44,584 nucleotides of DNA. Source: a virus. The position numbers and the translations under genes are program-made. Positions 1 through 44,584 of the stretch are shown here, piece after piece (the first letter of the stretch is position 1; each line of letters starts with the position of its first letter). The stretch covers positions 1 to 44,584 of IMG/VR virus record IMGVR_UViG_3300043570_004735; one strand, 5' to 3'. The notes under the pieces are model-generated. The model saw only the letters and a program-made list of their open reading frames with translations, made no database searches and had not been told where the DNA came from.

Positions 1-49
1 CCAGCAATTACAATGTTAAGTTGTGTTTATAAGTTACAAACAATAGTAC

Positions 50-120
50 GTTCATAACTTCTGCGAAAAAACTTGTAAAAAAGTTTTTTTATGTCACAGA
101 AATTTAGTATATTAGCAGTA
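50..120 (+). promoter_or_regulatory. Composite promoter upstream of the RNase H gene
   Basis: The region contains GTTCATAACTT (50-60), an A-rich/T-rich hairpin ending in a T-run (67-90), ATGTC (91-95) and TATATTAGCAGTA (108-120). The ATGTC to TATATT spacing is 12 nt, the same as at 25203/25216, 28300/28313 and 31011/31024. The same 13-mer occurs before the sigma-factor gene at 28620. The start codon of the next gene lies 17 nt downstream. Confidence 0.6.
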
Positions 121-136
121 AGAAAAAGAAAAGGTT

Positions 137-1369
137 ATGAAATTTGGCAAACACACATTATTAATAGACGGTAACTACTTTGTATACAGTCGTTTATTCG
201 TCCTTCCAAGACCCAAAGCTGGAGAATCATTGGTTGGTACACCCGATAGTAAAGCTCAATTTATGCGTAAATTGGCAATTGACTTTGCATCAGAAATGCG
301 TAAACTACAAGGCATCGTAGATGAAGTCGTAGTCGCAGTTGACTCAAAATCATGGCGTAAAGATTTATACCCTGCAGAGGAATATAAAGGAACACGTGTT
401 CAAGACAATACAGTAGATTGGGATGGAGTTTATTCTACTTACAAAGAATTTACTGATACATTAGCACAATTTGGTGTTAAGATTCAAAAAACTAATGGTG
501 CTGAAGCAGATGACATCATCTATTCTTGGGCTGCAGAGTTAACAGATCGCGGTAAATCATGTATTATTTGGACTGGCGATAGAGACTTAGTTCAATTAGT
601 TGATTATTCTACATCAACAGATTCACATGTTCTATGGTATGATTCAGCTCGTAAGAGAATGTACACTTATGAAGGCTTTATTAAATCTTTAAGCTACAGA
701 GACTCTGAGCACATGACTGCAGATGACTTAATGTTTAACTTGGGTTCACCTACTATTATGGGATCAGATTCTATTAAGCAAAACATGGCTTCATGGATCG
801 ACTTTAATAAAATCTCTGTTGAAGAAATCAATTGTGATGAATACATGATGGCTAAATTATTACTTGGTGATAAGAGTGATAATATTGCTGCAGTAGTTAC
901 ATGGCAAAAACCAACCAAAACTGGTAAGGTTAGAAATTTCTCAGTCACCGAGCAACAAGCATACAAAGCTGTTGAACAATACAAGAAAGAAGCTGGTGAA
1001 TTTCACATCGAGGATATGTTCGTTACATCATGTGTTGATAATATTGTTGATATTGTATACAGAATTGTGGCACAAAGCAATAAGCCTGCCATTAAAAGTA
1101 GATTGTCAACAAATATGAGTTTGATGTTACTTCATAGTAACACTATCCCAGAAGGCATCCAGAATGCATGCTATAAACAGTGTACAGATTTATTAAGCGA
1201 AGAAAACAAAGCTGTCTATGAGACTCTGAGTGATTTCAAGAAGATCTTAAAAGATACGAACTATGTTAAAGATATAGTTCCGAGTTCAATGGATCCTTTT
1301 GCAATGTTAGATACTTCAAAAGAAACAAATGTAGCATCTGATGATAAAACTCAAAAGCAATTATTCTAA
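137..1369 (+). CDS. rnh: T4 RNase H / FEN-like 5'-3' exonuclease
   Basis: This is a flap-endonuclease-family protein like T4 RNase H, which removes RNA primers and 5' flaps during lagging-strand synthesis. Visible acidic metal-binding motifs are LLIDGNYF near the N-terminus, AVDSKSWRK and YKGTR around residues 68-85, EADDIIYSW near 123, GDRDLVQLV near 146 and LLGDKSDNI near 240. These match the order in T4 RNase H and other PIN-like 5' nucleases. At 410 aa it is about 100 aa longer than the T4 protein, mostly in a C-terminal extension. The next gene starts on its stop codon, so translational coupling is likely. Confidence 0.88.
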   Translation: MKFGKHTLLIDGNYFVYSRLFVLPRPKAGESLVGTPDSKAQFMRKLAIDFASEMRKLQGIVDEVVVAVDSKSWRKDLYPAEEYKGTRVQDNTVDWDGVYSTYKEFTDTLAQFGVKIQKTNGAEADDIIYSWAAELTDRGKSCIIWTGDRDLVQLVDYSTSTDSHVLWYDSARKRMYTYEGFIKSLSYRDSEHMTADDLMFNLGSPTIMGSDSIKQNMASWIDFNKISVEEINCDEYMMAKLLLGDKSDNIAAVVTWQKPTKTGKVRNFSVTEQQAYKAVEQYKKEAGEFHIEDMFVTSCVDNIVDIVYRIVAQSNKPAIKSRLSTNMSLMLLHSNTIPEGIQNACYKQCTDLLSEENKAVYETLSDFKKILKDTNYVKDIVPSSMDPFAMLDTSKETNVASDDKTQKQLF

Positions 1370-1794
1370 TGTTAGATGAAACTAAATTATTCGACTTTGT
1401 AAAAATCATGTTTACAAAGCATAAAGATTACGATCAACTAAAACAATACACAAAGAAGCGACATCAGTTTATGATTAATCGCTTCTTTGCAATTAAATTT
1501 CCAGAGAATGCACAAATGTTCAATGTCAATGGTATTGATGGAGCAGCAGTCGTAGATTCATGGGCCATGGTTGCCCGAAGATTTAAAAGCGTACCACCTT
1601 GGTTTTATACCAAGACCAAAAAATCTGAAACTGCTAAGACAAAAAAGGAATACATACCATCAGAGAAAGCTTTAGAATTGTATATGGCTCGTCATGAGTT
1701 TGGTAAGAGAGAATTAGAAGACATGAAGAAATTCTCACCAGCTGAATTATACAAAGATCTAGAGACAATAGATGAACAAATTAAAGTGTATTAA
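1369..1794 (+). CDS. Unknown 141-aa protein coupled to rnh
   Basis: I do not recognise this family. The protein is basic and rich in aromatic residues, with a central patch around VPPWFYTKTKK (residues 78-88) and a helical C-terminus. Its ATG overlaps the rnh stop codon and its own stop overlaps the next ATG, giving a tightly coupled three-gene set. By T4 synteny the genes after rnh serve late transcription or replication (dsbA, 33, 59, 32), but no sequence match to those is visible. Confidence 0.75.
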   Translation: MLDETKLFDFVKIMFTKHKDYDQLKQYTKKRHQFMINRFFAIKFPENAQMFNVNGIDGAAVVDSWAMVARRFKSVPPWFYTKTKKSETAKTKKEYIPSEKALELYMARHEFGKRELEDMKKFSPAELYKDLETIDEQIKVY

Positions 1795-2426
1795 TGTTTC
1801 GACCCGGACAAATAGCAGATGTAATTGATGTCATTGTTTTTAAATATAACTATATAGATAATCGACTTTTTAATCTATGTAAAAAACATGCATACAGAAA
1901 ATATGAGGATGGATCTATTGTAGTTTCAGCTCATACAATAAATGCTATTGTTGAAAAATACTTTGAAAAAGAATTGATCGCAGCATCTATGATGCCCGCT
2001 GATCAAGCCTATAAATCTGCTAACACCATCTATTTTATTGAAAAACTATTCGTAGAAATGCCCAATGTTAAATGGGTTAAAATGAATCTTAATAAAAATA
2101 GAATCTTTAGCAGAGTAATTGATCAGATTGAAATAGGTCCAACAATCAAATTCACCTTTAAAGTTATTCATTGTACTATAAAACTACATGAATTCTTTGA
2201 CGAAGAACAACTTAAAATTTTTAATAAGTATGTCGAGCCACTCGGCTTATTCAAAGACAAACCATATACTAGAATAAGAACTATAAAACTTCTAGAAGAA
2301 TTAGAATCGATGTTAGCAATGGATGCATTCGATGAAAATTCAGAAGTCCTAGTTTTATTCTTAGATCTATTTGACATGAAACTGGAATCTGACAATCCAG
2401 ATGTGCTTTTGGTAACCGACTATTAA
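1794..2426 (+). CDS. Unknown 210-aa protein
   Basis: No family recognised. It is a mixed helical protein, mildly acidic at the C-terminus, with no membrane segment or clear catalytic motif. It begins with a one-base overlap (TAATG) on the previous gene and ends 31 nt before the next start. A GATATATAA motif in that gap suggests a transcription unit boundary, so this is probably the last gene of the replication-linked unit. Confidence 0.72.
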   Translation: MFRPGQIADVIDVIVFKYNYIDNRLFNLCKKHAYRKYEDGSIVVSAHTINAIVEKYFEKELIAASMMPADQAYKSANTIYFIEKLFVEMPNVKWVKMNLNKNRIFSRVIDQIEIGPTIKFTFKVIHCTIKLHEFFDEEQLKIFNKYVEPLGLFKDKPYTRIRTIKLLEELESMLAMDAFDENSEVLVLFLDLFDMKLESDNPDVLLVTDY

Positions 2427-2430
2427 GTTG

Positions 2431-2440
2431 GATATATAAA
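2431..2440 (+). promoter_or_regulatory. GATATATA late-promoter-like motif
   Basis: GATATATAAA lies 27 nt before the TTG start at 2458. It is one of a series of such motifs in front of structural and accessory genes. Confidence 0.5.
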
Positions 2441-2457
2441 AGAAAGCACATAATCCT

Positions 2458-2868
2458 TTGAGAAAACTATTCGGTAATTTCGGTAAAAGAGAAGGTTTAG
2501 TTTATTTAGTCGTATTTTTTTGGATTCTGATGGGAGCATACGGAGTTTGGAAAGAGGCTAGTTTAGTAGATCTTGCAGCGTATTTCGGTTCATTAACCGC
2601 GTATGTTGCCACCTATATTTGGGCAGAATCAAAGCGGCCAAGTACAAAAACTGCTATTATAAAAGCTGGTCCATCTTCTAGAAGAGAAGTCATGATATAT
2701 GTAGTAGTAGCTTTGTGGGCAATTGCTGGTGGTGTTGCTATATGGTTTAAGTCAAGTTTAAATGATTTAGCTGTTTACTTCGTTTCACTGACTGGATTTG
2801 TTGCTAGTTGGATTGCTGGTGAAGTTTACAAACCACAAGACGATGTTAATAAAAACATAGAAGAATAA
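2458..2868 (+). CDS. Membrane protein with internal duplication
   Basis: This 136-aa protein starts with TTG; no ATG upstream gives a better reading. It consists of two homologous halves: residues about 13-57 and 73-117 share the pattern Y-x-V-x-x-x-W-x-x-x-G-x-x-x-x-x-K-x-S-x-x-D-L-A-x-Y-F-x-S-L-T. Each half holds two hydrophobic helices, so four membrane segments are predicted. A holin or a virion membrane protein is possible; neither is shown. It overlaps the next ATG by one base and lies just before virion genes. Confidence 0.72.
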   Translation: MRKLFGNFGKREGLVYLVVFFWILMGAYGVWKEASLVDLAAYFGSLTAYVATYIWAESKRPSTKTAIIKAGPSSRREVMIYVVVALWAIAGGVAIWFKSSLNDLAVYFVSLTGFVASWIAGEVYKPQDDVNKNIEE

Positions 2869-4811
2869 TGGTAAAAGGTAATGTAGCCAATGAACTAGGT
2901 GATAAAATCATTATATCTTTGATTGAGCCATATAATGGCGTTGTTAAAGTATTAGGTTATGAAATTGTGGCTGGAGTTAGAGGAAATTTAACACCAGGAA
3001 AGGTTACTATTGAAGCATTTTCAGATAGAGTAACTGGTTATAGAACTCGTTTTAATACTACTTTTAATGATGGTGACAAAATTATCATTGGTAATATAGA
3101 ATATGAGATTGACACAGTAGACGATGATAATACTTTAATTTTGACAACTACACCAATGGTAAGTGGTCAATTAGTAAATTATTATAAGCCAGTTAACATA
3201 AATAACTATTTAAGTTATGAATTTAGATGGAGTCAAAGTAACGATCAATATAGTGAATTTAGAGAGCTGAATTTAGATAACAATTTTAACGATTTGTTAT
3301 TTTTAGAATTTGATGCTTTTAAACCACTATGGATTGATATTAAAGGATCAATTGAAGCTCTTTCAACATCTAATGAAATTCATATCTTATCAGTTACATT
3401 CTCATTAGAGACTGAAGATGGTTTGATCGACGCGTGTCCTCAATTTTGTGGAGTATGCGATCCTTATGTTTCGGTTGGTTGTGCAAACATCAGAGTAGAT
3501 TGTGTTTTACCTGAAAACTTATTTAATCCATACGCTTTAAATAAAGCTGATAATGTTTATAAGCAATTAAACATGATGGCTAATGATATTTTTGGCCACC
3601 AAACTAGATATTACAGAACAGAACCCGATCAAAGAACAAAGGACGTTATATTAATGGAATATTCATTGTATAATGTTGTCGAAGAAGGTTTGCTTAAAAT
3701 CATGGTACCTGGCAATAAAATGCCAACTCGTGAATTTAATTACAACATCTTTGGTATGGAATTTGATGATTTCGAAGTTCATATTGTTGATGAGCATTTC
3801 AAAAAAGTATTTGGACAAAAAACTAGTCCTCATGCCAAAGACTACTTATTTTTCCCATTGATCAATAGAGTTTATGAAATTGTATCTGTTAGTTTAGCAG
3901 ATGAATTTAATATGAACACTACATATTGGAGAGTAATGCTTCGTAAATATGAAAATCATTCAGCTACTATTAAGAATACACCAGATGAGATGTTATCAGA
4001 TCTTATAGTTGGAGTTGAAGATATTTTTGGAGAAGAAATTCAAAATGAGTTTGAAAAAGTTACCAAGCCACAACAATACAGAACTGTTAACAGACAATAT
4101 GCTGATGGTGTTAGAATTTTCACAAACAAGTATATCAAAATAGTTGACGAGACTATTAATAACAGATGGACAATGGTTTCCAGAAACTGTTATAATCTTA
4201 CTGAGATAAATGTTAATGATGATGCTGTTGTTTATGCAGCGCCAGCAAATTTATCAGCAAAAGATTCGTTAGCTTTTACAACATGGTTTAAACCTAAGTT
4301 TCCAATAACTGACACGACCGATTATTATTTAATCAACGGAAGTTATGTGGACACTGGATTTGATGTTATAATGAACTCAACTGCTGTTAAAGTTAATATT
4401 AATGGTTTAGAATATACACACAATCATGGCATGTTATTAGATCAACAATCTTGGTACTCAATGGTTGTAAATATTAATAATGAATTTAGTGAACTTTCAG
4501 TTTATATCTACAAACTTTATCGCCAAGAAAATTACACTACGCCACAAGCTGATGATAATTCTTTACAGATGATGATGAAATGGGTAACTCCAATTCACCA
4601 CTTGGCAATATGGACTACAAACGATTCCATGTACAGATTAGTTGGTACTAAGTTTTGGTTAACAAATATTAGAATATTTAATAGAATTATAGAAGAAGAA
4701 CAACACTCTAACGTCTTAAATCAATATGTAGTTAGAGATGCTGATAAAGTTATTGTAACTGATAACGCCATACCGTCATCTACGTTAGTTAAATTGAAAA
4801 ACGCTAGATAA
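2868..4811 (+). CDS. Large virion structural protein with LamG-like C-terminus
   Basis: This 647-aa beta-rich protein lies directly upstream of the terminase genes, where T4 has its neck genes 13-15. It may be a neck, collar or baseplate-associated protein; the exact role is not recognised. A Cys-rich stretch (DACPQFCGVCDPY and VGCANIRVDC, about residues 185-212) could bind a metal or form disulfides. Residues about 450-620 read like a concanavalin/LamG jelly roll (DSLAFTTWFKPKF, then WYSMVVNI, then FWLTNIRIFNRII), often used for glycan binding. Confidence 0.72.
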   Translation: MVKGNVANELGDKIIISLIEPYNGVVKVLGYEIVAGVRGNLTPGKVTIEAFSDRVTGYRTRFNTTFNDGDKIIIGNIEYEIDTVDDDNTLILTTTPMVSGQLVNYYKPVNINNYLSYEFRWSQSNDQYSEFRELNLDNNFNDLLFLEFDAFKPLWIDIKGSIEALSTSNEIHILSVTFSLETEDGLIDACPQFCGVCDPYVSVGCANIRVDCVLPENLFNPYALNKADNVYKQLNMMANDIFGHQTRYYRTEPDQRTKDVILMEYSLYNVVEEGLLKIMVPGNKMPTREFNYNIFGMEFDDFEVHIVDEHFKKVFGQKTSPHAKDYLFFPLINRVYEIVSVSLADEFNMNTTYWRVMLRKYENHSATIKNTPDEMLSDLIVGVEDIFGEEIQNEFEKVTKPQQYRTVNRQYADGVRIFTNKYIKIVDETINNRWTMVSRNCYNLTEINVNDDAVVYAAPANLSAKDSLAFTTWFKPKFPITDTTDYYLINGSYVDTGFDVIMNSTAVKVNINGLEYTHNHGMLLDQQSWYSMVVNINNEFSELSVYIYKLYRQENYTTPQADDNSLQMMMKWVTPIHHLAIWTTNDSMYRLVGTKFWLTNIRIFNRIIEEEQHSNVLNQYVVRDADKVIVTDNAIPSSTLVKLKNAR

Positions 4812-4819
4812 CGCTCGGC

Positions 4820-4830
4820 GATATATAAAG
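4820..4830 (+). promoter_or_regulatory. GATATATA late-promoter-like motif
   Basis: GATATATAAAG lies 30 nt before the terminase small-subunit ATG. Confidence 0.5.
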
Positions 4831-4849
4831 CAGCAATAATACATTACTT

Positions 4850-5518
4850 ATGTCAAAATCCATGAAGGACCAAGCCGACGAAATACGTCGCGAACTTGAA
4901 GATTTAATAGGCCCAGATGAAAGTTTAGATCTTGTCAAAGATCCAGAACTTCCAGCATTAAGACCAACTAGCGGAACAAATTACGCGGAGTTGAAGGGCA
5001 GTGCAGAAAAGAAGGCGAAGAAGACAATAGAATCTTTAATGAAATTCTATTTGGATCAAGACTTAATCGATAATAACGAATACGTTAAAGCAAAACAAAA
5101 GATGGACGAAATGACAATGAGTTCATTAGTGTATCAATTGCAAGCTGGTGAAAAGGCATTAACTACTCTTTTGGAAACTATCGATGGTGGAGAACTTTCA
5201 CCAAGAATGTTTGAGGTACTTGCTACCCTACAGAAATCAATGTTAGATATTATCAAATCTCAAACAATGTATTTGATGGCAGCCGAAGAATCAGTTAAAA
5301 GAATCTCAAGAGACGCTGAGCTATTTCACCAAAAAACTAATAAACAGATTACAGATGGAGGTGCTCCAATTTCAACAGAAGGTGCATCAGTTCAAAGAGG
5401 CACAAAAGATCTTATGCGAGCAATTGCTGAAGGTATGAAAGCCGAAATTGAGGATGTAACTGCTGAACCAATAGAACCTGAAATCGATCAAATAGATTTA
5501 GATCAAGACGATGAGTGA
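4850..5518 (+). CDS. 16: Terminase small subunit (T4 gp16-like)
   Basis: It would form the ring that recognises DNA and regulates the packaging motor. At 222 aa it is longer than T4 gp16 (164 aa). The central helical region (about residues 55-160) has the T4-like pattern LIDNNEYVKAKQKMDEMT followed by a leucine-rich helix and SPRMFEVLATLQKSMLDI, which fits the oligomerisation core. The N- and C-terminal tails are acidic and probably flexible. It overlaps the large-subunit gene by 8 nt, the usual 16-17 order. Confidence 0.82.
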   Translation: MSKSMKDQADEIRRELEDLIGPDESLDLVKDPELPALRPTSGTNYAELKGSAEKKAKKTIESLMKFYLDQDLIDNNEYVKAKQKMDEMTMSSLVYQLQAGEKALTTLLETIDGGELSPRMFEVLATLQKSMLDIIKSQTMYLMAAEESVKRISRDAELFHQKTNKQITDGGAPISTEGASVQRGTKDLMRAIAEGMKAEIEDVTAEPIEPEIDQIDLDQDDE

Positions 5519-7343
5519 TTACGTAGGAGATAATAGGTGGATAAAAAGCGACAGTGAAAGTGATGTAGATTCGTCACGTGTTGTTTGGTCCACTAAAGCT
5601 ATCAATGAATTGATATTAGCGATGGATATGGGTTACAAACCCAAAATCGCAATGCCGTTCTATGAAGGTAGACAACATCTTCGTAGAGGTAATATTGTAT
5701 TCGAATACACTGAAGAAGAACTAATTGAATTAGCAAAATGCGCAAGAGATATTGTTTACTTTGCTGAGAAATATGCTGTTGTAATGACAGATGAAGGTAT
5801 TCAAAAAGTAAAACTTCGTGATTACCAAAAAGAAATGCTGAGAAATTATCAGCACAATCGTTTTAATATAGTACTTGCGGCTCGTCAGATTGGTAAAACA
5901 GTTACCTCGGCTATTTTTGTTGCATGGTATCTAATTTTCAACATTGATAAGAATGCATTATTATTAGCTAACAAAGCAGATACTACTAAAGAGATTATTG
6001 ACAAGACTAAAGTTGTAATTGAGAACATGCCATTCTTTTTAAAGCCTGGTATTCACAAATATGACGTTATGAATATGAAGCTTGATAATGGTTGTCGTTT
6101 GATTGGTCAATCAACAACTGCAAAATCAGGTATTGGTTTTACCATTCACTTACTATTCTTGGATGAGTTTGCCCACATTCCACCAAATATTGTAGATCCA
6201 TTCTATGAAAACGTTTATCCTACGTTATCTTCATCCAAGGTATCCAGGATTATTATTACGTCGACACCAAATGGATTTAATAAGTTCTATGAAATTTATT
6301 CTGGAGCTGATTCAGGTCAAAACGAATACAAACCATTTAGAGTTGATTGGTGGCAAGTACCAGGCAGAGATGATGCATGGTATAAACGTGAACTTAAAAA
6401 CTTAGGTTCTGAAGAGGCATTTAATCGACAATATGGTAATGAGTTTGTTAGCTCAAGTTCATTATTATTAGATCCTCAAGAAATGAAGGTCCTAAGAAAA
6501 CGCATGAAGAAATTCGAGCCTGTTGAATTAGATGACTTTGATAATATTCATATCGATGTAAGTAAGCACTTATTTTTCGATCCAGCGTTTGATATTGAAA
6601 CAGCCAAAGATGAAAATAATTATTGGCTATTTTCAATTGATATTGCAGAAGGAAATGGAGGAGATTACTCAGTGATTAATATTTTTAAAGTTGATCCAAT
6701 GAGCAAAAAAGAAATTGAAAATGTAGTTAGCCCTGGTGCTATGTATGATTTCTTTAAACTCAAACAAATTGGTGTCTTTAGATCAAATGAACATCCTATT
6801 GAGGATTTTGCCAAGATCTTATACACATTAAGTATTGATGTTTTCAATGCCGAAAATACAAAATTAATTATAGAATACAATACATACGGATCTATTCTTA
6901 TCAAATATTTGCAAACAGTTTTCCCACAAAGAAATGACTTTGACGAAGAAATGATACTTAGATTCAAACACAGACATGATAGTAATGCTTTAAAACCTGG
7001 AATTAAAGTAAAATCAGATAATAAACCAATTTTCTGTCAGAACTTTAAAAAATTATTCTCAATGAATCGCATAGAAACAAGAGAATGGTTTACAGCAAAA
7101 GAAGCATCGGTCTTTGGTAAGCTTAAAAATGGCAGTTATGGTGCTCAGATGGGCCACGATGATACTATTATGACAGCTATTACAGCTACTGAATTCTTTG
7201 GAACTACAGACTATGCAGATTTTGTGGAAGAATTATTGGACGTAATAGATCCAACTCTGCACGATCACATGGAAACTGTGTTATATAAGGATGTAGAAGA
7301 CGCTGGTGACCTTCAATATGATATTTACGATTTATTGAAATAA
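5511..7343 (+). CDS. 17: Terminase large subunit (T4 gp17-like)
   Basis: This is the ATPase and nuclease of the head-packaging motor; 610 aa matches T4 gp17. Walker A is ARQIGKT at about residues 124-130, and Walker B LLFLDEF near 214-220 carries the catalytic Glu. A coupling motif, TSTPNG, follows. The RNase-H-fold nuclease has SIDIAEGNGGDYS near 375, IIEYNTYGS near 450 and GHDDTIMT near 546, giving the expected acidic metal ligands. All motor and nuclease motifs look intact. Confidence 0.97.
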   Translation: MSDYVGDNRWIKSDSESDVDSSRVVWSTKAINELILAMDMGYKPKIAMPFYEGRQHLRRGNIVFEYTEEELIELAKCARDIVYFAEKYAVVMTDEGIQKVKLRDYQKEMLRNYQHNRFNIVLAARQIGKTVTSAIFVAWYLIFNIDKNALLLANKADTTKEIIDKTKVVIENMPFFLKPGIHKYDVMNMKLDNGCRLIGQSTTAKSGIGFTIHLLFLDEFAHIPPNIVDPFYENVYPTLSSSKVSRIIITSTPNGFNKFYEIYSGADSGQNEYKPFRVDWWQVPGRDDAWYKRELKNLGSEEAFNRQYGNEFVSSSSLLLDPQEMKVLRKRMKKFEPVELDDFDNIHIDVSKHLFFDPAFDIETAKDENNYWLFSIDIAEGNGGDYSVINIFKVDPMSKKEIENVVSPGAMYDFFKLKQIGVFRSNEHPIEDFAKILYTLSIDVFNAENTKLIIEYNTYGSILIKYLQTVFPQRNDFDEEMILRFKHRHDSNALKPGIKVKSDNKPIFCQNFKKLFSMNRIETREWFTAKEASVFGKLKNGSYGAQMGHDDTIMTAITATEFFGTTDYADFVEELLDVIDPTLHDHMETVLYKDVEDAGDLQYDIYDLLK

Positions 7344-7358
7344 AACCAAAGTCGAACA

Positions 7359-7369
7359 GATATATAGAT
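7359..7369 (+). promoter_or_regulatory. GATATATA late-promoter-like motif
   Basis: GATATATAGAT lies 41 nt before the tail-sheath ATG, in the 56-nt gap after the terminase gene. Confidence 0.5.
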
Positions 7370-7399
7370 AAAATACTAAAAAATAAATAGTCTAAAATC

Positions 7400-9910
7400 A
7401 TGGCACTTAGTCCACAATTATTACAATTTAAGAGCTCAGGCGTATATCGCTTAGAATTCGATAAGTCTCAGACTGTTAACATTCCTGCAGAAACAATCAG
7501 ATTGATTGTTGGTCACTCTAAAAAAGGACCATTCAATACTCCGACTTTCGTAGAAGACGTTGCACAGTTTACAAACATCTACGGAAGTATTGATTCTTCT
7601 TTAGAGAAAAAAGGAATGTATTTTCATAGATCAGCTCTTGCAGCTTTACAAAGAGGTCCAATTTTGGCTCTTAACTTAGCAGCAATGGATGCGGGTGATA
7701 CAGTTAACGGTATTAGTTTACCAACATGTGCCTCTGCAAATCTAGTAGCAACACCAGTTACTCCATCTTACATAGATGTACATAACACTGATAAATTTTG
7801 GTTCCCTAATTCAGACATCGCTGTACAAAACGAAATTCAATTTGCAAATGCTGATAGAGTTTTAAACTTTGTTAATCTTAAAGGTGAAAACATTTCAGTT
7901 ATTGTTAAGCAATCAGCAAATACAGCTGGTTTTGAAGTTAAAGCTTCAGAATGGTTTGGATTTAACAACGTACCATCTTATATTTCTCCTGATGATTTCA
8001 TCTCTGATTTCATGGTAGACGTTTATGTTTTCGCTGGTAAATACGATGCAGCTGCATTAGACGTAGATCCAGTTTTTGGTTCTTACTTTAAAAAGGATGC
8101 TACTATATCAGGTACTACATACGGTTTAGATAAAGATCAATTAAATGCATTTGCTAACTTAAAGCAAGTAAGCTTAGTTGCACAATACACTGGTTCTTTA
8201 TTACCAAACTTTACAGATCAAGAAGGTAGAAACTTAAATATCGAAACTCTTATCAACTTAGAATCTTCTAGAACAGGTTTATTCTGTATTCTTAATGAAG
8301 CCGCAATTGAAGAAAACGATACTATGAATGCTTTAGATATTGTTGGTCATGATTATAATGCTGGTTATACAATTCTTTCTTATTCAGAAGAAGAAACTAC
8401 CAGCAGAGAAGTTACTTTAGCAGGTACAGTTGATGAAATTAGTTCTAACGTATTTGAATATGATTTGAATTACTATAATTCAACATCCGTTAATACAGGT
8501 ACACCTTCTGCAACAGCAAATCAATTAGTTATCGCTGGTGCAACCGTGGCTTCGACTTTCCTAGGAAAATATGTTAAGTTAAGTAATGGTTCATTTACTC
8601 CCGTACTTACTTCAACATTAACTAACGCAGGTGCTGATACAACTATTACTTTTGTTGGTACATTATTACCAGCAGACGTACTTGTACCAAAAGCTTATAC
8701 TCCAGCTGTTTATACAAATGATTTAGCAAAAGGAATGTATGTTCCTGCTGATGCATCTGGAAGAATGGCTAAAATTACTAGAATTACTACTACATCCACA
8801 GCTAACTTATTACAAGTTACTACAAGTGAAGCTTATGATTTTGGTGTAACACCAAAAGCTTACAAATCATTTGAATCAAACGCAAGCATTTACTTAGTAC
8901 ATAACTTAGATAAATTTGTAGCTCCAGTATTAACTATTAAAGAATGTTTAGATACTTTAGTAGGTACTAAATTAAAAGATGCTTTGGTAGACAAAGACAA
9001 TATTACTTTCAGATACATCGTTGACACTTTCGGTTCTTACGAAGCTGCAAACGGTTTATTAAACAAATATCAATTATCATCTTTAGCAAAAGACAGACAA
9101 AATGCTTCGGCTATTTTGAATGCTCCAATGGTTAAAGAATTTAAAATGTCAGTTGATCCTTCTTTCGTAGATATGGATGGCAATTTTGAATCTAACTACG
9201 TAAAAGACGGTGGTAATTTAGCTTTAAATCCAACTTCAATTTACGCAATGCCTGATATTACTACAGGATCTAACTACGGATTCTGGTATGGTCCAGGTGT
9301 TAACGTTAGAGAAAACGGTAAGAATTTAGTTATTCCACCAGCAGCATACGTTTCTAATAACTATATCGCTAAGTACTCTGCAGATTTACCTTGGTCAATC
9401 GTTGCAGGTCCAAGAAGAGGTATTGTAAGTGGTCCTGGAGTTGTAGGTGCAGAATATGCATTCGACAAAAAAGACAGAGATAATTTAGAGCCATTCGGTA
9501 TCAATCCAATTGTATTCCAAAGAGGATCTGGATTAGTTATCACTGGTAATAAAACTGGTCAGCAAAACATTAAATCAGCACTTTCATCTGCTCATGTTAG
9601 AGAAGTATTGATTTACATCCAAGACGGATTAGCTGCGATTTTGAAAAACTATGTATTTGAGTTTAACACAGCTCAAACTAGATTAGAGATCAAAACGTTG
9701 GCAGATTCATTCATGGAATCAGTTAAATCTGACACTGGTGTTTACGAATACAAGAATATCATGGACTCAACTAACAATACAAACGAAGTTATCGATTCAA
9801 ACATCGGTATTCTTGACACTTTTGTTGAACCAGTTAAAGGTCTAGAAATTGTTGTAAGTAGAACTACAGTATTAAATACTGGAGAAATCGCAACAGGAAA
9901 CTTTTCATAA
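7400..9910 (+). CDS. 18: Contractile tail sheath protein (gp18-like)
   Basis: The protein forms the contractile outer tube of the myovirus tail. The N-terminal region (SPQLLQFKSSGVYRLEFD, then IRLIVGHSKKGPFNTP) and the C-terminal core (AYVSNNYIAKYSADLPW, then GPRRGIVSG, NPIVFQRGSGLVI, SSAHVREVLIYIQDGL) match the conserved sheath fold. At 836 aa it exceeds T4 gp18 (659 aa). The extra mass is a Ser/Thr-rich mid-region insertion (about residues 330-510) that probably makes surface domains. The tube gene follows 22 nt later. Confidence 0.95.
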   Translation: MALSPQLLQFKSSGVYRLEFDKSQTVNIPAETIRLIVGHSKKGPFNTPTFVEDVAQFTNIYGSIDSSLEKKGMYFHRSALAALQRGPILALNLAAMDAGDTVNGISLPTCASANLVATPVTPSYIDVHNTDKFWFPNSDIAVQNEIQFANADRVLNFVNLKGENISVIVKQSANTAGFEVKASEWFGFNNVPSYISPDDFISDFMVDVYVFAGKYDAAALDVDPVFGSYFKKDATISGTTYGLDKDQLNAFANLKQVSLVAQYTGSLLPNFTDQEGRNLNIETLINLESSRTGLFCILNEAAIEENDTMNALDIVGHDYNAGYTILSYSEEETTSREVTLAGTVDEISSNVFEYDLNYYNSTSVNTGTPSATANQLVIAGATVASTFLGKYVKLSNGSFTPVLTSTLTNAGADTTITFVGTLLPADVLVPKAYTPAVYTNDLAKGMYVPADASGRMAKITRITTTSTANLLQVTTSEAYDFGVTPKAYKSFESNASIYLVHNLDKFVAPVLTIKECLDTLVGTKLKDALVDKDNITFRYIVDTFGSYEAANGLLNKYQLSSLAKDRQNASAILNAPMVKEFKMSVDPSFVDMDGNFESNYVKDGGNLALNPTSIYAMPDITTGSNYGFWYGPGVNVRENGKNLVIPPAAYVSNNYIAKYSADLPWSIVAGPRRGIVSGPGVVGAEYAFDKKDRDNLEPFGINPIVFQRGSGLVITGNKTGQQNIKSALSSAHVREVLIYIQDGLAAILKNYVFEFNTAQTRLEIKTLADSFMESVKSDTGVYEYKNIMDSTNNTNEVIDSNIGILDTFVEPVKGLEIVVSRTTVLNTGEIATGNFS

Positions 9911-9932
9911 AATAAAATAAAAGCAATATACG

Positions 9933-10490
9933 ATGGCTAATTTACCACATTATTCAAATGACCAAACGTCTAAAAAAGGAAGAAACTTCGAACCTATACA
10001 AGGTAATTTGTTTGAAGTTACTATCATTCCACCAGCAGGAATTGCAGGTGGCGAGATGTTATTACAACATGTTAACAGTATATCTGGTTTAGAAACAATT
10101 CATAGACCAATCTCACCAGTTGAACAAAAATTCAAATGGGCAACTAGAAATTATGCTGGTATGCCAGATGGTACTTCACATGATATAACAATTAACTTCT
10201 CATTAAACTTAAATGACGCAAACCAAGCATATCTTTACAAAACCCTTAAAGACTGGTACACGTTAGCTTATAATACAGCTACCGGTGAAATGGGATTGAA
10301 AAAAGATTATGTAGGTACAATCATTATCACAAACTTTAATAGAGTCGGTGATATTTACAGAACACTAACATACGAAGAATGTTTCATAACTTCTGCCATT
10401 AACTTAGGTGACAATGATTACTCAACAGCTGACGCTAAAACTATAGAAATCATTTGGAAATCTGACGTAGCTAAAGAAGAATTAGCATAA
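9933..10490 (+). CDS. 19: Tail tube protein (gp19-like)
   Basis: This 185-aa protein is the inner tube of the tail (T4 gp19 is 163 aa). It has the family pattern of an N-terminal beta hairpin (GNLFEVTIIPP), a mid-region FKWATRNYAGMPDGTSHDITINFSL-type segment and a conserved TYEECFITS near residue 150. It directly follows the sheath gene and ends at a strong terminator, so sheath and tube form one unit. Confidence 0.92.
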   Translation: MANLPHYSNDQTSKKGRNFEPIQGNLFEVTIIPPAGIAGGEMLLQHVNSISGLETIHRPISPVEQKFKWATRNYAGMPDGTSHDITINFSLNLNDANQAYLYKTLKDWYTLAYNTATGEMGLKKDYVGTIIITNFNRVGDIYRTLTYEECFITSAINLGDNDYSTADAKTIEIIWKSDVAKEELA

Positions 10491-10499
10491 CAAAATTTA

Positions 10500-10532
10500 G
10501 GAGAGTTTTCTCAGGGAAACTCTCCTTTTTTT
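10500..10532 (+). terminator. Intrinsic terminator after the tube gene
   Basis: A perfect 9-bp stem GGAGAGTTT / AAACTCTCC with an 8-nt loop is followed by seven T. It separates the sheath/tube unit from the chaperone/tape-measure unit. Confidence 0.9.
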
Positions 10533-10568
10533 CGTAAGATAAATATATTATGTTATTATCATATTAAT

Positions 10569-10793
10569 ATGGAAATTCAAAAACTAACAGAAAAACTACA
10601 GGTTCTTATAACCAAAGAAGAATCTGCTGGATTAAATTCGGCAATCTTAAATGATGCGATCGAAGATAATCAAAGACCTGTTTCGGTAAGTGCTTATATT
10701 AGATCTTTAATCAAAAAGGATTTACGACAAAGAGGCATGACAGAGCAGAGATCATACATAAAAGATAAAATCAATAAACTTAACAAACAATAA
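10569..10793 (+). CDS. Small protein, possibly ribbon-helix-helix
   Basis: This 74-aa charged protein reads RPVSVSAYIRSLIKKDLRQRG in its middle, which resembles the strand-helix-helix of CopG/Arc-like DNA binders; this is a weak match. It starts the chaperone unit and ends 2 nt before the next ATG. It could be a regulator or a small morphogenesis factor. Confidence 0.6.
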   Translation: MEIQKLTEKLQVLITKEESAGLNSAILNDAIEDNQRPVSVSAYIRSLIKKDLRQRGMTEQRSYIKDKINKLNKQ

Positions 10794-10795
10794 TT

Positions 10796-11749
10796 ATGTC
10801 AGAAGAATTAGACGACCTATTAAACCAAAAAGAAAATGAAGGTGGTGCCTTTCAAAATCCAATGATTGATCAGATTAAATCTGAAGGTCTCGGAAGTGTA
10901 GACATGGATCGTTTTGGTCCAGATCAAGCTAGAACTGCTAAAGAAATTTTAGGATGGATGGCAATGGATCTTAAAGCTTTACCGTCAAGAGGTAAATATT
11001 ATCCATCTGATGCTCTTTTACAGATTAGATCTGCAAGAGTTAATGAGATTAGATACTTCTCAACAGTAGATGAATCAAACTTAATTGATGTTGAAGACAA
11101 ATTAAATTACATCGTTAGTAATTGTGTTCAATTTAAATCTGGTAAAAGATTATTGTCTTCTAAAGATATTTGTGAAGAAGATCGTATCTTCGTTCTTTTA
11201 TCAATCAGAGACTTGACTTTTCCTGAGCCTGAAAACAAATTGATTTTTAAATCTCGTAACAAACAAGGTGAAGAAGTTGATATTGAATTGAAATCAGAGT
11301 ATTTTCAAACGACTGATATTCCAGAAGAAATTGAAAACTATTATGATGAATCTCTTAGAGCTTATAAGATTAAAACAAAATCTGCGGGTGAAGTTATCAT
11401 GCGCCCCCCTTCAATCGGTATCATGACACAAGTTACTGAATACATTAAAGAAAAGGAGCAGAACAAGAAGCCTTGGGATAGAGCCTTCATGCAAGTATTT
11501 CCATACATTCAATTAGATTGGAGAGGCATGGATGAAAAACGTATTTTTGCAGCTGAAATTGAATTTAAAAGTTGGGATGAAAGAAAATACATGGTTATTT
11601 ACAGATTAGCTGAAAAAATGAAAATTGGGGCAAGCGCTGAATTAGTAGCGAATATTGCGGGTGAGGAGGTCCGTGCCCAAATTGACAACTTTCCAGGTGG
11701 GATTAAAAGTCTTTTCGTTATTCAAGATCTCTCTGGAGAACTTCTTTAA
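10796..11749 (+). CDS. Tail-assembly chaperone / hub protein (zero-frame product)
   Basis: The 317-aa protein contains LPSRGKYYP (about residues 63-71), typical of gp26-like hub/tail-assembly proteins, followed by a region resembling the tail chaperone core (EIRYFSTVDE, IVSNCVQFKSGK). Its place between tail tube and tape measure is where most long-tailed phages encode a chaperone pair joined by ribosomal frameshifting. The gene ends GAA CTT CTT TAA G with GGAG just upstream. This resembles the CTT-stop +1 site of prfB and leads into the open frame 11748-11966. Confidence 0.78.
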   Translation: MSEELDDLLNQKENEGGAFQNPMIDQIKSEGLGSVDMDRFGPDQARTAKEILGWMAMDLKALPSRGKYYPSDALLQIRSARVNEIRYFSTVDESNLIDVEDKLNYIVSNCVQFKSGKRLLSSKDICEEDRIFVLLSIRDLTFPEPENKLIFKSRNKQGEEVDIELKSEYFQTTDIPEEIENYYDESLRAYKIKTKSAGEVIMRPPSIGIMTQVTEYIKEKEQNKKPWDRAFMQVFPYIQLDWRGMDEKRIFAAEIEFKSWDERKYMVIYRLAEKMKIGASAELVANIAGEEVRAQIDNFPGGIKSLFVIQDLSGELL

Positions 11750-11966
11750 GGTTAAGTTTCAATTTATCAAACAGTTGCATCTGCAACCTAGTGAAATTGA
11801 AGAAATGCCTTATTACGAATATCATTACACATTAGATTTTCTAGTTAAAGATATTAAAGAAGAGAACAAACGTACACAAGAGCAAAATGATAGTCAAAAA
11901 TCATCAGCTCCTAAAATGCCAAATATGCCAAAAATGCCAAAAATACCTTCGATGAAGAAGTATTAA
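11748..11966 (+). CDS. +1 frameshift extension of the tail-assembly chaperone
   Basis: If tRNA-Leu slips from CTT (11744-11746) to TTT, reading continues at AAG (11748) for 72 codons, giving a 389-aa fusion. The extension contains LQPSEIEEMPYYEYHYTLDF, which matches the C-terminal pattern of gp26/51-like chaperones (small-Pro-Tyr-Glu). It ends in a Met-Pro-Lys repeat tail. The frame is open back to a TTG at 11655, but no good start codon or RBS exists for separate translation. The first ATG in frame (about 11804) would cut off the conserved part. Confidence 0.7.
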   Translation, partial: KVKFQFIKQLHLQPSEIEEMPYYEYHYTLDFLVKDIKEENKRTQEQNDSQKSSAPKMPNMPKMPKIPSMKKY

Positions 11967-11975
11967 GGTGTAATT

Positions 11976-11986
11976 GATATATAAGC
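11976..11986 (+). promoter_or_regulatory. GATATATA late-promoter-like motif
   Basis: GATATATAAGC lies 32 nt before the GTG start of the tape-measure-like gene. Confidence 0.5.
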
Positions 11987-12007
11987 TAGAAAAATAACAA
12001 CGATTAA

Positions 12008-14392
12008 GTGGTATTTAAATCTCCATTTGAGAAATTCTCAGCTGAAAACTCTATAAAATTGCAAGCAAGCATCTCCAACATACAAGAAGTAGTTGGAGGT
12101 ATTGCTGCTATGGGAGCTATTACAGCTGAAAAAATAGATACTATTGCTAAATGTTCAATTATACAAGTTAATTATTTAAGACAAATTTATAAAGTCTTAG
12201 TTAAAGGATCTGTAACTCCAAAAGAAAAAGCTCAAGCCGCAGTAAAAGAAAAAGGTGATTCACCCGAAACTGCATTATTTGGAAGTAAAAAAGGCAAAGG
12301 AGTTATGAGCGGAGTCAAAGAAGCCGCAGTTGCCCTGGTCTTAATTGCTGGAGCTTTGATTATATTTGTTGGAGCTATGGCACTTGCTGGTGCAATAATA
12401 AGCCCAGCTATGATTCCTGCTATATTAACAGTAACAATAGCAATTGCTATAGTGACTATGGCATTTGCACAAATGATAAAAATTATTGCTGAAAATAAAA
12501 TCAAAACCAATGATGTTATTTTGGCAGCTATAGCAGTTGCTATCATGGCACCAGTTATTGTTTCTACTGCCTTAATTTTCTTAATGTTGCCAGATAAGTA
12601 TAAAGCTCCAGATCCAATGTGGACTCTTTTAGCTGGATTTACTATTTTAATATTTTCAGCAGCCGTTGCTTTAATTTTAAAGGGTGGTGGAAGAGCTTTA
12701 AGCCGAGATAAAAGTTTAACATATACTTTACCTCTTCTTATTGCAGGATTAGCTCTTGCTATTCTTGCAGCATCTTATATTTTTCAATTATTACCAGATA
12801 CTTTTAAATCTCCTCCATTAGAATGGTCTTTTAATGTTGGTATGGCTTTATTAGCATTCTCATTCCCTGCAATGGTTCTGAGTTTGATGGGTTGGACACC
12901 ATTAGAAATCGTTATAATACCTTTATTAATTATAGCACTAGCAGGAGCATTATTAGGTGCTGCTTTTATATTGTCTTTTGCACCAAGTAAATGGATCTCT
13001 CCGCCATTGGAATGGTCTCTTGGAATTGGTGTTTCATTATTGATGTTTGGTGGAGTTGCAGCCTTATTAGGCTTAATAATAAAATCCACAGGTGGTCCAG
13101 TACCATTCTTAATAGGCGCATTAGCTTTAATAGTTTTAGCAGTAGTTATACTTGCAGTGGCAGGAATTCTATCATTACTACCAGAAGGTCTATTTAAAAA
13201 AGATGGACTTTTGTATAAAATCGCTGACACGATGGAATATTTCGGTTTTAAAATGGTTAACGTCTTTGTTTATTTAGTTAAAGAATTAATGCCTTATGTT
13301 AAAGAGTTTATTACGTTTATGGCAAATTTGTTTGTTGACATCTTCCCTAAAATTGTAGATCCTTTAAATAGATTTATTGATGCATTAGCAACTTCATTTG
13401 GTAAATTACTAGACCATGTGGTGCCCCTAATTACAGCAGCTTTTGATGGTATTGCAAAAGTATTATCAGCAGCATCAGAAATTATAGTACCTATTATTAA
13501 TGCAATTAAAGAAGTAATATTAGGTGTACTTGATTTTATTATTAAAGGTTTCCAAGAATTTAGAGGATTTATTAATGATTTAGCTTCAATTGGAGCTGGA
13601 AATATTTTAGCAATTGGCGGAGCCTTATTTTCTCTTGCGGGTGGATTAGCAGCTGTGATGGCTGTGATGGCTGGAGGAGCAATTGCTCAAGGTGTTGGTA
13701 AAGCCGTTGAAGGCTTAGGAAATTTAGTTGGTGGTATTGCAAGTGGAATTGGTAATTTCTTCTCAGGTGAAGAAGCACCAAAAGAGGCTAAAATGGATCC
13801 TATGCAATTTATTAGTTTTGTTGCAGCAAACGTTGGAGCATTAGAACAAGCAGCAACTTCTTTAGAAAAGATTGCAAAATCACTATCTAGCATTATGGTA
13901 TTAAAACCAACAGAAGGTCTTATGAAGTTTCTAGGTGTTTTCTCAAATTATGTTAAAGTAATTTCTGGAGGAGGAATCTTTGGTGGTCCAGTTGATGCAA
14001 TAGTAAAAGCAAATAACAGTTTTGTCGGCTTATTTAAAGAAATACAGAAAGTTGACGATATGAAATTAATGAAAGTTAATGACATATTAGAAAATACAGC
14101 TAATCTAATGAGATTAGACAAAGGTGATGGTATTGAAGTTGCGATGGAAGCAGTTACTAAATTTATTAAAGAAGCTGTTGACGTGGTTGCAAAAAATAGC
14201 GAAGCAGTAAATAAAGTTTCAAAAGGCACGGAAGTTTCTCAATCTGAACTTAAGCAAATGATCGAACAGATGAAATTAGCTGTTGATAAAATGGGTTCTC
14301 AAAATATTGGTGCAGATATTAAAGCAGCTTTATCTGGAGCCACATTAGGAGTTAGAGTTACTAACACAAGTGACTTTAAATTTGGAAGATAA
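12008..14392 (+). CDS. Tail tape-measure-like membrane-active protein
   Basis: Position after the chaperone and 794 aa of hydrophobic and helical sequence point to the tape-measure protein, which sets tail length and may be injected. Start is GTG; no closer ATG fits. The N-terminal 100 aa are helical and charged. Residues about 105-400 hold many hydrophobic segments in three related units (LPDKYKAPDPMWTLLAG, LPDTFKSPPLEWSFNVG, APSKWISPPLEWSLGIG), each followed by two hydrophobic helices. The C-terminal 200 aa are amphipathic. A pore-forming role during DNA entry is inferred. Confidence 0.75.
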   Translation: MVFKSPFEKFSAENSIKLQASISNIQEVVGGIAAMGAITAEKIDTIAKCSIIQVNYLRQIYKVLVKGSVTPKEKAQAAVKEKGDSPETALFGSKKGKGVMSGVKEAAVALVLIAGALIIFVGAMALAGAIISPAMIPAILTVTIAIAIVTMAFAQMIKIIAENKIKTNDVILAAIAVAIMAPVIVSTALIFLMLPDKYKAPDPMWTLLAGFTILIFSAAVALILKGGGRALSRDKSLTYTLPLLIAGLALAILAASYIFQLLPDTFKSPPLEWSFNVGMALLAFSFPAMVLSLMGWTPLEIVIIPLLIIALAGALLGAAFILSFAPSKWISPPLEWSLGIGVSLLMFGGVAALLGLIIKSTGGPVPFLIGALALIVLAVVILAVAGILSLLPEGLFKKDGLLYKIADTMEYFGFKMVNVFVYLVKELMPYVKEFITFMANLFVDIFPKIVDPLNRFIDALATSFGKLLDHVVPLITAAFDGIAKVLSAASEIIVPIINAIKEVILGVLDFIIKGFQEFRGFINDLASIGAGNILAIGGALFSLAGGLAAVMAVMAGGAIAQGVGKAVEGLGNLVGGIASGIGNFFSGEEAPKEAKMDPMQFISFVAANVGALEQAATSLEKIAKSLSSIMVLKPTEGLMKFLGVFSNYVKVISGGGIFGGPVDAIVKANNSFVGLFKEIQKVDDMKLMKVNDILENTANLMRLDKGDGIEVAMEAVTKFIKEAVDVVAKNSEAVNKVSKGTEVSQSELKQMIEQMKLAVDKMGSQNIGADIKAALSGATLGVRVTNTSDFKFGR

Positions 14393-14494
14393 TCTAATCT
14401 TACCTCTGGACTTAAATCCTTAATTTTATGCTAGTATGTCCCTTTAGTTTCAAATGAAACCTTATTTAGTTATGTGATATAAAAAATAAAAATT

Positions 14495-14728
14495 ATGTCA
14501 GGTATAACTAGTCAAACATCACTTGTAGATTCTTCAACAATAGAATCATTTCACTATAATAGTGCTCTTCAATTACTTTTAGTTACATTTAAACACGGTA
14601 AGAGCTATTCTTATTCTGATGTTGACAAAGCGACATATATACTATTCATGACTGAAGCTTTTGACAGTCCGGGCAAAGCCTTAAATACTCATATCAAAAG
14701 TAAATTCGACTATATTTTATTAGATTAA
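14495..14728 (+). CDS. KTSC-domain protein
   Basis: This 77-aa protein fits the KTSC domain: V-D-S-S-x-I-x-S-x-x-Y at the N-terminus, L-L-V-T-F-x-x-G-x-x-Y-x-Y in the middle, and a C-terminal helix with FDSPGKALNTHIKSKF. The family is small, widespread and of unknown function, common in phages. A GATATAAAAAAT stretch 19 nt upstream may be its promoter. Confidence 0.82.
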   Translation: MSGITSQTSLVDSSTIESFHYNSALQLLLVTFKHGKSYSYSDVDKATYILFMTEAFDSPGKALNTHIKSKFDYILLD

Positions 14729-14764
14729 TTATTTTGTGACGATAGATAGTGCATGGTAATTCCA

Positions 14765-14838
14765 TGCCGGTTCGTCTAATGGCAGGACGCACAACTCCGA
14801 CTTGTGAAATAAAGGTTCGAACCCTTTACTGGTAACCA
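14765..14838 (+). tRNA. tRNA-Arg (anticodon CCG)
   Basis: Acceptor TGCCGGT/ACTGGTA, anticodon stem CACAA/TTGTG with loop CTCCGAC, T-arm AAAGG-TTCGAAC-CCTTT, and an encoded CCA. It decodes CGG and sits alone between the KTSC and fibre genes. Confidence 0.88.
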
Positions 14839-14878
14839 TAATTTCGTGGATAAATAGTAAAAAACAAAGAACCATTTA

Positions 14879-17800
14879 ATGGATAATAATTATTTACCAA
14901 GACTCATCTATCTTATAGAATATACAGATGGAAGCAACCCAAATTCGGGTAGAGTTTCGTTTAACAGCCCGCATGTTGATGAAATTACAAACATCAAAAT
15001 ACATGACTTAGATCTTAAAGATAACAAGAATGCTTATCTAAAATCTCAAACTGATATCGGTGCAAAAATCACTATTTTAAATAGTGAAAACCCAGAACGT
15101 TACATTATGTACACTGTTACTGGAATAAATTATTCTGATTTTAATTTAGACGGTACAGTAAATGGTCTAGATTTAGACGTTGATTATGCTGATAGAAATT
15201 TAGGAGAAGTAAACGGAGTAGAAATTGATGAGGCCCTAGTTTTTAGAAAGGGTATCAAAATATATTTTTCTGTTGATGCTACTGGAAGTTCAACTGGAGC
15301 TAAAGGTGCAACAGGTGCTCAAGGTGCTAGTGGTTCTACTGGTGCACAAGGTAATGTTGGTTCTAAAGGAGACACGGGTGCTCAAGGTTCTACAGGATCT
15401 GGAGCTCAAGGTGCAGTAGGTGCTCAAGGTTCAACTGGTTCTAAAGGAGAAGTTGGTGCTCAAGGTTCAATTGGTTCTAAAGGAGAAGTTGGTGCTCAAG
15501 GCTCAACTGGAATTGGTGCTCAAGGTGCTGAAGGTGCTCAGGGTTCAATTGGTTCTAAAGGAGAAGTTGGTGCTCAAGGTGCAGACGGAATAGGTGCAAT
15601 AGGTGCTCAAGGTAGTATTGGAAATACAGGTGCTCAAGGAAATACAGGTGCCCAAGGAAATGCTGGTACTAATGGTACTCAAGGCGATATTGGTTTACAA
15701 GGTGCTCAAGGCTCAATAGGTGCTCAAGGCTCGACTGGTTCTAAAGGAGAAGTTGGTGCTCAAGGTTCTATTGGAAATACAGGTGCTCAAGGTATAGATG
15801 GTATAAAAGGTGCTGAAGGTGCACAAGGTGGTATTGGAAATACAGGTGCTCAAGGATCAATTGGTTCTGTAGGTGCTCAAGGTATAGATGGAGCACAAGG
15901 TTCGAACGGAGCTCAAGGTGCTCAAGGAAATACAGGTGCTCAAGGTTTAGCTGGTTCTGATGGGTCCGACGGCGCCCAAGGTGCAAGTGGTTCAAATGGA
16001 ACTGATGGAGCTCAAGGAAATGCAGGAACTAATGGAGCTCAAGGTTCTGATGGAACTGATGGAGCTCAAGGTTCAATTGGTACTAAAGGCGATACTGGTT
16101 CTAAAGGTAGTGATGGAATTGATGGTGCTCAGGGTGATACTGGTTCTAAAGGAGAAGTTGGTGCTCAAGGTAGTGCTGGAACAAACGGTGCTCAAGGTGA
16201 TACTGGTTTAAAAGGTGATTTAGGTGCTCAAGGTAGTGCTGGAACAAACGGTGCTCAAGGTGATACTGGTTCTAAAGGAGAAGTTGGTGCTCAAGGCATA
16301 ACAGGTGCTCAAGGAACAAATGGTAATGATGGATTTGATGGTGCTAAGGGAGAAACAGGTAGTAAAGGTGAAGTTGGTGCTCAAGGAGCAGAAGGTGCTC
16401 AAGGAAATACTGGTTCTACAGGAGCTCAAGGTTTTGCTGGAACTAATGGAGCTCAGGGTAGTATAGGTTTCCAAGGTGCTGAAGGTGCTCAAGGATCTGT
16501 TGGTACTAAAGGAGAAGTTGGTGCTCAAGGTGACGCTGGTTCTACTGGTGCACAAGGTGCAGCTGGTGCTCAAGGAACGAGCGGATTGTCTGGTATTGAT
16601 GGTTCTCAAGGTAGTGCTGGAACAAACGGTGCTCAAGGAAATGATGGAGCTCAAGGCGCTCAAGGAAACGATGGAGCAAAAGGCGAAATTGGAAATACAG
16701 GTGCTCAAGGTGACTTAGGTGCTCAAGGTAATATTGGAAATACAGGTGCTCAAGGATCAAAAGGTGATTTAGGTACAACAGGTGCTCAAGGTGACTTAGG
16801 TGCTCAAGGAGCAAAAGGCGAAATTGGTGTTACTGGTGCTCAAGGTGACTTAGGTGCTCAAGGAGCAAAGGGTGACTTAGGCACAAAGGGTGAAATTGGT
16901 GTTACAGGTGCCCAAGGAGCAAAAGGTGACTTAGGACCTCAAGGTAATATTGGAACAACTGGTGCTCAAGGTGCAAAAGGTGACTTAGGTGTTACTGGAG
17001 CTCAAGGTGACTTAGGTGCTCAAGGTAGTGCTGGAACTAATGGAACAAAGGGTGAAATTGGTGCTCAAGGAGCAAAAGGTGACTTAGGTGTTACTGGAGC
17101 TCAAGGTGACTTAGGTGCTCAAGGTAGTGCTGGAACTAATGGAACAAAGGGTGAAATTGGTGCTCAAGGAGCAAAAGGTGATCTAGGACCTCAAGGTAAT
17201 ATTGGAAATACAGGTGCTCAAGGAGCAAAGGGTGACTTAGGTGCTCAAGGAGCAAAAGGTGACTTAGGTGCTCAAGGTAATATTGGAAATACAGGTGCTC
17301 AAGGAGCAAAGGGTGATTTGGGTGTTCAAGGTTTACAAGGTGCTCAAGGAGCAAAAGGTGACTTAGGTGTTACTGGAGCTCAAGGTGACTTAGGTGCTCA
17401 AGGAGCAAAAGGTGACTTAGGTACAACAGGTGCTCAAGGAGCAAAGGGTGACTTAGGTGTTACTGGAGCTCAAGGTGACTTAGGTGCTCAAGGAGCAAAG
17501 GGTGATTTAGGACCTCAAGGTAATATTGGAAATACGGGTGCTCAAGGTGACTTAGGTGCTCAAGGAGCAAAGGGTGACCAAGGTGCAACAGGTGCTCAAG
17601 GTGACTTAGGTGCTCAAGGAGCAAAAGGTGACTTAGGTACAACAGGTGCTCAAGGTGCAAAAGGTGACTTAGGTGTTACTGGTGCTCAAGGTGATTTAGG
17701 TGCTCAAGGTAGTGCTGGAACTAATGGAACAAAGGGTGAAATTGGAACAACAGGTGCTCAAGGTGCAAAAGGTGACTTAGGACCTCAGGGTAATATTGGA

Positions 17801-20800
17801 AATACAGGTGCTCAAGGTGCAAAAGGTGACTTAGGTGTTACTGGAGCTCAAGGTGACTTAGGTGCTCAAGGAGCAAAAGGTGACTTAGGTGCAACTGGAG
17901 CTCAAGGTGACTTAGGTGCTCAAGGTAGTGCTGGAAATACCGGAGCACAAGGAGCTAAAGGTGATTTAGGACCTCAAGGTAATATTGGAAATATAGGTGC
18001 TCAAGGTGACTTAGGAGCTCAAGGAGCAAAAGGTGATTTAGGTGCAACTGGTGCTCAAGGAGCTAAAGGTGATTTAGGTGCAAAGGGTGATTTAGGTGCT
18101 CAAGGTGACTTAGGAGCTCAAGGAGCAAAAGGTGACTTAGGTGCAATAGGAGCTCAAGGTTTACAAGGTGCTCAAGGAGCAAAAGGTGACTTAGGTGTTA
18201 CTGGAGCTCAAGGAGCAAAAGGTGATCTAGGTGCAACAGGTGCTCAAGGAGCAAAAGGTGACTTAGGTGCAACAGGTGCTCAAGGAGCAAAAGGTGACTT
18301 AGGTGCAACAGGTGCTCAAGGAGCAAAAGGTGACTTAGGTGCAACAGGAGCTCAAGGAGCAAAAGGTGACTTAGGTGCAAAAGGTGACTTAGGTACAAAA
18401 GGAGATCAAGGTGCAACAGGAATTGGAATTGATGGTGCTCAAGGAGCCAAAGGTGACTTAGGTGCAACAGGAGCTCAAGGAGATAAAGGTGATACTGGAA
18501 TTGGAACTACTGGAGCTCAAGGAGCTAAAGGTGAAATTGGTGTAAAAGGCGATCAAGGAGCCAAAGGTGACTTAGGTGCAACCGGGGCTCAAGGAACAGT
18601 TGGTGCAGTGGGTGCTCAAGGTGCAGTTGGACCACAAGGCGTTAAGGGTGCTGCCGGAGTTGACGGATTAGCAGGATCGACAGGATTGCAGGGTGCTCAA
18701 GGTGCTTTAGGACCACAAGGACCTCAAGGTGCTCAAGGAGCTAAAGGTGACTTAGGTGTAACAGGTGCTCAAGGAGCAAAAGGTGATTTGGGTGCAACAG
18801 GTGCTCAAGGAGCAAAAGGTGATTTGGGTGTTCAAGGTTTACAAGGTGCTCAAGGAGCAAAAGGTGACTTAGGTGTTACTGGAGCTCAAGGAGATTTAGG
18901 TGCTCAAGGTGCAAAAGGTGACTTAGGTGCTCAAGGTAGTTTAGGACCTCAAGGTAATATTGGAAATACAGGTGCTCAAGGAGCAAAAGGTGATTTAGGA
19001 CCTCAAGGCAATATTGGAAATACAGGAGCTAAAGGTGACTTAGGTGCAACAGGAGCTCAAGGAGCAAAAGGTGACTTAGGTGCAACAGGTGCTCAAGGAG
19101 CAAAAGGTGACTTAGGTGCTCAAGGAGCAAAAGGTGACTTAGGTGCTCAAGGAGCAAAAGGTGACTTAGGTGCAACAGGTGCTCAAGGAGCCAAAGGTGA
19201 CTTAGGTGCAACAGGTGCTCAAGGAGCTAAAGGTGATTTAGGTGCAAAAGGTGATTTAGGTGCAACAGGTGCTCAAGGAGCTAAAGGTGACTTAGGTGCT
19301 CAAGGAGCAAAAGGTGATTTAGGACCTCAAGGTAATATTGGAAATACAGGTGCTCAAGGAGCTAAAGGTGATTTAGGACCTCAAGGTAATATTGGAAATA
19401 CAGGTGCTCAAGGAGCAAAAGGTGATTTAGGACCTCAAGGCAATATTGGAAATACAGGAGCTCAAGGAGCCAAAGGTGACTTAGGTGCAACAGGAGCTCA
19501 AGGAGCAAAAGGTGACTTAGGTGCAACAGGAGCTCAAGGAGCAAAAGGTGACTTAGGTGCTCAAGGAGCAAAAGGTGACTTAGGTGCAATAGGAGCTCAA
19601 GGAGCTAAAGGTGACTTAGGTGCAACAGGTGCTCAAGGTGCAAAAGGTGACTTAGGTGCTCAAGGTAGTTTAGGACCTCAAGGTAATATTGGAAATACAG
19701 GTGCTCAAGGAGCAAAAGGTGATTTAGGACCTCAAGGCAATATTGGAAATACAGGAGCTAAAGGTGACTTAGGTGCAACAGGAGCTCAAGGAGCAAAAGG
19801 TGACTTAGGTGCAACAGGTGCTCAAGGAGCAAAAGGTGACTTAGGTGCTCAAGGAGCAAAAGGTGACTTAGGTGCTCAAGGAGCAAAAGGTGACTTAGGT
19901 GCAACAGGTGCTCAAGGAGCCAAAGGTGACTTAGGTGCAACAGGTGCTCAAGGAGCTAAAGGTGATTTAGGTGCAAAAGGTGATTTAGGTGCAACAGGTG
20001 CTCAAGGAGCTAAAGGTGACTTAGGTGCTCAAGGAGCAAAAGGTGATTTAGGACCTCAAGGTAATATTGGAAATACAGGTGCTCAAGGAGCAAAAGGTGA
20101 TCTAGGACCTCAAGGTAATATTGGAAATACAGGTGCTCAAGGAGCAAAAGGTGATCTAGGACCTCAAGGTAATATTGGAAATACAGGTGCTCAAGGAGCT
20201 AAAGGTGATCAAGGAGCAACTGGGATTGGAATAGATGGTGCTCAAGGAGCTAAAGGTGATTTAGGTGCAACAGGAGCTCAAGGAGCAAAAGGTGATGCTG
20301 GAATTGGAACTACTGGTGCTCAAGGAGCAAAAGGTGACTTAGGTGCAACAGGAGCTCAAGGAGCAAAAGGTGACTTAGGTGCAACAGGTGCTCAAGGAGC
20401 AAAAGGTGACTTAGGTGCAACAGGAGCTCAAGGAGCAAAAGGTGACTTAGGTGCAACAGGTGCTCAAGGAGCAAAAGGTGACTTAGGTGCAACAGGAGCT
20501 CAAGGAGCAAAAGGTGACTTAGGTACAAAAGGAGATCAAGGAGCCAAAGGTGACTTAGGTACAAAAGGAGATCAAGGAGCAACAGGAATTGGAATTGATG
20601 GAGCTCAAGGAGCTAAAGGTGACTTAGGTGCAACAGGTGCTCAAGGAGATAAAGGTGATACTGGAATTGGAACTACTGGAGCTCAAGGAGCTAAGGGTGA
20701 AATCGGTGTTACAGGTGCTCAAGGAGCTAAAGGCGAAATTGGTGTAAAAGGAGATCAAGGAGCTAAAGGTGACTTAGGTACAAAAGGAGATCAAGGTGCT

Positions 20801-21616
20801 CAAGGCGATTTAGGACCACAAGGTGCTCAAGGAGCAACAGGACCCGCTGGTTTATCTGGAGTTGATGGAGCGCAAGGTGCAACTGGAACTGGAACTACTG
20901 GACCAACTGGACCAACTGGACCAACTGGAACAACTGGACCGACAGGTGCTCAAGGAGCTAAAGGTGACTTAGGTACAACAGGTGCTCAAGGAGCAAAAGG
21001 TGAAGTTGGTGTAAAAGGTGCTCAAGGAGCAACCGGAGCAGGAACACCAGGACCAGGTGGAACACCAGGATCTGATGGAGCTCAAGGTGCAACTGGACCC
21101 GCTGGTGCAGGTGGAGGTGTTTCAGGTTACGTTCAACTAGTATTAGCAGCTAACATTCCAAACCCTGTTAATTTATTTTTACCAATGACACTTAGTACTG
21201 AACATGATACATTAAATAGAGTAACAAGTCCGGGTGGACAATACACTGCTATTAACATCTTATCTGGTGAAATATGGGAAGTTGAAGCGCATGTAACTTC
21301 ATTTAATAACGCGCTTCAACATGGTATAACACTAGCATGGGTCACAGGAGCTGGAACATTAAACGAGGATTTTGAGCCAATTAAAACAGCTCAGATACCT
21401 GGTTTTCAAGATCATCCAGTAACATGTCATATTAGTGCTATAATAAGACCTAATGACAATCGACAATTGGCATTAATAAATTTAGTCGCATCTAGTAATT
21501 GTACAATTTTAGCACAAGATTATCCACTGGTCCAATTAGGTGGTAATAGTTTCACGAATGAAGATTGGAATGGCAAAGGAAAAGTAACTTGGTTATATGC
21601 TCATAGAATATCTTAA
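14879..21616 (+). CDS. Giant collagen-like tail fibre / adhesin
   Basis: This is a 2245-aa protein. Residues 1-139 form a non-repetitive N-terminal domain, probably the virion anchor. Residues about 140-2075 are roughly 645 uninterrupted Gly-X-Y triplets dominated by GAQGAKGDLG and GPQGNIGNTG, with Lys mainly in the Y position and little Pro. Residues about 2085-2245 form a beta-rich globular tip that resembles C1q/TNF-like heads of trimeric collagen-like fibres. A trimeric collagen helix of this length would be about half a micrometre if fully extended. The lysozyme gene follows directly. Confidence 0.93.
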   Translation: MDNNYLPRLIYLIEYTDGSNPNSGRVSFNSPHVDEITNIKIHDLDLKDNKNAYLKSQTDIGAKITILNSENPERYIMYTVTGINYSDFNLDGTVNGLDLDVDYADRNLGEVNGVEIDEALVFRKGIKIYFSVDATGSSTGAKGATGAQGASGSTGAQGNVGSKGDTGAQGSTGSGAQGAVGAQGSTGSKGEVGAQGSIGSKGEVGAQGSTGIGAQGAEGAQGSIGSKGEVGAQGADGIGAIGAQGSIGNTGAQGNTGAQGNAGTNGTQGDIGLQGAQGSIGAQGSTGSKGEVGAQGSIGNTGAQGIDGIKGAEGAQGGIGNTGAQGSIGSVGAQGIDGAQGSNGAQGAQGNTGAQGLAGSDGSDGAQGASGSNGTDGAQGNAGTNGAQGSDGTDGAQGSIGTKGDTGSKGSDGIDGAQGDTGSKGEVGAQGSAGTNGAQGDTGLKGDLGAQGSAGTNGAQGDTGSKGEVGAQGITGAQGTNGNDGFDGAKGETGSKGEVGAQGAEGAQGNTGSTGAQGFAGTNGAQGSIGFQGAEGAQGSVGTKGEVGAQGDAGSTGAQGAAGAQGTSGLSGIDGSQGSAGTNGAQGNDGAQGAQGNDGAKGEIGNTGAQGDLGAQGNIGNTGAQGSKGDLGTTGAQGDLGAQGAKGEIGVTGAQGDLGAQGAKGDLGTKGEIGVTGAQGAKGDLGPQGNIGTTGAQGAKGDLGVTGAQGDLGAQGSAGTNGTKGEIGAQGAKGDLGVTGAQGDLGAQGSAGTNGTKGEIGAQGAKGDLGPQGNIGNTGAQGAKGDLGAQGAKGDLGAQGNIGNTGAQGAKGDLGVQGLQGAQGAKGDLGVTGAQGDLGAQGAKGDLGTTGAQGAKGDLGVTGAQGDLGAQGAKGDLGPQGNIGNTGAQGDLGAQGAKGDQGATGAQGDLGAQGAKGDLGTTGAQGAKGDLGVTGAQGDLGAQGSAGTNGTKGEIGTTGAQGAKGDLGPQGNIGNTGAQGAKGDLGVTGAQGDLGAQGAKGDLGATGAQGDLGAQGSAGNTGAQGAKGDLGPQGNIGNIGAQGDLGAQGAKGDLGATGAQGAKGDLGAKGDLGAQGDLGAQGAKGDLGAIGAQGLQGAQGAKGDLGVTGAQGAKGDLGATGAQGAKGDLGATGAQGAKGDLGATGAQGAKGDLGATGAQGAKGDLGAKGDLGTKGDQGATGIGIDGAQGAKGDLGATGAQGDKGDTGIGTTGAQGAKGEIGVKGDQGAKGDLGATGAQGTVGAVGAQGAVGPQGVKGAAGVDGLAGSTGLQGAQGALGPQGPQGAQGAKGDLGVTGAQGAKGDLGATGAQGAKGDLGVQGLQGAQGAKGDLGVTGAQGDLGAQGAKGDLGAQGSLGPQGNIGNTGAQGAKGDLGPQGNIGNTGAKGDLGATGAQGAKGDLGATGAQGAKGDLGAQGAKGDLGAQGAKGDLGATGAQGAKGDLGATGAQGAKGDLGAKGDLGATGAQGAKGDLGAQGAKGDLGPQGNIGNTGAQGAKGDLGPQGNIGNTGAQGAKGDLGPQGNIGNTGAQGAKGDLGATGAQGAKGDLGATGAQGAKGDLGAQGAKGDLGAIGAQGAKGDLGATGAQGAKGDLGAQGSLGPQGNIGNTGAQGAKGDLGPQGNIGNTGAKGDLGATGAQGAKGDLGATGAQGAKGDLGAQGAKGDLGAQGAKGDLGATGAQGAKGDLGATGAQGAKGDLGAKGDLGATGAQGAKGDLGAQGAKGDLGPQGNIGNTGAQGAKGDLGPQGNIGNTGAQGAKGDLGPQGNIGNTGAQGAKGDQGATGIGIDGAQGAKGDLGATGAQGAKGDAGIGTTGAQGAKGDLGATGAQGAKGDLGATGAQGAKGDLGATGAQGAKGDLGATGAQGAKGDLGATGAQGAKGDLGTKGDQGAKGDLGTKGDQGATGIGIDGAQGAKGDLGATGAQGDKGDTGIGTTGAQGAKGEIGVTGAQGAKGEIGVKGDQGAKGDLGTKGDQGAQGDLGPQGAQGATGPAGLSGVDGAQGATGTGTTGPTGPTGPTGTTGPTGAQGAKGDLGTTGAQGAKGEVGVKGAQGATGAGTPGPGGTPGSDGAQGATGPAGAGGGVSGYVQLVLAANIPNPVNLFLPMTLSTEHDTLNRVTSPGGQYTAINILSGEIWEVEAHVTSFNNALQHGITLAWVTGAGTLNEDFEPIKTAQIPGFQDHPVTCHISAIIRPNDNRQLALINLVASSNCTILAQDYPLVQLGGNSFTNEDWNGKGKVTWLYAHRIS
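18901..19360 (+). repeat. Copy 1 of a 460-bp duplication in the fibre gene
   Basis: About 460 bp read identically at 18901-19360 and 19630-20089, an offset of 729 bp or 81 Gly-X-Y triplets. It is in frame. Recent unequal recombination or an assembly artefact could explain it. Confidence 0.85.
19630..20089 (+). repeat. Copy 2 of the 460-bp duplication
   Basis: Identical to 18901-19360 wherever compared. The copies diverge just after this segment (gca here, gct in copy 1). Confidence 0.85.
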
Positions 21617-21637
21617 AATTAAAGAGATACATATTAT

Positions 21638-22093
21638 ATGAAAATTACAAAAATAGCTTCGAAAGGTTTGGATTTAATCAAATCCTTTGAAGGTTTAAAA
21701 CTAAAACCATATTTATGTTCTGCCAACGTACCAACTATCGGTTACGGCAATACATTTTATGAGAACAAAGCCAAAGTCACTTTAAAGGACTCGGCTATTA
21801 CAGAACAACGTGCAGTAGAACTACTAGCCTGGTCATTAAAGGGCTTTGAGCAATACGTTGATTCATATTGTATAGATACTATTACTCAAAATCAATTCGA
21901 TGCGCTAGTCAGCTTCTGTTACAATCTAGGACCTGCTAACCTAAAATCAAGTACATTGCTTAAAAAAGTTAATGCTAATCCAAACGATCCAACTATTAGA
22001 GCTGAGTTTTTAAAATGGAACAAAGCTGGAGGTAGAGCACTTACAGGTCTAACCAGACGAAGAACAGCTGAAGCTAATCTTTATTTTTCATAA
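21638..22093 (+). CDS. GH24 lysozyme (endolysin)
   Basis: A 151-aa peptidoglycan muramidase of the T4 lysozyme/lambdoid family. The catalytic triad is E18 (SFEG), C27 and T33 (VPTIGYGNT), with the E-8-C-5-T spacing known from this family, where Cys replaces the Asp of T4 lysozyme. NQFDALVSFCYNLGP and the C-terminal GLTRRRTAEANLY are also typical. There is no signal peptide, so a holin is needed; a candidate is at 41497. Its place after the fibre gene suggests late expression. Confidence 0.93.
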   Translation: MKITKIASKGLDLIKSFEGLKLKPYLCSANVPTIGYGNTFYENKAKVTLKDSAITEQRAVELLAWSLKGFEQYVDSYCIDTITQNQFDALVSFCYNLGPANLKSSTLLKKVNANPNDPTIRAEFLKWNKAGGRALTGLTRRRTAEANLYFS

Positions 22094-22095
22094 TC

Positions 22096-22126
22096 CTGAA
22101 ACATAGAGATCTTTGGTTGTATAATC
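22096..22126 (+). promoter_or_regulatory. CTGAAACA / TATAAT promoter-like site before tRNA-Arg
   Basis: CTGAAACA at 22096 and TATAAT at 22120 have the same layout as TTGAAACA / TATAAC at 32470-32499, both just ahead of tRNA genes. Confidence 0.45.
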
Positions 22127-22131
22127 AATAT

Positions 22132-22205
22132 GATCTCGTAGCTCAGCTGGATAGAGCAACTGCCTTCTAAGCAGTAGGTCACAGGTTCGAATCCTGTCGG
22201 GATCA
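22132..22205 (+). tRNA. tRNA-Arg (anticodon TCT)
   Basis: Acceptor GATCTCG/CGGGATC, anticodon stem ACTGC/GCAGT with loop CTTCTAA, T-arm ACAGG-TTCGAAT-CCTGT. It decodes AGA, a preferred Arg codon in this AT-rich genome. Confidence 0.95.
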
Positions 22206-22231
22206 CAACTAAATATAAATATAATATTAAT

Positions 22232-22825
22232 ATGGCTCGTCAAAATTTATTAATTATAGATAATTTCTATAATGATGCAGAACAGGTTAGAGAATTAGCT
22301 CTAAAACAAGATTTCTGTGTTAGGGGTAATTACCCAGGACAACGTACAGTTCCCATGACAAATGATTCTGTCAAAACACTGCTTGCAAATGCAGTTAGAC
22401 CAATGGCTGGTGAAATTATTTATTGGCCGACAGAAGAAAACAGTTATAATGGAGCATTCCAATATACTACTCAAAGAGATCGTAGTTGGATTCATGCAGA
22501 TCATACTACAACATGGGCTGCAGTTTGCTATTTAACACCAAATGCACCAATCACAGGAGGTACAGGTTTATTTAGACATAAAGAAACTGGACTTTTCTCG
22601 GCACCAAGATTGGCAAATGGCAAAATGGATGATATATGGATGAGCGATATTTATAAAGATTCTCAAGACATGACTAAATGGGATCTTGTTGACTTTGTCG
22701 GCAATAAATTTAATCGTTTAGTAATGTACCGTGGAGATTTATTTCATACGTCAATGGACTACTTTGGACGTGATATATACGATGGAAGATTATTCCAAAC
22801 GTTCTTTTTTAGCACTGAAAGATAA
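22232..22825 (+). CDS. 2OG-Fe(II) oxygenase-like protein
   Basis: The 197-aa protein has the elements of a double-stranded beta-helix dioxygenase: an H-x-D pair in SWIHADHTT (about residue 88), a distal His in RGDLFHTSMD (about 172) and an Arg in DGRLFQTFFF (about 186) that could bind 2-oxoglutarate. It resembles phage proteins annotated as DUF6445. The substrate is unknown. Its closeness to a Lys-rich collagen-like fibre makes hydroxylation of that fibre a testable idea. It lies between two tRNA genes. Confidence 0.7.
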   Translation: MARQNLLIIDNFYNDAEQVRELALKQDFCVRGNYPGQRTVPMTNDSVKTLLANAVRPMAGEIIYWPTEENSYNGAFQYTTQRDRSWIHADHTTTWAAVCYLTPNAPITGGTGLFRHKETGLFSAPRLANGKMDDIWMSDIYKDSQDMTKWDLVDFVGNKFNRLVMYRGDLFHTSMDYFGRDIYDGRLFQTFFFSTER

Positions 22826-22831
22826 TAATAC

Positions 22832-22919
22832 GGAAGGATGGCAGAGTTGGTCGATTGCGTCAGACTTGAAATCTGATGTACCCTAGCGGGTACCGTGGGT
22901 TCGAATCCTACTCCTTCCG
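22832..22919 (+). tRNA. tRNA-Ser (anticodon TGA)
   Basis: Class II tRNA: acceptor GGAAGGA/TCCTTCC, anticodon stem TCAGA/TCTGA with loop CTTGAAA, a long variable arm with TACCC/GGGTA, T-arm GTGGG-TTCGAAT-CCTAC. Confidence 0.95.
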
Positions 22920-22926
22920 CACTTTT

Positions 22927-22957
22927 TTTGAAACAAAGATAATATCTACAGTATAAT
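22927..22957 (+). promoter_or_regulatory. Promoter-like site before the lipoprotein gene
   Basis: TTTGAAACA at 22927 and AATATCTACAGTATAAT at 22941-22957. The second part matches TATATTTACAGTATAAT at 25216 in 15 of 17 positions. The start codon is about 30 nt downstream. Confidence 0.55.
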
Positions 22958-22987
22958 AAACTCAATTAACAACTAAAACAAACAAAG

Positions 22988-23152
22988 ATGAAAAAAGCAA
23001 TTTTCGCAATCGCAGCAGTATTGACATTGGCTTTCACGGCATGTTCAACTACTCCAACAACGGAAACTACGTCAACAACTGACAGTACTACTGTTATCGT
23101 TGATTCACTTGCAGTTGACTCAGCTATCGTAGCTGATACTTTAAGCAAGTAA
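22988..23152 (+). CDS. Small Thr-rich lipoprotein
   Basis: A 54-aa ORF starts MKKAIFAIAAVLTLAFTACS, a signal peptide with lipobox-like FTAC, so the Cys at position 19 would be lipidated. The mature part is a short Thr/Ser/Asp-rich tail. It has its own promoter-like site and a strong terminator, forming a one-gene unit. A role in superinfection exclusion or as an outer spanin-like lipoprotein is possible; nothing in the sequence decides this. Confidence 0.75.
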   Translation: MKKAIFAIAAVLTLAFTACSTTPTTETTSTTDSTTVIVDSLAVDSAIVADTLSK

Positions 23153-23160
23153 TTATCAAG

Positions 23161-23197
23161 AAGGAAAAGGTCCATAGGGCCTTTTCCTTTTATTTTT
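23161..23197 (+). terminator. Intrinsic terminator after the lipoprotein gene
   Basis: A 10-bp stem AAGGAAAAGG / CCTTTTCCTT with a 9-nt loop is followed by TTATTTTT. Confidence 0.9.
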
Positions 23198-23299
23198 AAA
23201 GAATATTGGGTGCCCACCAATTTGAGGTCCTGAGTCAATAATGGCTTTAGAGTTGTCATAACGGCAACAAGAGGATTTTAATAAAAACCAACAGGTATC

Positions 23300-24085
23300 A
23301 TGAATAATACAACAACAGCGTTTATTACGCGAAGTAAAAGCCGTCTTAAGATCTACGGTGAAAACGTCTACATGAAAAGTGGAGAGAATTTCGAAATAGA
23401 ACTTTTTAATGGTCATACAGACAATGTAATGGCTAAAATTTGGATCAATAATAAATTGATCTCAGAAAGCGGTTTAGTTCTTAAACCAGGACAACGTTAC
23501 TTTTTAGAACGTTTTATCGATTCCAACAACAAATTTAAATATGAAACCTATGCAGTAGATGGTTCTGGCGATACAAGCAGAGCTATTGCAAATAATGGTT
23601 TAGTCAAAGTTGAATTTTACAAAGAAACATGTTTTAATTCGATCTTTTCAAAACCTCCTATTTTTGGAGGTTCATGGACAACATATCCAAATTGGAATCA
23701 ACCATATTACCAACAACCAATTGGCGCACCGATAGGCGTACCAAATATTTGGTGTGGTAGTTCACTAACAGGTGGTACTGTAAATAATGCAAACTTAACT
23801 GTTACAAACAGTTCAAATGCTAATTTTTCTTTTACGTCAAGTGTATCTCAAGATAGTATAGAAACTGGTAGAATTGAAAAAGGTGGAGCATCAGATCAAA
23901 GTTTTGTTTCTATAAACATGAATTTTGAATCAATTCCATTTGCAACTTCAAATTGGCACATATTGCCACATTCGATCCAACCAATGGAAGTCTCTCAATT
24001 GAGAAACTACTGTGCTGGATGTGGAACAAGAGTTAAAAAACAGTCATGGAAATTCTGCCCATCGTGTGGTGAGAGTCTAGACTAA
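23300..24085 (+). CDS. C-terminal zinc-ribbon protein of unknown function
   Basis: This 261-aa protein has a beta-rich N-terminal domain (about residues 1-110), a Pro/Gln/Tyr/Asn-rich low-complexity middle and a C-terminal zinc ribbon with CAGCGTRVKKQ and FCPSCGE (two CxxC knuckles, about residues 236-257). I do not recognise the N-terminal family. The gene lies between GGTGCCCACC (about 23208) and its inverse GGTGGGCACC (24092), possibly hairpin halves. Confidence 0.75.
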   Translation: MNNTTTAFITRSKSRLKIYGENVYMKSGENFEIELFNGHTDNVMAKIWINNKLISESGLVLKPGQRYFLERFIDSNNKFKYETYAVDGSGDTSRAIANNGLVKVEFYKETCFNSIFSKPPIFGGSWTTYPNWNQPYYQQPIGAPIGVPNIWCGSSLTGGTVNNANLTVTNSSNANFSFTSSVSQDSIETGRIEKGGASDQSFVSINMNFESIPFATSNWHILPHSIQPMEVSQLRNYCAGCGTRVKKQSWKFCPSCGESLD

Positions 24086-24103
24086 AATTCAGGTGGGCAC
24101 CTA

Positions 24104-24130
24104 ATTTTTAATATATGGCAAAGAAACAAC
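24104..24130 (+). repeat. 27-bp direct repeat, left copy
   Basis: ATTTTTAATATATGGCAAAG continues as AAACAAC and matches 24922-24948 exactly. The left copy contains an abandoned start (MAKKQLNKNIK then stop). It brackets the methyltransferase gene. Confidence 0.9.
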
Positions 24131-24149
24131 TCAATAAAAATATAAAATA

Positions 24150-24920
24150 ATGCAAAATACAAAAACATATATTGACATTTTAAAAGATGTTAAAAAAGAA
24201 TATTTAGAAGATACTAGAAGAAATGAAAGTTGGAGATGTAAAAACATTATAACTTCAATGCCATTTTATGAAACAAAATTTTATAAAGATTATTACGATT
24301 ATGCATTACATATTTATAATAAATTAAAATTTAGTAATATACTTAAATTTAATACTTGGAAATTAGCAATGATTCCAAGTACCGAAGGATTTAATAATTA
24401 TGATATATGGAATAAATTTACATTTAAATTAAATGATATTATATCATCAACATGGCATATAAAACAATCACACCATTATTTTAAATATGAAGAATATACT
24501 GGAAAATCAATAAATGACTTTGATAGAATTGTTGAATTTGGCGGTGGCTGTGGTGATATGTGTAAGTTTATTAAACAAATGGGGTTTGATGGTGAATATA
24601 TTATCATAGATCTTCCTGAAGTTCATGAAATACAAAAAAATAATCTTATAAGTTATTATAATATAAAATTCGAGACTAATCCAATTAAAGGGGATGAAAA
24701 CAAAAGAACATTATTTATGGCAACATGGTCTATATCAGAAACAACATTAGAATTAAGAAATGAAATTATAAACACACTTCAACCAAATGAATATCTAATA
24801 GTATATCAAAGACAATTCGAAAATATTTCTAATGTTAAATGGTTTAAAGATTGGAAAGGATATAGGGAGGAATTGCCGTGGATCGTATGGGATGGCGGTA
24901 GTGAATATATTTTAAAATAA
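24150..24920 (+). CDS. Putative sugar O-methyltransferase
   Basis: This 256-aa protein has a Rossmann-type SAM-binding motif IVEFGGGCGDMCKFIKQ near residue 129 and YIIIDLPEVHEIQK near 151, as in the putative sugar O-methyltransferase family. The rest is aromatic-rich and matches that family's N-terminal part. The gene is unusually AT-rich and uses many AAT/ATA/TTA codons compared with neighbours. It lies exactly between 27-bp direct repeats, so it looks like an acquired cargo gene, perhaps modifying host surface glycans. Confidence 0.78.
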   Translation: MQNTKTYIDILKDVKKEYLEDTRRNESWRCKNIITSMPFYETKFYKDYYDYALHIYNKLKFSNILKFNTWKLAMIPSTEGFNNYDIWNKFTFKLNDIISSTWHIKQSHHYFKYEEYTGKSINDFDRIVEFGGGCGDMCKFIKQMGFDGEYIIIDLPEVHEIQKNNLISYYNIKFETNPIKGDENKRTLFMATWSISETTLELRNEIINTLQPNEYLIVYQRQFENISNVKWFKDWKGYREELPWIVWDGGSEYILK

Positions 24921-24921
24921 T

Positions 24922-24948
24922 ATTTTTAATATATGGCAAAGAAACAAC
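24922..24948 (+). repeat. 27-bp direct repeat, right copy
   Basis: Contains the real start codon of the gene at 24933. The 818-bp spacing to the left copy equals the inserted unit. Confidence 0.9.
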
Positions 24949-25145
24949 AAGAACCATTAGAACCAGCAACAAAATTCACACGAGTTTATGTTAGTGAAGA
25001 TTCAACTGCCACGTGGCATTTTGATTTAACAAAGTTTCAGAATGGCCCAATCAAGGTAGAAATAGAATACTCTAAGGAATACATAGCAAAGTTATTTCCC
25101 AAGCCGGTCAAGAAGACAAGAAAAACCAGAACAAAAGTTAAGTAA
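24933..25145 (+). CDS. Small basic protein interrupted upstream by the cargo insertion
   Basis: A 70-aa protein of unknown function: an acidic/aromatic N-terminal half (FTRVYVSEDSTATWHFDL) and a Lys/Arg-rich tail ending KKTRKTRTKVK. Its first codons are duplicated at 24114, which indicates that this gene originally followed 23300-24085 directly before the methyltransferase entered. Confidence 0.7.
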   Translation: MAKKQQEPLEPATKFTRVYVSEDSTATWHFDLTKFQNGPIKVEIEYSKEYIAKLFPKPVKKTRKTRTKVK

Positions 25146-25147
25146 TT

Positions 25148-25158
25148 GTTCGTAACTT
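25148..25158 (+). promoter_or_regulatory. GTTCGTAACTT upstream element
   Basis: One of four copies (50, 25148, 28573, 30967), each 47-68 nt before a TATATT promoter-like core. Confidence 0.5.
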
Positions 25159-25162
25159 TTTT

Positions 25163-25198
25163 AAATCCGGGTGAAAATACTTTCGTCCGGATTTTTTT
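25163..25198 (+). terminator. Intrinsic terminator leading into a promoter
   Basis: Stem AAATCCGG / CCGGATTT followed by a seven-T run. The T-run is directly continued by the ATGTC of the next promoter-like site. Confidence 0.88.
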
Positions 25199-25232
25199 AT
25201 GTCAAATATTTGGTGTATATTTACAGTATAAT
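25192..25232 (+). promoter_or_regulatory. Promoter-like site T-run / ATGTC / TATATTTACAGTATAAT
   Basis: ATGTC ends at 25203, TATATTTAC is 25216-25224 and TATAAT is 25227-25232. The same arrangement and 12-nt gap occur at 28289 and 31001. Confidence 0.65.
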
Positions 25233-25248
25233 TAAAAGAAAGAAGAAT

Positions 25249-25476
25249 ATGATTTACAAAACTCTTAAAAACATCGATTTTCAAGCAGCTCAAGAGCTTT
25301 TTTATGGCAAAGAAGTTTTAACAGCTGAAGAAGCTCAATTGGTTAAAGAATTTATGCCTAAGGCAGCTAAAGAATATTTGTTTCATAATGATTGGAACAA
25401 TACTTGGTTAAACCTTAACGTTTATTCTGAGGTTGAAAAAGAAAAGCGTGACTTAGCAATAGAAATGGGATACTAA
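25249..25476 (+). CDS. Unknown 75-aa protein
   Basis: The start at 25249 is chosen because upstream codons run through the promoter core; the leader would be about 17-20 nt. The protein (MIYKTLKNIDFQAAQELF at the start) is helical, acidic and of no recognised family. It is the first gene of a promoter-terminator-defined unit. Confidence 0.72.
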   Translation: MIYKTLKNIDFQAAQELFYGKEVLTAEEAQLVKEFMPKAAKEYLFHNDWNNTWLNLNVYSEVEKEKRDLAIEMGY

Positions 25477-25511
25477 TCCAATACAACCAGATTGCACCCA
25501 ATTCTTTTAAT

Positions 25512-25535
25512 CTTAGTTATTATAAGTTAACTAAG
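25512..25535 (+). other. 8-bp inverted repeat in the 25477-25613 gap
   Basis: CTTAGTTA / TAACTAAG with an 8-nt loop. No T-run follows, so this is not a clear terminator. TGAAACAAAAC at about 25576 may be part of a promoter for the next gene. Confidence 0.4.
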
Positions 25536-25613
25536 CAAAGAGACTTAAAGCGCCAGAGAGCTTCTAATGACTTCTGAAACAAAACAGCAATTTAACCATA
25601 AGATAATAAAAAG

Positions 25614-25868
25614 ATGAGCAAAGAAATCGAAACATTTGACCAAATTTGGGATCAACACATTAAACCAATTCTTAAGAATCAAGAAGACTGGAAATCACCA
25701 ATCGATGGTTTAATACCCGAAAATCAATATAATAAAATCAATGAAGTAGTTGAGTTTCTTACTGGAACTTCTTTAGAGATTACCAATACATTTAGCACAG
25801 AAGAATCTGAAACGCTATATGAAGTTAAATCGCCAGGATACTCAAAGGGTCCAGCATCAAATTTTTAA
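25614..25868 (+). CDS. Unknown 84-aa protein
   Basis: No family recognised. It is acidic with Trp/Asp-rich N-terminal residues (FDQIWDQHIKPILKNQEDW) and a C-terminal Ser/Gly/Pro tail. It ends 4 nt before the next start. Confidence 0.65.
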   Translation: MSKEIETFDQIWDQHIKPILKNQEDWKSPIDGLIPENQYNKINEVVEFLTGTSLEITNTFSTEESETLYEVKSPGYSKGPASNF

Positions 25869-25872
25869 AACC

Positions 25873-26106
25873 ATGGAAAATCATTTCGATAAACTTATTA
25901 AGATCGTAGAATCTTGTGAAACTCCAGATCAAATGAATGTTAGATTCATTAATTGGTCTTTTAGAGCCCTAGAGCACATGAAAACTCTTTTTAATGATGA
26001 AGAGTATGATAAAAAAGTAAGAACACTAGCAAAAACAATTCAAAATAGAAGTATAGAAGTATATGCACAAACGAATCATATTAGCAGGACCGGGAGCATC
26101 GGGTAA
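25873..26106 (+). CDS. Unknown 77-aa helical protein
   Basis: The start at 25873 (MENHFDKLIKIVE) fits gene spacing better than the upstream in-frame ATG inside the preceding gene. Predicted all-helical, no known motif. Its 3' end overlaps the guanylate-kinase start by 44 nt in another frame. Confidence 0.62.
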   Translation: MENHFDKLIKIVESCETPDQMNVRFINWSFRALEHMKTLFNDEEYDKKVRTLAKTIQNRSIEVYAQTNHISRTGSIG

Positions 26107-26542
26107 GGATCACATGAGAAAGCTATTGGAATCTAGAGGTTTCAAATACGCTGTAAGTTACACAACAAGACCACCAAGACCAGGTGAAATAGAAGGAGTC
26201 GACTATTACTTTTTAACAAAAGAACAATGTCAACAAATGAAAGATGCTGGTCTATTTTATGAAGTGATAGACTTTAATGGTTGGTCTTATGGAACTTCTT
26301 TGGCCCAATTTTATAATGATGATGTTTTTATCATGACACCTTCAGGTTTAGAACACTTAAAGACTGAAGATCGCGCGACCTCATTAGTTATGTTCTTTGA
26401 CATTGAAGAATCAATAAGAATGGAACGATTAGCAGCCAGAGTAATGCCAGGACATTCAGTCGAAGCCAGATTACAAGCCGACAGAGATTTATTTGCCGGA
26501 TTTACAAACTATGACGTTAGGATTTCTGATCCTAACTTTTAA
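26063..26542 (+). CDS. Guanylate kinase-like NMP kinase
   Basis: It would convert GMP/dGMP to the diphosphate, feeding nucleotide pools. P-loop GPGASGKDH is at residues 9-17, and the GMP-binding region SYTTRPPRPGEIEGVDYYFL is near 36-55 (S, R, R, E and Y are the family ligands). At 159 aa it is shorter than cellular guanylate kinases (about 200 aa): the region after the lid is reduced and ends SDPNF. Activity is likely but not certain. Confidence 0.85.
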   Translation: MHKRIILAGPGASGKDHMRKLLESRGFKYAVSYTTRPPRPGEIEGVDYYFLTKEQCQQMKDAGLFYEVIDFNGWSYGTSLAQFYNDDVFIMTPSGLEHLKTEDRATSLVMFFDIEESIRMERLAARVMPGHSVEARLQADRDLFAGFTNYDVRISDPNF

Positions 26543-26563
26543 AAAGAAACTTTCAAGTCGAAG

Positions 26564-26574
26564 GATATATAAAA
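26564..26574 (+). promoter_or_regulatory. GATATATA late-promoter-like motif
   Basis: GATATATAAAA lies 37 nt before the ATG at 26601. Confidence 0.5.
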
Positions 26575-26600
26575 AACATAATTTCTTAAAATTTTAAAAA

Positions 26601-27158
26601 ATGAAAAAAATCGAAGATTTAAAATCACAACTAGCTGAATTAGAGGTAAAAGCTGAAGCAGCTCAAAAAGAATCATCTGAAACTTTGTATGATTTGGTAT
26701 TGGAAAGTCCAAAAACCATCAAACAAATTCAAGATAGAATTAACAAAGATTACGAATGGGAGTCTCGTACTGCTGCCGTAGTTGTACATTTACATGATCG
26801 TTTGTCAGAAGAACGTAAACGTATTAGTGTAGCAGAAGCTAGTGAAGATGGCACAATTACAATCCAAATGAAAGGAATTGAATTGAATGGTCTTTACCAA
26901 GCAATGTTAAACATGAAAGGCACAGGAGTTGAAAATGCTCGTACTTTCGCAAGATTATTAACAAGTATTGGTAAACAAGTTACAGAGGCAATGCAATCTA
27001 TGGCTGTTGTTAACCAAAAAGTGATGGAAATTCACAAAGAAATTTCAGAAGTTGAGAACGAGATCGCAAGAATCGAAGATGCTGAACTAGCTGAAAGATT
27101 AGAAGCTCAAGATCGCGCTAACAATCCAGTTGAGATTGAAGCAGATCAAAAAGCTTAA
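26601..27158 (+). CDS. Unknown coiled-coil protein, 185 aa
   Basis: The N-terminal (residues 1-35) and C-terminal (about 130-175) segments are strongly heptad-like, rich in Glu/Ala/Leu. The middle (EWESRTAAVVVHLHDRL, GTITIQMKGIEL) is mixed. No family recognised. It starts a unit with the nuclease and phosphoesterase-like genes, spaced 16 nt from the former. Confidence 0.7.
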   Translation: MKKIEDLKSQLAELEVKAEAAQKESSETLYDLVLESPKTIKQIQDRINKDYEWESRTAAVVVHLHDRLSEERKRISVAEASEDGTITIQMKGIELNGLYQAMLNMKGTGVENARTFARLLTSIGKQVTEAMQSMAVVNQKVMEIHKEISEVENEIARIEDAELAERLEAQDRANNPVEIEADQKA

Positions 27159-27174
27159 AACATTACTTTAAACG

Positions 27175-27711
27175 ATGAAGAATACAAGCAAGAGCAAGAA
27201 TAGATTAGAACTTTTGGACATGGTGACTGAAGCAGTTACTAGTGACCGTATATTTGAAACAATTAATTATCAGACTCAGTCTGAAGATAAAATCAAGCAA
27301 TTCATGTATCCTAACATTTTATCTTCTTTTAAGAAGTTTTTAATGGAACAAAGAGGATATGACGCAAATGTAGCTGATATGAAATCCAAACAAAGTTTAC
27401 TTTGGGAAGGTAACAAGAAAACTACAGTCAAAAACATGATGTTTATGGGCACTCAAAACCGACCAGACATGGTTGTTGAATTGGGTGACGTAAGAATTGC
27501 TATTGAAATTAAACGTGGAGAAACTGGTTCTGATTTAAGATCTGGCTTTGGTCAATCAATGGTTTATGCAACTGTTTATGACTTTGTATTGTATCTCTTC
27601 ATCGATACCAGTAAAGACAAGAAAATCCTGAACTCAAGTACAGGTGGAAATGAAGTTGATTTCGTAGAAACAATTTGGAAGAATTGGAACATAAGATTCG
27701 CAATAGTTTAA
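27175..27711 (+). CDS. PD-(D/E)XK nuclease-like protein
   Basis: This 178-aa protein carries PDMVVELGDVRIAIEIKRGE (residues about 98-117): Asp in PD, then Glu-x-Lys in EIK, the core active-site layout of the PD-(D/E)XK fold, followed by a Gln in FGQSMVYATV typical of the same fold. Possible roles are DNA repair, recombination or host DNA degradation. Its stop overlaps the next ATG. Confidence 0.68.
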   Translation: MKNTSKSKNRLELLDMVTEAVTSDRIFETINYQTQSEDKIKQFMYPNILSSFKKFLMEQRGYDANVADMKSKQSLLWEGNKKTTVKNMMFMGTQNRPDMVVELGDVRIAIEIKRGETGSDLRSGFGQSMVYATVYDFVLYLFIDTSKDKKILNSSTGGNEVDFVETIWKNWNIRFAIV

Positions 27712-28244
27712 TGAGCAAAATTTTTGTAACAGGCAACTTACAGTTTGGCCGACCAAGTATTATCAAGAAGATGAAAAGACCCTTTGAGTCTCTTGAAGAG
27801 ATGCACGAAGAGTTGATTAAAAAATGGAATGCGGTTGTCGCCATAAACGATACAGTGTACCATTGTGGCAACTTTGCATGGGATCCTGATACTGCAGAAA
27901 CTATGTTAAACAAACTTAATGGTAACATTTATTTAATTCCAGGCGAAGATGACAATGCCATTTTAGATCTTGTTAAAAACAAAAGCGTGCCTAAGCATGC
28001 AGTTGTTATTGACACAATCAATGAAATCAGTGAATTAGAATCAGTATTGTCTTATTGGCCCATGACTGTGTGGCCTAAACAAAGTAGACGTTATTACAAT
28101 GTGCATGCTTACCCAAGCAAAAAGCACTTATCAAATCACAAATCTAAAAGCCTAAATGTGGCATGTGATTTCTGGGGCTACAAGCCCATCGAATTAGAAA
28201 CAGTTAAAGAGTTGGTAAATCTCAACGAAGAATTTACTGATTGA
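27711..28244 (+). CDS. Metallophosphoesterase fold with lost metal ligands
   Basis: This 177-aa protein aligns by eye with small calcineurin-like phosphoesterases: N-terminal strand, then RPFESLEEMHEELIKKWN, VYHCGNFAW and LNVACDFWGYKPI. The usual D-x-H is N-L-Q (TGNLQFG), the GDF Asp is Asn (GNF) and the N-H-D motif is EDDN. With most metal ligands substituted, catalysis is unlikely, so a binding or regulatory role is inferred. The start at 27711 overlaps the previous stop by one base. Confidence 0.72.
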   Translation: MSKIFVTGNLQFGRPSIIKKMKRPFESLEEMHEELIKKWNAVVAINDTVYHCGNFAWDPDTAETMLNKLNGNIYLIPGEDDNAILDLVKNKSVPKHAVVIDTINEISELESVLSYWPMTVWPKQSRRYYNVHAYPSKKHLSNHKSKSLNVACDFWGYKPIELETVKELVNLNEEFTD

Positions 28245-28259
28245 TTACCAACTCTTTAA
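28204..28259 (+). other. 15-bp inverted repeat across the gene end
   Basis: TTAAAGAGTTGGTAA (28204-28218) and TTACCAACTCTTTAA (28245-28259) are perfect complements. The first arm codes for the protein C-terminus and the second begins right after the stop. It may protect the mRNA 3' end or aid termination. Confidence 0.75.
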
Positions 28260-28260
28260 C

Positions 28261-28296
28261 ATTTATTTTCAAAAAAACTGAAAATAAATTTTTTTA
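28261..28296 (+). terminator. Intrinsic terminator leading into a promoter
   Basis: Perfect 10-bp stem ATTTATTTTC / GAAAATAAAT with loop AAAAAAACT, then a T-run that continues into ATGTC of the next promoter-like site. Confidence 0.85.
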
Positions 28297-28329
28297 TGTC
28301 AAGTTTTTTGTGTATATTTACACTATAAC
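28289..28329 (+). promoter_or_regulatory. Promoter-like site T-run / ATGTC / TATATTTACACTATAAC
   Basis: ATGTC ends at 28300 and TATATTTAC is 28313-28321, with the conserved 12-nt gap. The next ATG is at 28341. Confidence 0.65.
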
Positions 28330-28340
28330 TTAAAAACAAT

Positions 28341-28580
28341 ATGAAACAATCGGAAAAGTATTTGAATCTTATCAACGAAGATTATCAATTGGATCCAACC
28401 CATCCAGAGTATTATGGTTTTTTAAACACAAATCCTTCTGACTCTGGTGAATTTACAACGATAGCTACATATATTGCTCAGAATCCTGAAAAATATAAAG
28501 ATGTCTTGAATAAGCTTAATTTAGAGATTGGGTTCAATTCATGTAAAGAAGAAATGGTCTTTGTTAGAAAATGTTCGTAA
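28341..28580 (+). CDS. Unknown 79-aa acidic protein
   Basis: No family recognised; acidic, with HPEYYGFLNTNPSDSGEF in the middle. It is a single-gene unit directly behind a promoter-like site. Its stop codon lies inside the GTTCGTAACTT element that precedes the sigma gene. Confidence 0.7.
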   Translation: MKQSEKYLNLINEDYQLDPTHPEYYGFLNTNPSDSGEFTTIATYIAQNPEKYKDVLNKLNLEIGFNSCKEEMVFVRKCS

Positions 28581-28632
28581 CTTTTTAAAATAAAAGTGTC
28601 CGGTTTAAAAAGAATGTATTATATTAGCAGTA
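28573..28632 (+). promoter_or_regulatory. Promoter-like region of the sigma-factor gene
   Basis: GTTCGTAACTT (28573-28583), GTGTC (28596-28600) and TATATTAGCAGTA (28620-28632). The last 13-mer is identical to the one before the RNase H gene. Confidence 0.6.
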
Positions 28633-29282
28633 TGAATAACCAAAATAAAAACAGCAAACGTATGAAAGTAAAAAACAATAACCTAAGCTATCGTGAATTA
28701 GCAGAAAATTTTGTAGCAACTAAATCTGAATCAGATTATGTGCAATTGTATAAAAAAGTTAAACCAGGTTTAAGATCTTATATCTTTAAAACTGTTAAGG
28801 ACTCTGCTGCAGCTGAAGATATTTTGACTAATACATTGACTAAGTTGTGGACCAAGATTGATCAGTATGATCCTCAGTATCAAATTACAACATGGTTATA
28901 TCGCATTGCATTCAACGAGTGTCTTGGTTGGATTCGTGAACGTAATCGTAAGTATTCTTTGGATTCTATGCAAGAATTTGGTTTAGACATTGAAGAATCA
29001 ACTGGTAAACTTACAAGTAACATTTCTGATTTGATGGAAGATTACGAAATGAAATCTGAAGCTGATTATTTAGCTGAAGATGCAGAACTTGATAGAGTTT
29101 ATGAATCTACTTTGATGGCAATGGATAAGTTGAAACCAATATATAAGAATATACTTGTTGATCGAATCATCAATGAAATGAAATACGAAGATTTGGCTGA
29201 TAAGTATAAATTACCTTTGCAAACTATCAAAAATAGAATTCGTCGAGGTCGCTTATTGGTGATCGAGATGGTCGAAGCATAA
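28632..29282 (+). CDS. ECF-type RNA polymerase sigma factor
   Basis: 216 aa from the ATG at 28632 (a downstream ATG at 28662 gives a longer leader and is an alternative). Region 2 spans about residues 50-100, with AAAEDILTNTLTKLWTKI followed by TWLYRIAFNECLGWIRERNR, the classic ECF -10 recognition helix. Region 4 spans about 160-205, with MKYEDLADKYKLPLQTIKNR as the helix-turn-helix. There is an acidic linker between them. It probably redirects host polymerase to a phage promoter class. Confidence 0.88.
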   Translation: MNNQNKNSKRMKVKNNNLSYRELAENFVATKSESDYVQLYKKVKPGLRSYIFKTVKDSAAAEDILTNTLTKLWTKIDQYDPQYQITTWLYRIAFNECLGWIRERNRKYSLDSMQEFGLDIEESTGKLTSNISDLMEDYEMKSEADYLAEDAELDRVYESTLMAMDKLKPIYKNILVDRIINEMKYEDLADKYKLPLQTIKNRIRRGRLLVIEMVEA

Positions 29283-29488
29283 TGGAACAACCAAACAAAC
29301 AAAGAAGCATGCAAATGTACCACATCATGAGCGAGGGCAATGCATTAGAAACTTGCATGACTAGTGAAACTGCTTTTAAAAAGGCAAAAGATCTTAATGC
29401 AGATAAAATTGAGTTAGTAAACATAGCATGGGATTCAACTGGAGAATCTACAATTAGTAGGCAAACCATTTGGTCAAAAAAGAAATAA
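29282..29488 (+). CDS. Unknown 68-aa protein coupled to the sigma gene
   Basis: Starts on the sigma stop codon (TAATG). It contains SEGNALETCMTSETAFKKAKDLNADKI-like sequence and a basic end, and no family is recognised. Tight coupling makes an anti-sigma or co-factor role possible, with no direct sign of it. Confidence 0.68.
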   Translation: MEQPNKQRSMQMYHIMSEGNALETCMTSETAFKKAKDLNADKIELVNIAWDSTGESTISRQTIWSKKK

Positions 29489-29491
29489 ATT

Positions 29492-30148
29492 ATGGAACCA
29501 GAAAAAGACATATTCGACCAATGGGCTGAAGAACGTGAAAGTAAATCATGGATCATTAGAAAACTTGAGTTCATTCCAATGTGGTGGAGCAATGATGGCA
29601 TGTATTTACATAAGACTATTTGGACTGGACTAAAGAATCTTTGGTATTGGTTTCCTATTATCTGGAAAGATCGCCATTGGGATGACCATTATATCTTTGA
29701 AGTTATGATGCACAAACTTAAAGCCCAATCTAAATATATTGGTGACAGAGATTGGCATACAAGGTCACAAAGAGATGCTGAAATTATGATGACTTGTGTT
29801 CGTCTAATGAAATTAGTTAAAGACGAGCATTACAGTTCAGAATATATGGATTATCATGAAACTAAACATTGGTTTGAACCAGTACCTGACAAAGAAGGTT
29901 ATAGTTCATGGGAGTCAAGACAACTTAAAGAAAACTTTGATGACTTCTTTAAGAAACATCCATCAGCTTATAAAAAGGTTTTAGCAGATGAAAAACTACA
30001 GATCTTTGGAATAGAACCAAGAGATGGTGAAACTGAAACTGATGCTAAACAAAGAATCGCAATGAATATTGGTCACTATAATCATAACAGAGCAAGAAAA
30101 TTACTCTTTAAATTGATGGAAGAAAACATCGAAAAATGGTGGGACTAA
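29492..30148 (+). CDS. Unknown Trp-rich 218-aa protein
   Basis: Contains a strikingly aromatic N-terminal third (FIPMWWSNDGMYLHKTIW, LKNLWYWFPIIWKDRHWDDHY) followed by charged helices with HETKHW and HYNHNRARKLL. I recall similar uncharacterised proteins in large phages but cannot name a function. Confidence 0.72.
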   Translation: MEPEKDIFDQWAEERESKSWIIRKLEFIPMWWSNDGMYLHKTIWTGLKNLWYWFPIIWKDRHWDDHYIFEVMMHKLKAQSKYIGDRDWHTRSQRDAEIMMTCVRLMKLVKDEHYSSEYMDYHETKHWFEPVPDKEGYSSWESRQLKENFDDFFKKHPSAYKKVLADEKLQIFGIEPRDGETETDAKQRIAMNIGHYNHNRARKLLFKLMEENIEKWWD

Positions 30149-30214
30149 AATTTGATTCAGCTGAGTTATATATGTTACGCATCAACGCGCATAAAATAAC
30201 AAAAGTTCAATCAG

Positions 30215-30361
30215 ATGGCAAAAGCAAAAACCGGGGCTGCTTCTACAGGATTTAGAGCAACCACAAAAACAACAAGACCAGGAGTTCACTCTAAAAAGAA
30301 AAATTCTTCACACAAAAGAAGTAAGAATTATCGTAAGAAGAACAGAGGTCAAGGAAAATAA
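30215..30361 (+). CDS. Very basic 48-aa protein
   Basis: MAKAKTGAASTGFRATTKTT at the start and a Lys/Arg/Asn-rich end (SKNYRKKNRGQGK). It resembles small basic Bacteroidota/phage proteins of unknown role, likely to bind nucleic acid. There is a clear ATG, a full reading frame, and a promoter-like motif follows. Confidence 0.65.
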   Translation: MAKAKTGAASTGFRATTKTTRPGVHSKKKNSSHKRSKNYRKKNRGQGK

Positions 30362-30403
30362 TTTAGAAAAAGTTTAAAAAACGTTGAAACAAACGATTCG
30401 ACA

Positions 30404-30413
30404 GATATATAAT
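30404..30413 (+). promoter_or_regulatory. GATATATA motif with upstream TTGAAACA
   Basis: TTGAAACA at 30384 and GATATATAAT at 30404 lie before the small ORF at 30438. Confidence 0.5.
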
Positions 30414-30437
30414 CCTCAAACAACAATAAAACACAAG

Positions 30438-30533
30438 ATGAAACGCATAGATTTACATAAGAATTATCTACAAGTGATTAGCTGGGCATTTATACCGGGA
30501 ACTAGTCATGGGCGTGCTTTATCTGTGAGTTGA
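30438..30533 (+). CDS. Possible 31-aa peptide
   Basis: ATG to TGA, beginning MKRIDLHKNYLQVISWAF. It lies between a promoter-like motif and a strong terminator, so the short transcript could either encode this peptide or be a small RNA. Confidence 0.4.
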   Translation: MKRIDLHKNYLQVISWAFIPGTSHGRALSVS

Positions 30534-30558
30534 TAAGAAATTATTTAAACTTAAAGTT

Positions 30559-30592
30559 AAAACCCAAGCCCTCAAAAAGCTTGGGTTTTTTA
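30559..30592 (+). terminator. Intrinsic terminator before the tRNA array
   Basis: Stem AAACCCAAGC / GCTTGGGTTT with loop CCTCAAAAA and a T-run. Confidence 0.92.
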
Positions 30593-30604
30593 TTGGCCCT
30601 AAAT

Positions 30605-30680
30605 GGTGCGGTAGCTCAGATGGTAGAGCACAGGACTGAAAATCCTGGTGTCGGCGGTTCGATCCCGCCCCGCACCACCA
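30605..30680 (+). tRNA. tRNA-Phe (GAA)
   Basis: Acceptor GGTGCGG/CCGCACC, loop CTGAAAA on stem CAGGA/TCCTG, normal T-arm, encoded CCA. First tRNA of the array. Confidence 0.96.
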
Positions 30681-30688
30681 GAATAAAT

Positions 30689-30710
30689 GTTCTTTGACAT
30701 ATTGGTAAAT
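30689..30710 (+). promoter_or_regulatory. boxA-like antitermination motif 1
   Basis: TGTTCTTTGACATATTGG matches the boxA seen in Bacteroidota rRNA/tRNA leaders (compare B. subtilis TGTTCTTTGAAAA). The core TCTTTGACATATTGGTAAA recurs at 31053 and 33496. Confidence 0.65.
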
Positions 30711-30712
30711 TT

Positions 30713-30782
30713 GTATAAGTTGATCTTGGAGGTCAGTAGGTCTGCAAAATCTACGGAGTTGGTTCGATTCCAACCTTATACT
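30713..30782 (+). tRNA. tRNA-Cys (GCA)
   Basis: Acceptor GTATAAG/CTTATAC, anticodon stem TAGGT/ATCTA with loop CTGCAAA, T-arm with TTCGATT, discriminator T as expected for Cys. The D-loop is short. Confidence 0.85.
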
Positions 30783-30785
30783 CAA

Positions 30786-30847
30786 TGTCCTGTACCCTTG
30801 AGAAACTCGTATCAAGTTAGTATGATTGACTGTGGATAAGCAGGACA
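30786..30847 (+). ncRNA. Small structured inter-tRNA element A
   Basis: Closed by TGTCCTG/CAGGACA (7 bp); inside is CTTGA/TCAAG. It lies between tRNA-Cys and tRNA-Pro. There is no T-loop or anticodon loop, so it is not a standard tRNA. Confidence 0.4.
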
Positions 30848-30883
30848 GCACGAAATAAAGGGGTAAGAGAATAAGTGCACTAT

Positions 30884-30959
30884 CGGGATGTGGACTAATT
30901 GGCTAAGTCGCCACTTTTGGGAAGTGGACATCATCCAGGTTCGAGTCCTGGTATCCCGA
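30884..30959 (+). tRNA. tRNA-Pro (TGG)
   Basis: Acceptor CGGGATG/TATCCCG, anticodon stem CCACT/AGTGG with loop TTTGGGA, T-arm CCAGG-TTCGAGT-CCTGG. Confidence 0.94.
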
Positions 30960-30966
30960 CAAAAAT

Positions 30967-31040
30967 GTTCGTAACTTCTGAAAAATAGTTGCAAATAAAT
31001 TTTTTATTGTCAAGTATTTCGTTTATATTTACTGTATAAT
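30967..31040 (+). promoter_or_regulatory. Promoter region inside the tRNA array
   Basis: GTTCGTAACTT (30967-30977), T-run and TTGTC (ending 31011), TATATTTAC (31024-31032) and GTATAAT (to 31040), followed by a boxA-like site at 31051. This is the clearest start for transcription of the downstream tRNAs. Confidence 0.65.
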
Positions 31041-31050
31041 TAAAAACAAA

Positions 31051-31075
31051 AGATCTTTGACATATTGGTAAAATA
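31051..31075 (+). promoter_or_regulatory. boxA-like antitermination motif 2
   Basis: AGATCTTTGACATATTGG continuing TAAAATA. It is identical over 25 nt to the copy at 33494 and sits just downstream of a promoter-like site. Confidence 0.68.
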
Positions 31076-31168
31076 ATCATAAGCCCATTGGTTGGGAGCA
31101 CCCCTCAAGGTTGAATCTTTGGATTCTTTATTGTAAAGCTGGAATTGGTTCGAATCCAATTATGATTA
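31075..31168 (+). other. tRNA-like element 1 (anticodon arm not resolvable)
   Basis: Acceptor AATCATA/TATGATT, D-arm CCCA/TGGG, T-arm ATTGG-TTCGAAT-CCAAT are all perfect. The 47 nt between D- and T-arms do not form a normal anticodon arm; instead CTTTA/TAAAG and GAATC/GATTC can pair. TGA (Ser) or TCA could be forced only with mismatches. Confidence 0.6.
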
Positions 31169-31173
31169 CAAAC

Positions 31174-31270
31174 AGTCAGTCTTCAGAATGGTATCTGTAT
31201 GACTACATGATAAACCACAAGGCTCAGAAAGTCAATCTTGTGGCTGTAGGTTCGAATCCTACACTGACTA
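31174..31270 (+). other. tRNA-like element 2 with long inserted hairpin
   Basis: Acceptor AGTCAGT/ACTGACT, D-arm CAGA/TCTG with loop ATGGTA, T-arm GTAGG-TTCGAAT-CCTAC. Where anticodon and variable arms should be there is a 7-bp stem CCACAAG/CTTGTGG with a 15-nt loop. No standard anticodon arm was found. Confidence 0.6.
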
Positions 31271-31320
31271 CAAAGTCCAGGAGTAATTAACTTGGTACCT
31301 GAGGTGTTCGAAAACCTCGA

Positions 31321-31395
31321 TTGATTATGGTGTAAAGGTGCACAGCAGAACGTAATAGGGACGCAAGATTAAGGTTCAATTCCTTTTTAGTCAGC
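31321..31395 (+). other. tRNA-like element 3 with altered T-loop
   Basis: Acceptor TTGATTA/TAGTCAG (two G-U pairs), D-arm GTGT/GCAC, T-arm AAGG-TTCAATT-CCTT in which the TTCRA loop has one base missing. No anticodon arm can be paired. A hairpin GAGGT/ACCTC lies just upstream (31301-31318). Confidence 0.45.
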
Positions 31396-31400
31396 AATTT

Positions 31401-31486
31401 GGATCGGTTGAGCAATTGGTTGGCTCAGCGGACTGTAAATCCGCCCTCTTACGAGCATGTAGGTTCGAGTCCTACCCGGTCCACCA
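31401..31486 (+). tRNA. tRNA-Tyr (GTA)
   Basis: Acceptor GGATCGG/CCGGTCC, loop CTGTAAA on a CGGA/TCCG stem, class II variable arm CTCTTACGAG, encoded CCA. Confidence 0.95.
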
Positions 31487-31614
31487 AGAAAGTTGATTGG
31501 GGAATAGTATACTGTAACCTGATGATGGAGGTGGTATATAAGAGTTTGGAATCATCTTAGTAATGCCAATCGTAAAAACAGATGTCCACTGAACCATCTT
31601 CTGTTTTCTTTCTT
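31487..31614 (+). ncRNA. Structured inter-tRNA element B
   Basis: AGAAAG/CTTTCT closes about 128 nt between tRNA-Tyr and tRNA-Trp. Inside are GATTGG/CCAATC (31495/31566), GATGAT/ATCATC (31521/31551) and a strong hairpin AAAACAGA/TCTGTTTT (31575/31600). No ORF. Confidence 0.5.
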
Positions 31615-31619
31615 TTTAC

Positions 31620-31690
31620 ACGTTTGTGGTGCAATGGTAGCATACCGGTCTCCAAAACCGTTGATGGGGGTTCGAATCCCTCCAAGCGTG
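31620..31690 (+). tRNA. tRNA-Trp (CCA)
   Basis: Acceptor ACGTTTG/CAAGCGT, loop CTCCAAA, T-arm GGGGG-TTCGAAT-CCCTC, discriminator G. Confidence 0.93.
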
Positions 31691-31695
31691 CAAAT

Positions 31696-31772
31696 GGTCC
31701 TTTAGCTCAGTTGGTTAGAGCGCCGCACTCATAATGCGAGGGTCACAGGTTCAAATCCTGTAGGGACCACCA
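31696..31772 (+). tRNA. tRNA-Met/Ile2 (CAT)
   Basis: Acceptor GGTCCTT/AGGGACC, anticodon stem CCGCA/TGCGA with loop CTCATAA, T-arm ACAGG-TTCAAAT-CCTGT, encoded CCA. Elongator Met or lysidine-type Ile cannot be told apart by eye. Confidence 0.93.
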
Positions 31773-31776
31773 ACAT

Positions 31777-31848
31777 AGTTTATTAGTTCAATGGATAGAA
31801 CACTTGACTACGGATCAAGAGATAAGGGTTCGAATCCTTTATAAACTA
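31777..31848 (+). tRNA. tRNA-Arg (ACG)
   Basis: Acceptor AGTTTAT/ATAAACT, stem CTTGA/TCAAG with loop CTACGGA. A34 would need TadA editing to inosine to read all CGN codons. Confidence 0.94.
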
Positions 31849-31854
31849 CTAAAT

Positions 31855-31928
31855 TGCGATATGGTAGAGTTGGTTTCTTACGATGCTCTCATAAGGCATA
31901 GACACTGGTTCGAGTCCAGTTGTCGCAA
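31855..31928 (+). tRNA. tRNA-Met/Ile2 (CAT), second copy
   Basis: Acceptor TGCGATA/TGTCGCA, anticodon stem ATGCT/GGCAT with loop CTCATAA, T-arm ACTGG-TTCGAGT-CCAGT. The D-arm is poorly paired. Confidence 0.82.
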
Positions 31929-31937
31929 CAAAAATTT

Positions 31938-32011
31938 GATCTCGTAGCTCAGTTGGCTAGAGCACCTCACTTTTAATGAGGGAGTCAAGGGTTCGAGTCC
32001 CTTCGGGATCA
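31938..32011 (+). tRNA. tRNA-Lys (TTT)
   Basis: Acceptor GATCTCG/CGGGATC, stem CCTCA/TGAGG with loop CTTTTAA. Confidence 0.95.
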
Positions 32012-32014
32012 CAA

Positions 32015-32101
32015 ACTTCATTTATAATACTACGATCTCTCAGTTAAAAGCTGTCGTAGAGTAAAGTTATAGTCCGACATGGCTATTGGTTATAATGAAG
32101 T
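32015..32101 (+). ncRNA. Structured inter-tRNA element C (three-way junction)
   Basis: Closed by ACTTCATTTATAA / TTATAATGAAGT (12 bp, one bulge), with CTACGA/TCGTAG capped by CAG/CTG and a second hairpin ATAG/CTAT. It begins 4 nt after tRNA-Lys and ends 4 nt before tRNA-Val. It has no T-loop. Confidence 0.6.
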
Positions 32102-32105
32102 ATTT

Positions 32106-32180
32106 GCTCTCTTAGCTCAGTTGGTTTAGAGCGCTGCCCTTACAAGGCAGATGTCGTAGGTTCGAATCCTACAGAGAGCA
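32106..32180 (+). tRNA. tRNA-Val (TAC)
   Basis: Acceptor GCTCTCT/AGAGAGC, stem CTGCC/GGCAG with loop CTTACAA. Confidence 0.95.
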
Positions 32181-32274
32181 CTCGCCGCACAAAGTGTGGA
32201 GGAACTGGCCAGAGATTTATTCTTGCAAACTCGATGCCGAAAGTCGAGCTGCCCATCTACGGGATGGGCTTTAT
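32181..32274 (+). ncRNA. Multi-hairpin inter-tRNA element D
   Basis: It is GC-richer than its surroundings. Hairpins are CCGCAC/GTGTGG with loop AAA (32184-32198), CTGGCCAG, CTCGA/TCGAG (32230/32244) and GCCCATC/GATGGGC (32251/32263) followed by TTT. There is no T-loop, and it abuts tRNA-Val and tRNA-His. Confidence 0.5.
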
Positions 32275-32348
32275 GGTGGATGTAGCTCAATCGGGAGAGC
32301 GTTGGTTTGTGGAACCAAAGGTAGTGGGATCGAAACCCATCATTCACC
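32275..32348 (+). tRNA. tRNA-His (GTG)
   Basis: Acceptor GTGGATG/CATTCAC plus the extra G-1 pairing with C73 that marks tRNA-His; anticodon stem TTGGT/ACCAA with loop TTGTGGA. The T-loop ATCGAAA deviates from TTCRA. Confidence 0.88.
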
Positions 32349-32353
32349 CAAAT

Positions 32354-32440
32354 GGAAGATTGTCAGAGTGGTCTATCGTATCTCTTTGCTAAAGAGATGG
32401 TCGCGAAAGCGGCCCAGAGGTTCGAATCCTTTATCTTCCG
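32354..32440 (+). tRNA. tRNA-Ser (GCT)
   Basis: Class II: acceptor GGAAGAT/ATCTTCC, stem TCTCT/AGAGA with loop TTGCTAA, variable arm TCGCGAAAGCGG. Confidence 0.95.
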
Positions 32441-32467
32441 CTTAATTTTGATAAATAATAAATGAAG

Positions 32468-32499
32468 TTTTGAAACATACAAGCTTTGGTCTGTATAAC
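32468..32499 (+). promoter_or_regulatory. TTGAAACA / TATAAC promoter-like site
   Basis: TTTTGAAACATAC at 32468 and GTATAAC ending at 32499, ahead of tRNA-Leu and the epimerase gene. Same layout as 22096-22125. Confidence 0.5.
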
Positions 32500-32536
32500 T
32501 AACATAACGTTCTTAAAATTATAAACGAATTAAAAT

Positions 32537-32622
32537 GCACTCGTGGTGAAATAGGTAGACACGAGGGACTTAAAATCCCTTGGCCAGTGATGGTCGTGCC
32601 GGTTCGATTCCGGCCGAGTGTA
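32537..32622 (+). tRNA. tRNA-Leu (TAA)
   Basis: Class II: acceptor GCACTCG/CGAGTGT, stem AGGGA/TCCCT with loop CTTAAAA, T-arm GCCGG-TTCGATT-CCGGC. Confidence 0.96.
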
Positions 32623-32630
32623 CAAAAAGT

Positions 32631-33503
32631 ATGGCAAAAGCATTAGTTACAGGTGGAGCAGGTTTTATTGGATCTAATTTGGTCGACTTCTTATTAAAGG
32701 AAGGACACGAAGTTGAGGTTTGGGATGACTTATCCACTGGTAAACTTGAAAGACTTTCTAAAGAAGTAGAATTCAAAAGATTAGACTTAACTAGAGATGT
32801 TCTACCAGATATTGAAGTTGATTGGGTATTTCACTTAGCAGCACCAGTATCTGTTCAAGAATCTTTGGAAAATCCATCTAAATATATGTATGGTTGTTTT
32901 GGTACAACTTATAGAATGTTAGATTGGTCTAGAAGAAATAGTGCTAAGAGCTTTACGTTAGCATCGACCGCTGCTGTGTATGGAGAAACAGAACAAATAC
33001 CTGTTAAAGAAACAGATGAATTGAATCCTATTTCTCCATACGCTGAATGGAAATTAAAAGCTGAAGATTGTTTAAGCATGTACAAATCATATTTTACATG
33101 TACAGCACTCAGATTCTTTAATGTCTATGGCAACGGTCAAAGTAGCACTGGAAGTTATGCTCCAGCTGTTGCAAGATTTTTAGATCAATATAGATCTGAA
33201 CAACCAATAACAGTGACAGGTTCTGGCTTACAAACCAGAGATTATGTCAATGTTAATGATATATGTTCAGCACTATATGAATCTGGAAAAAGAATTGGAC
33301 CATTCTTAATAATGAATGTTGGATCAGGCAAAGAAATAGCTATCTTAGACATAGCAAAAGCCTTTGAAACAAATATAACATTCATTGATAAAAGAAAAGA
33401 ACCAATGAGATCTGGAGCTGATATTACTTTAATTAAAAGTAAATTAGCATGGAGACCAAAGGAAAATATCTTTGAATGGATCAAACATAATTTAGATCTT
33501 TGA
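32631..33503 (+). CDS. NAD-dependent sugar-nucleotide epimerase/dehydratase
   Basis: This 290-aa extended short-chain dehydrogenase resembles UDP-glucose 4-epimerases. The start at 32631 lies 8 nt after tRNA-Leu; upstream codons belong to the tRNA. NAD-binding GGAGFIG is at residues 8-14, with DDLSTGK near 36-42. Catalytic Ser lies in ASTAAVYGE (about 107-115) and Tyr/Lys in YAEWK (about 136-140). RFFNVYG is typical of the substrate side. It would remodel surface sugars or glycosyl donors. A boxA-like motif overlaps its stop codon. Confidence 0.9.
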   Translation: MAKALVTGGAGFIGSNLVDFLLKEGHEVEVWDDLSTGKLERLSKEVEFKRLDLTRDVLPDIEVDWVFHLAAPVSVQESLENPSKYMYGCFGTTYRMLDWSRRNSAKSFTLASTAAVYGETEQIPVKETDELNPISPYAEWKLKAEDCLSMYKSYFTCTALRFFNVYGNGQSSTGSYAPAVARFLDQYRSEQPITVTGSGLQTRDYVNVNDICSALYESGKRIGPFLIMNVGSGKEIAILDIAKAFETNITFIDKRKEPMRSGADITLIKSKLAWRPKENIFEWIKHNLDL

Positions 33504-33518
33504 CATATTGGTAAAATA
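33494..33518 (+). promoter_or_regulatory. boxA-like antitermination motif 3
   Basis: Identical to the copy at 31051-31075, here overlapping the last codons of the epimerase gene and leading into further tRNAs. Confidence 0.68.
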
Positions 33519-33526
33519 AAGAAATT

Positions 33527-33581
33527 AGGATGCATACAGCAAATTTAAAAACTTTTATTGGAAAAAGCAAAACTGCATCCT
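33527..33581 (+). ncRNA. Small structured inter-tRNA element E
   Basis: AGGATGCA / TGCATCCT (8 bp) encloses an A-rich 39-nt loop with CAG/CTG at its base. It lies between boxA 3 and tRNA-Ile. Confidence 0.4.
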
Positions 33582-33588
33582 GTTAAAT

Positions 33589-33662
33589 AGACACTTAGCT
33601 CAATTGGTTAGAGCATTCGCCTGATACGCGAAAGGTTACAAGTTCGATTCTTGTAGTGTCTA
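33589..33662 (+). tRNA. tRNA-Ile (GAT)
   Basis: Acceptor AGACACT/AGTGTCT, stem TTCGC/GCGAA with loop CTGATAC. Confidence 0.95.
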
Positions 33663-33668
33663 CGCAGA

Positions 33669-33822
33669 AATCCAACACAACGACGACTTGCAAACAAAGT
33701 ATTCTAGTGATAGAAGCAGTCATCCAAGTATGATTTGGAACGTGCACTGGTAGGCAACCAACCTATATTATGATACGAGCTAATACTTGTGGATTAAAGG
33801 TGACGATCAGGAAAGACTGATA
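33669..33822 (+). ncRNA. Structured inter-tRNA element F
   Basis: AATCCA/TGGATT (33669/33790) and AAGTATT/AATACTT (33697/33782) form nested outer helices. TCCAA/TTGGA (33723/33735) and TAGG/CCTA (33751/33762) form inner hairpins, and ATCAG/CTGAT (about 33806-33821) follows. It fills the space between tRNA-Ile and tRNA-Asp. Confidence 0.55.
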
Positions 33823-33827
33823 ATTTT

Positions 33828-33899
33828 GGTCTCATAGTTAATCGGCTATAATATTGCCCTGTCACGGCAAAGTGCCGGGTTCGATTCCCGGTGGGACCG
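33828..33899 (+). tRNA. tRNA-Asp (GTC)
   Basis: Acceptor GGTCTCA/TGGGACC, stem TTGCC/GGCAA with loop CTGTCAC, discriminator G. Confidence 0.95.
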
Positions 33900-33909
33900 C
33901 AAACGATTG

Positions 33910-33926
33910 TTGTTCTTTGACATACT
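33910..33926 (+). promoter_or_regulatory. boxA-like antitermination motif 4
   Basis: TTGTTCTTTGACATACT, a diverged fourth copy 22 nt before the coiled-coil gene. Confidence 0.55.
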
Positions 33927-33947
33927 AAAAAATAAAAATTAAAAAAT

Positions 33948-34298
33948 ATGGATACAATATCATTTATTTTAGGAATGTCCTCGGTGGTGGTTATCGCAAT
34001 TGCGGTGGTTGCTGTCACAGGATTTTTTAAGGTCAGAAATGTTGAGAAACAATTCAATAACTACGAACAAAACTTTATGGTTGAGTTTGATAGTAGAACA
34101 AAAGAAATTCACGATAATATAAATTATGTAAATAATGATTTAAATCGTAGAATTGATGAAGAAGGCAATGAATTAAATCGTAGAATTGATAACACAGAAA
34201 GAGAAATCTTTTCCCAATTAGATTCTCGATTAGATAAATTGGAAACTAAATTGACAGACACAATTAAAAACGGTTGTGATCCTGTTAAAAATAATTAA
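33948..34298 (+). CDS. Membrane-anchored coiled-coil protein
   Basis: 116 aa. One N-terminal transmembrane helix (about residues 4-26, FILGMSSVVVIAIAVVAVTGFF) is followed by a long charged coiled coil with two near-identical NRRIDEEGNELNRRID units (about residues 66-82). No family recognised. The organisation resembles phage spanins or small virion/membrane tethers. It is one of two protein genes inside the tRNA array. Confidence 0.75.
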   Translation: MDTISFILGMSSVVVIAIAVVAVTGFFKVRNVEKQFNNYEQNFMVEFDSRTKEIHDNINYVNNDLNRRIDEEGNELNRRIDNTEREIFSQLDSRLDKLETKLTDTIKNGCDPVKNN

Positions 34299-34346
34299 CG
34301 AGTCATAAGACATAATAAATAAATCGTTAAAGACAATAATCGTTAT

Positions 34347-34420
34347 TACCCTTTCGTCTAATGGCAGGACAGCTGGTTTTGGTCCAGCTAATCGAGGTTC
34401 GAGTCCTTGAGGGGTAACCA
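34347..34420 (+). tRNA. tRNA-Gln (TTG)
   Basis: Acceptor TACCCTT/AGGGGTA, stem GCTGG/CCAGC with loop TTTTGGT, encoded CCA. Confidence 0.95.
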
Positions 34421-34425
34421 AACAT

Positions 34426-34501
34426 AGCGGGTTGGTAGAAGTGGTATCTCGCGAGCCTCATAAGCTCGAGGTCGGGGGTTCGAATCCCTCACCCGCAACC
34501 A
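34426..34501 (+). tRNA. Initiator-like tRNA-fMet (CAT)
   Basis: Acceptor A-GCGGGT/ACCCGC-A leaves positions 1 and 72 unpaired (A-A), the hallmark of bacterial initiator tRNA. Anticodon stem CGAGC/GCTCG with loop CTCATAA, and the 3' end GCAACCA matches bacterial initiators. The three GC pairs of classical initiators are not conserved in the anticodon stem. Confidence 0.82.
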
Positions 34502-34502
34502 A

Positions 34503-34581
34503 ATGAAGTGTAGCTCAGTGACATTAATGAGAGCAAGTCGTAAAAGACCGTGACGGTAGGTTGAATTCCTCCCACTTCATA
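34503..34581 (+). other. tRNA-like element 4 (degenerate anticodon and T-arms)
   Basis: Acceptor ATGAAGT/ACTTCAT and D-stem GCTC/GAGC with an enlarged D-loop. The T-loop reads TTGAATT, as if TTCGAATT had lost a C. The anticodon region AAGTCGTAAAAGACC pairs only GTC/GAC. Confidence 0.55.
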
Positions 34582-34584
34582 TTT

Positions 34585-34656
34585 GGTCCCATCGTCTATC
34601 GGTTAGGACATCAGGTTTTCATCCTGAAAAGTCGGGTTCGACTCCCGGTGGGACTA
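34585..34656 (+). tRNA. tRNA-Glu (TTC)
   Basis: Acceptor GGTCCCA/TGGGACT, stem TCAGG/CCTGA with loop TTTTCAT. Confidence 0.95.
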
Positions 34657-34657
34657 C

Positions 34658-34800
34658 TAAGAATAACTGTCACTCCATTCAATGTGATGTCGACAATCAC
34701 GAATGGATCAAAGTGTTCATCACCCTCAGCCTAGGCCTAGAGAAAACTCTAATGAAGCTGTTAAGATTGGAGCGAGACGGGTACTCCAAAGTTATTCTTA
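34658..34800 (+). ncRNA. Structured inter-tRNA RNA G (11-bp closing stem, multi-helix)
   Basis: TAAGAATAACT / AGTTATTCTTA is a perfect 11-bp P1. Inside, TCCATTC/GAATGGA is stacked on GTGAT/ATCAC (34674-34707). TTCAT/ATGAA (34716/34752) encloses TAGAG-AAAA-CTCTA, and TTGGAG/CTCCAA (34767/34784) forms a third arm. CAGC (34727) could also pair with GCTG (34757). It starts 2 nt after tRNA-Glu and ends 4 nt before tRNA-Ala, with no ORF. A tRNA identity is excluded because there is no T-loop. Confidence 0.72.
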
Positions 34801-34803
34801 AAT

Positions 34804-34877
34804 GGGGAATTAGCTCAGCTGGCTAGAGCGCCTGCCTTGCACGCAGGAGGTCATCGGTTCGACTCCGATATTCTCCA
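34804..34877 (+). tRNA. tRNA-Ala (TGC)
   Basis: Acceptor GGGGAAT/ATTCTCC, stem CCTGC/GCAGG with loop CTTGCAC. Confidence 0.96.
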
Positions 34878-34878
34878 C

Positions 34879-35082
34879 TATTGATGATGAAATAGTAATT
34901 AAACGAGTATCCAGAGGGAACACTGCCAGAATCCCACAACAGATAGGACGGAGAAAAGTTAATGAAAGACAATGGCGCATCGGGAACTCACACAGGCCGC
35001 AATCTGTAATCGAGTATGAAGAGTACATACCAATAGCTCTCTTTATCCCGCAATGGTAAGAAAAATGGTCGACTCATCAATA
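34879..35082 (+). ncRNA. Structured inter-tRNA RNA H (204 nt)
   Basis: TATTGATGA / TCATCAATA is a perfect 9-bp closing stem that starts 2 nt after tRNA-Ala and ends 4 nt before tRNA-Asn. Internal pairings include ACAGAT/ATCTGT (about 34925/35005) and GTATG/CATAC (about 35016-35032). No ORF, GC-richer than coding DNA. Confidence 0.6.
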
Positions 35083-35085
35083 AAT

Positions 35086-35157
35086 TCCTCGGTAGCTCAG
35101 CGGTAGAGCACGCGACTGTTAATCGTGTGGTCGTAGGTTCAAATCCTACCCGGGGAG
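35086..35157 (+). tRNA. tRNA-Asn (GTT)
   Basis: Acceptor TCCTCGG/CCGGGGA, stem CGCGA/TCGTG with loop CTGTTAA, T-arm GTAGG-TTCAAAT-CCTAC. Confidence 0.94.
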
Positions 35158-35267
35158 CAACTTAAAACCGATTCGGGTTCGACGTAAAATGGATCCTGCG
35201 CCTTGAAATATAGACAAAACGTCATTAAATATCCATCATTGAAGGTGTCATCGGTGACCTTCTAATT
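35158..35267 (+). ncRNA. Structured inter-tRNA element I, possible pseudoknot
   Basis: GACGT (35181) pairs ACGTC (35219) while ATGGAT (35189) pairs ATCCAT (35231), an H-type pseudoknot order. A hairpin GAAGGT/ACCTTC (35241-35262) follows. It fills the gap between tRNA-Asn and tRNA-Gly. Confidence 0.42.
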
Positions 35268-35340
35268 GCGAATATCGTATAATGGCTTATTACTCCAGCC
35301 TTCCAAGTTGGAGATCTCAGTTCGATTCTGAGTATTCGCT
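35268..35340 (+). tRNA. tRNA-Gly (TCC)
   Basis: Acceptor GCGAATA/TATTCGC, stem CCAGC/GTTGG with loop CTTCCAA, discriminator T. Confidence 0.93.
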
Positions 35341-35367
35341 CCAAATTTTACCAATATGTAAATAAAT

Positions 35368-35449
35368 GCCTGAGTGGTGGAATTGGTAGTCACGCCAGAT
35401 TTAGGATCTGGTGCCGAAAGGCGTGTCGGTTCGAGTCCGACCTTGGGTA
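35368..35449 (+). tRNA. tRNA-Leu (TAG)
   Basis: Class II: acceptor GCCTGAG/CTTGGGT (several G-U pairs), stem CCAGA/TCTGG with loop TTTAGGA, T-arm GTCGG-TTCGAGT-CCGAC. Last tRNA of the main array. Confidence 0.92.
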
Positions 35450-35460
35450 CAAAAATAATA

Positions 35461-35470
35461 GATATATAAG
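35461..35470 (+). promoter_or_regulatory. GATATATA motif before the PAP2 gene
   Basis: GATATATAAG lies only 15 nt before the ATG, so a transcript from here would have a very short leader. Confidence 0.42.
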
Positions 35471-35475
35471 CCAAT

Positions 35476-36174
35476 ATGTCAAAGTTAAAATCATTTTCTG
35501 AATTCGCTGGATTTAAAGAAGTCGATGCTCTTGGTTACGGCAACGAAGCTAAGAAACATCGCTTAACATATTCCAAAGAAAAACCAGTTATCATTAAGAT
35601 GACCAAAGAAAATGGTGTCTATGAACAACTCTTACACTTTCAAAATCCAAGAAATTCAAGTCAAGAAACTCTTTCTGAAATAGAAGAAAATATATCTTTG
35701 CAAAAAGAATTAAGCGATTCAGAAATTGAGTTTATTAAAAGAGCTGAAACTGACATGTTACTTTTAATCAATGAAAGATTAATTGAACTAGGTGGAACTG
35801 ATGAGATGCTTCTTCTACAAGCAGTAACTGCATTTACAGATCCTTTGCTTTATAAGTTAAAACATTTTTATAATAGACCAAGACCTGCTCAATTAGCAAG
35901 AGCATTAGATTTAGAATTGTATCCTGTAATTCCTACTAATGCCTCAAGTGCAGCTTATCCAAGTGGACATGCTCTTGATTCATATACATGTGGTTGGATC
36001 ATTGGTCAAAAATATCCTGAATTAGCTGATCAAATTTCAACTTTTTGTGAAGAAGTAGCTTTTACCAGAATTCAGGCTGGTGTACACTACAGATCTGATG
36101 CTGATTTTTCTAAAATCATCTTTGATAAATTAGTAGAATCACAGACAATAACCTTGGATTATTTTTTATTGTAA
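35476..36174 (+). CDS. PAP2-family acid phosphatase
   Basis: 232 aa. The three phosphatase motifs are complete: K-x6-R-P in KLKHFYNRP (about residue 135), PSGH (about 165) and R-x5-H-x3-D in RIQAGVHYRSD (about 199-209). There is no signal peptide or membrane helix, unlike most PAP2 lipid phosphatases; the N-terminal 80 aa (SFSEFAGFKEVDALGYGNEAK) are unrelated. It may act on nucleotides or other small phosphates in the cytoplasm. It converges with the - strand gene, overlapping by 9 bp. Confidence 0.85.
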   Translation: MSKLKSFSEFAGFKEVDALGYGNEAKKHRLTYSKEKPVIIKMTKENGVYEQLLHFQNPRNSSQETLSEIEENISLQKELSDSEIEFIKRAETDMLLLINERLIELGGTDEMLLLQAVTAFTDPLLYKLKHFYNRPRPAQLARALDLELYPVIPTNASSAAYPSGHALDSYTCGWIIGQKYPELADQISTFCEEVAFTRIQAGVHYRSDADFSKIIFDKLVESQTITLDYFLL

Positions 36175-37122
36175 GCCAAAAGCCCAATTCGCTTCATTAT
36201 AAGAAGTCCAATAGCCATTAGCGTTTAATTCAGTTTTGGCAGTTGCTGCGTTAGCTGGACTAACTGTTACTAGAGTTTGTGCTAATTGTAAAAAAGCTGT
36301 ATCATTCTTTGCACATCTTAAAAACTTGATATTGGCATTCTTGTTACCAAGAAAGTTAAAGCCATTTGGAACACTGTATTTTGAATTACTTTCAATAGTC
36401 ATAACACCGTTTTGAGCTGGAGATAAACCAGGATATATCGCAGCGCCACCTGCGTCTATGCCAAATAAGTTTAAACCACCTGCACCTGCTGGAGATGCAG
36501 TTGGTGAATTATTCCAATTGCCACCATTTACTCTAATCCAACATGCATCATCTGTGGGTGATATTGCCATATCAATAATATCTCCATTTACCCAAGTTGG
36601 AGTACCTGACGACATGCCTAGGCCCGCGAATTGAATTGCGTTGGCATGCCAAAAGTTTCCATTACTAGAAAATCCAATACTAGCTGTATTATTTCCTAGA
36701 GGACTATTAGTCTTTGTTCCATCATTACCAATACCAATATAAGACAATCCAGTTCCGGAAGTACATTTGACACTAAACATTATTGATGATCCATCAAGTG
36801 GGCTTAATGTAAGCACTGATTGAATTACTGTGGTTCCTTGAGTAGCTGTTGTATTAGAATTACTTAATGTAATATTACTACCCATTACATTTGGATCTAA
36901 ATAAAGATTATCGACTGGAAATTGAGTAGGTTGATTATTATTGGTATTATATACAGCAATGATATATCCTGGAACTTCATCTGGACCAGCATACCAATCT
37001 AATCCACCTAAGCCATCGTAATTTTGATTATCCACACCGATAACGATATTTCCCACTACAGATGTTCCAATAGGAGGACTTCCAGGATTTTGTGTGATTG
37101 CAAAGGGTCTAAATTGTGCCAT
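36166..37122 (-). CDS. Tail fibre / adhesin-like virion protein
   Basis: This is the only convincing - strand gene: 318 aa, Gly/Asn/Ser/Thr-rich and beta-structured. The N-terminus (ITQNPGSPPIGTSVVGNIVIG, then GGLDWYAGPDEVPGYIIAVY) is of a kind seen in Bacteroidota phage tail proteins. The middle (residues about 110-235: SIMFSVKC, IGIGND, NFWHANAIQF, GDIIDMAISPTDDACWIRVNGGNW) looks like a SPRY/ConA-type lectin domain. The C-terminus is helical. Receptor binding is inferred. It shares a divergent promoter region with the gene at 37186. Confidence 0.75.
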   Translation of the reverse strand: MAQFRPFAITQNPGSPPIGTSVVGNIVIGVDNQNYDGLGGLDWYAGPDEVPGYIIAVYNTNNNQPTQFPVDNLYLDPNVMGSNITLSNSNTTATQGTTVIQSVLTLSPLDGSSIMFSVKCTSGTGLSYIGIGNDGTKTNSPLGNNTASIGFSSNGNFWHANAIQFAGLGMSSGTPTWVNGDIIDMAISPTDDACWIRVNGGNWNNSPTASPAGAGGLNLFGIDAGGAAIYPGLSPAQNGVMTIESNSKYSVPNGFNFLGNKNANIKFLRCAKNDTAFLQLAQTLVTVSPANAATAKTELNANGYWTSYNEANWAFGLQ

Positions 37123-37142
37123 TTAATATGATTATTTTCTTC

Positions 37143-37166
37143 TATATATTCAAAAAGATATATAGA
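37143..37166. promoter_or_regulatory. Divergent promoter-like region
   Basis: GATATATAG at 37157 (+) lies 29 nt before the GTG at 37186, and the reverse strand of CTATATATTC (37142-37151) gives ATATATAG about 20 nt before the - strand start. Confidence 0.5.
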
Positions 37167-37185
37167 AAAACAAAGTACATCTACC

Positions 37186-38229
37186 GTGGAATTATTAACT
37201 TACGAATCATTTATAAACAGTTCTAAGATCGTTGAATCTAGAAGACAACTACTAATAAACATCTTTAATCAATTTGAAGATATTAAGCCGATTATGAACG
37301 AGGCTATTGCTATCATAGAACTTGGATCTTTAGACGAGGCTTTCGAAGGAGAAATCAATGAAGAAAGCATCATGGCTAAAATGAAAGATAAATTAGCTCA
37401 AGCTGTTGCTGTTGCAAAAGAAAAAGGCAAAGAAGCCTTGACTGGAGCTCAACAAAAAATTATTCAATTAGGTGGAAGTATTGGTAGTGTTATTAAATTA
37501 ATGATTGGTAAATTAAAAGAATGGATTTCAGCTGCATTTACAGCTGCTAAAGGATTTTATGCCAAAGCTGCTCAAGCTAAATCAGCTGATATTAAGGATA
37601 TGGTTAGTAAAGCAAGCGATGATACAAAGAATTTAATGATTAAAGAAATAGGACATTTAAAAACAGTTACTTCTTCTACTGCTTCATGGGTAATGAGTGG
37701 ATTTTCTAAAGATGCAACTAAAGCTGCGGCTGAAGCTGCTAAAGAAGATGTTAAAGAATCATTTGAATTGGTAATTTTAGAATCTATTAATGAAGCTGTT
37801 TTATCAGGTGAATTGGACTTTACAGATCTTTTAGAATCTGATGGTCACAGTGCTGGAATTCCGTTTGTTAGTGCTATTGCACATAAAATGCACCATATTC
37901 CTCCATTTAATCTATTAGACAAAGTAAAACAAGGAGCTGAGAAAGTTGCCTCCGGAGTTTTAAATAAACTTTCATATTATGCAACTGAATTAGCAGGTGC
38001 TCCAGGCCCATTTAAATTTGTTGCTCTGGCCGCCATTATTGGTATTATAGCTGAAGTACAGTTTAAAGGTATTGCAAAACATGCAGTTTTACACGCTGTT
38101 CCTGGATTAGGTTTAATGGCTTCTATTATATCTAACGTTGCAATGGCATTAGCCGTTGTTGGTATTGTTGAAGCGCTTATCGCTAAAAAAGATGGCGATG
38201 AAGAAGGTCACGACAAAGCTGAAGCCTAA
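37186..38229 (+). CDS. Unknown helical protein with hydrophobic C-terminus
   Basis: 347 aa with a GTG start. The first residues (MELLTYESFI) resemble the start of T4-like prohead core and internal head proteins. There follow Ala/Lys-rich amphipathic helices (about residues 60-210) and a C-terminal hydrophobic region (about 275-335) with two or three possible membrane segments. It may be an internal virion or injected protein; the family is not recognised. Confidence 0.7.
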   Translation: MELLTYESFINSSKIVESRRQLLINIFNQFEDIKPIMNEAIAIIELGSLDEAFEGEINEESIMAKMKDKLAQAVAVAKEKGKEALTGAQQKIIQLGGSIGSVIKLMIGKLKEWISAAFTAAKGFYAKAAQAKSADIKDMVSKASDDTKNLMIKEIGHLKTVTSSTASWVMSGFSKDATKAAAEAAKEDVKESFELVILESINEAVLSGELDFTDLLESDGHSAGIPFVSAIAHKMHHIPPFNLLDKVKQGAEKVASGVLNKLSYYATELAGAPGPFKFVALAAIIGIIAEVQFKGIAKHAVLHAVPGLGLMASIISNVAMALAVVGIVEALIAKKDGDEEGHDKAEA

Positions 38230-38275
38230 CTGAAACATTATTTTATTAGGGAGTATAACTCTAAAATAAAATTAC

Positions 38276-39370
38276 ATGGACTCAAAAGAATTTCTTTACA
38301 ATTATCTAAACGCATTTTCACCAGTTGGTCAAGAGACCGAAGGACAGAAAATTTGGGCAGATTATATTAGACCATTTGCCGATCAAGTAAAAGTCGATGC
38401 TTATGGTACTGCTTATGGCATCTTAAAAGGCAGCACAGCTGACCAAGATTTATCGCACAGATACGCTGAGCCATATCGAGTAGTTTTAGAAGCACATTGT
38501 GATGAAATTGCATGGATCATTACTCAAATCGAAAAAGACGGTTACGTTCGAGTTAAAAGAGCTGGTGGATCTGATAATATGATCGCAGCTTCAAAATCTG
38601 TGATCGTACATACTCATAAAGGTCAAAAAGTTAAAGCATTCTTTGGTTCTCCAGCAGTTCATGTTAGAGAAAAATACACCGAAATGGGACCAGATCAGCA
38701 TGAATTATGGTTGGATTTTGGAGTTGATTCAGCTGACAAAGTAAAAGAACTTGGAGTTGAAGTTGGCTGTATGGTTACTTTTGACGATCAGTTTAGTGAG
38801 TTAGGTGACTATTATGTTGGTCGTTCATTGGATAATAAGATTGGTGGTTATATCATCGCTGAAGCTCTTTTACGCATTTCAAAAATGAATCATCGTTTAC
38901 CATTTGACTTATATGTAGTTAACTCAGTCCAAGAAGAGGTTGGCTTATTTGGAGCTCGTATGATTGCTCAAACTATCAAAGCTGATATTGCATTAGTACA
39001 TGATGTTTGTCACAATACGAATCATCCAATGATGAATAAAGCCAAAGATGGCGATATTGAAGGTGGCAAAGGACCTTGTGTTGAATATACTGCACAAAAC
39101 CATCGCAAACTGATCAAACTTTATCGCGATACAGCCCATGATCTTGAGATACCACTTCAATTAACAGTTGGATCTTATGGAAATGATACAGTTTCTTTCT
39201 TCTTAGAGAATACTCCGACTGCAATTTTAGCAACACCATTGAAATACATGCACACAACGGTTGAAATGGCACATAAAGATGACGTTGAAAACGCTATTAC
39301 ACTATTTGTCAATACTTTATTAAACCTAACGGTTTATGAAATCGAATCTATAAAAAATCCTAGAATCTAA
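38276..39370 (+). CDS. M42-family metallo-aminopeptidase
   Basis: 364 aa, full length for the M42 glutamyl-aminopeptidase/FrvX family. The dinuclear metal site is complete: H-x-D in EAHCDEIA (about residue 72), bridging Asp in RSLDNKIGGY (about 186), catalytic Glu-Glu in SVQEEVGLFGA (about 220), Asp in ALVHDVCH (about 244) and His in KYMHTTVEMAH (about 327). No signal peptide. It would trim peptides in the cytoplasm. The next gene starts on its stop codon. Confidence 0.92.
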   Translation: MDSKEFLYNYLNAFSPVGQETEGQKIWADYIRPFADQVKVDAYGTAYGILKGSTADQDLSHRYAEPYRVVLEAHCDEIAWIITQIEKDGYVRVKRAGGSDNMIAASKSVIVHTHKGQKVKAFFGSPAVHVREKYTEMGPDQHELWLDFGVDSADKVKELGVEVGCMVTFDDQFSELGDYYVGRSLDNKIGGYIIAEALLRISKMNHRLPFDLYVVNSVQEEVGLFGARMIAQTIKADIALVHDVCHNTNHPMMNKAKDGDIEGGKGPCVEYTAQNHRKLIKLYRDTAHDLEIPLQLTVGSYGNDTVSFFLENTPTAILATPLKYMHTTVEMAHKDDVENAITLFVNTLLNLTVYEIESIKNPRI

Positions 39371-39552
39371 TGGAAACCTACATTATTGTAAAAAACATCA
39401 CAACTGAAACTGGCACACTTCCAGTCCTAATTCTAGATGGTCACTCTGAAATATTAGAATTTGACGATTTAGAAAAAGCTGAAGATACCAGGCAAATGCT
39501 ACAAGAAAATAGTGATTCAGGTCATGTTTATACGATCAGAACTATCAAATGA
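39370..39552 (+). CDS. Unknown 60-aa protein coupled to the peptidase
   Basis: Starts within the peptidase stop codon (TAATG). Acidic, with a beta-rich first half (METYIIVKNITTETGTLPVL) and a helical second half. It reads like a small phage inhibitor or adaptor; no family recognised. Confidence 0.68.
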   Translation: METYIIVKNITTETGTLPVLILDGHSEILEFDDLEKAEDTRQMLQENSDSGHVYTIRTIK

Positions 39553-39601
39553 AACAATTCCAAACAGCTTCGTATAAAATCTGTAACTTAAAAAATAAAG
39601 T

Positions 39602-40021
39602 ATGACCGTTTACCATTCATTTAAGAGATTATCACAGAAGTTGGCAATTAGAATGCATAGGGCTATGGATCCTGCACAGCACACTCAGCCAACAGAGTTT
39701 GAATTTGAAACTTTAGCAATTTGCAGATCACTAATTAATAGATCTAATTCAGAATTGTTAATTTCACCATTATCTGGTAAAAGATTTATCAAAAATTCAG
39801 ATTCACAAATCTACTTTATTATTCAAGATGGCATGGTTGATATTATTAATCACACTTATTCTTATAATGTCAAAATTACTTTAAAGGCTTATCAGCGTTT
39901 GGTTAATGCCTTTGATATGGAAGTAGAATCTCGTCGCCAAGAAATGGAAGATGAGATCAGATCAAATGTAAAGCATTCATTAAAAACCATTTTTCAAACA
40001 CTTTCAAATGAAGCAATCTAA
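39602..40021 (+). CDS. Unknown 139-aa protein
   Basis: Mixed alpha/beta, with a central segment around LLISPLSGKRFIKNSDSQIYFI and a charged helical C-terminus. No family recognised. It overlaps the following gene by 14 nt. Confidence 0.7.
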   Translation: MTVYHSFKRLSQKLAIRMHRAMDPAQHTQPTEFEFETLAICRSLINRSNSELLISPLSGKRFIKNSDSQIYFIIQDGMVDIINHTYSYNVKITLKAYQRLVNAFDMEVESRRQEMEDEIRSNVKHSLKTIFQTLSNEAI

Positions 40022-40262
40022 ACTGCTATTCCTAGGAGGCGCATTTACCATATTATTAATTGTTGGCTTTTGTGGCATGATTATTTGGGCATTTATTACT
40101 AAAAGCGATAATGTACCATTTCAATCAGTCAAAGAAAAGAAAGATTCAGTAGCAATTGAGATCAAAGAAGTAAAAGTGCCAGTTTATGTTCATGACACAG
40201 TTACAATTAAAATTCCATGTCGTAAACAACACTGTGAAATAAAAACAGACACTGCACAATAA
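40008..40262 (+). CDS. Single-pass membrane protein, possible inner spanin
   Basis: 84 aa. An N-terminal membrane helix (about residues 6-30, LLFLGGAFTILLIVGFCGMIIWAF) is followed by a charged segment with KEKKDSVAIEIKEVKVPVYVHDTV and two Cys (CRKQHC). An N-in, C-out topology is likely by the positive-inside rule. A spanin role is only a guess. It overlaps the preceding gene. Confidence 0.7.
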   Translation: MKQSKLLFLGGAFTILLIVGFCGMIIWAFITKSDNVPFQSVKEKKDSVAIEIKEVKVPVYVHDTVTIKIPCRKQHCEIKTDTAQ

Positions 40263-40294
40263 TTTTGAAACAAAAAAGAAAACAAATATATAAT
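40263..40294 (+). promoter_or_regulatory. TTTTGAAACA / TATATAAT promoter-like site
   Basis: TTTTGAAACA at 40263 and TATATAAT at 40286, ahead of the histone-like gene. Confidence 0.5.
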
Positions 40295-40299
40295 TAACA

Positions 40300-40476
40300 A
40301 TGGAAAACTACAACAAAATCATCGCAGTTCTAGAAGAAGCTAGAGCAGATGCAGAAAAATTCTTTGAAAAAGGAAATAAAGCAGCTGGCACACGTGTTCG
40401 TAAAGCAATGCAAGATGTTAAAGCATTAGCACAAGCAGTACGCACAGAAGTTTCTGAAAAGAACAAAGAAGCGTAA
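40300..40476 (+). CDS. Hc1-like histone H1 protein
   Basis: 58 aa: EEARADAEKFFEKGNKAAGTR followed by RKAMQDVKALAQAVRTEV. The GNKAAGTR-x-RKAxQxxKxLAQxxR pattern matches the small histone-H1/Hc1-like proteins common in Bacteroidota, about the same length. Those proteins bind and compact DNA. It has its own promoter-like site. The protein is Lys/Arg-rich and all-helical. Confidence 0.78.
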   Translation: MENYNKIIAVLEEARADAEKFFEKGNKAAGTRVRKAMQDVKALAQAVRTEVSEKNKEA

Positions 40477-40489
40477 AACGCATTAAAGG

Positions 40490-40680
40490 TTTCTTACAGC
40501 AATAAAACAGCATATAGAACCGGTACATTGTAGGTTCGAGTCCTACCTCTTATCGAAAGATAATTGTGGCGAAATTGGTAAACGCGCTGGTAAGCAAAAA
40601 CAGAAACCTGACCTTATTGGGATACCTACAGCAACTACACAAAACTTCAATCTATAATGAACCAAAATGTGTATCCCGTT
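40490..40680 (+). pseudogene. tRNA remnants
   Basis: GTAGG-TTCGAGT-CCTAC (40531-40547) is an intact T-arm without a matching 5' half. GTGGCGAAATTGGTAAACGC (about 40566) is the D-arm part of a Leu-type tRNA without its 3' half. GGGATAC/GTATCCC (40619/40671) encloses about 45 nt with no tRNA arms. I read this as eroded tRNA genes. Confidence 0.5.
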
Positions 40681-40685
40681 ATTTT

Positions 40686-40758
40686 GCCTCCTTAGCTCAG
40701 CTGGTAGAGCAACTGATTTGTAATCAGTAGGTCGCTGGTTCGATCCCGGCAGGAGGCT
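40686..40758 (+). tRNA. tRNA-Thr (TGT)
   Basis: Acceptor GCCTCCT/AGGAGGC, stem ACTGA/TCAGT with loop TTTGTAA. It supplies the one amino acid missing from the main array. Confidence 0.95.
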
Positions 40759-40784
40759 CACCTAACTTTTTTACCTTTTACATA

Positions 40785-40793
40785 GATATATAG
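40785..40793 (+). promoter_or_regulatory. GATATATA motif before the homing endonuclease
   Basis: GATATATAG lies 12 nt before the ATG at 40797. Confidence 0.4.
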
Positions 40794-40796
40794 TTT

Positions 40797-41486
40797 ATGG
40801 AAAAGTTAAAAAAGAAACAAGCCACTAGAAGAAAATATCATTACATTTATAAAACAATCTGTATCATTACAAATAAATTTTATATTGGAATGCACTCAAC
40901 TGACAACTTAGAAGATGGTTATATTGGTTCAGGTAAAAGACTTTGGTACTCAATAAACAAATACGGCAAAGAAAATCATACTTGTGAGATATTAGAGTTC
41001 TTAGAATCAAGAGAACTTTTAAAAGAAAAAGAAAAACAATTAGTTAATCAGGATCTTTTAAATGATTCAATGTGTATGAATCTTGCAATTGGTGGAGAAG
41101 GAGGCCATGGCTCTAAATTTTTAACTAAAGAACAATTAGCAAAAGGCGGTAAAAATTCTATGGCTATTATAAAATTACTTAGAGAAACTGATCCAGAATA
41201 TGCTAAAATAAATAGTAAGTCTATATCAAAGTCATATTATAAGGCGATTGAAGAGGGAAGAAGAATACCAAAAGCTTGGGGTAATTGGACTGGTAGGAAA
41301 CACAAATTAGAAACTATTGAAAAATTAAAAGGTCATAGTCATCAAGTTGGTTTAAATAATTCCCAATATGGAAAATGTTGGATAACAAATGGAATTGAAA
41401 GCCAAAAGATTTACAAAGGCGATTCTATTCCAGAAGGCTGGAAATTAGGTCGTAAACAAATTTTGAAACAAAATAAAAACAATTAA
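40797..41486 (+). CDS. GIY-YIG homing endonuclease (Seg-like)
   Basis: 229 aa. The GIY-YIG nuclease domain is at the N-terminus: YIYKTICIITNKFYIGMHS (about residues 16-34), Arg in GSGKRLWYSI and Glu in HTCEILEFLE. The C-terminal half has NUMOD3-like DNA-binding repeats (GRKHKLETIEKLKG, LNNSQYGKCWITNG) and a terminal PEGWKLGRK motif. It is free-standing next to tRNA remnants, as T4 seg genes often are. It would cut phage DNA lacking it and spread by repair. Confidence 0.9.
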   Translation: MEKLKKKQATRRKYHYIYKTICIITNKFYIGMHSTDNLEDGYIGSGKRLWYSINKYGKENHTCEILEFLESRELLKEKEKQLVNQDLLNDSMCMNLAIGGEGGHGSKFLTKEQLAKGGKNSMAIIKLLRETDPEYAKINSKSISKSYYKAIEEGRRIPKAWGNWTGRKHKLETIEKLKGHSHQVGLNNSQYGKCWITNGIESQKIYKGDSIPEGWKLGRKQILKQNKNN

Positions 41487-41492
41487 TATAAC
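41461..41492 (+). promoter_or_regulatory. TTTTGAAACA / TATAAC promoter-like site
   Basis: TTTTGAAACA at 41461 and TATAAC at 41487, overlapping the end of the endonuclease gene and preceding the holin-like gene. Confidence 0.48.
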
Positions 41493-41496
41493 TATT

Positions 41497-41664
41497 ATGA
41501 ACAAAGAACAATTTTTAGGATTTTTACGTCACACTTTAACTGTATTAGGTGGTGTATTAGTAGCAAGAGGTTATATGGATGATTCAATGTTAGCTGAAGG
41601 TGCAGGTATTATTACTGCTCTTGTAGGTTTTATTTGGTCAGCAGCTTCTAAGAAAACAGTATAA
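41497..41664 (+). CDS. Small holin-like protein (Pam3-gp28 type)
   Basis: 55 aa: FLRHTLTVLGGVLVARGYMD then AGIITALVGFIWSAASKK. Two hydrophobic helices with a short turn and a Lys end match the Pam3-gp28/r1t-type holin pattern (R-H-x-L-T-x-L-G-G near the start, W-S near the end). It would release the lysozyme at 21638. It has its own promoter-like site. Confidence 0.82.
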   Translation: MNKEQFLGFLRHTLTVLGGVLVARGYMDDSMLAEGAGIITALVGFIWSAASKKTV

Positions 41665-41675
41665 TTATATGGTGT

Positions 41676-41741
41676 CTCGGTACGCTCTGACGAAAGTTAA
41701 CGACGAGGTCTCGGTTGGCAGACGGCCTCTGATCCAACCCA
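41676..41741 (+). ncRNA. GC-rich hairpin leader before tRNA-Gly
   Basis: GGTTGG-CAGA-CGGCC-TCTG-AT-CCAACC (41713-41739) is a 10-bp hairpin. GTCTCGG occurs twice upstream (about 41672 and 41709). It directly precedes the tRNA, like the inter-tRNA elements of the main array. Confidence 0.45.
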
Positions 41742-41745
41742 CATT

Positions 41746-41821
41746 GCGAAAGTAGCTCAGCTGGTAGAGCTCCAGTTTACCAAACTGGAGGTCGCGGGTT
41801 CGAATCCCGTCTTTCGCTCCA
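41746..41821 (+). tRNA. tRNA-Gly (ACC)
   Basis: Acceptor GCGAAAG/CTTTCGC, stem CCAGT/ACTGG with loop TTACCAA, T-arm GCGGG-TTCGAAT-CCCGT, discriminator T, encoded CCA. Anticodon ACC is rare for bacterial Gly tRNAs. Confidence 0.9.
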
Positions 41822-41839
41822 CTTTTAATTCAAAACAAA

Positions 41840-42169
41840 ATGACTGAAAACGAAATTTTCAAATTCGGTGAGATTCAATATCTAACAGGACGCTTAGATG
41901 AACTTTACTACAAAGCATTACCAAATGTCTTAGATCTACATGGTAACAGAGGTATTGATGCCAGAATCGGTAAATACTTAGATAAGTTAAAATCAGTTGA
42001 TGAGACAGCTTATTATCTTTACATGGTCGAGCATACTAATAGATCTCATGCCAGAACCAAAAGTCAAAAAGTAATTAAGAATATTTTAACTGAAGTTTTG
42101 GATCACGTGTCAGATGAGCCCTTAAAAGAAAAGATTCAAAGACATTTACATAAATACAGAAATGTATAA
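41840..42169 (+). CDS. Unknown 109-aa protein
   Basis: Charged helical protein (EIQYLTGRLDELYYKALPNV, later YYLYMVEHTNRSHARTKS). No family recognised. It overlaps the next small gene by 8 nt. Confidence 0.68.
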   Translation: MTENEIFKFGEIQYLTGRLDELYYKALPNVLDLHGNRGIDARIGKYLDKLKSVDETAYYLYMVEHTNRSHARTKSQKVIKNILTEVLDHVSDEPLKEKIQRHLHKYRNV

Positions 42170-42287
42170 GATAATTTTAATGTTTTGTGCAGTTTTCATG
42201 GTGTTGGTATTTGTAATGGAATATCCAACATGGAGACGAGCAAAAAGAAAAGCCAAAAGAAAAGCAGAACGAGAGAGAAATAAATAA
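42162..42287 (+). CDS. 41-aa membrane peptide with basic tail
   Basis: One membrane helix (MYKIILMFCAVFMVLVFVME) and a tail of alternating Arg/Lys/Ala (WRRAKRKAKRKAERERNK). The ORF fills the gap between its neighbours and overlaps the upstream gene, as real phage genes do. Function unknown; a holin-like or membrane-tether role fits the shape. Confidence 0.55.
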   Translation: MYKIILMFCAVFMVLVFVMEYPTWRRAKRKAKRKAERERNK

Positions 42288-42290
42288 GTC

Positions 42291-42884
42291 ATGAAGAAAC
42301 TATTATTGATAGCACTGCTATTAATTACAAATTTAACATACGCACAACACAGAAGAGACTCAGTTAGAATTAAGACTGATATTTTTGAAGTAGTTTATTC
42401 AGAAGTTTTAGAACAACCAAGATGGATTCAATATTATGTTGAATGTCCAGATGGAACAGCCCCAAGATCTGGCTTAGAATTTAGATCTTATCCCAAAGTT
42501 AAAACATCTGATGATTCAGATTACGTAAATAATGTTTACGACAAAGGTCACATGGCACCAGCTGCCGATTTTGCATGTGATAGGTTTACAATAGCCAAAA
42601 CATTTACTTATATCAATTGTGCTCTGCAACACCAAGATTTAAACAGAGGTGTTTGGAAAAACTTAGAAGTTTTCGAAAGAAATTTAGCTTTACGTGGCAT
42701 AAAGGTAAAAGTTACTATTAAAGTTGATTTTACCAATGCAAAGAAATTATCCACAGGAGCCACAATCCCAACAGGCTTTTGGAAAATGATAGAAGCAGAC
42801 GGAAAGGTTTATGAATTTTACTTTCTAAACGTAACTCCTACAAAATCAGATTTCATGTTATATCAAACTAATTGCTGTAAATAA
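42291..42884 (+). CDS. Secreted NUC-family DNA/RNA endonuclease
   Basis: 197 aa. An N-terminal signal peptide (MKKLLLIALLLITNLTYAQ) predicts export. The NUC catalytic motif DRGH appears as DKGHMAPAADF (about residues 84-94), with the metal-binding Asn in YINCALQHQDLNRGVWKNLE (about 104-123). The mature enzyme would degrade nucleic acid in the periplasm or outside, for instance incoming DNA of other phages or DNA released at lysis. It overlaps the next gene by one base. Confidence 0.86.
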   Translation: MKKLLLIALLLITNLTYAQHRRDSVRIKTDIFEVVYSEVLEQPRWIQYYVECPDGTAPRSGLEFRSYPKVKTSDDSDYVNNVYDKGHMAPAADFACDRFTIAKTFTYINCALQHQDLNRGVWKNLEVFERNLALRGIKVKVTIKVDFTNAKKLSTGATIPTGFWKMIEADGKVYEFYFLNVTPTKSDFMLYQTNCCK

Positions 42885-43507
42885 TGCAATCAAATACAAA
42901 CCAAAATCGAGTACTACATATTGTAACTCGATGCAGTAGAATAAACAATATCATAACAGTTGGTCAATCTATTCCAGTAAAAGATGATGGAATACAATGG
43001 CATATTATCTTTGATGCAAACGTCTTAAAAGATGTTAGTACTGAGATTCTTAGCACATTGCAACGAGATTATAATGCTAAATTATACTTTGAATATTCTC
43101 AAAATGATTATCTTTACACAAGAATGAATAATGTCATTATTGATAATATCAAAGATGGTTGGGTATATTCTTTAGATGATGACAATATTTTACACCAAGA
43201 GCTGTTTGACAATTTTAAATTAAATTTAGATTTTTGTGAACAGTCTAACTTATTTGCAATGATTTTTAATCAAGATGTTTCATACAAAGATTGGACAGAT
43301 CTTGATGTTAGGTTTGCAAAACCAGAGAATATGCGAGTTACTAAAATTGATCTAGCCCAATTTATTTTACACAGAACTGTCTTTAATAATTTTGAGTTTG
43401 AAGCTAGATATGATGCAGATGGTCGATTTATAGAGAGACTGTACGAAAACAACCCAGATAGATTTTTATTCATAGACAAGATTCTATCATACTATAATTA
43501 TTTATAA
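42884..43507 (+). CDS. GT-A-fold glycosyltransferase-like protein
   Basis: 207 aa. It begins with a Rossmann-like strand (RVLHIVTRCSRINNI), followed by the acidic metal motif SLDDDNILH (about residues 96-104), as in GT-A glycosyltransferases. The C-terminal part (FIERLYENNPDRFLFIDKIL) is short, so the acceptor domain is minimal. With the epimerase and the methyltransferase it suggests glycan modification. Confidence 0.72.
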   Translation: MQSNTNQNRVLHIVTRCSRINNIITVGQSIPVKDDGIQWHIIFDANVLKDVSTEILSTLQRDYNAKLYFEYSQNDYLYTRMNNVIIDNIKDGWVYSLDDDNILHQELFDNFKLNLDFCEQSNLFAMIFNQDVSYKDWTDLDVRFAKPENMRVTKIDLAQFILHRTVFNNFEFEARYDADGRFIERLYENNPDRFLFIDKILSYYNYL

Positions 43508-43918
43508 ATGATGCAATTATTAAACACACACCCTATTAAGAAGTCCGATTTGGGCTTTCATGGCAATTTATTTGGTGGTAAACTAATGAGCTGGATTGAT
43601 TCAGCTGCAGCTTCTTATGCCATGGAATATTGTCACAATAGAAGAATGGTTACTGTTAGAATCGATGAATGCATCTTTAAAAAACCAGCAAAAGAAGGCA
43701 GTTTATTAAAGATCTACGGCCGAATGGAAAAGATTGGCACTACAAGTTGTGAACTTTACATGGAAGCCAGATCATTTAATGTTTACACTCATGGTGAAGA
43801 GGTGATTCTTGAAACTAATATTACATTTGTTCGTATAGATGAAGATGGCAATCCAATTCCAATCAGTGACAAAGTAAAAAAGCAGTTTAATGAAACAAAA
43901 GTAAAGAATGATATATAA
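43508..43918 (+). CDS. Hotdog-fold acyl-CoA thioesterase
   Basis: 136 aa. HPIKKSDLGFHGNLFGGKLMSWIDSAAA (split here: GFHGNLFGGKLM and WIDSAAA) is the YciA/BFIT-type motif with N/G-GG-x-LM and the catalytic Asp, and VTVRIDECIFKKPAKEGSLL follows. It would hydrolyse acyl-CoAs. Two ATGs in a row leave the first residue uncertain. A thioesterase is unusual in a phage and may alter lipid metabolism. Confidence 0.85.
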   Translation: MMQLLNTHPIKKSDLGFHGNLFGGKLMSWIDSAAASYAMEYCHNRRMVTVRIDECIFKKPAKEGSLLKIYGRMEKIGTTSCELYMEARSFNVYTHGEEVILETNITFVRIDEDGNPIPISDKVKKQFNETKVKNDI

Positions 43919-43925
43919 ATATCAA
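43912..43925 (+). promoter_or_regulatory. GATATATAAATATC motif at the end of the thioesterase gene
   Basis: GATATATAAATATC overlaps the last codons and stop. It could start the transcript of the non-coding region that follows. Confidence 0.45.
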
Positions 43926-43952
43926 AGAAAACGTTCTTAAAGATATTGGACC

Positions 43953-44205
43953 CAAGGTATACGCTGCACCGATATAAAGTATAATAACAGAGTTGAATAC
44001 GCAGTCACACAAAGTTATACCTTGCCTACAAGTTTGGAGCAACCTGAGTTTAGCGACTCAGATATGGCCGCGGTAATGATAGAGTAAAGGTAATTTAGTC
44101 GACCTCTACAGGCTTAGTCCCTCTGTACACCACTATCATCGTGCATCATGCTGTGAAGAGATGCTTTATAATGGGTAAGTGCTGAGCTTCAAACTTTTTT
44201 ATTTT
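43953..44205 (+). ncRNA. Structured non-coding RNA candidate
   Basis: 43919-44228 holds no ORF. CAAGGTATA/TATACCTTG (43953/44016) closes a 5' domain. AAGTTTGGAGC/GCTTCAAACTT (44030/44186, one G-U) closes a 3' domain containing CTGAGT/ACTCAG (44044/44056), ATGATAG/CTATCAT (about 44075/44132) and GCATC/GATGC. The outer stem is directly followed by TTTTATTTT, like a terminator. It is GC-richer than the flanking genes. It is not a tRNA or tmRNA: no T-loop, no CCA end. Confidence 0.62.
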
Positions 44206-44228
44206 AAAGAACATTAAACGAAAATAAT

Positions 44229-44584
44229 ATGTATTGGTATAAACTGTATAAAGAAATAAGATTGTGGTATATTTTCCGCAAAGTAGCCAAAGCTAATGAA
44301 GAATTCTTAGCTAATAACAATTTGCGAGTTGATTGGATCGGTAGGATCTATACCGTTCTTAATATGCCACCAGAAGTTTTGGCTTCTCCTGAAATAGCTC
44401 AAGAAGGTTGGGTATTTCAACAACTTCCAAAAATGACCAAAGTTTTAATGGAAATGGGTATTGCTGAAGCAGCCTTTCCTTCTATGGAAAAAATAGAAGG
44501 CACTGATGGCTTTTTAGTTGTCTTATGGCCAGAATTCGATAGACTTTCTTTTTGGTCTATTCTAGGTCACACTGTTTTGACTAC
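44229..44584 (+). CDS. Unknown protein, truncated by the window end
   Basis: Open from ATG 44229 through the window end (118 codons seen). Starts MYWYKLYKEIRLWYIFRKV and contains LRVDWIGRIYTVLNMPPEVL and WVFQQLPKMTKVLMEMGI. The aromatic/basic start and following helices resemble T4-like baseplate or structural proteins, but I cannot name it. No stop is visible, so the gene is incomplete. Confidence 0.75.
   Translation, partial: MYWYKLYKEIRLWYIFRKVAKANEEFLANNNLRVDWIGRIYTVLNMPPEVLASPEIAQEGWVFQQLPKMTKVLMEMGIAEAAFPSMEKIEGTDGFLVVLWPEFDRLSFWSILGHTVLT

Follow-up and report, generated by a model that had tools for sequence, protein, structure and literature searches.

The analysed window comprised the whole of IMG/VR virus record IMGVR_UViG_3300043570_004735, a viral contig of 44,584 bases. 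At the locus of interest, ORF1 (positions 10796–11749, plus strand) encoded 317 amino acids and ended in GGA GAA CTT CTT TAA, with its stop codon at 11747–11749. Beyond this stop, the +1 frame stayed open for 72 codons up to a TAA at 11964–11966, and this extension (ORF2) included LQPSEIEEMPYYEYHY. Both the closing GGAG-AA-CTT-CTT-TAA and the 72 codons in the +1 frame had been described in the initial annotation and were confirmed in the sequence. Its placement of the locus between tube and tape-measure genes was also right. A tail tube-like gene matching PHROG 4542/45 tail tube profiles lay upstream (9933–10490, plus strand), with an extra 76-codon ORF (10563–10790) between it and ORF1. A probable tape-measure gene lay downstream (12008–14392, plus strand); a family search with it gave no match, and it was called from its position and its composition, including a GTG start and hydrophobic repeats. 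With that call, the gene order is that of the G/GT type of chaperone locus. Further downstream, a 2245-aa ORF (14879–21616) consisted mostly of collagen-like Gly-x-y repeats (GAQGAKGDLG...) and probably encodes a tail appendage. By eye only, the product of 28596–29282 resembled an ECF-type sigma-70 factor and that of 38276–39370 an M42 aminopeptidase, which is unusual for a phage.

The frame relation between ORF1 and ORF2, together with CTT CTT TAA, was kept in 161 metagenomic loci representing 90 distinct sequences (the window family; ORF1 approximately 43–100% identical to that of the window), which excludes a sequencing error. The frame relation described in the initial annotation is therefore not the product of a missing base. 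Both frames were intact in the near-identical loci L001–L006 from other metagenomes, and the distance from the ORF1 stop to the QPSE motif was exactly 12 codons in all 38 non-redundant relatives; such a two-frame arrangement is far beyond chance. Scans seeded with the Chryseobacterium phage MA9V and with the Sphingomonas phage PAU yielded no further relatives except PAU itself. A genome scan found one short contig inside a betaproteobacterial MAG, probably a stray viral contig. The hosts of relatives were Flavobacterium, Chryseobacterium, Tenacibaculum and Prevotella. A second, independent clade, the megaphage clade, contributed 56 distinct sequences, with some counts made over 54. In the Lak phages L017 and L019, ORF2 was also in the +1 frame and was longer; that of L017 was open only if TAG is taken as a sense codon, in keeping with the recoding of Lak phages.

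The two protein parts were assigned by homology to the T4 gp26 and gp51 families. The ORF1 protein of the window had no Pfam match of its own, and its sequence search of the PDB gave nothing significant. It was tied to PF12322 through relative L009 (43–44% identity), which exceeded the family cut-off of 24.5 bits (29.7 bits), as did PAU (33.9 bits), and through hhalign, where a profile of 18 ORF1 sequences aligned over most of its length with Kyanoviridae gp26 (probability 94, E-value 1e-7). When compared with viral models, an AlphaFold2 model of ORF1 (mean pLDDT 82.7) resembled baseplate hub assembly proteins of T4-like phages; its comparison with PDB structures gave nothing significant, the HK97 chaperone 2ob9 appearing at the noise level (E-value 5.5). 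ORF2 matched PHROG 634, 'baseplate hub assembly catalyst' (E-value 2.6e-7), a profile also matched by ORF2 of 10 out of 11 relatives, and aligned with Kyanoviridae gp51 (hhalign probability 98, E-value 1.3e-13). In T4, gp51 itself carries PF12322 over residues 1–201 followed by an ORF2-like domain (201–244), so the fusion exists there as one continuous protein. The gp26/gp51 pair is described as tail assembly chaperones of T4-like phages by Vladimirov, Gautam and Davidson (2022, Virology 566:9–15), as cited in PMC10885494. By these homologies, a chaperone function may be ascribed to the product of the window locus, and a programmed +1 frameshift in a tail assembly chaperone gene, as put forward initially, is well supported, with the difference that it can now be said to join gp26 and gp51 domains.

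We located the shift by the reach of coding constraint in the two frames (negative positions are counted from the ORF1 stop). Between −37 and −10, frame-0 third positions were almost fixed in the 38 non-redundant relatives, and variation fell mainly at −36, −30, −27, −24, −18, −15 and −12, where the +1 frame has its wobble positions and frame 0 its first positions. In a 54-tip parsimony analysis, third positions of frame 0 underwent 0–3 changes from codon 305 (approximately −37) on, compared to a mean of about 12 for codons before 295. In the window, this dual-coded overlap spans 11711–11746 (plus strand) and reads LFVIQDLSGELL in frame 0 and VFSLFKISLENFF in the +1 frame. The conserved +1 peptide, xFSLFxISLENFFK, had versions in the +1 frame of PAU, the Flavobacterium phage MaF61, PTm1, pT24, MA9V and the megaphages. 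Constraint on the +1 protein was thus present already 12 codons ahead of the ORF1 stop among the 90 distinct relatives, which places the frameshift upstream of CTT-TAA.

This result bears directly on the site named in the initial annotation, a stop-dependent slip at CTT_TAA of the kind found in bacterial prfB, which would give a junction peptide SLFVIQDLSGELLK followed by VK. The site has attractive features: GAA CTT CTT TAA was invariant in relatives, no +1 site is known to be more efficient than CUU_U, and in 72% of Bacteroidia the prfB shift takes place at CUU_U (PMC8710568, PMC5009743). Yet a slip there leaves the +1 frame unread at −37 to −10, where the constraint lies, and we rejected it on this ground. 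The supposed Shine–Dalgarno (SD)-like GGAG preceded the last CTT by 5 nt rather than 3 nt and was unconserved, being TCAG, ACAG, CAAG, GACG or GAAG in several relatives; the stop was TAA in every window-family sequence rather than the UGA of the prfB type. As to the site recurring in relatives, CTT CTT TAA was found in all 90 distinct window-family sequences, but the same +1 ORF2 follows GAA TAA in the megaphage clade, TTT TAA in Lak phages and TCT TAA in PAU. A prfB-like slip at CTT_TAA is accordingly very improbable. The invariance of CTT CTT TAA (11741–11749, plus strand) at all three codon positions is explained by coding in both frames, as ELL-stop in frame 0, where it ends the short form, and as NFFK in +1. 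Its invariant frame-0 first positions suggest that the C-terminus of the short form is itself under selection, and by sequence comparison the C-termini of both forms are.

Independent translation of ORF2, by initiation inside ORF1 or by re-initiation, was rejected for want of a start codon common to relatives. ATG codons do occur near the stop in PAU, MaF61 and PTm1, where ORF2 is annotated as a separate gene. Against this, 11 of the 90 distinct sequences had no ATG, GTG or TTG in the +1 frame ahead of the conserved motif and 57 had no ATG, conserved +1 residues came before any common start codon, and T4 has both parts in one protein. We give this possibility hardly any credence.

Bounds on the position of a shift were set by stop codons in the +1 frame, which occurred at −62 to −60 in eight of the 90 sequences but were absent from all 90 between −60 and the end of ORF1. 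Of the codons in the −63 to −45 interval, one alone was generally able to re-pair in +1, the TTT of TTT_C at −57 (11690–11693, plus strand), where tRNA-Phe(GAA) would move from UUU to UUC; the next frame-0 codon in the window is CCA. We propose TTT_C, 19 codons upstream of the CTT_TAA site, as the best slip site. No codon in this interval re-paired for a −2 slip, and a 22-nt hop between TTT triplets was discarded, the landing triplet being TAT in several lineages. An in-frame TTT followed by C was conserved beyond protein need, in 78/90 sequences of the window family and 56/56 of the megaphage clade. TTT at −57 had undergone one synonymous change in the tree, compared to 4–15 in comparable two-fold columns. 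Where arginine followed, its codon was CGY (CGC or CGT) in 58 of 58 window-family cases, with AGR making up 85% and CGN 15% of arginine codons elsewhere in the same genes.

The megaphage clade showed the same boundary. Many codons before TTT had 8–17 third-position changes (10 at the immediately preceding codon, 14 and 17 at two slightly earlier ones), TTT CCC had none, and past it there were essentially none save at GGA, GCN, CAT and GAA codons. CCC followed TTT in 54/54 sequences versus 2/418 at other places. Two observations qualify the pattern in other phages: TTT_C was absent from the corresponding place in MA9V and in the Tenacibaculum phage PTm1, and 12 of the 90 distinct sequences, all from one clade (the L033–L052 group), had TTC CCA, which does not re-pair, so this clade must shift by another site, perhaps CTT_TTC at −36. 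In the window family, the +1 frame was nearly unconstrained from −52 to −46, a stretch that would have to act as a loose linker. The phage also encodes the tRNA expected to slip: ARAGORN predicted a tRNA-Phe(GAA) gene at 30605–30680 (plus strand). It was among 27 tRNA genes at 30605–35450 and scattered elsewhere, which included tRNA-Arg(ACG) and two tRNA-Leu; one of the latter, tRNA-Leu(TAA) at 32537–32623, is overlapped by the listed start of a sugar nucleotide epimerase-like gene (32580–33503). RNAalifold predicted zero conserved pairs on relatives, and single-sequence folding gave a z-score of about −1.6 against plain shuffles.

A homologous junction with the opposite shift was found in other members of the T4 superfamily. 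In 11 sampled gp26/gp51 junctions (L103–L107 and L189–L194; 10 named phages and one marine single-cell contig), gp51 was in the −1 frame behind a heptamer T_TTT_TTC or T_TTT_TTT. These phages belonged to Kyanoviridae, Cr30, Menderavirus, Angelvirus and Schizotequatrovirus and infect cyanobacteria, Pelagibacter, Caulobacter, Stenotrophomonas, Aeromonas or Vibrio, or are of unknown host. In databases, their gp51 appears as a small gene of its own or is missing. Like the window, they enter the gp51 domain by a frameshift with a purine-rich AGG or GGG upstream (approximately 10–13 nt ahead of the heptamer). They differ in that the heptamer sits right at the end of gp26, whereas TTT_C of the window lies about 19 codons earlier. 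The window family falls outside this group, having NTW TTC at the heptamer's place and gp51 in +1.

The place homologous to the heptamer, CTT_TTC near the start of the conserved overlap (11711–11716), could itself be the slip site, by +1 (CUU to UUU) or by −2 (UUC to UUU). CTT or ATT preceded TTC there in 84/90 sequences, hhalign aligned CTT_TTC opposite T_TTT_TTC, and the site was intact in the TTC CCA clade. Re-pairing would fail, though, at CTA or TTA TTC (6/90), at ATA TTC in Lak phages and at ATT GTC in pT24, and a shift at this point leaves unexplained the constraint at −55, at −43 and on the CGY and CCC codons, and also why TTT CCC marks the onset of constraint among the megaphage sequences. 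We consider CTT_TTC an unlikely general site, if a somewhat better candidate than CTT_TAA or independent initiation.

Upstream of TTT_C, the window carries an SD-like element, AGGAGG (11664–11669, plus strand), 20 nt ahead of the slip codon; the distance in relatives was 11–20 nt, mostly 17 nt. Of the window family, 57/90 sequences had the element, as had 46/54 of the megaphage clade; control stretches lying 150 nt upstream contained it in 0/90 and 0/54, respectively. The two glutamate codons that form it in the megaphage clade were GAG in 105 of 105 cases versus 23% elsewhere. AGGAGG may have a role in the shift. Stimulatory SD elements of known +1 sites stand 3 nt from the slip codon, and a spacing of 17–20 nt is unlike theirs. 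None of 30 window genes had an SD-like motif before its start codon, as expected for Bacteroidota. Hosts of this type hide their anti-SD, yet most retain the prfB frameshift, and prfB of F. johnsoniae uses AGGAGG (PMC8710568).

We compared the locus with known systems. The T4-like gp26/gp51 chaperones share its protein families, with gp26 as the short form and gp26 plus the gp51 C-terminal domain as the long form. The difference lies in T4 having two separate genes, 26 and 51, on opposite strands, and the window one gene with a +1 shift. Lambda G/GT and SPP1 17.5/17.5* share the place before the tape measure and the pairing of a short with a frameshifted long form; in lambda, the shift is −1 at GGGAAAG. 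That of SPP1 17.5/17.5* is −1 at UUUUUUC (PMC6316719). Both differ from the window in direction, and the likeness to them is one of arrangement. A +1 direction in a tail gene is shared with Listeria phage PSA tsh (CCC_UGA), SPP1 17.1 (CCC_UAA) and archaeal HSTV-2 (G-T). PSA and SPP1 17.1 slip at CCC before a stop, whereas the window would slip at UUU_C, where no stop codon stands. The shift of bacterial prfB is likewise +1, and AGGAGG recurs in prfB of F. johnsoniae (PMC8710568), but the window site has no CUU, no stop at the slip and its AGGAGG 17–20 nt away instead of 3 nt. In bacteria, UUU_Ynn is described as especially prone to +1 slippage with no stop codon required (PMC5009743). A like slip logic is that of influenza A PA-X, which shifts at UCC UUU CGU (PMC8310308) and shares the UUU_CGN tetranucleotide, the +1 direction and a seldom-used arginine codon in the A site; the virus and ribosome are unrelated, and the likeness is limited to that logic.

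Taken as a whole, the explanation that we consider very probable is a chaperone gene of a T4-superfamily phage with a Bacteroidota-type host, one gene giving two products by a +1 slip at UUU_C. The majority of ribosomes would stay in frame 0 and stop at 11747–11749, producing the 317-aa gp26-type short form. Some would slip at 11690–11693, as tRNA-Phe re-pairs from UUU to UUC, and read the +1 frame to 11966; the slip and its efficiency we infer from the comparison of sequences. The +1 part (11694–11966, plus strand) has 90 codons plus the stop, and the long form would comprise 299 + 90 = 389 aa, that is, the gp26 domain to F299 followed by the gp51-type C-terminal domain. A slip at TTT_C predicts the junction peptide AQIDNFQVGLK, compared to AQIDNFPGGIK in the unshifted product. 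As with lambda G/GT, the minority long form may serve during assembly to connect the tape measure with the tube or the baseplate.

A broader proposal seems to us evenly poised between right and wrong: that AGGAGG about 17 nt before UUU_C, without a stop codon, is a distinct +1 signal that drives the long form across a large group of T4-superfamily phages of the Bacteroidota type, in hosts that initiate without SD pairing, and that it replaced the −1 signal as an ancestor entered these hosts. We hypothesize that the change to ribosomes that ignore the SD was the reason for this move from −1 to +1.

A 2016 review made an exception of T4 ('except T4'; PMC5009743), and the present findings would extend the lambda-type rule of short and long forms to the group so excepted. 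One superfamily would then reach the same protein pair by three routes: a −1 shift, a +1 shift and two separate genes. For ORF2-type genes of these phages, current annotation gives either a truncated protein on its own or nothing. The proposed site would be a natural, widely conserved, stop-independent +1 site in phages whose genes show no SD starts, and, with its AGGAGG at an unusual distance, it would allow a direct test of whether mRNA and rRNA pair in elongating ribosomes of hosts of this kind.
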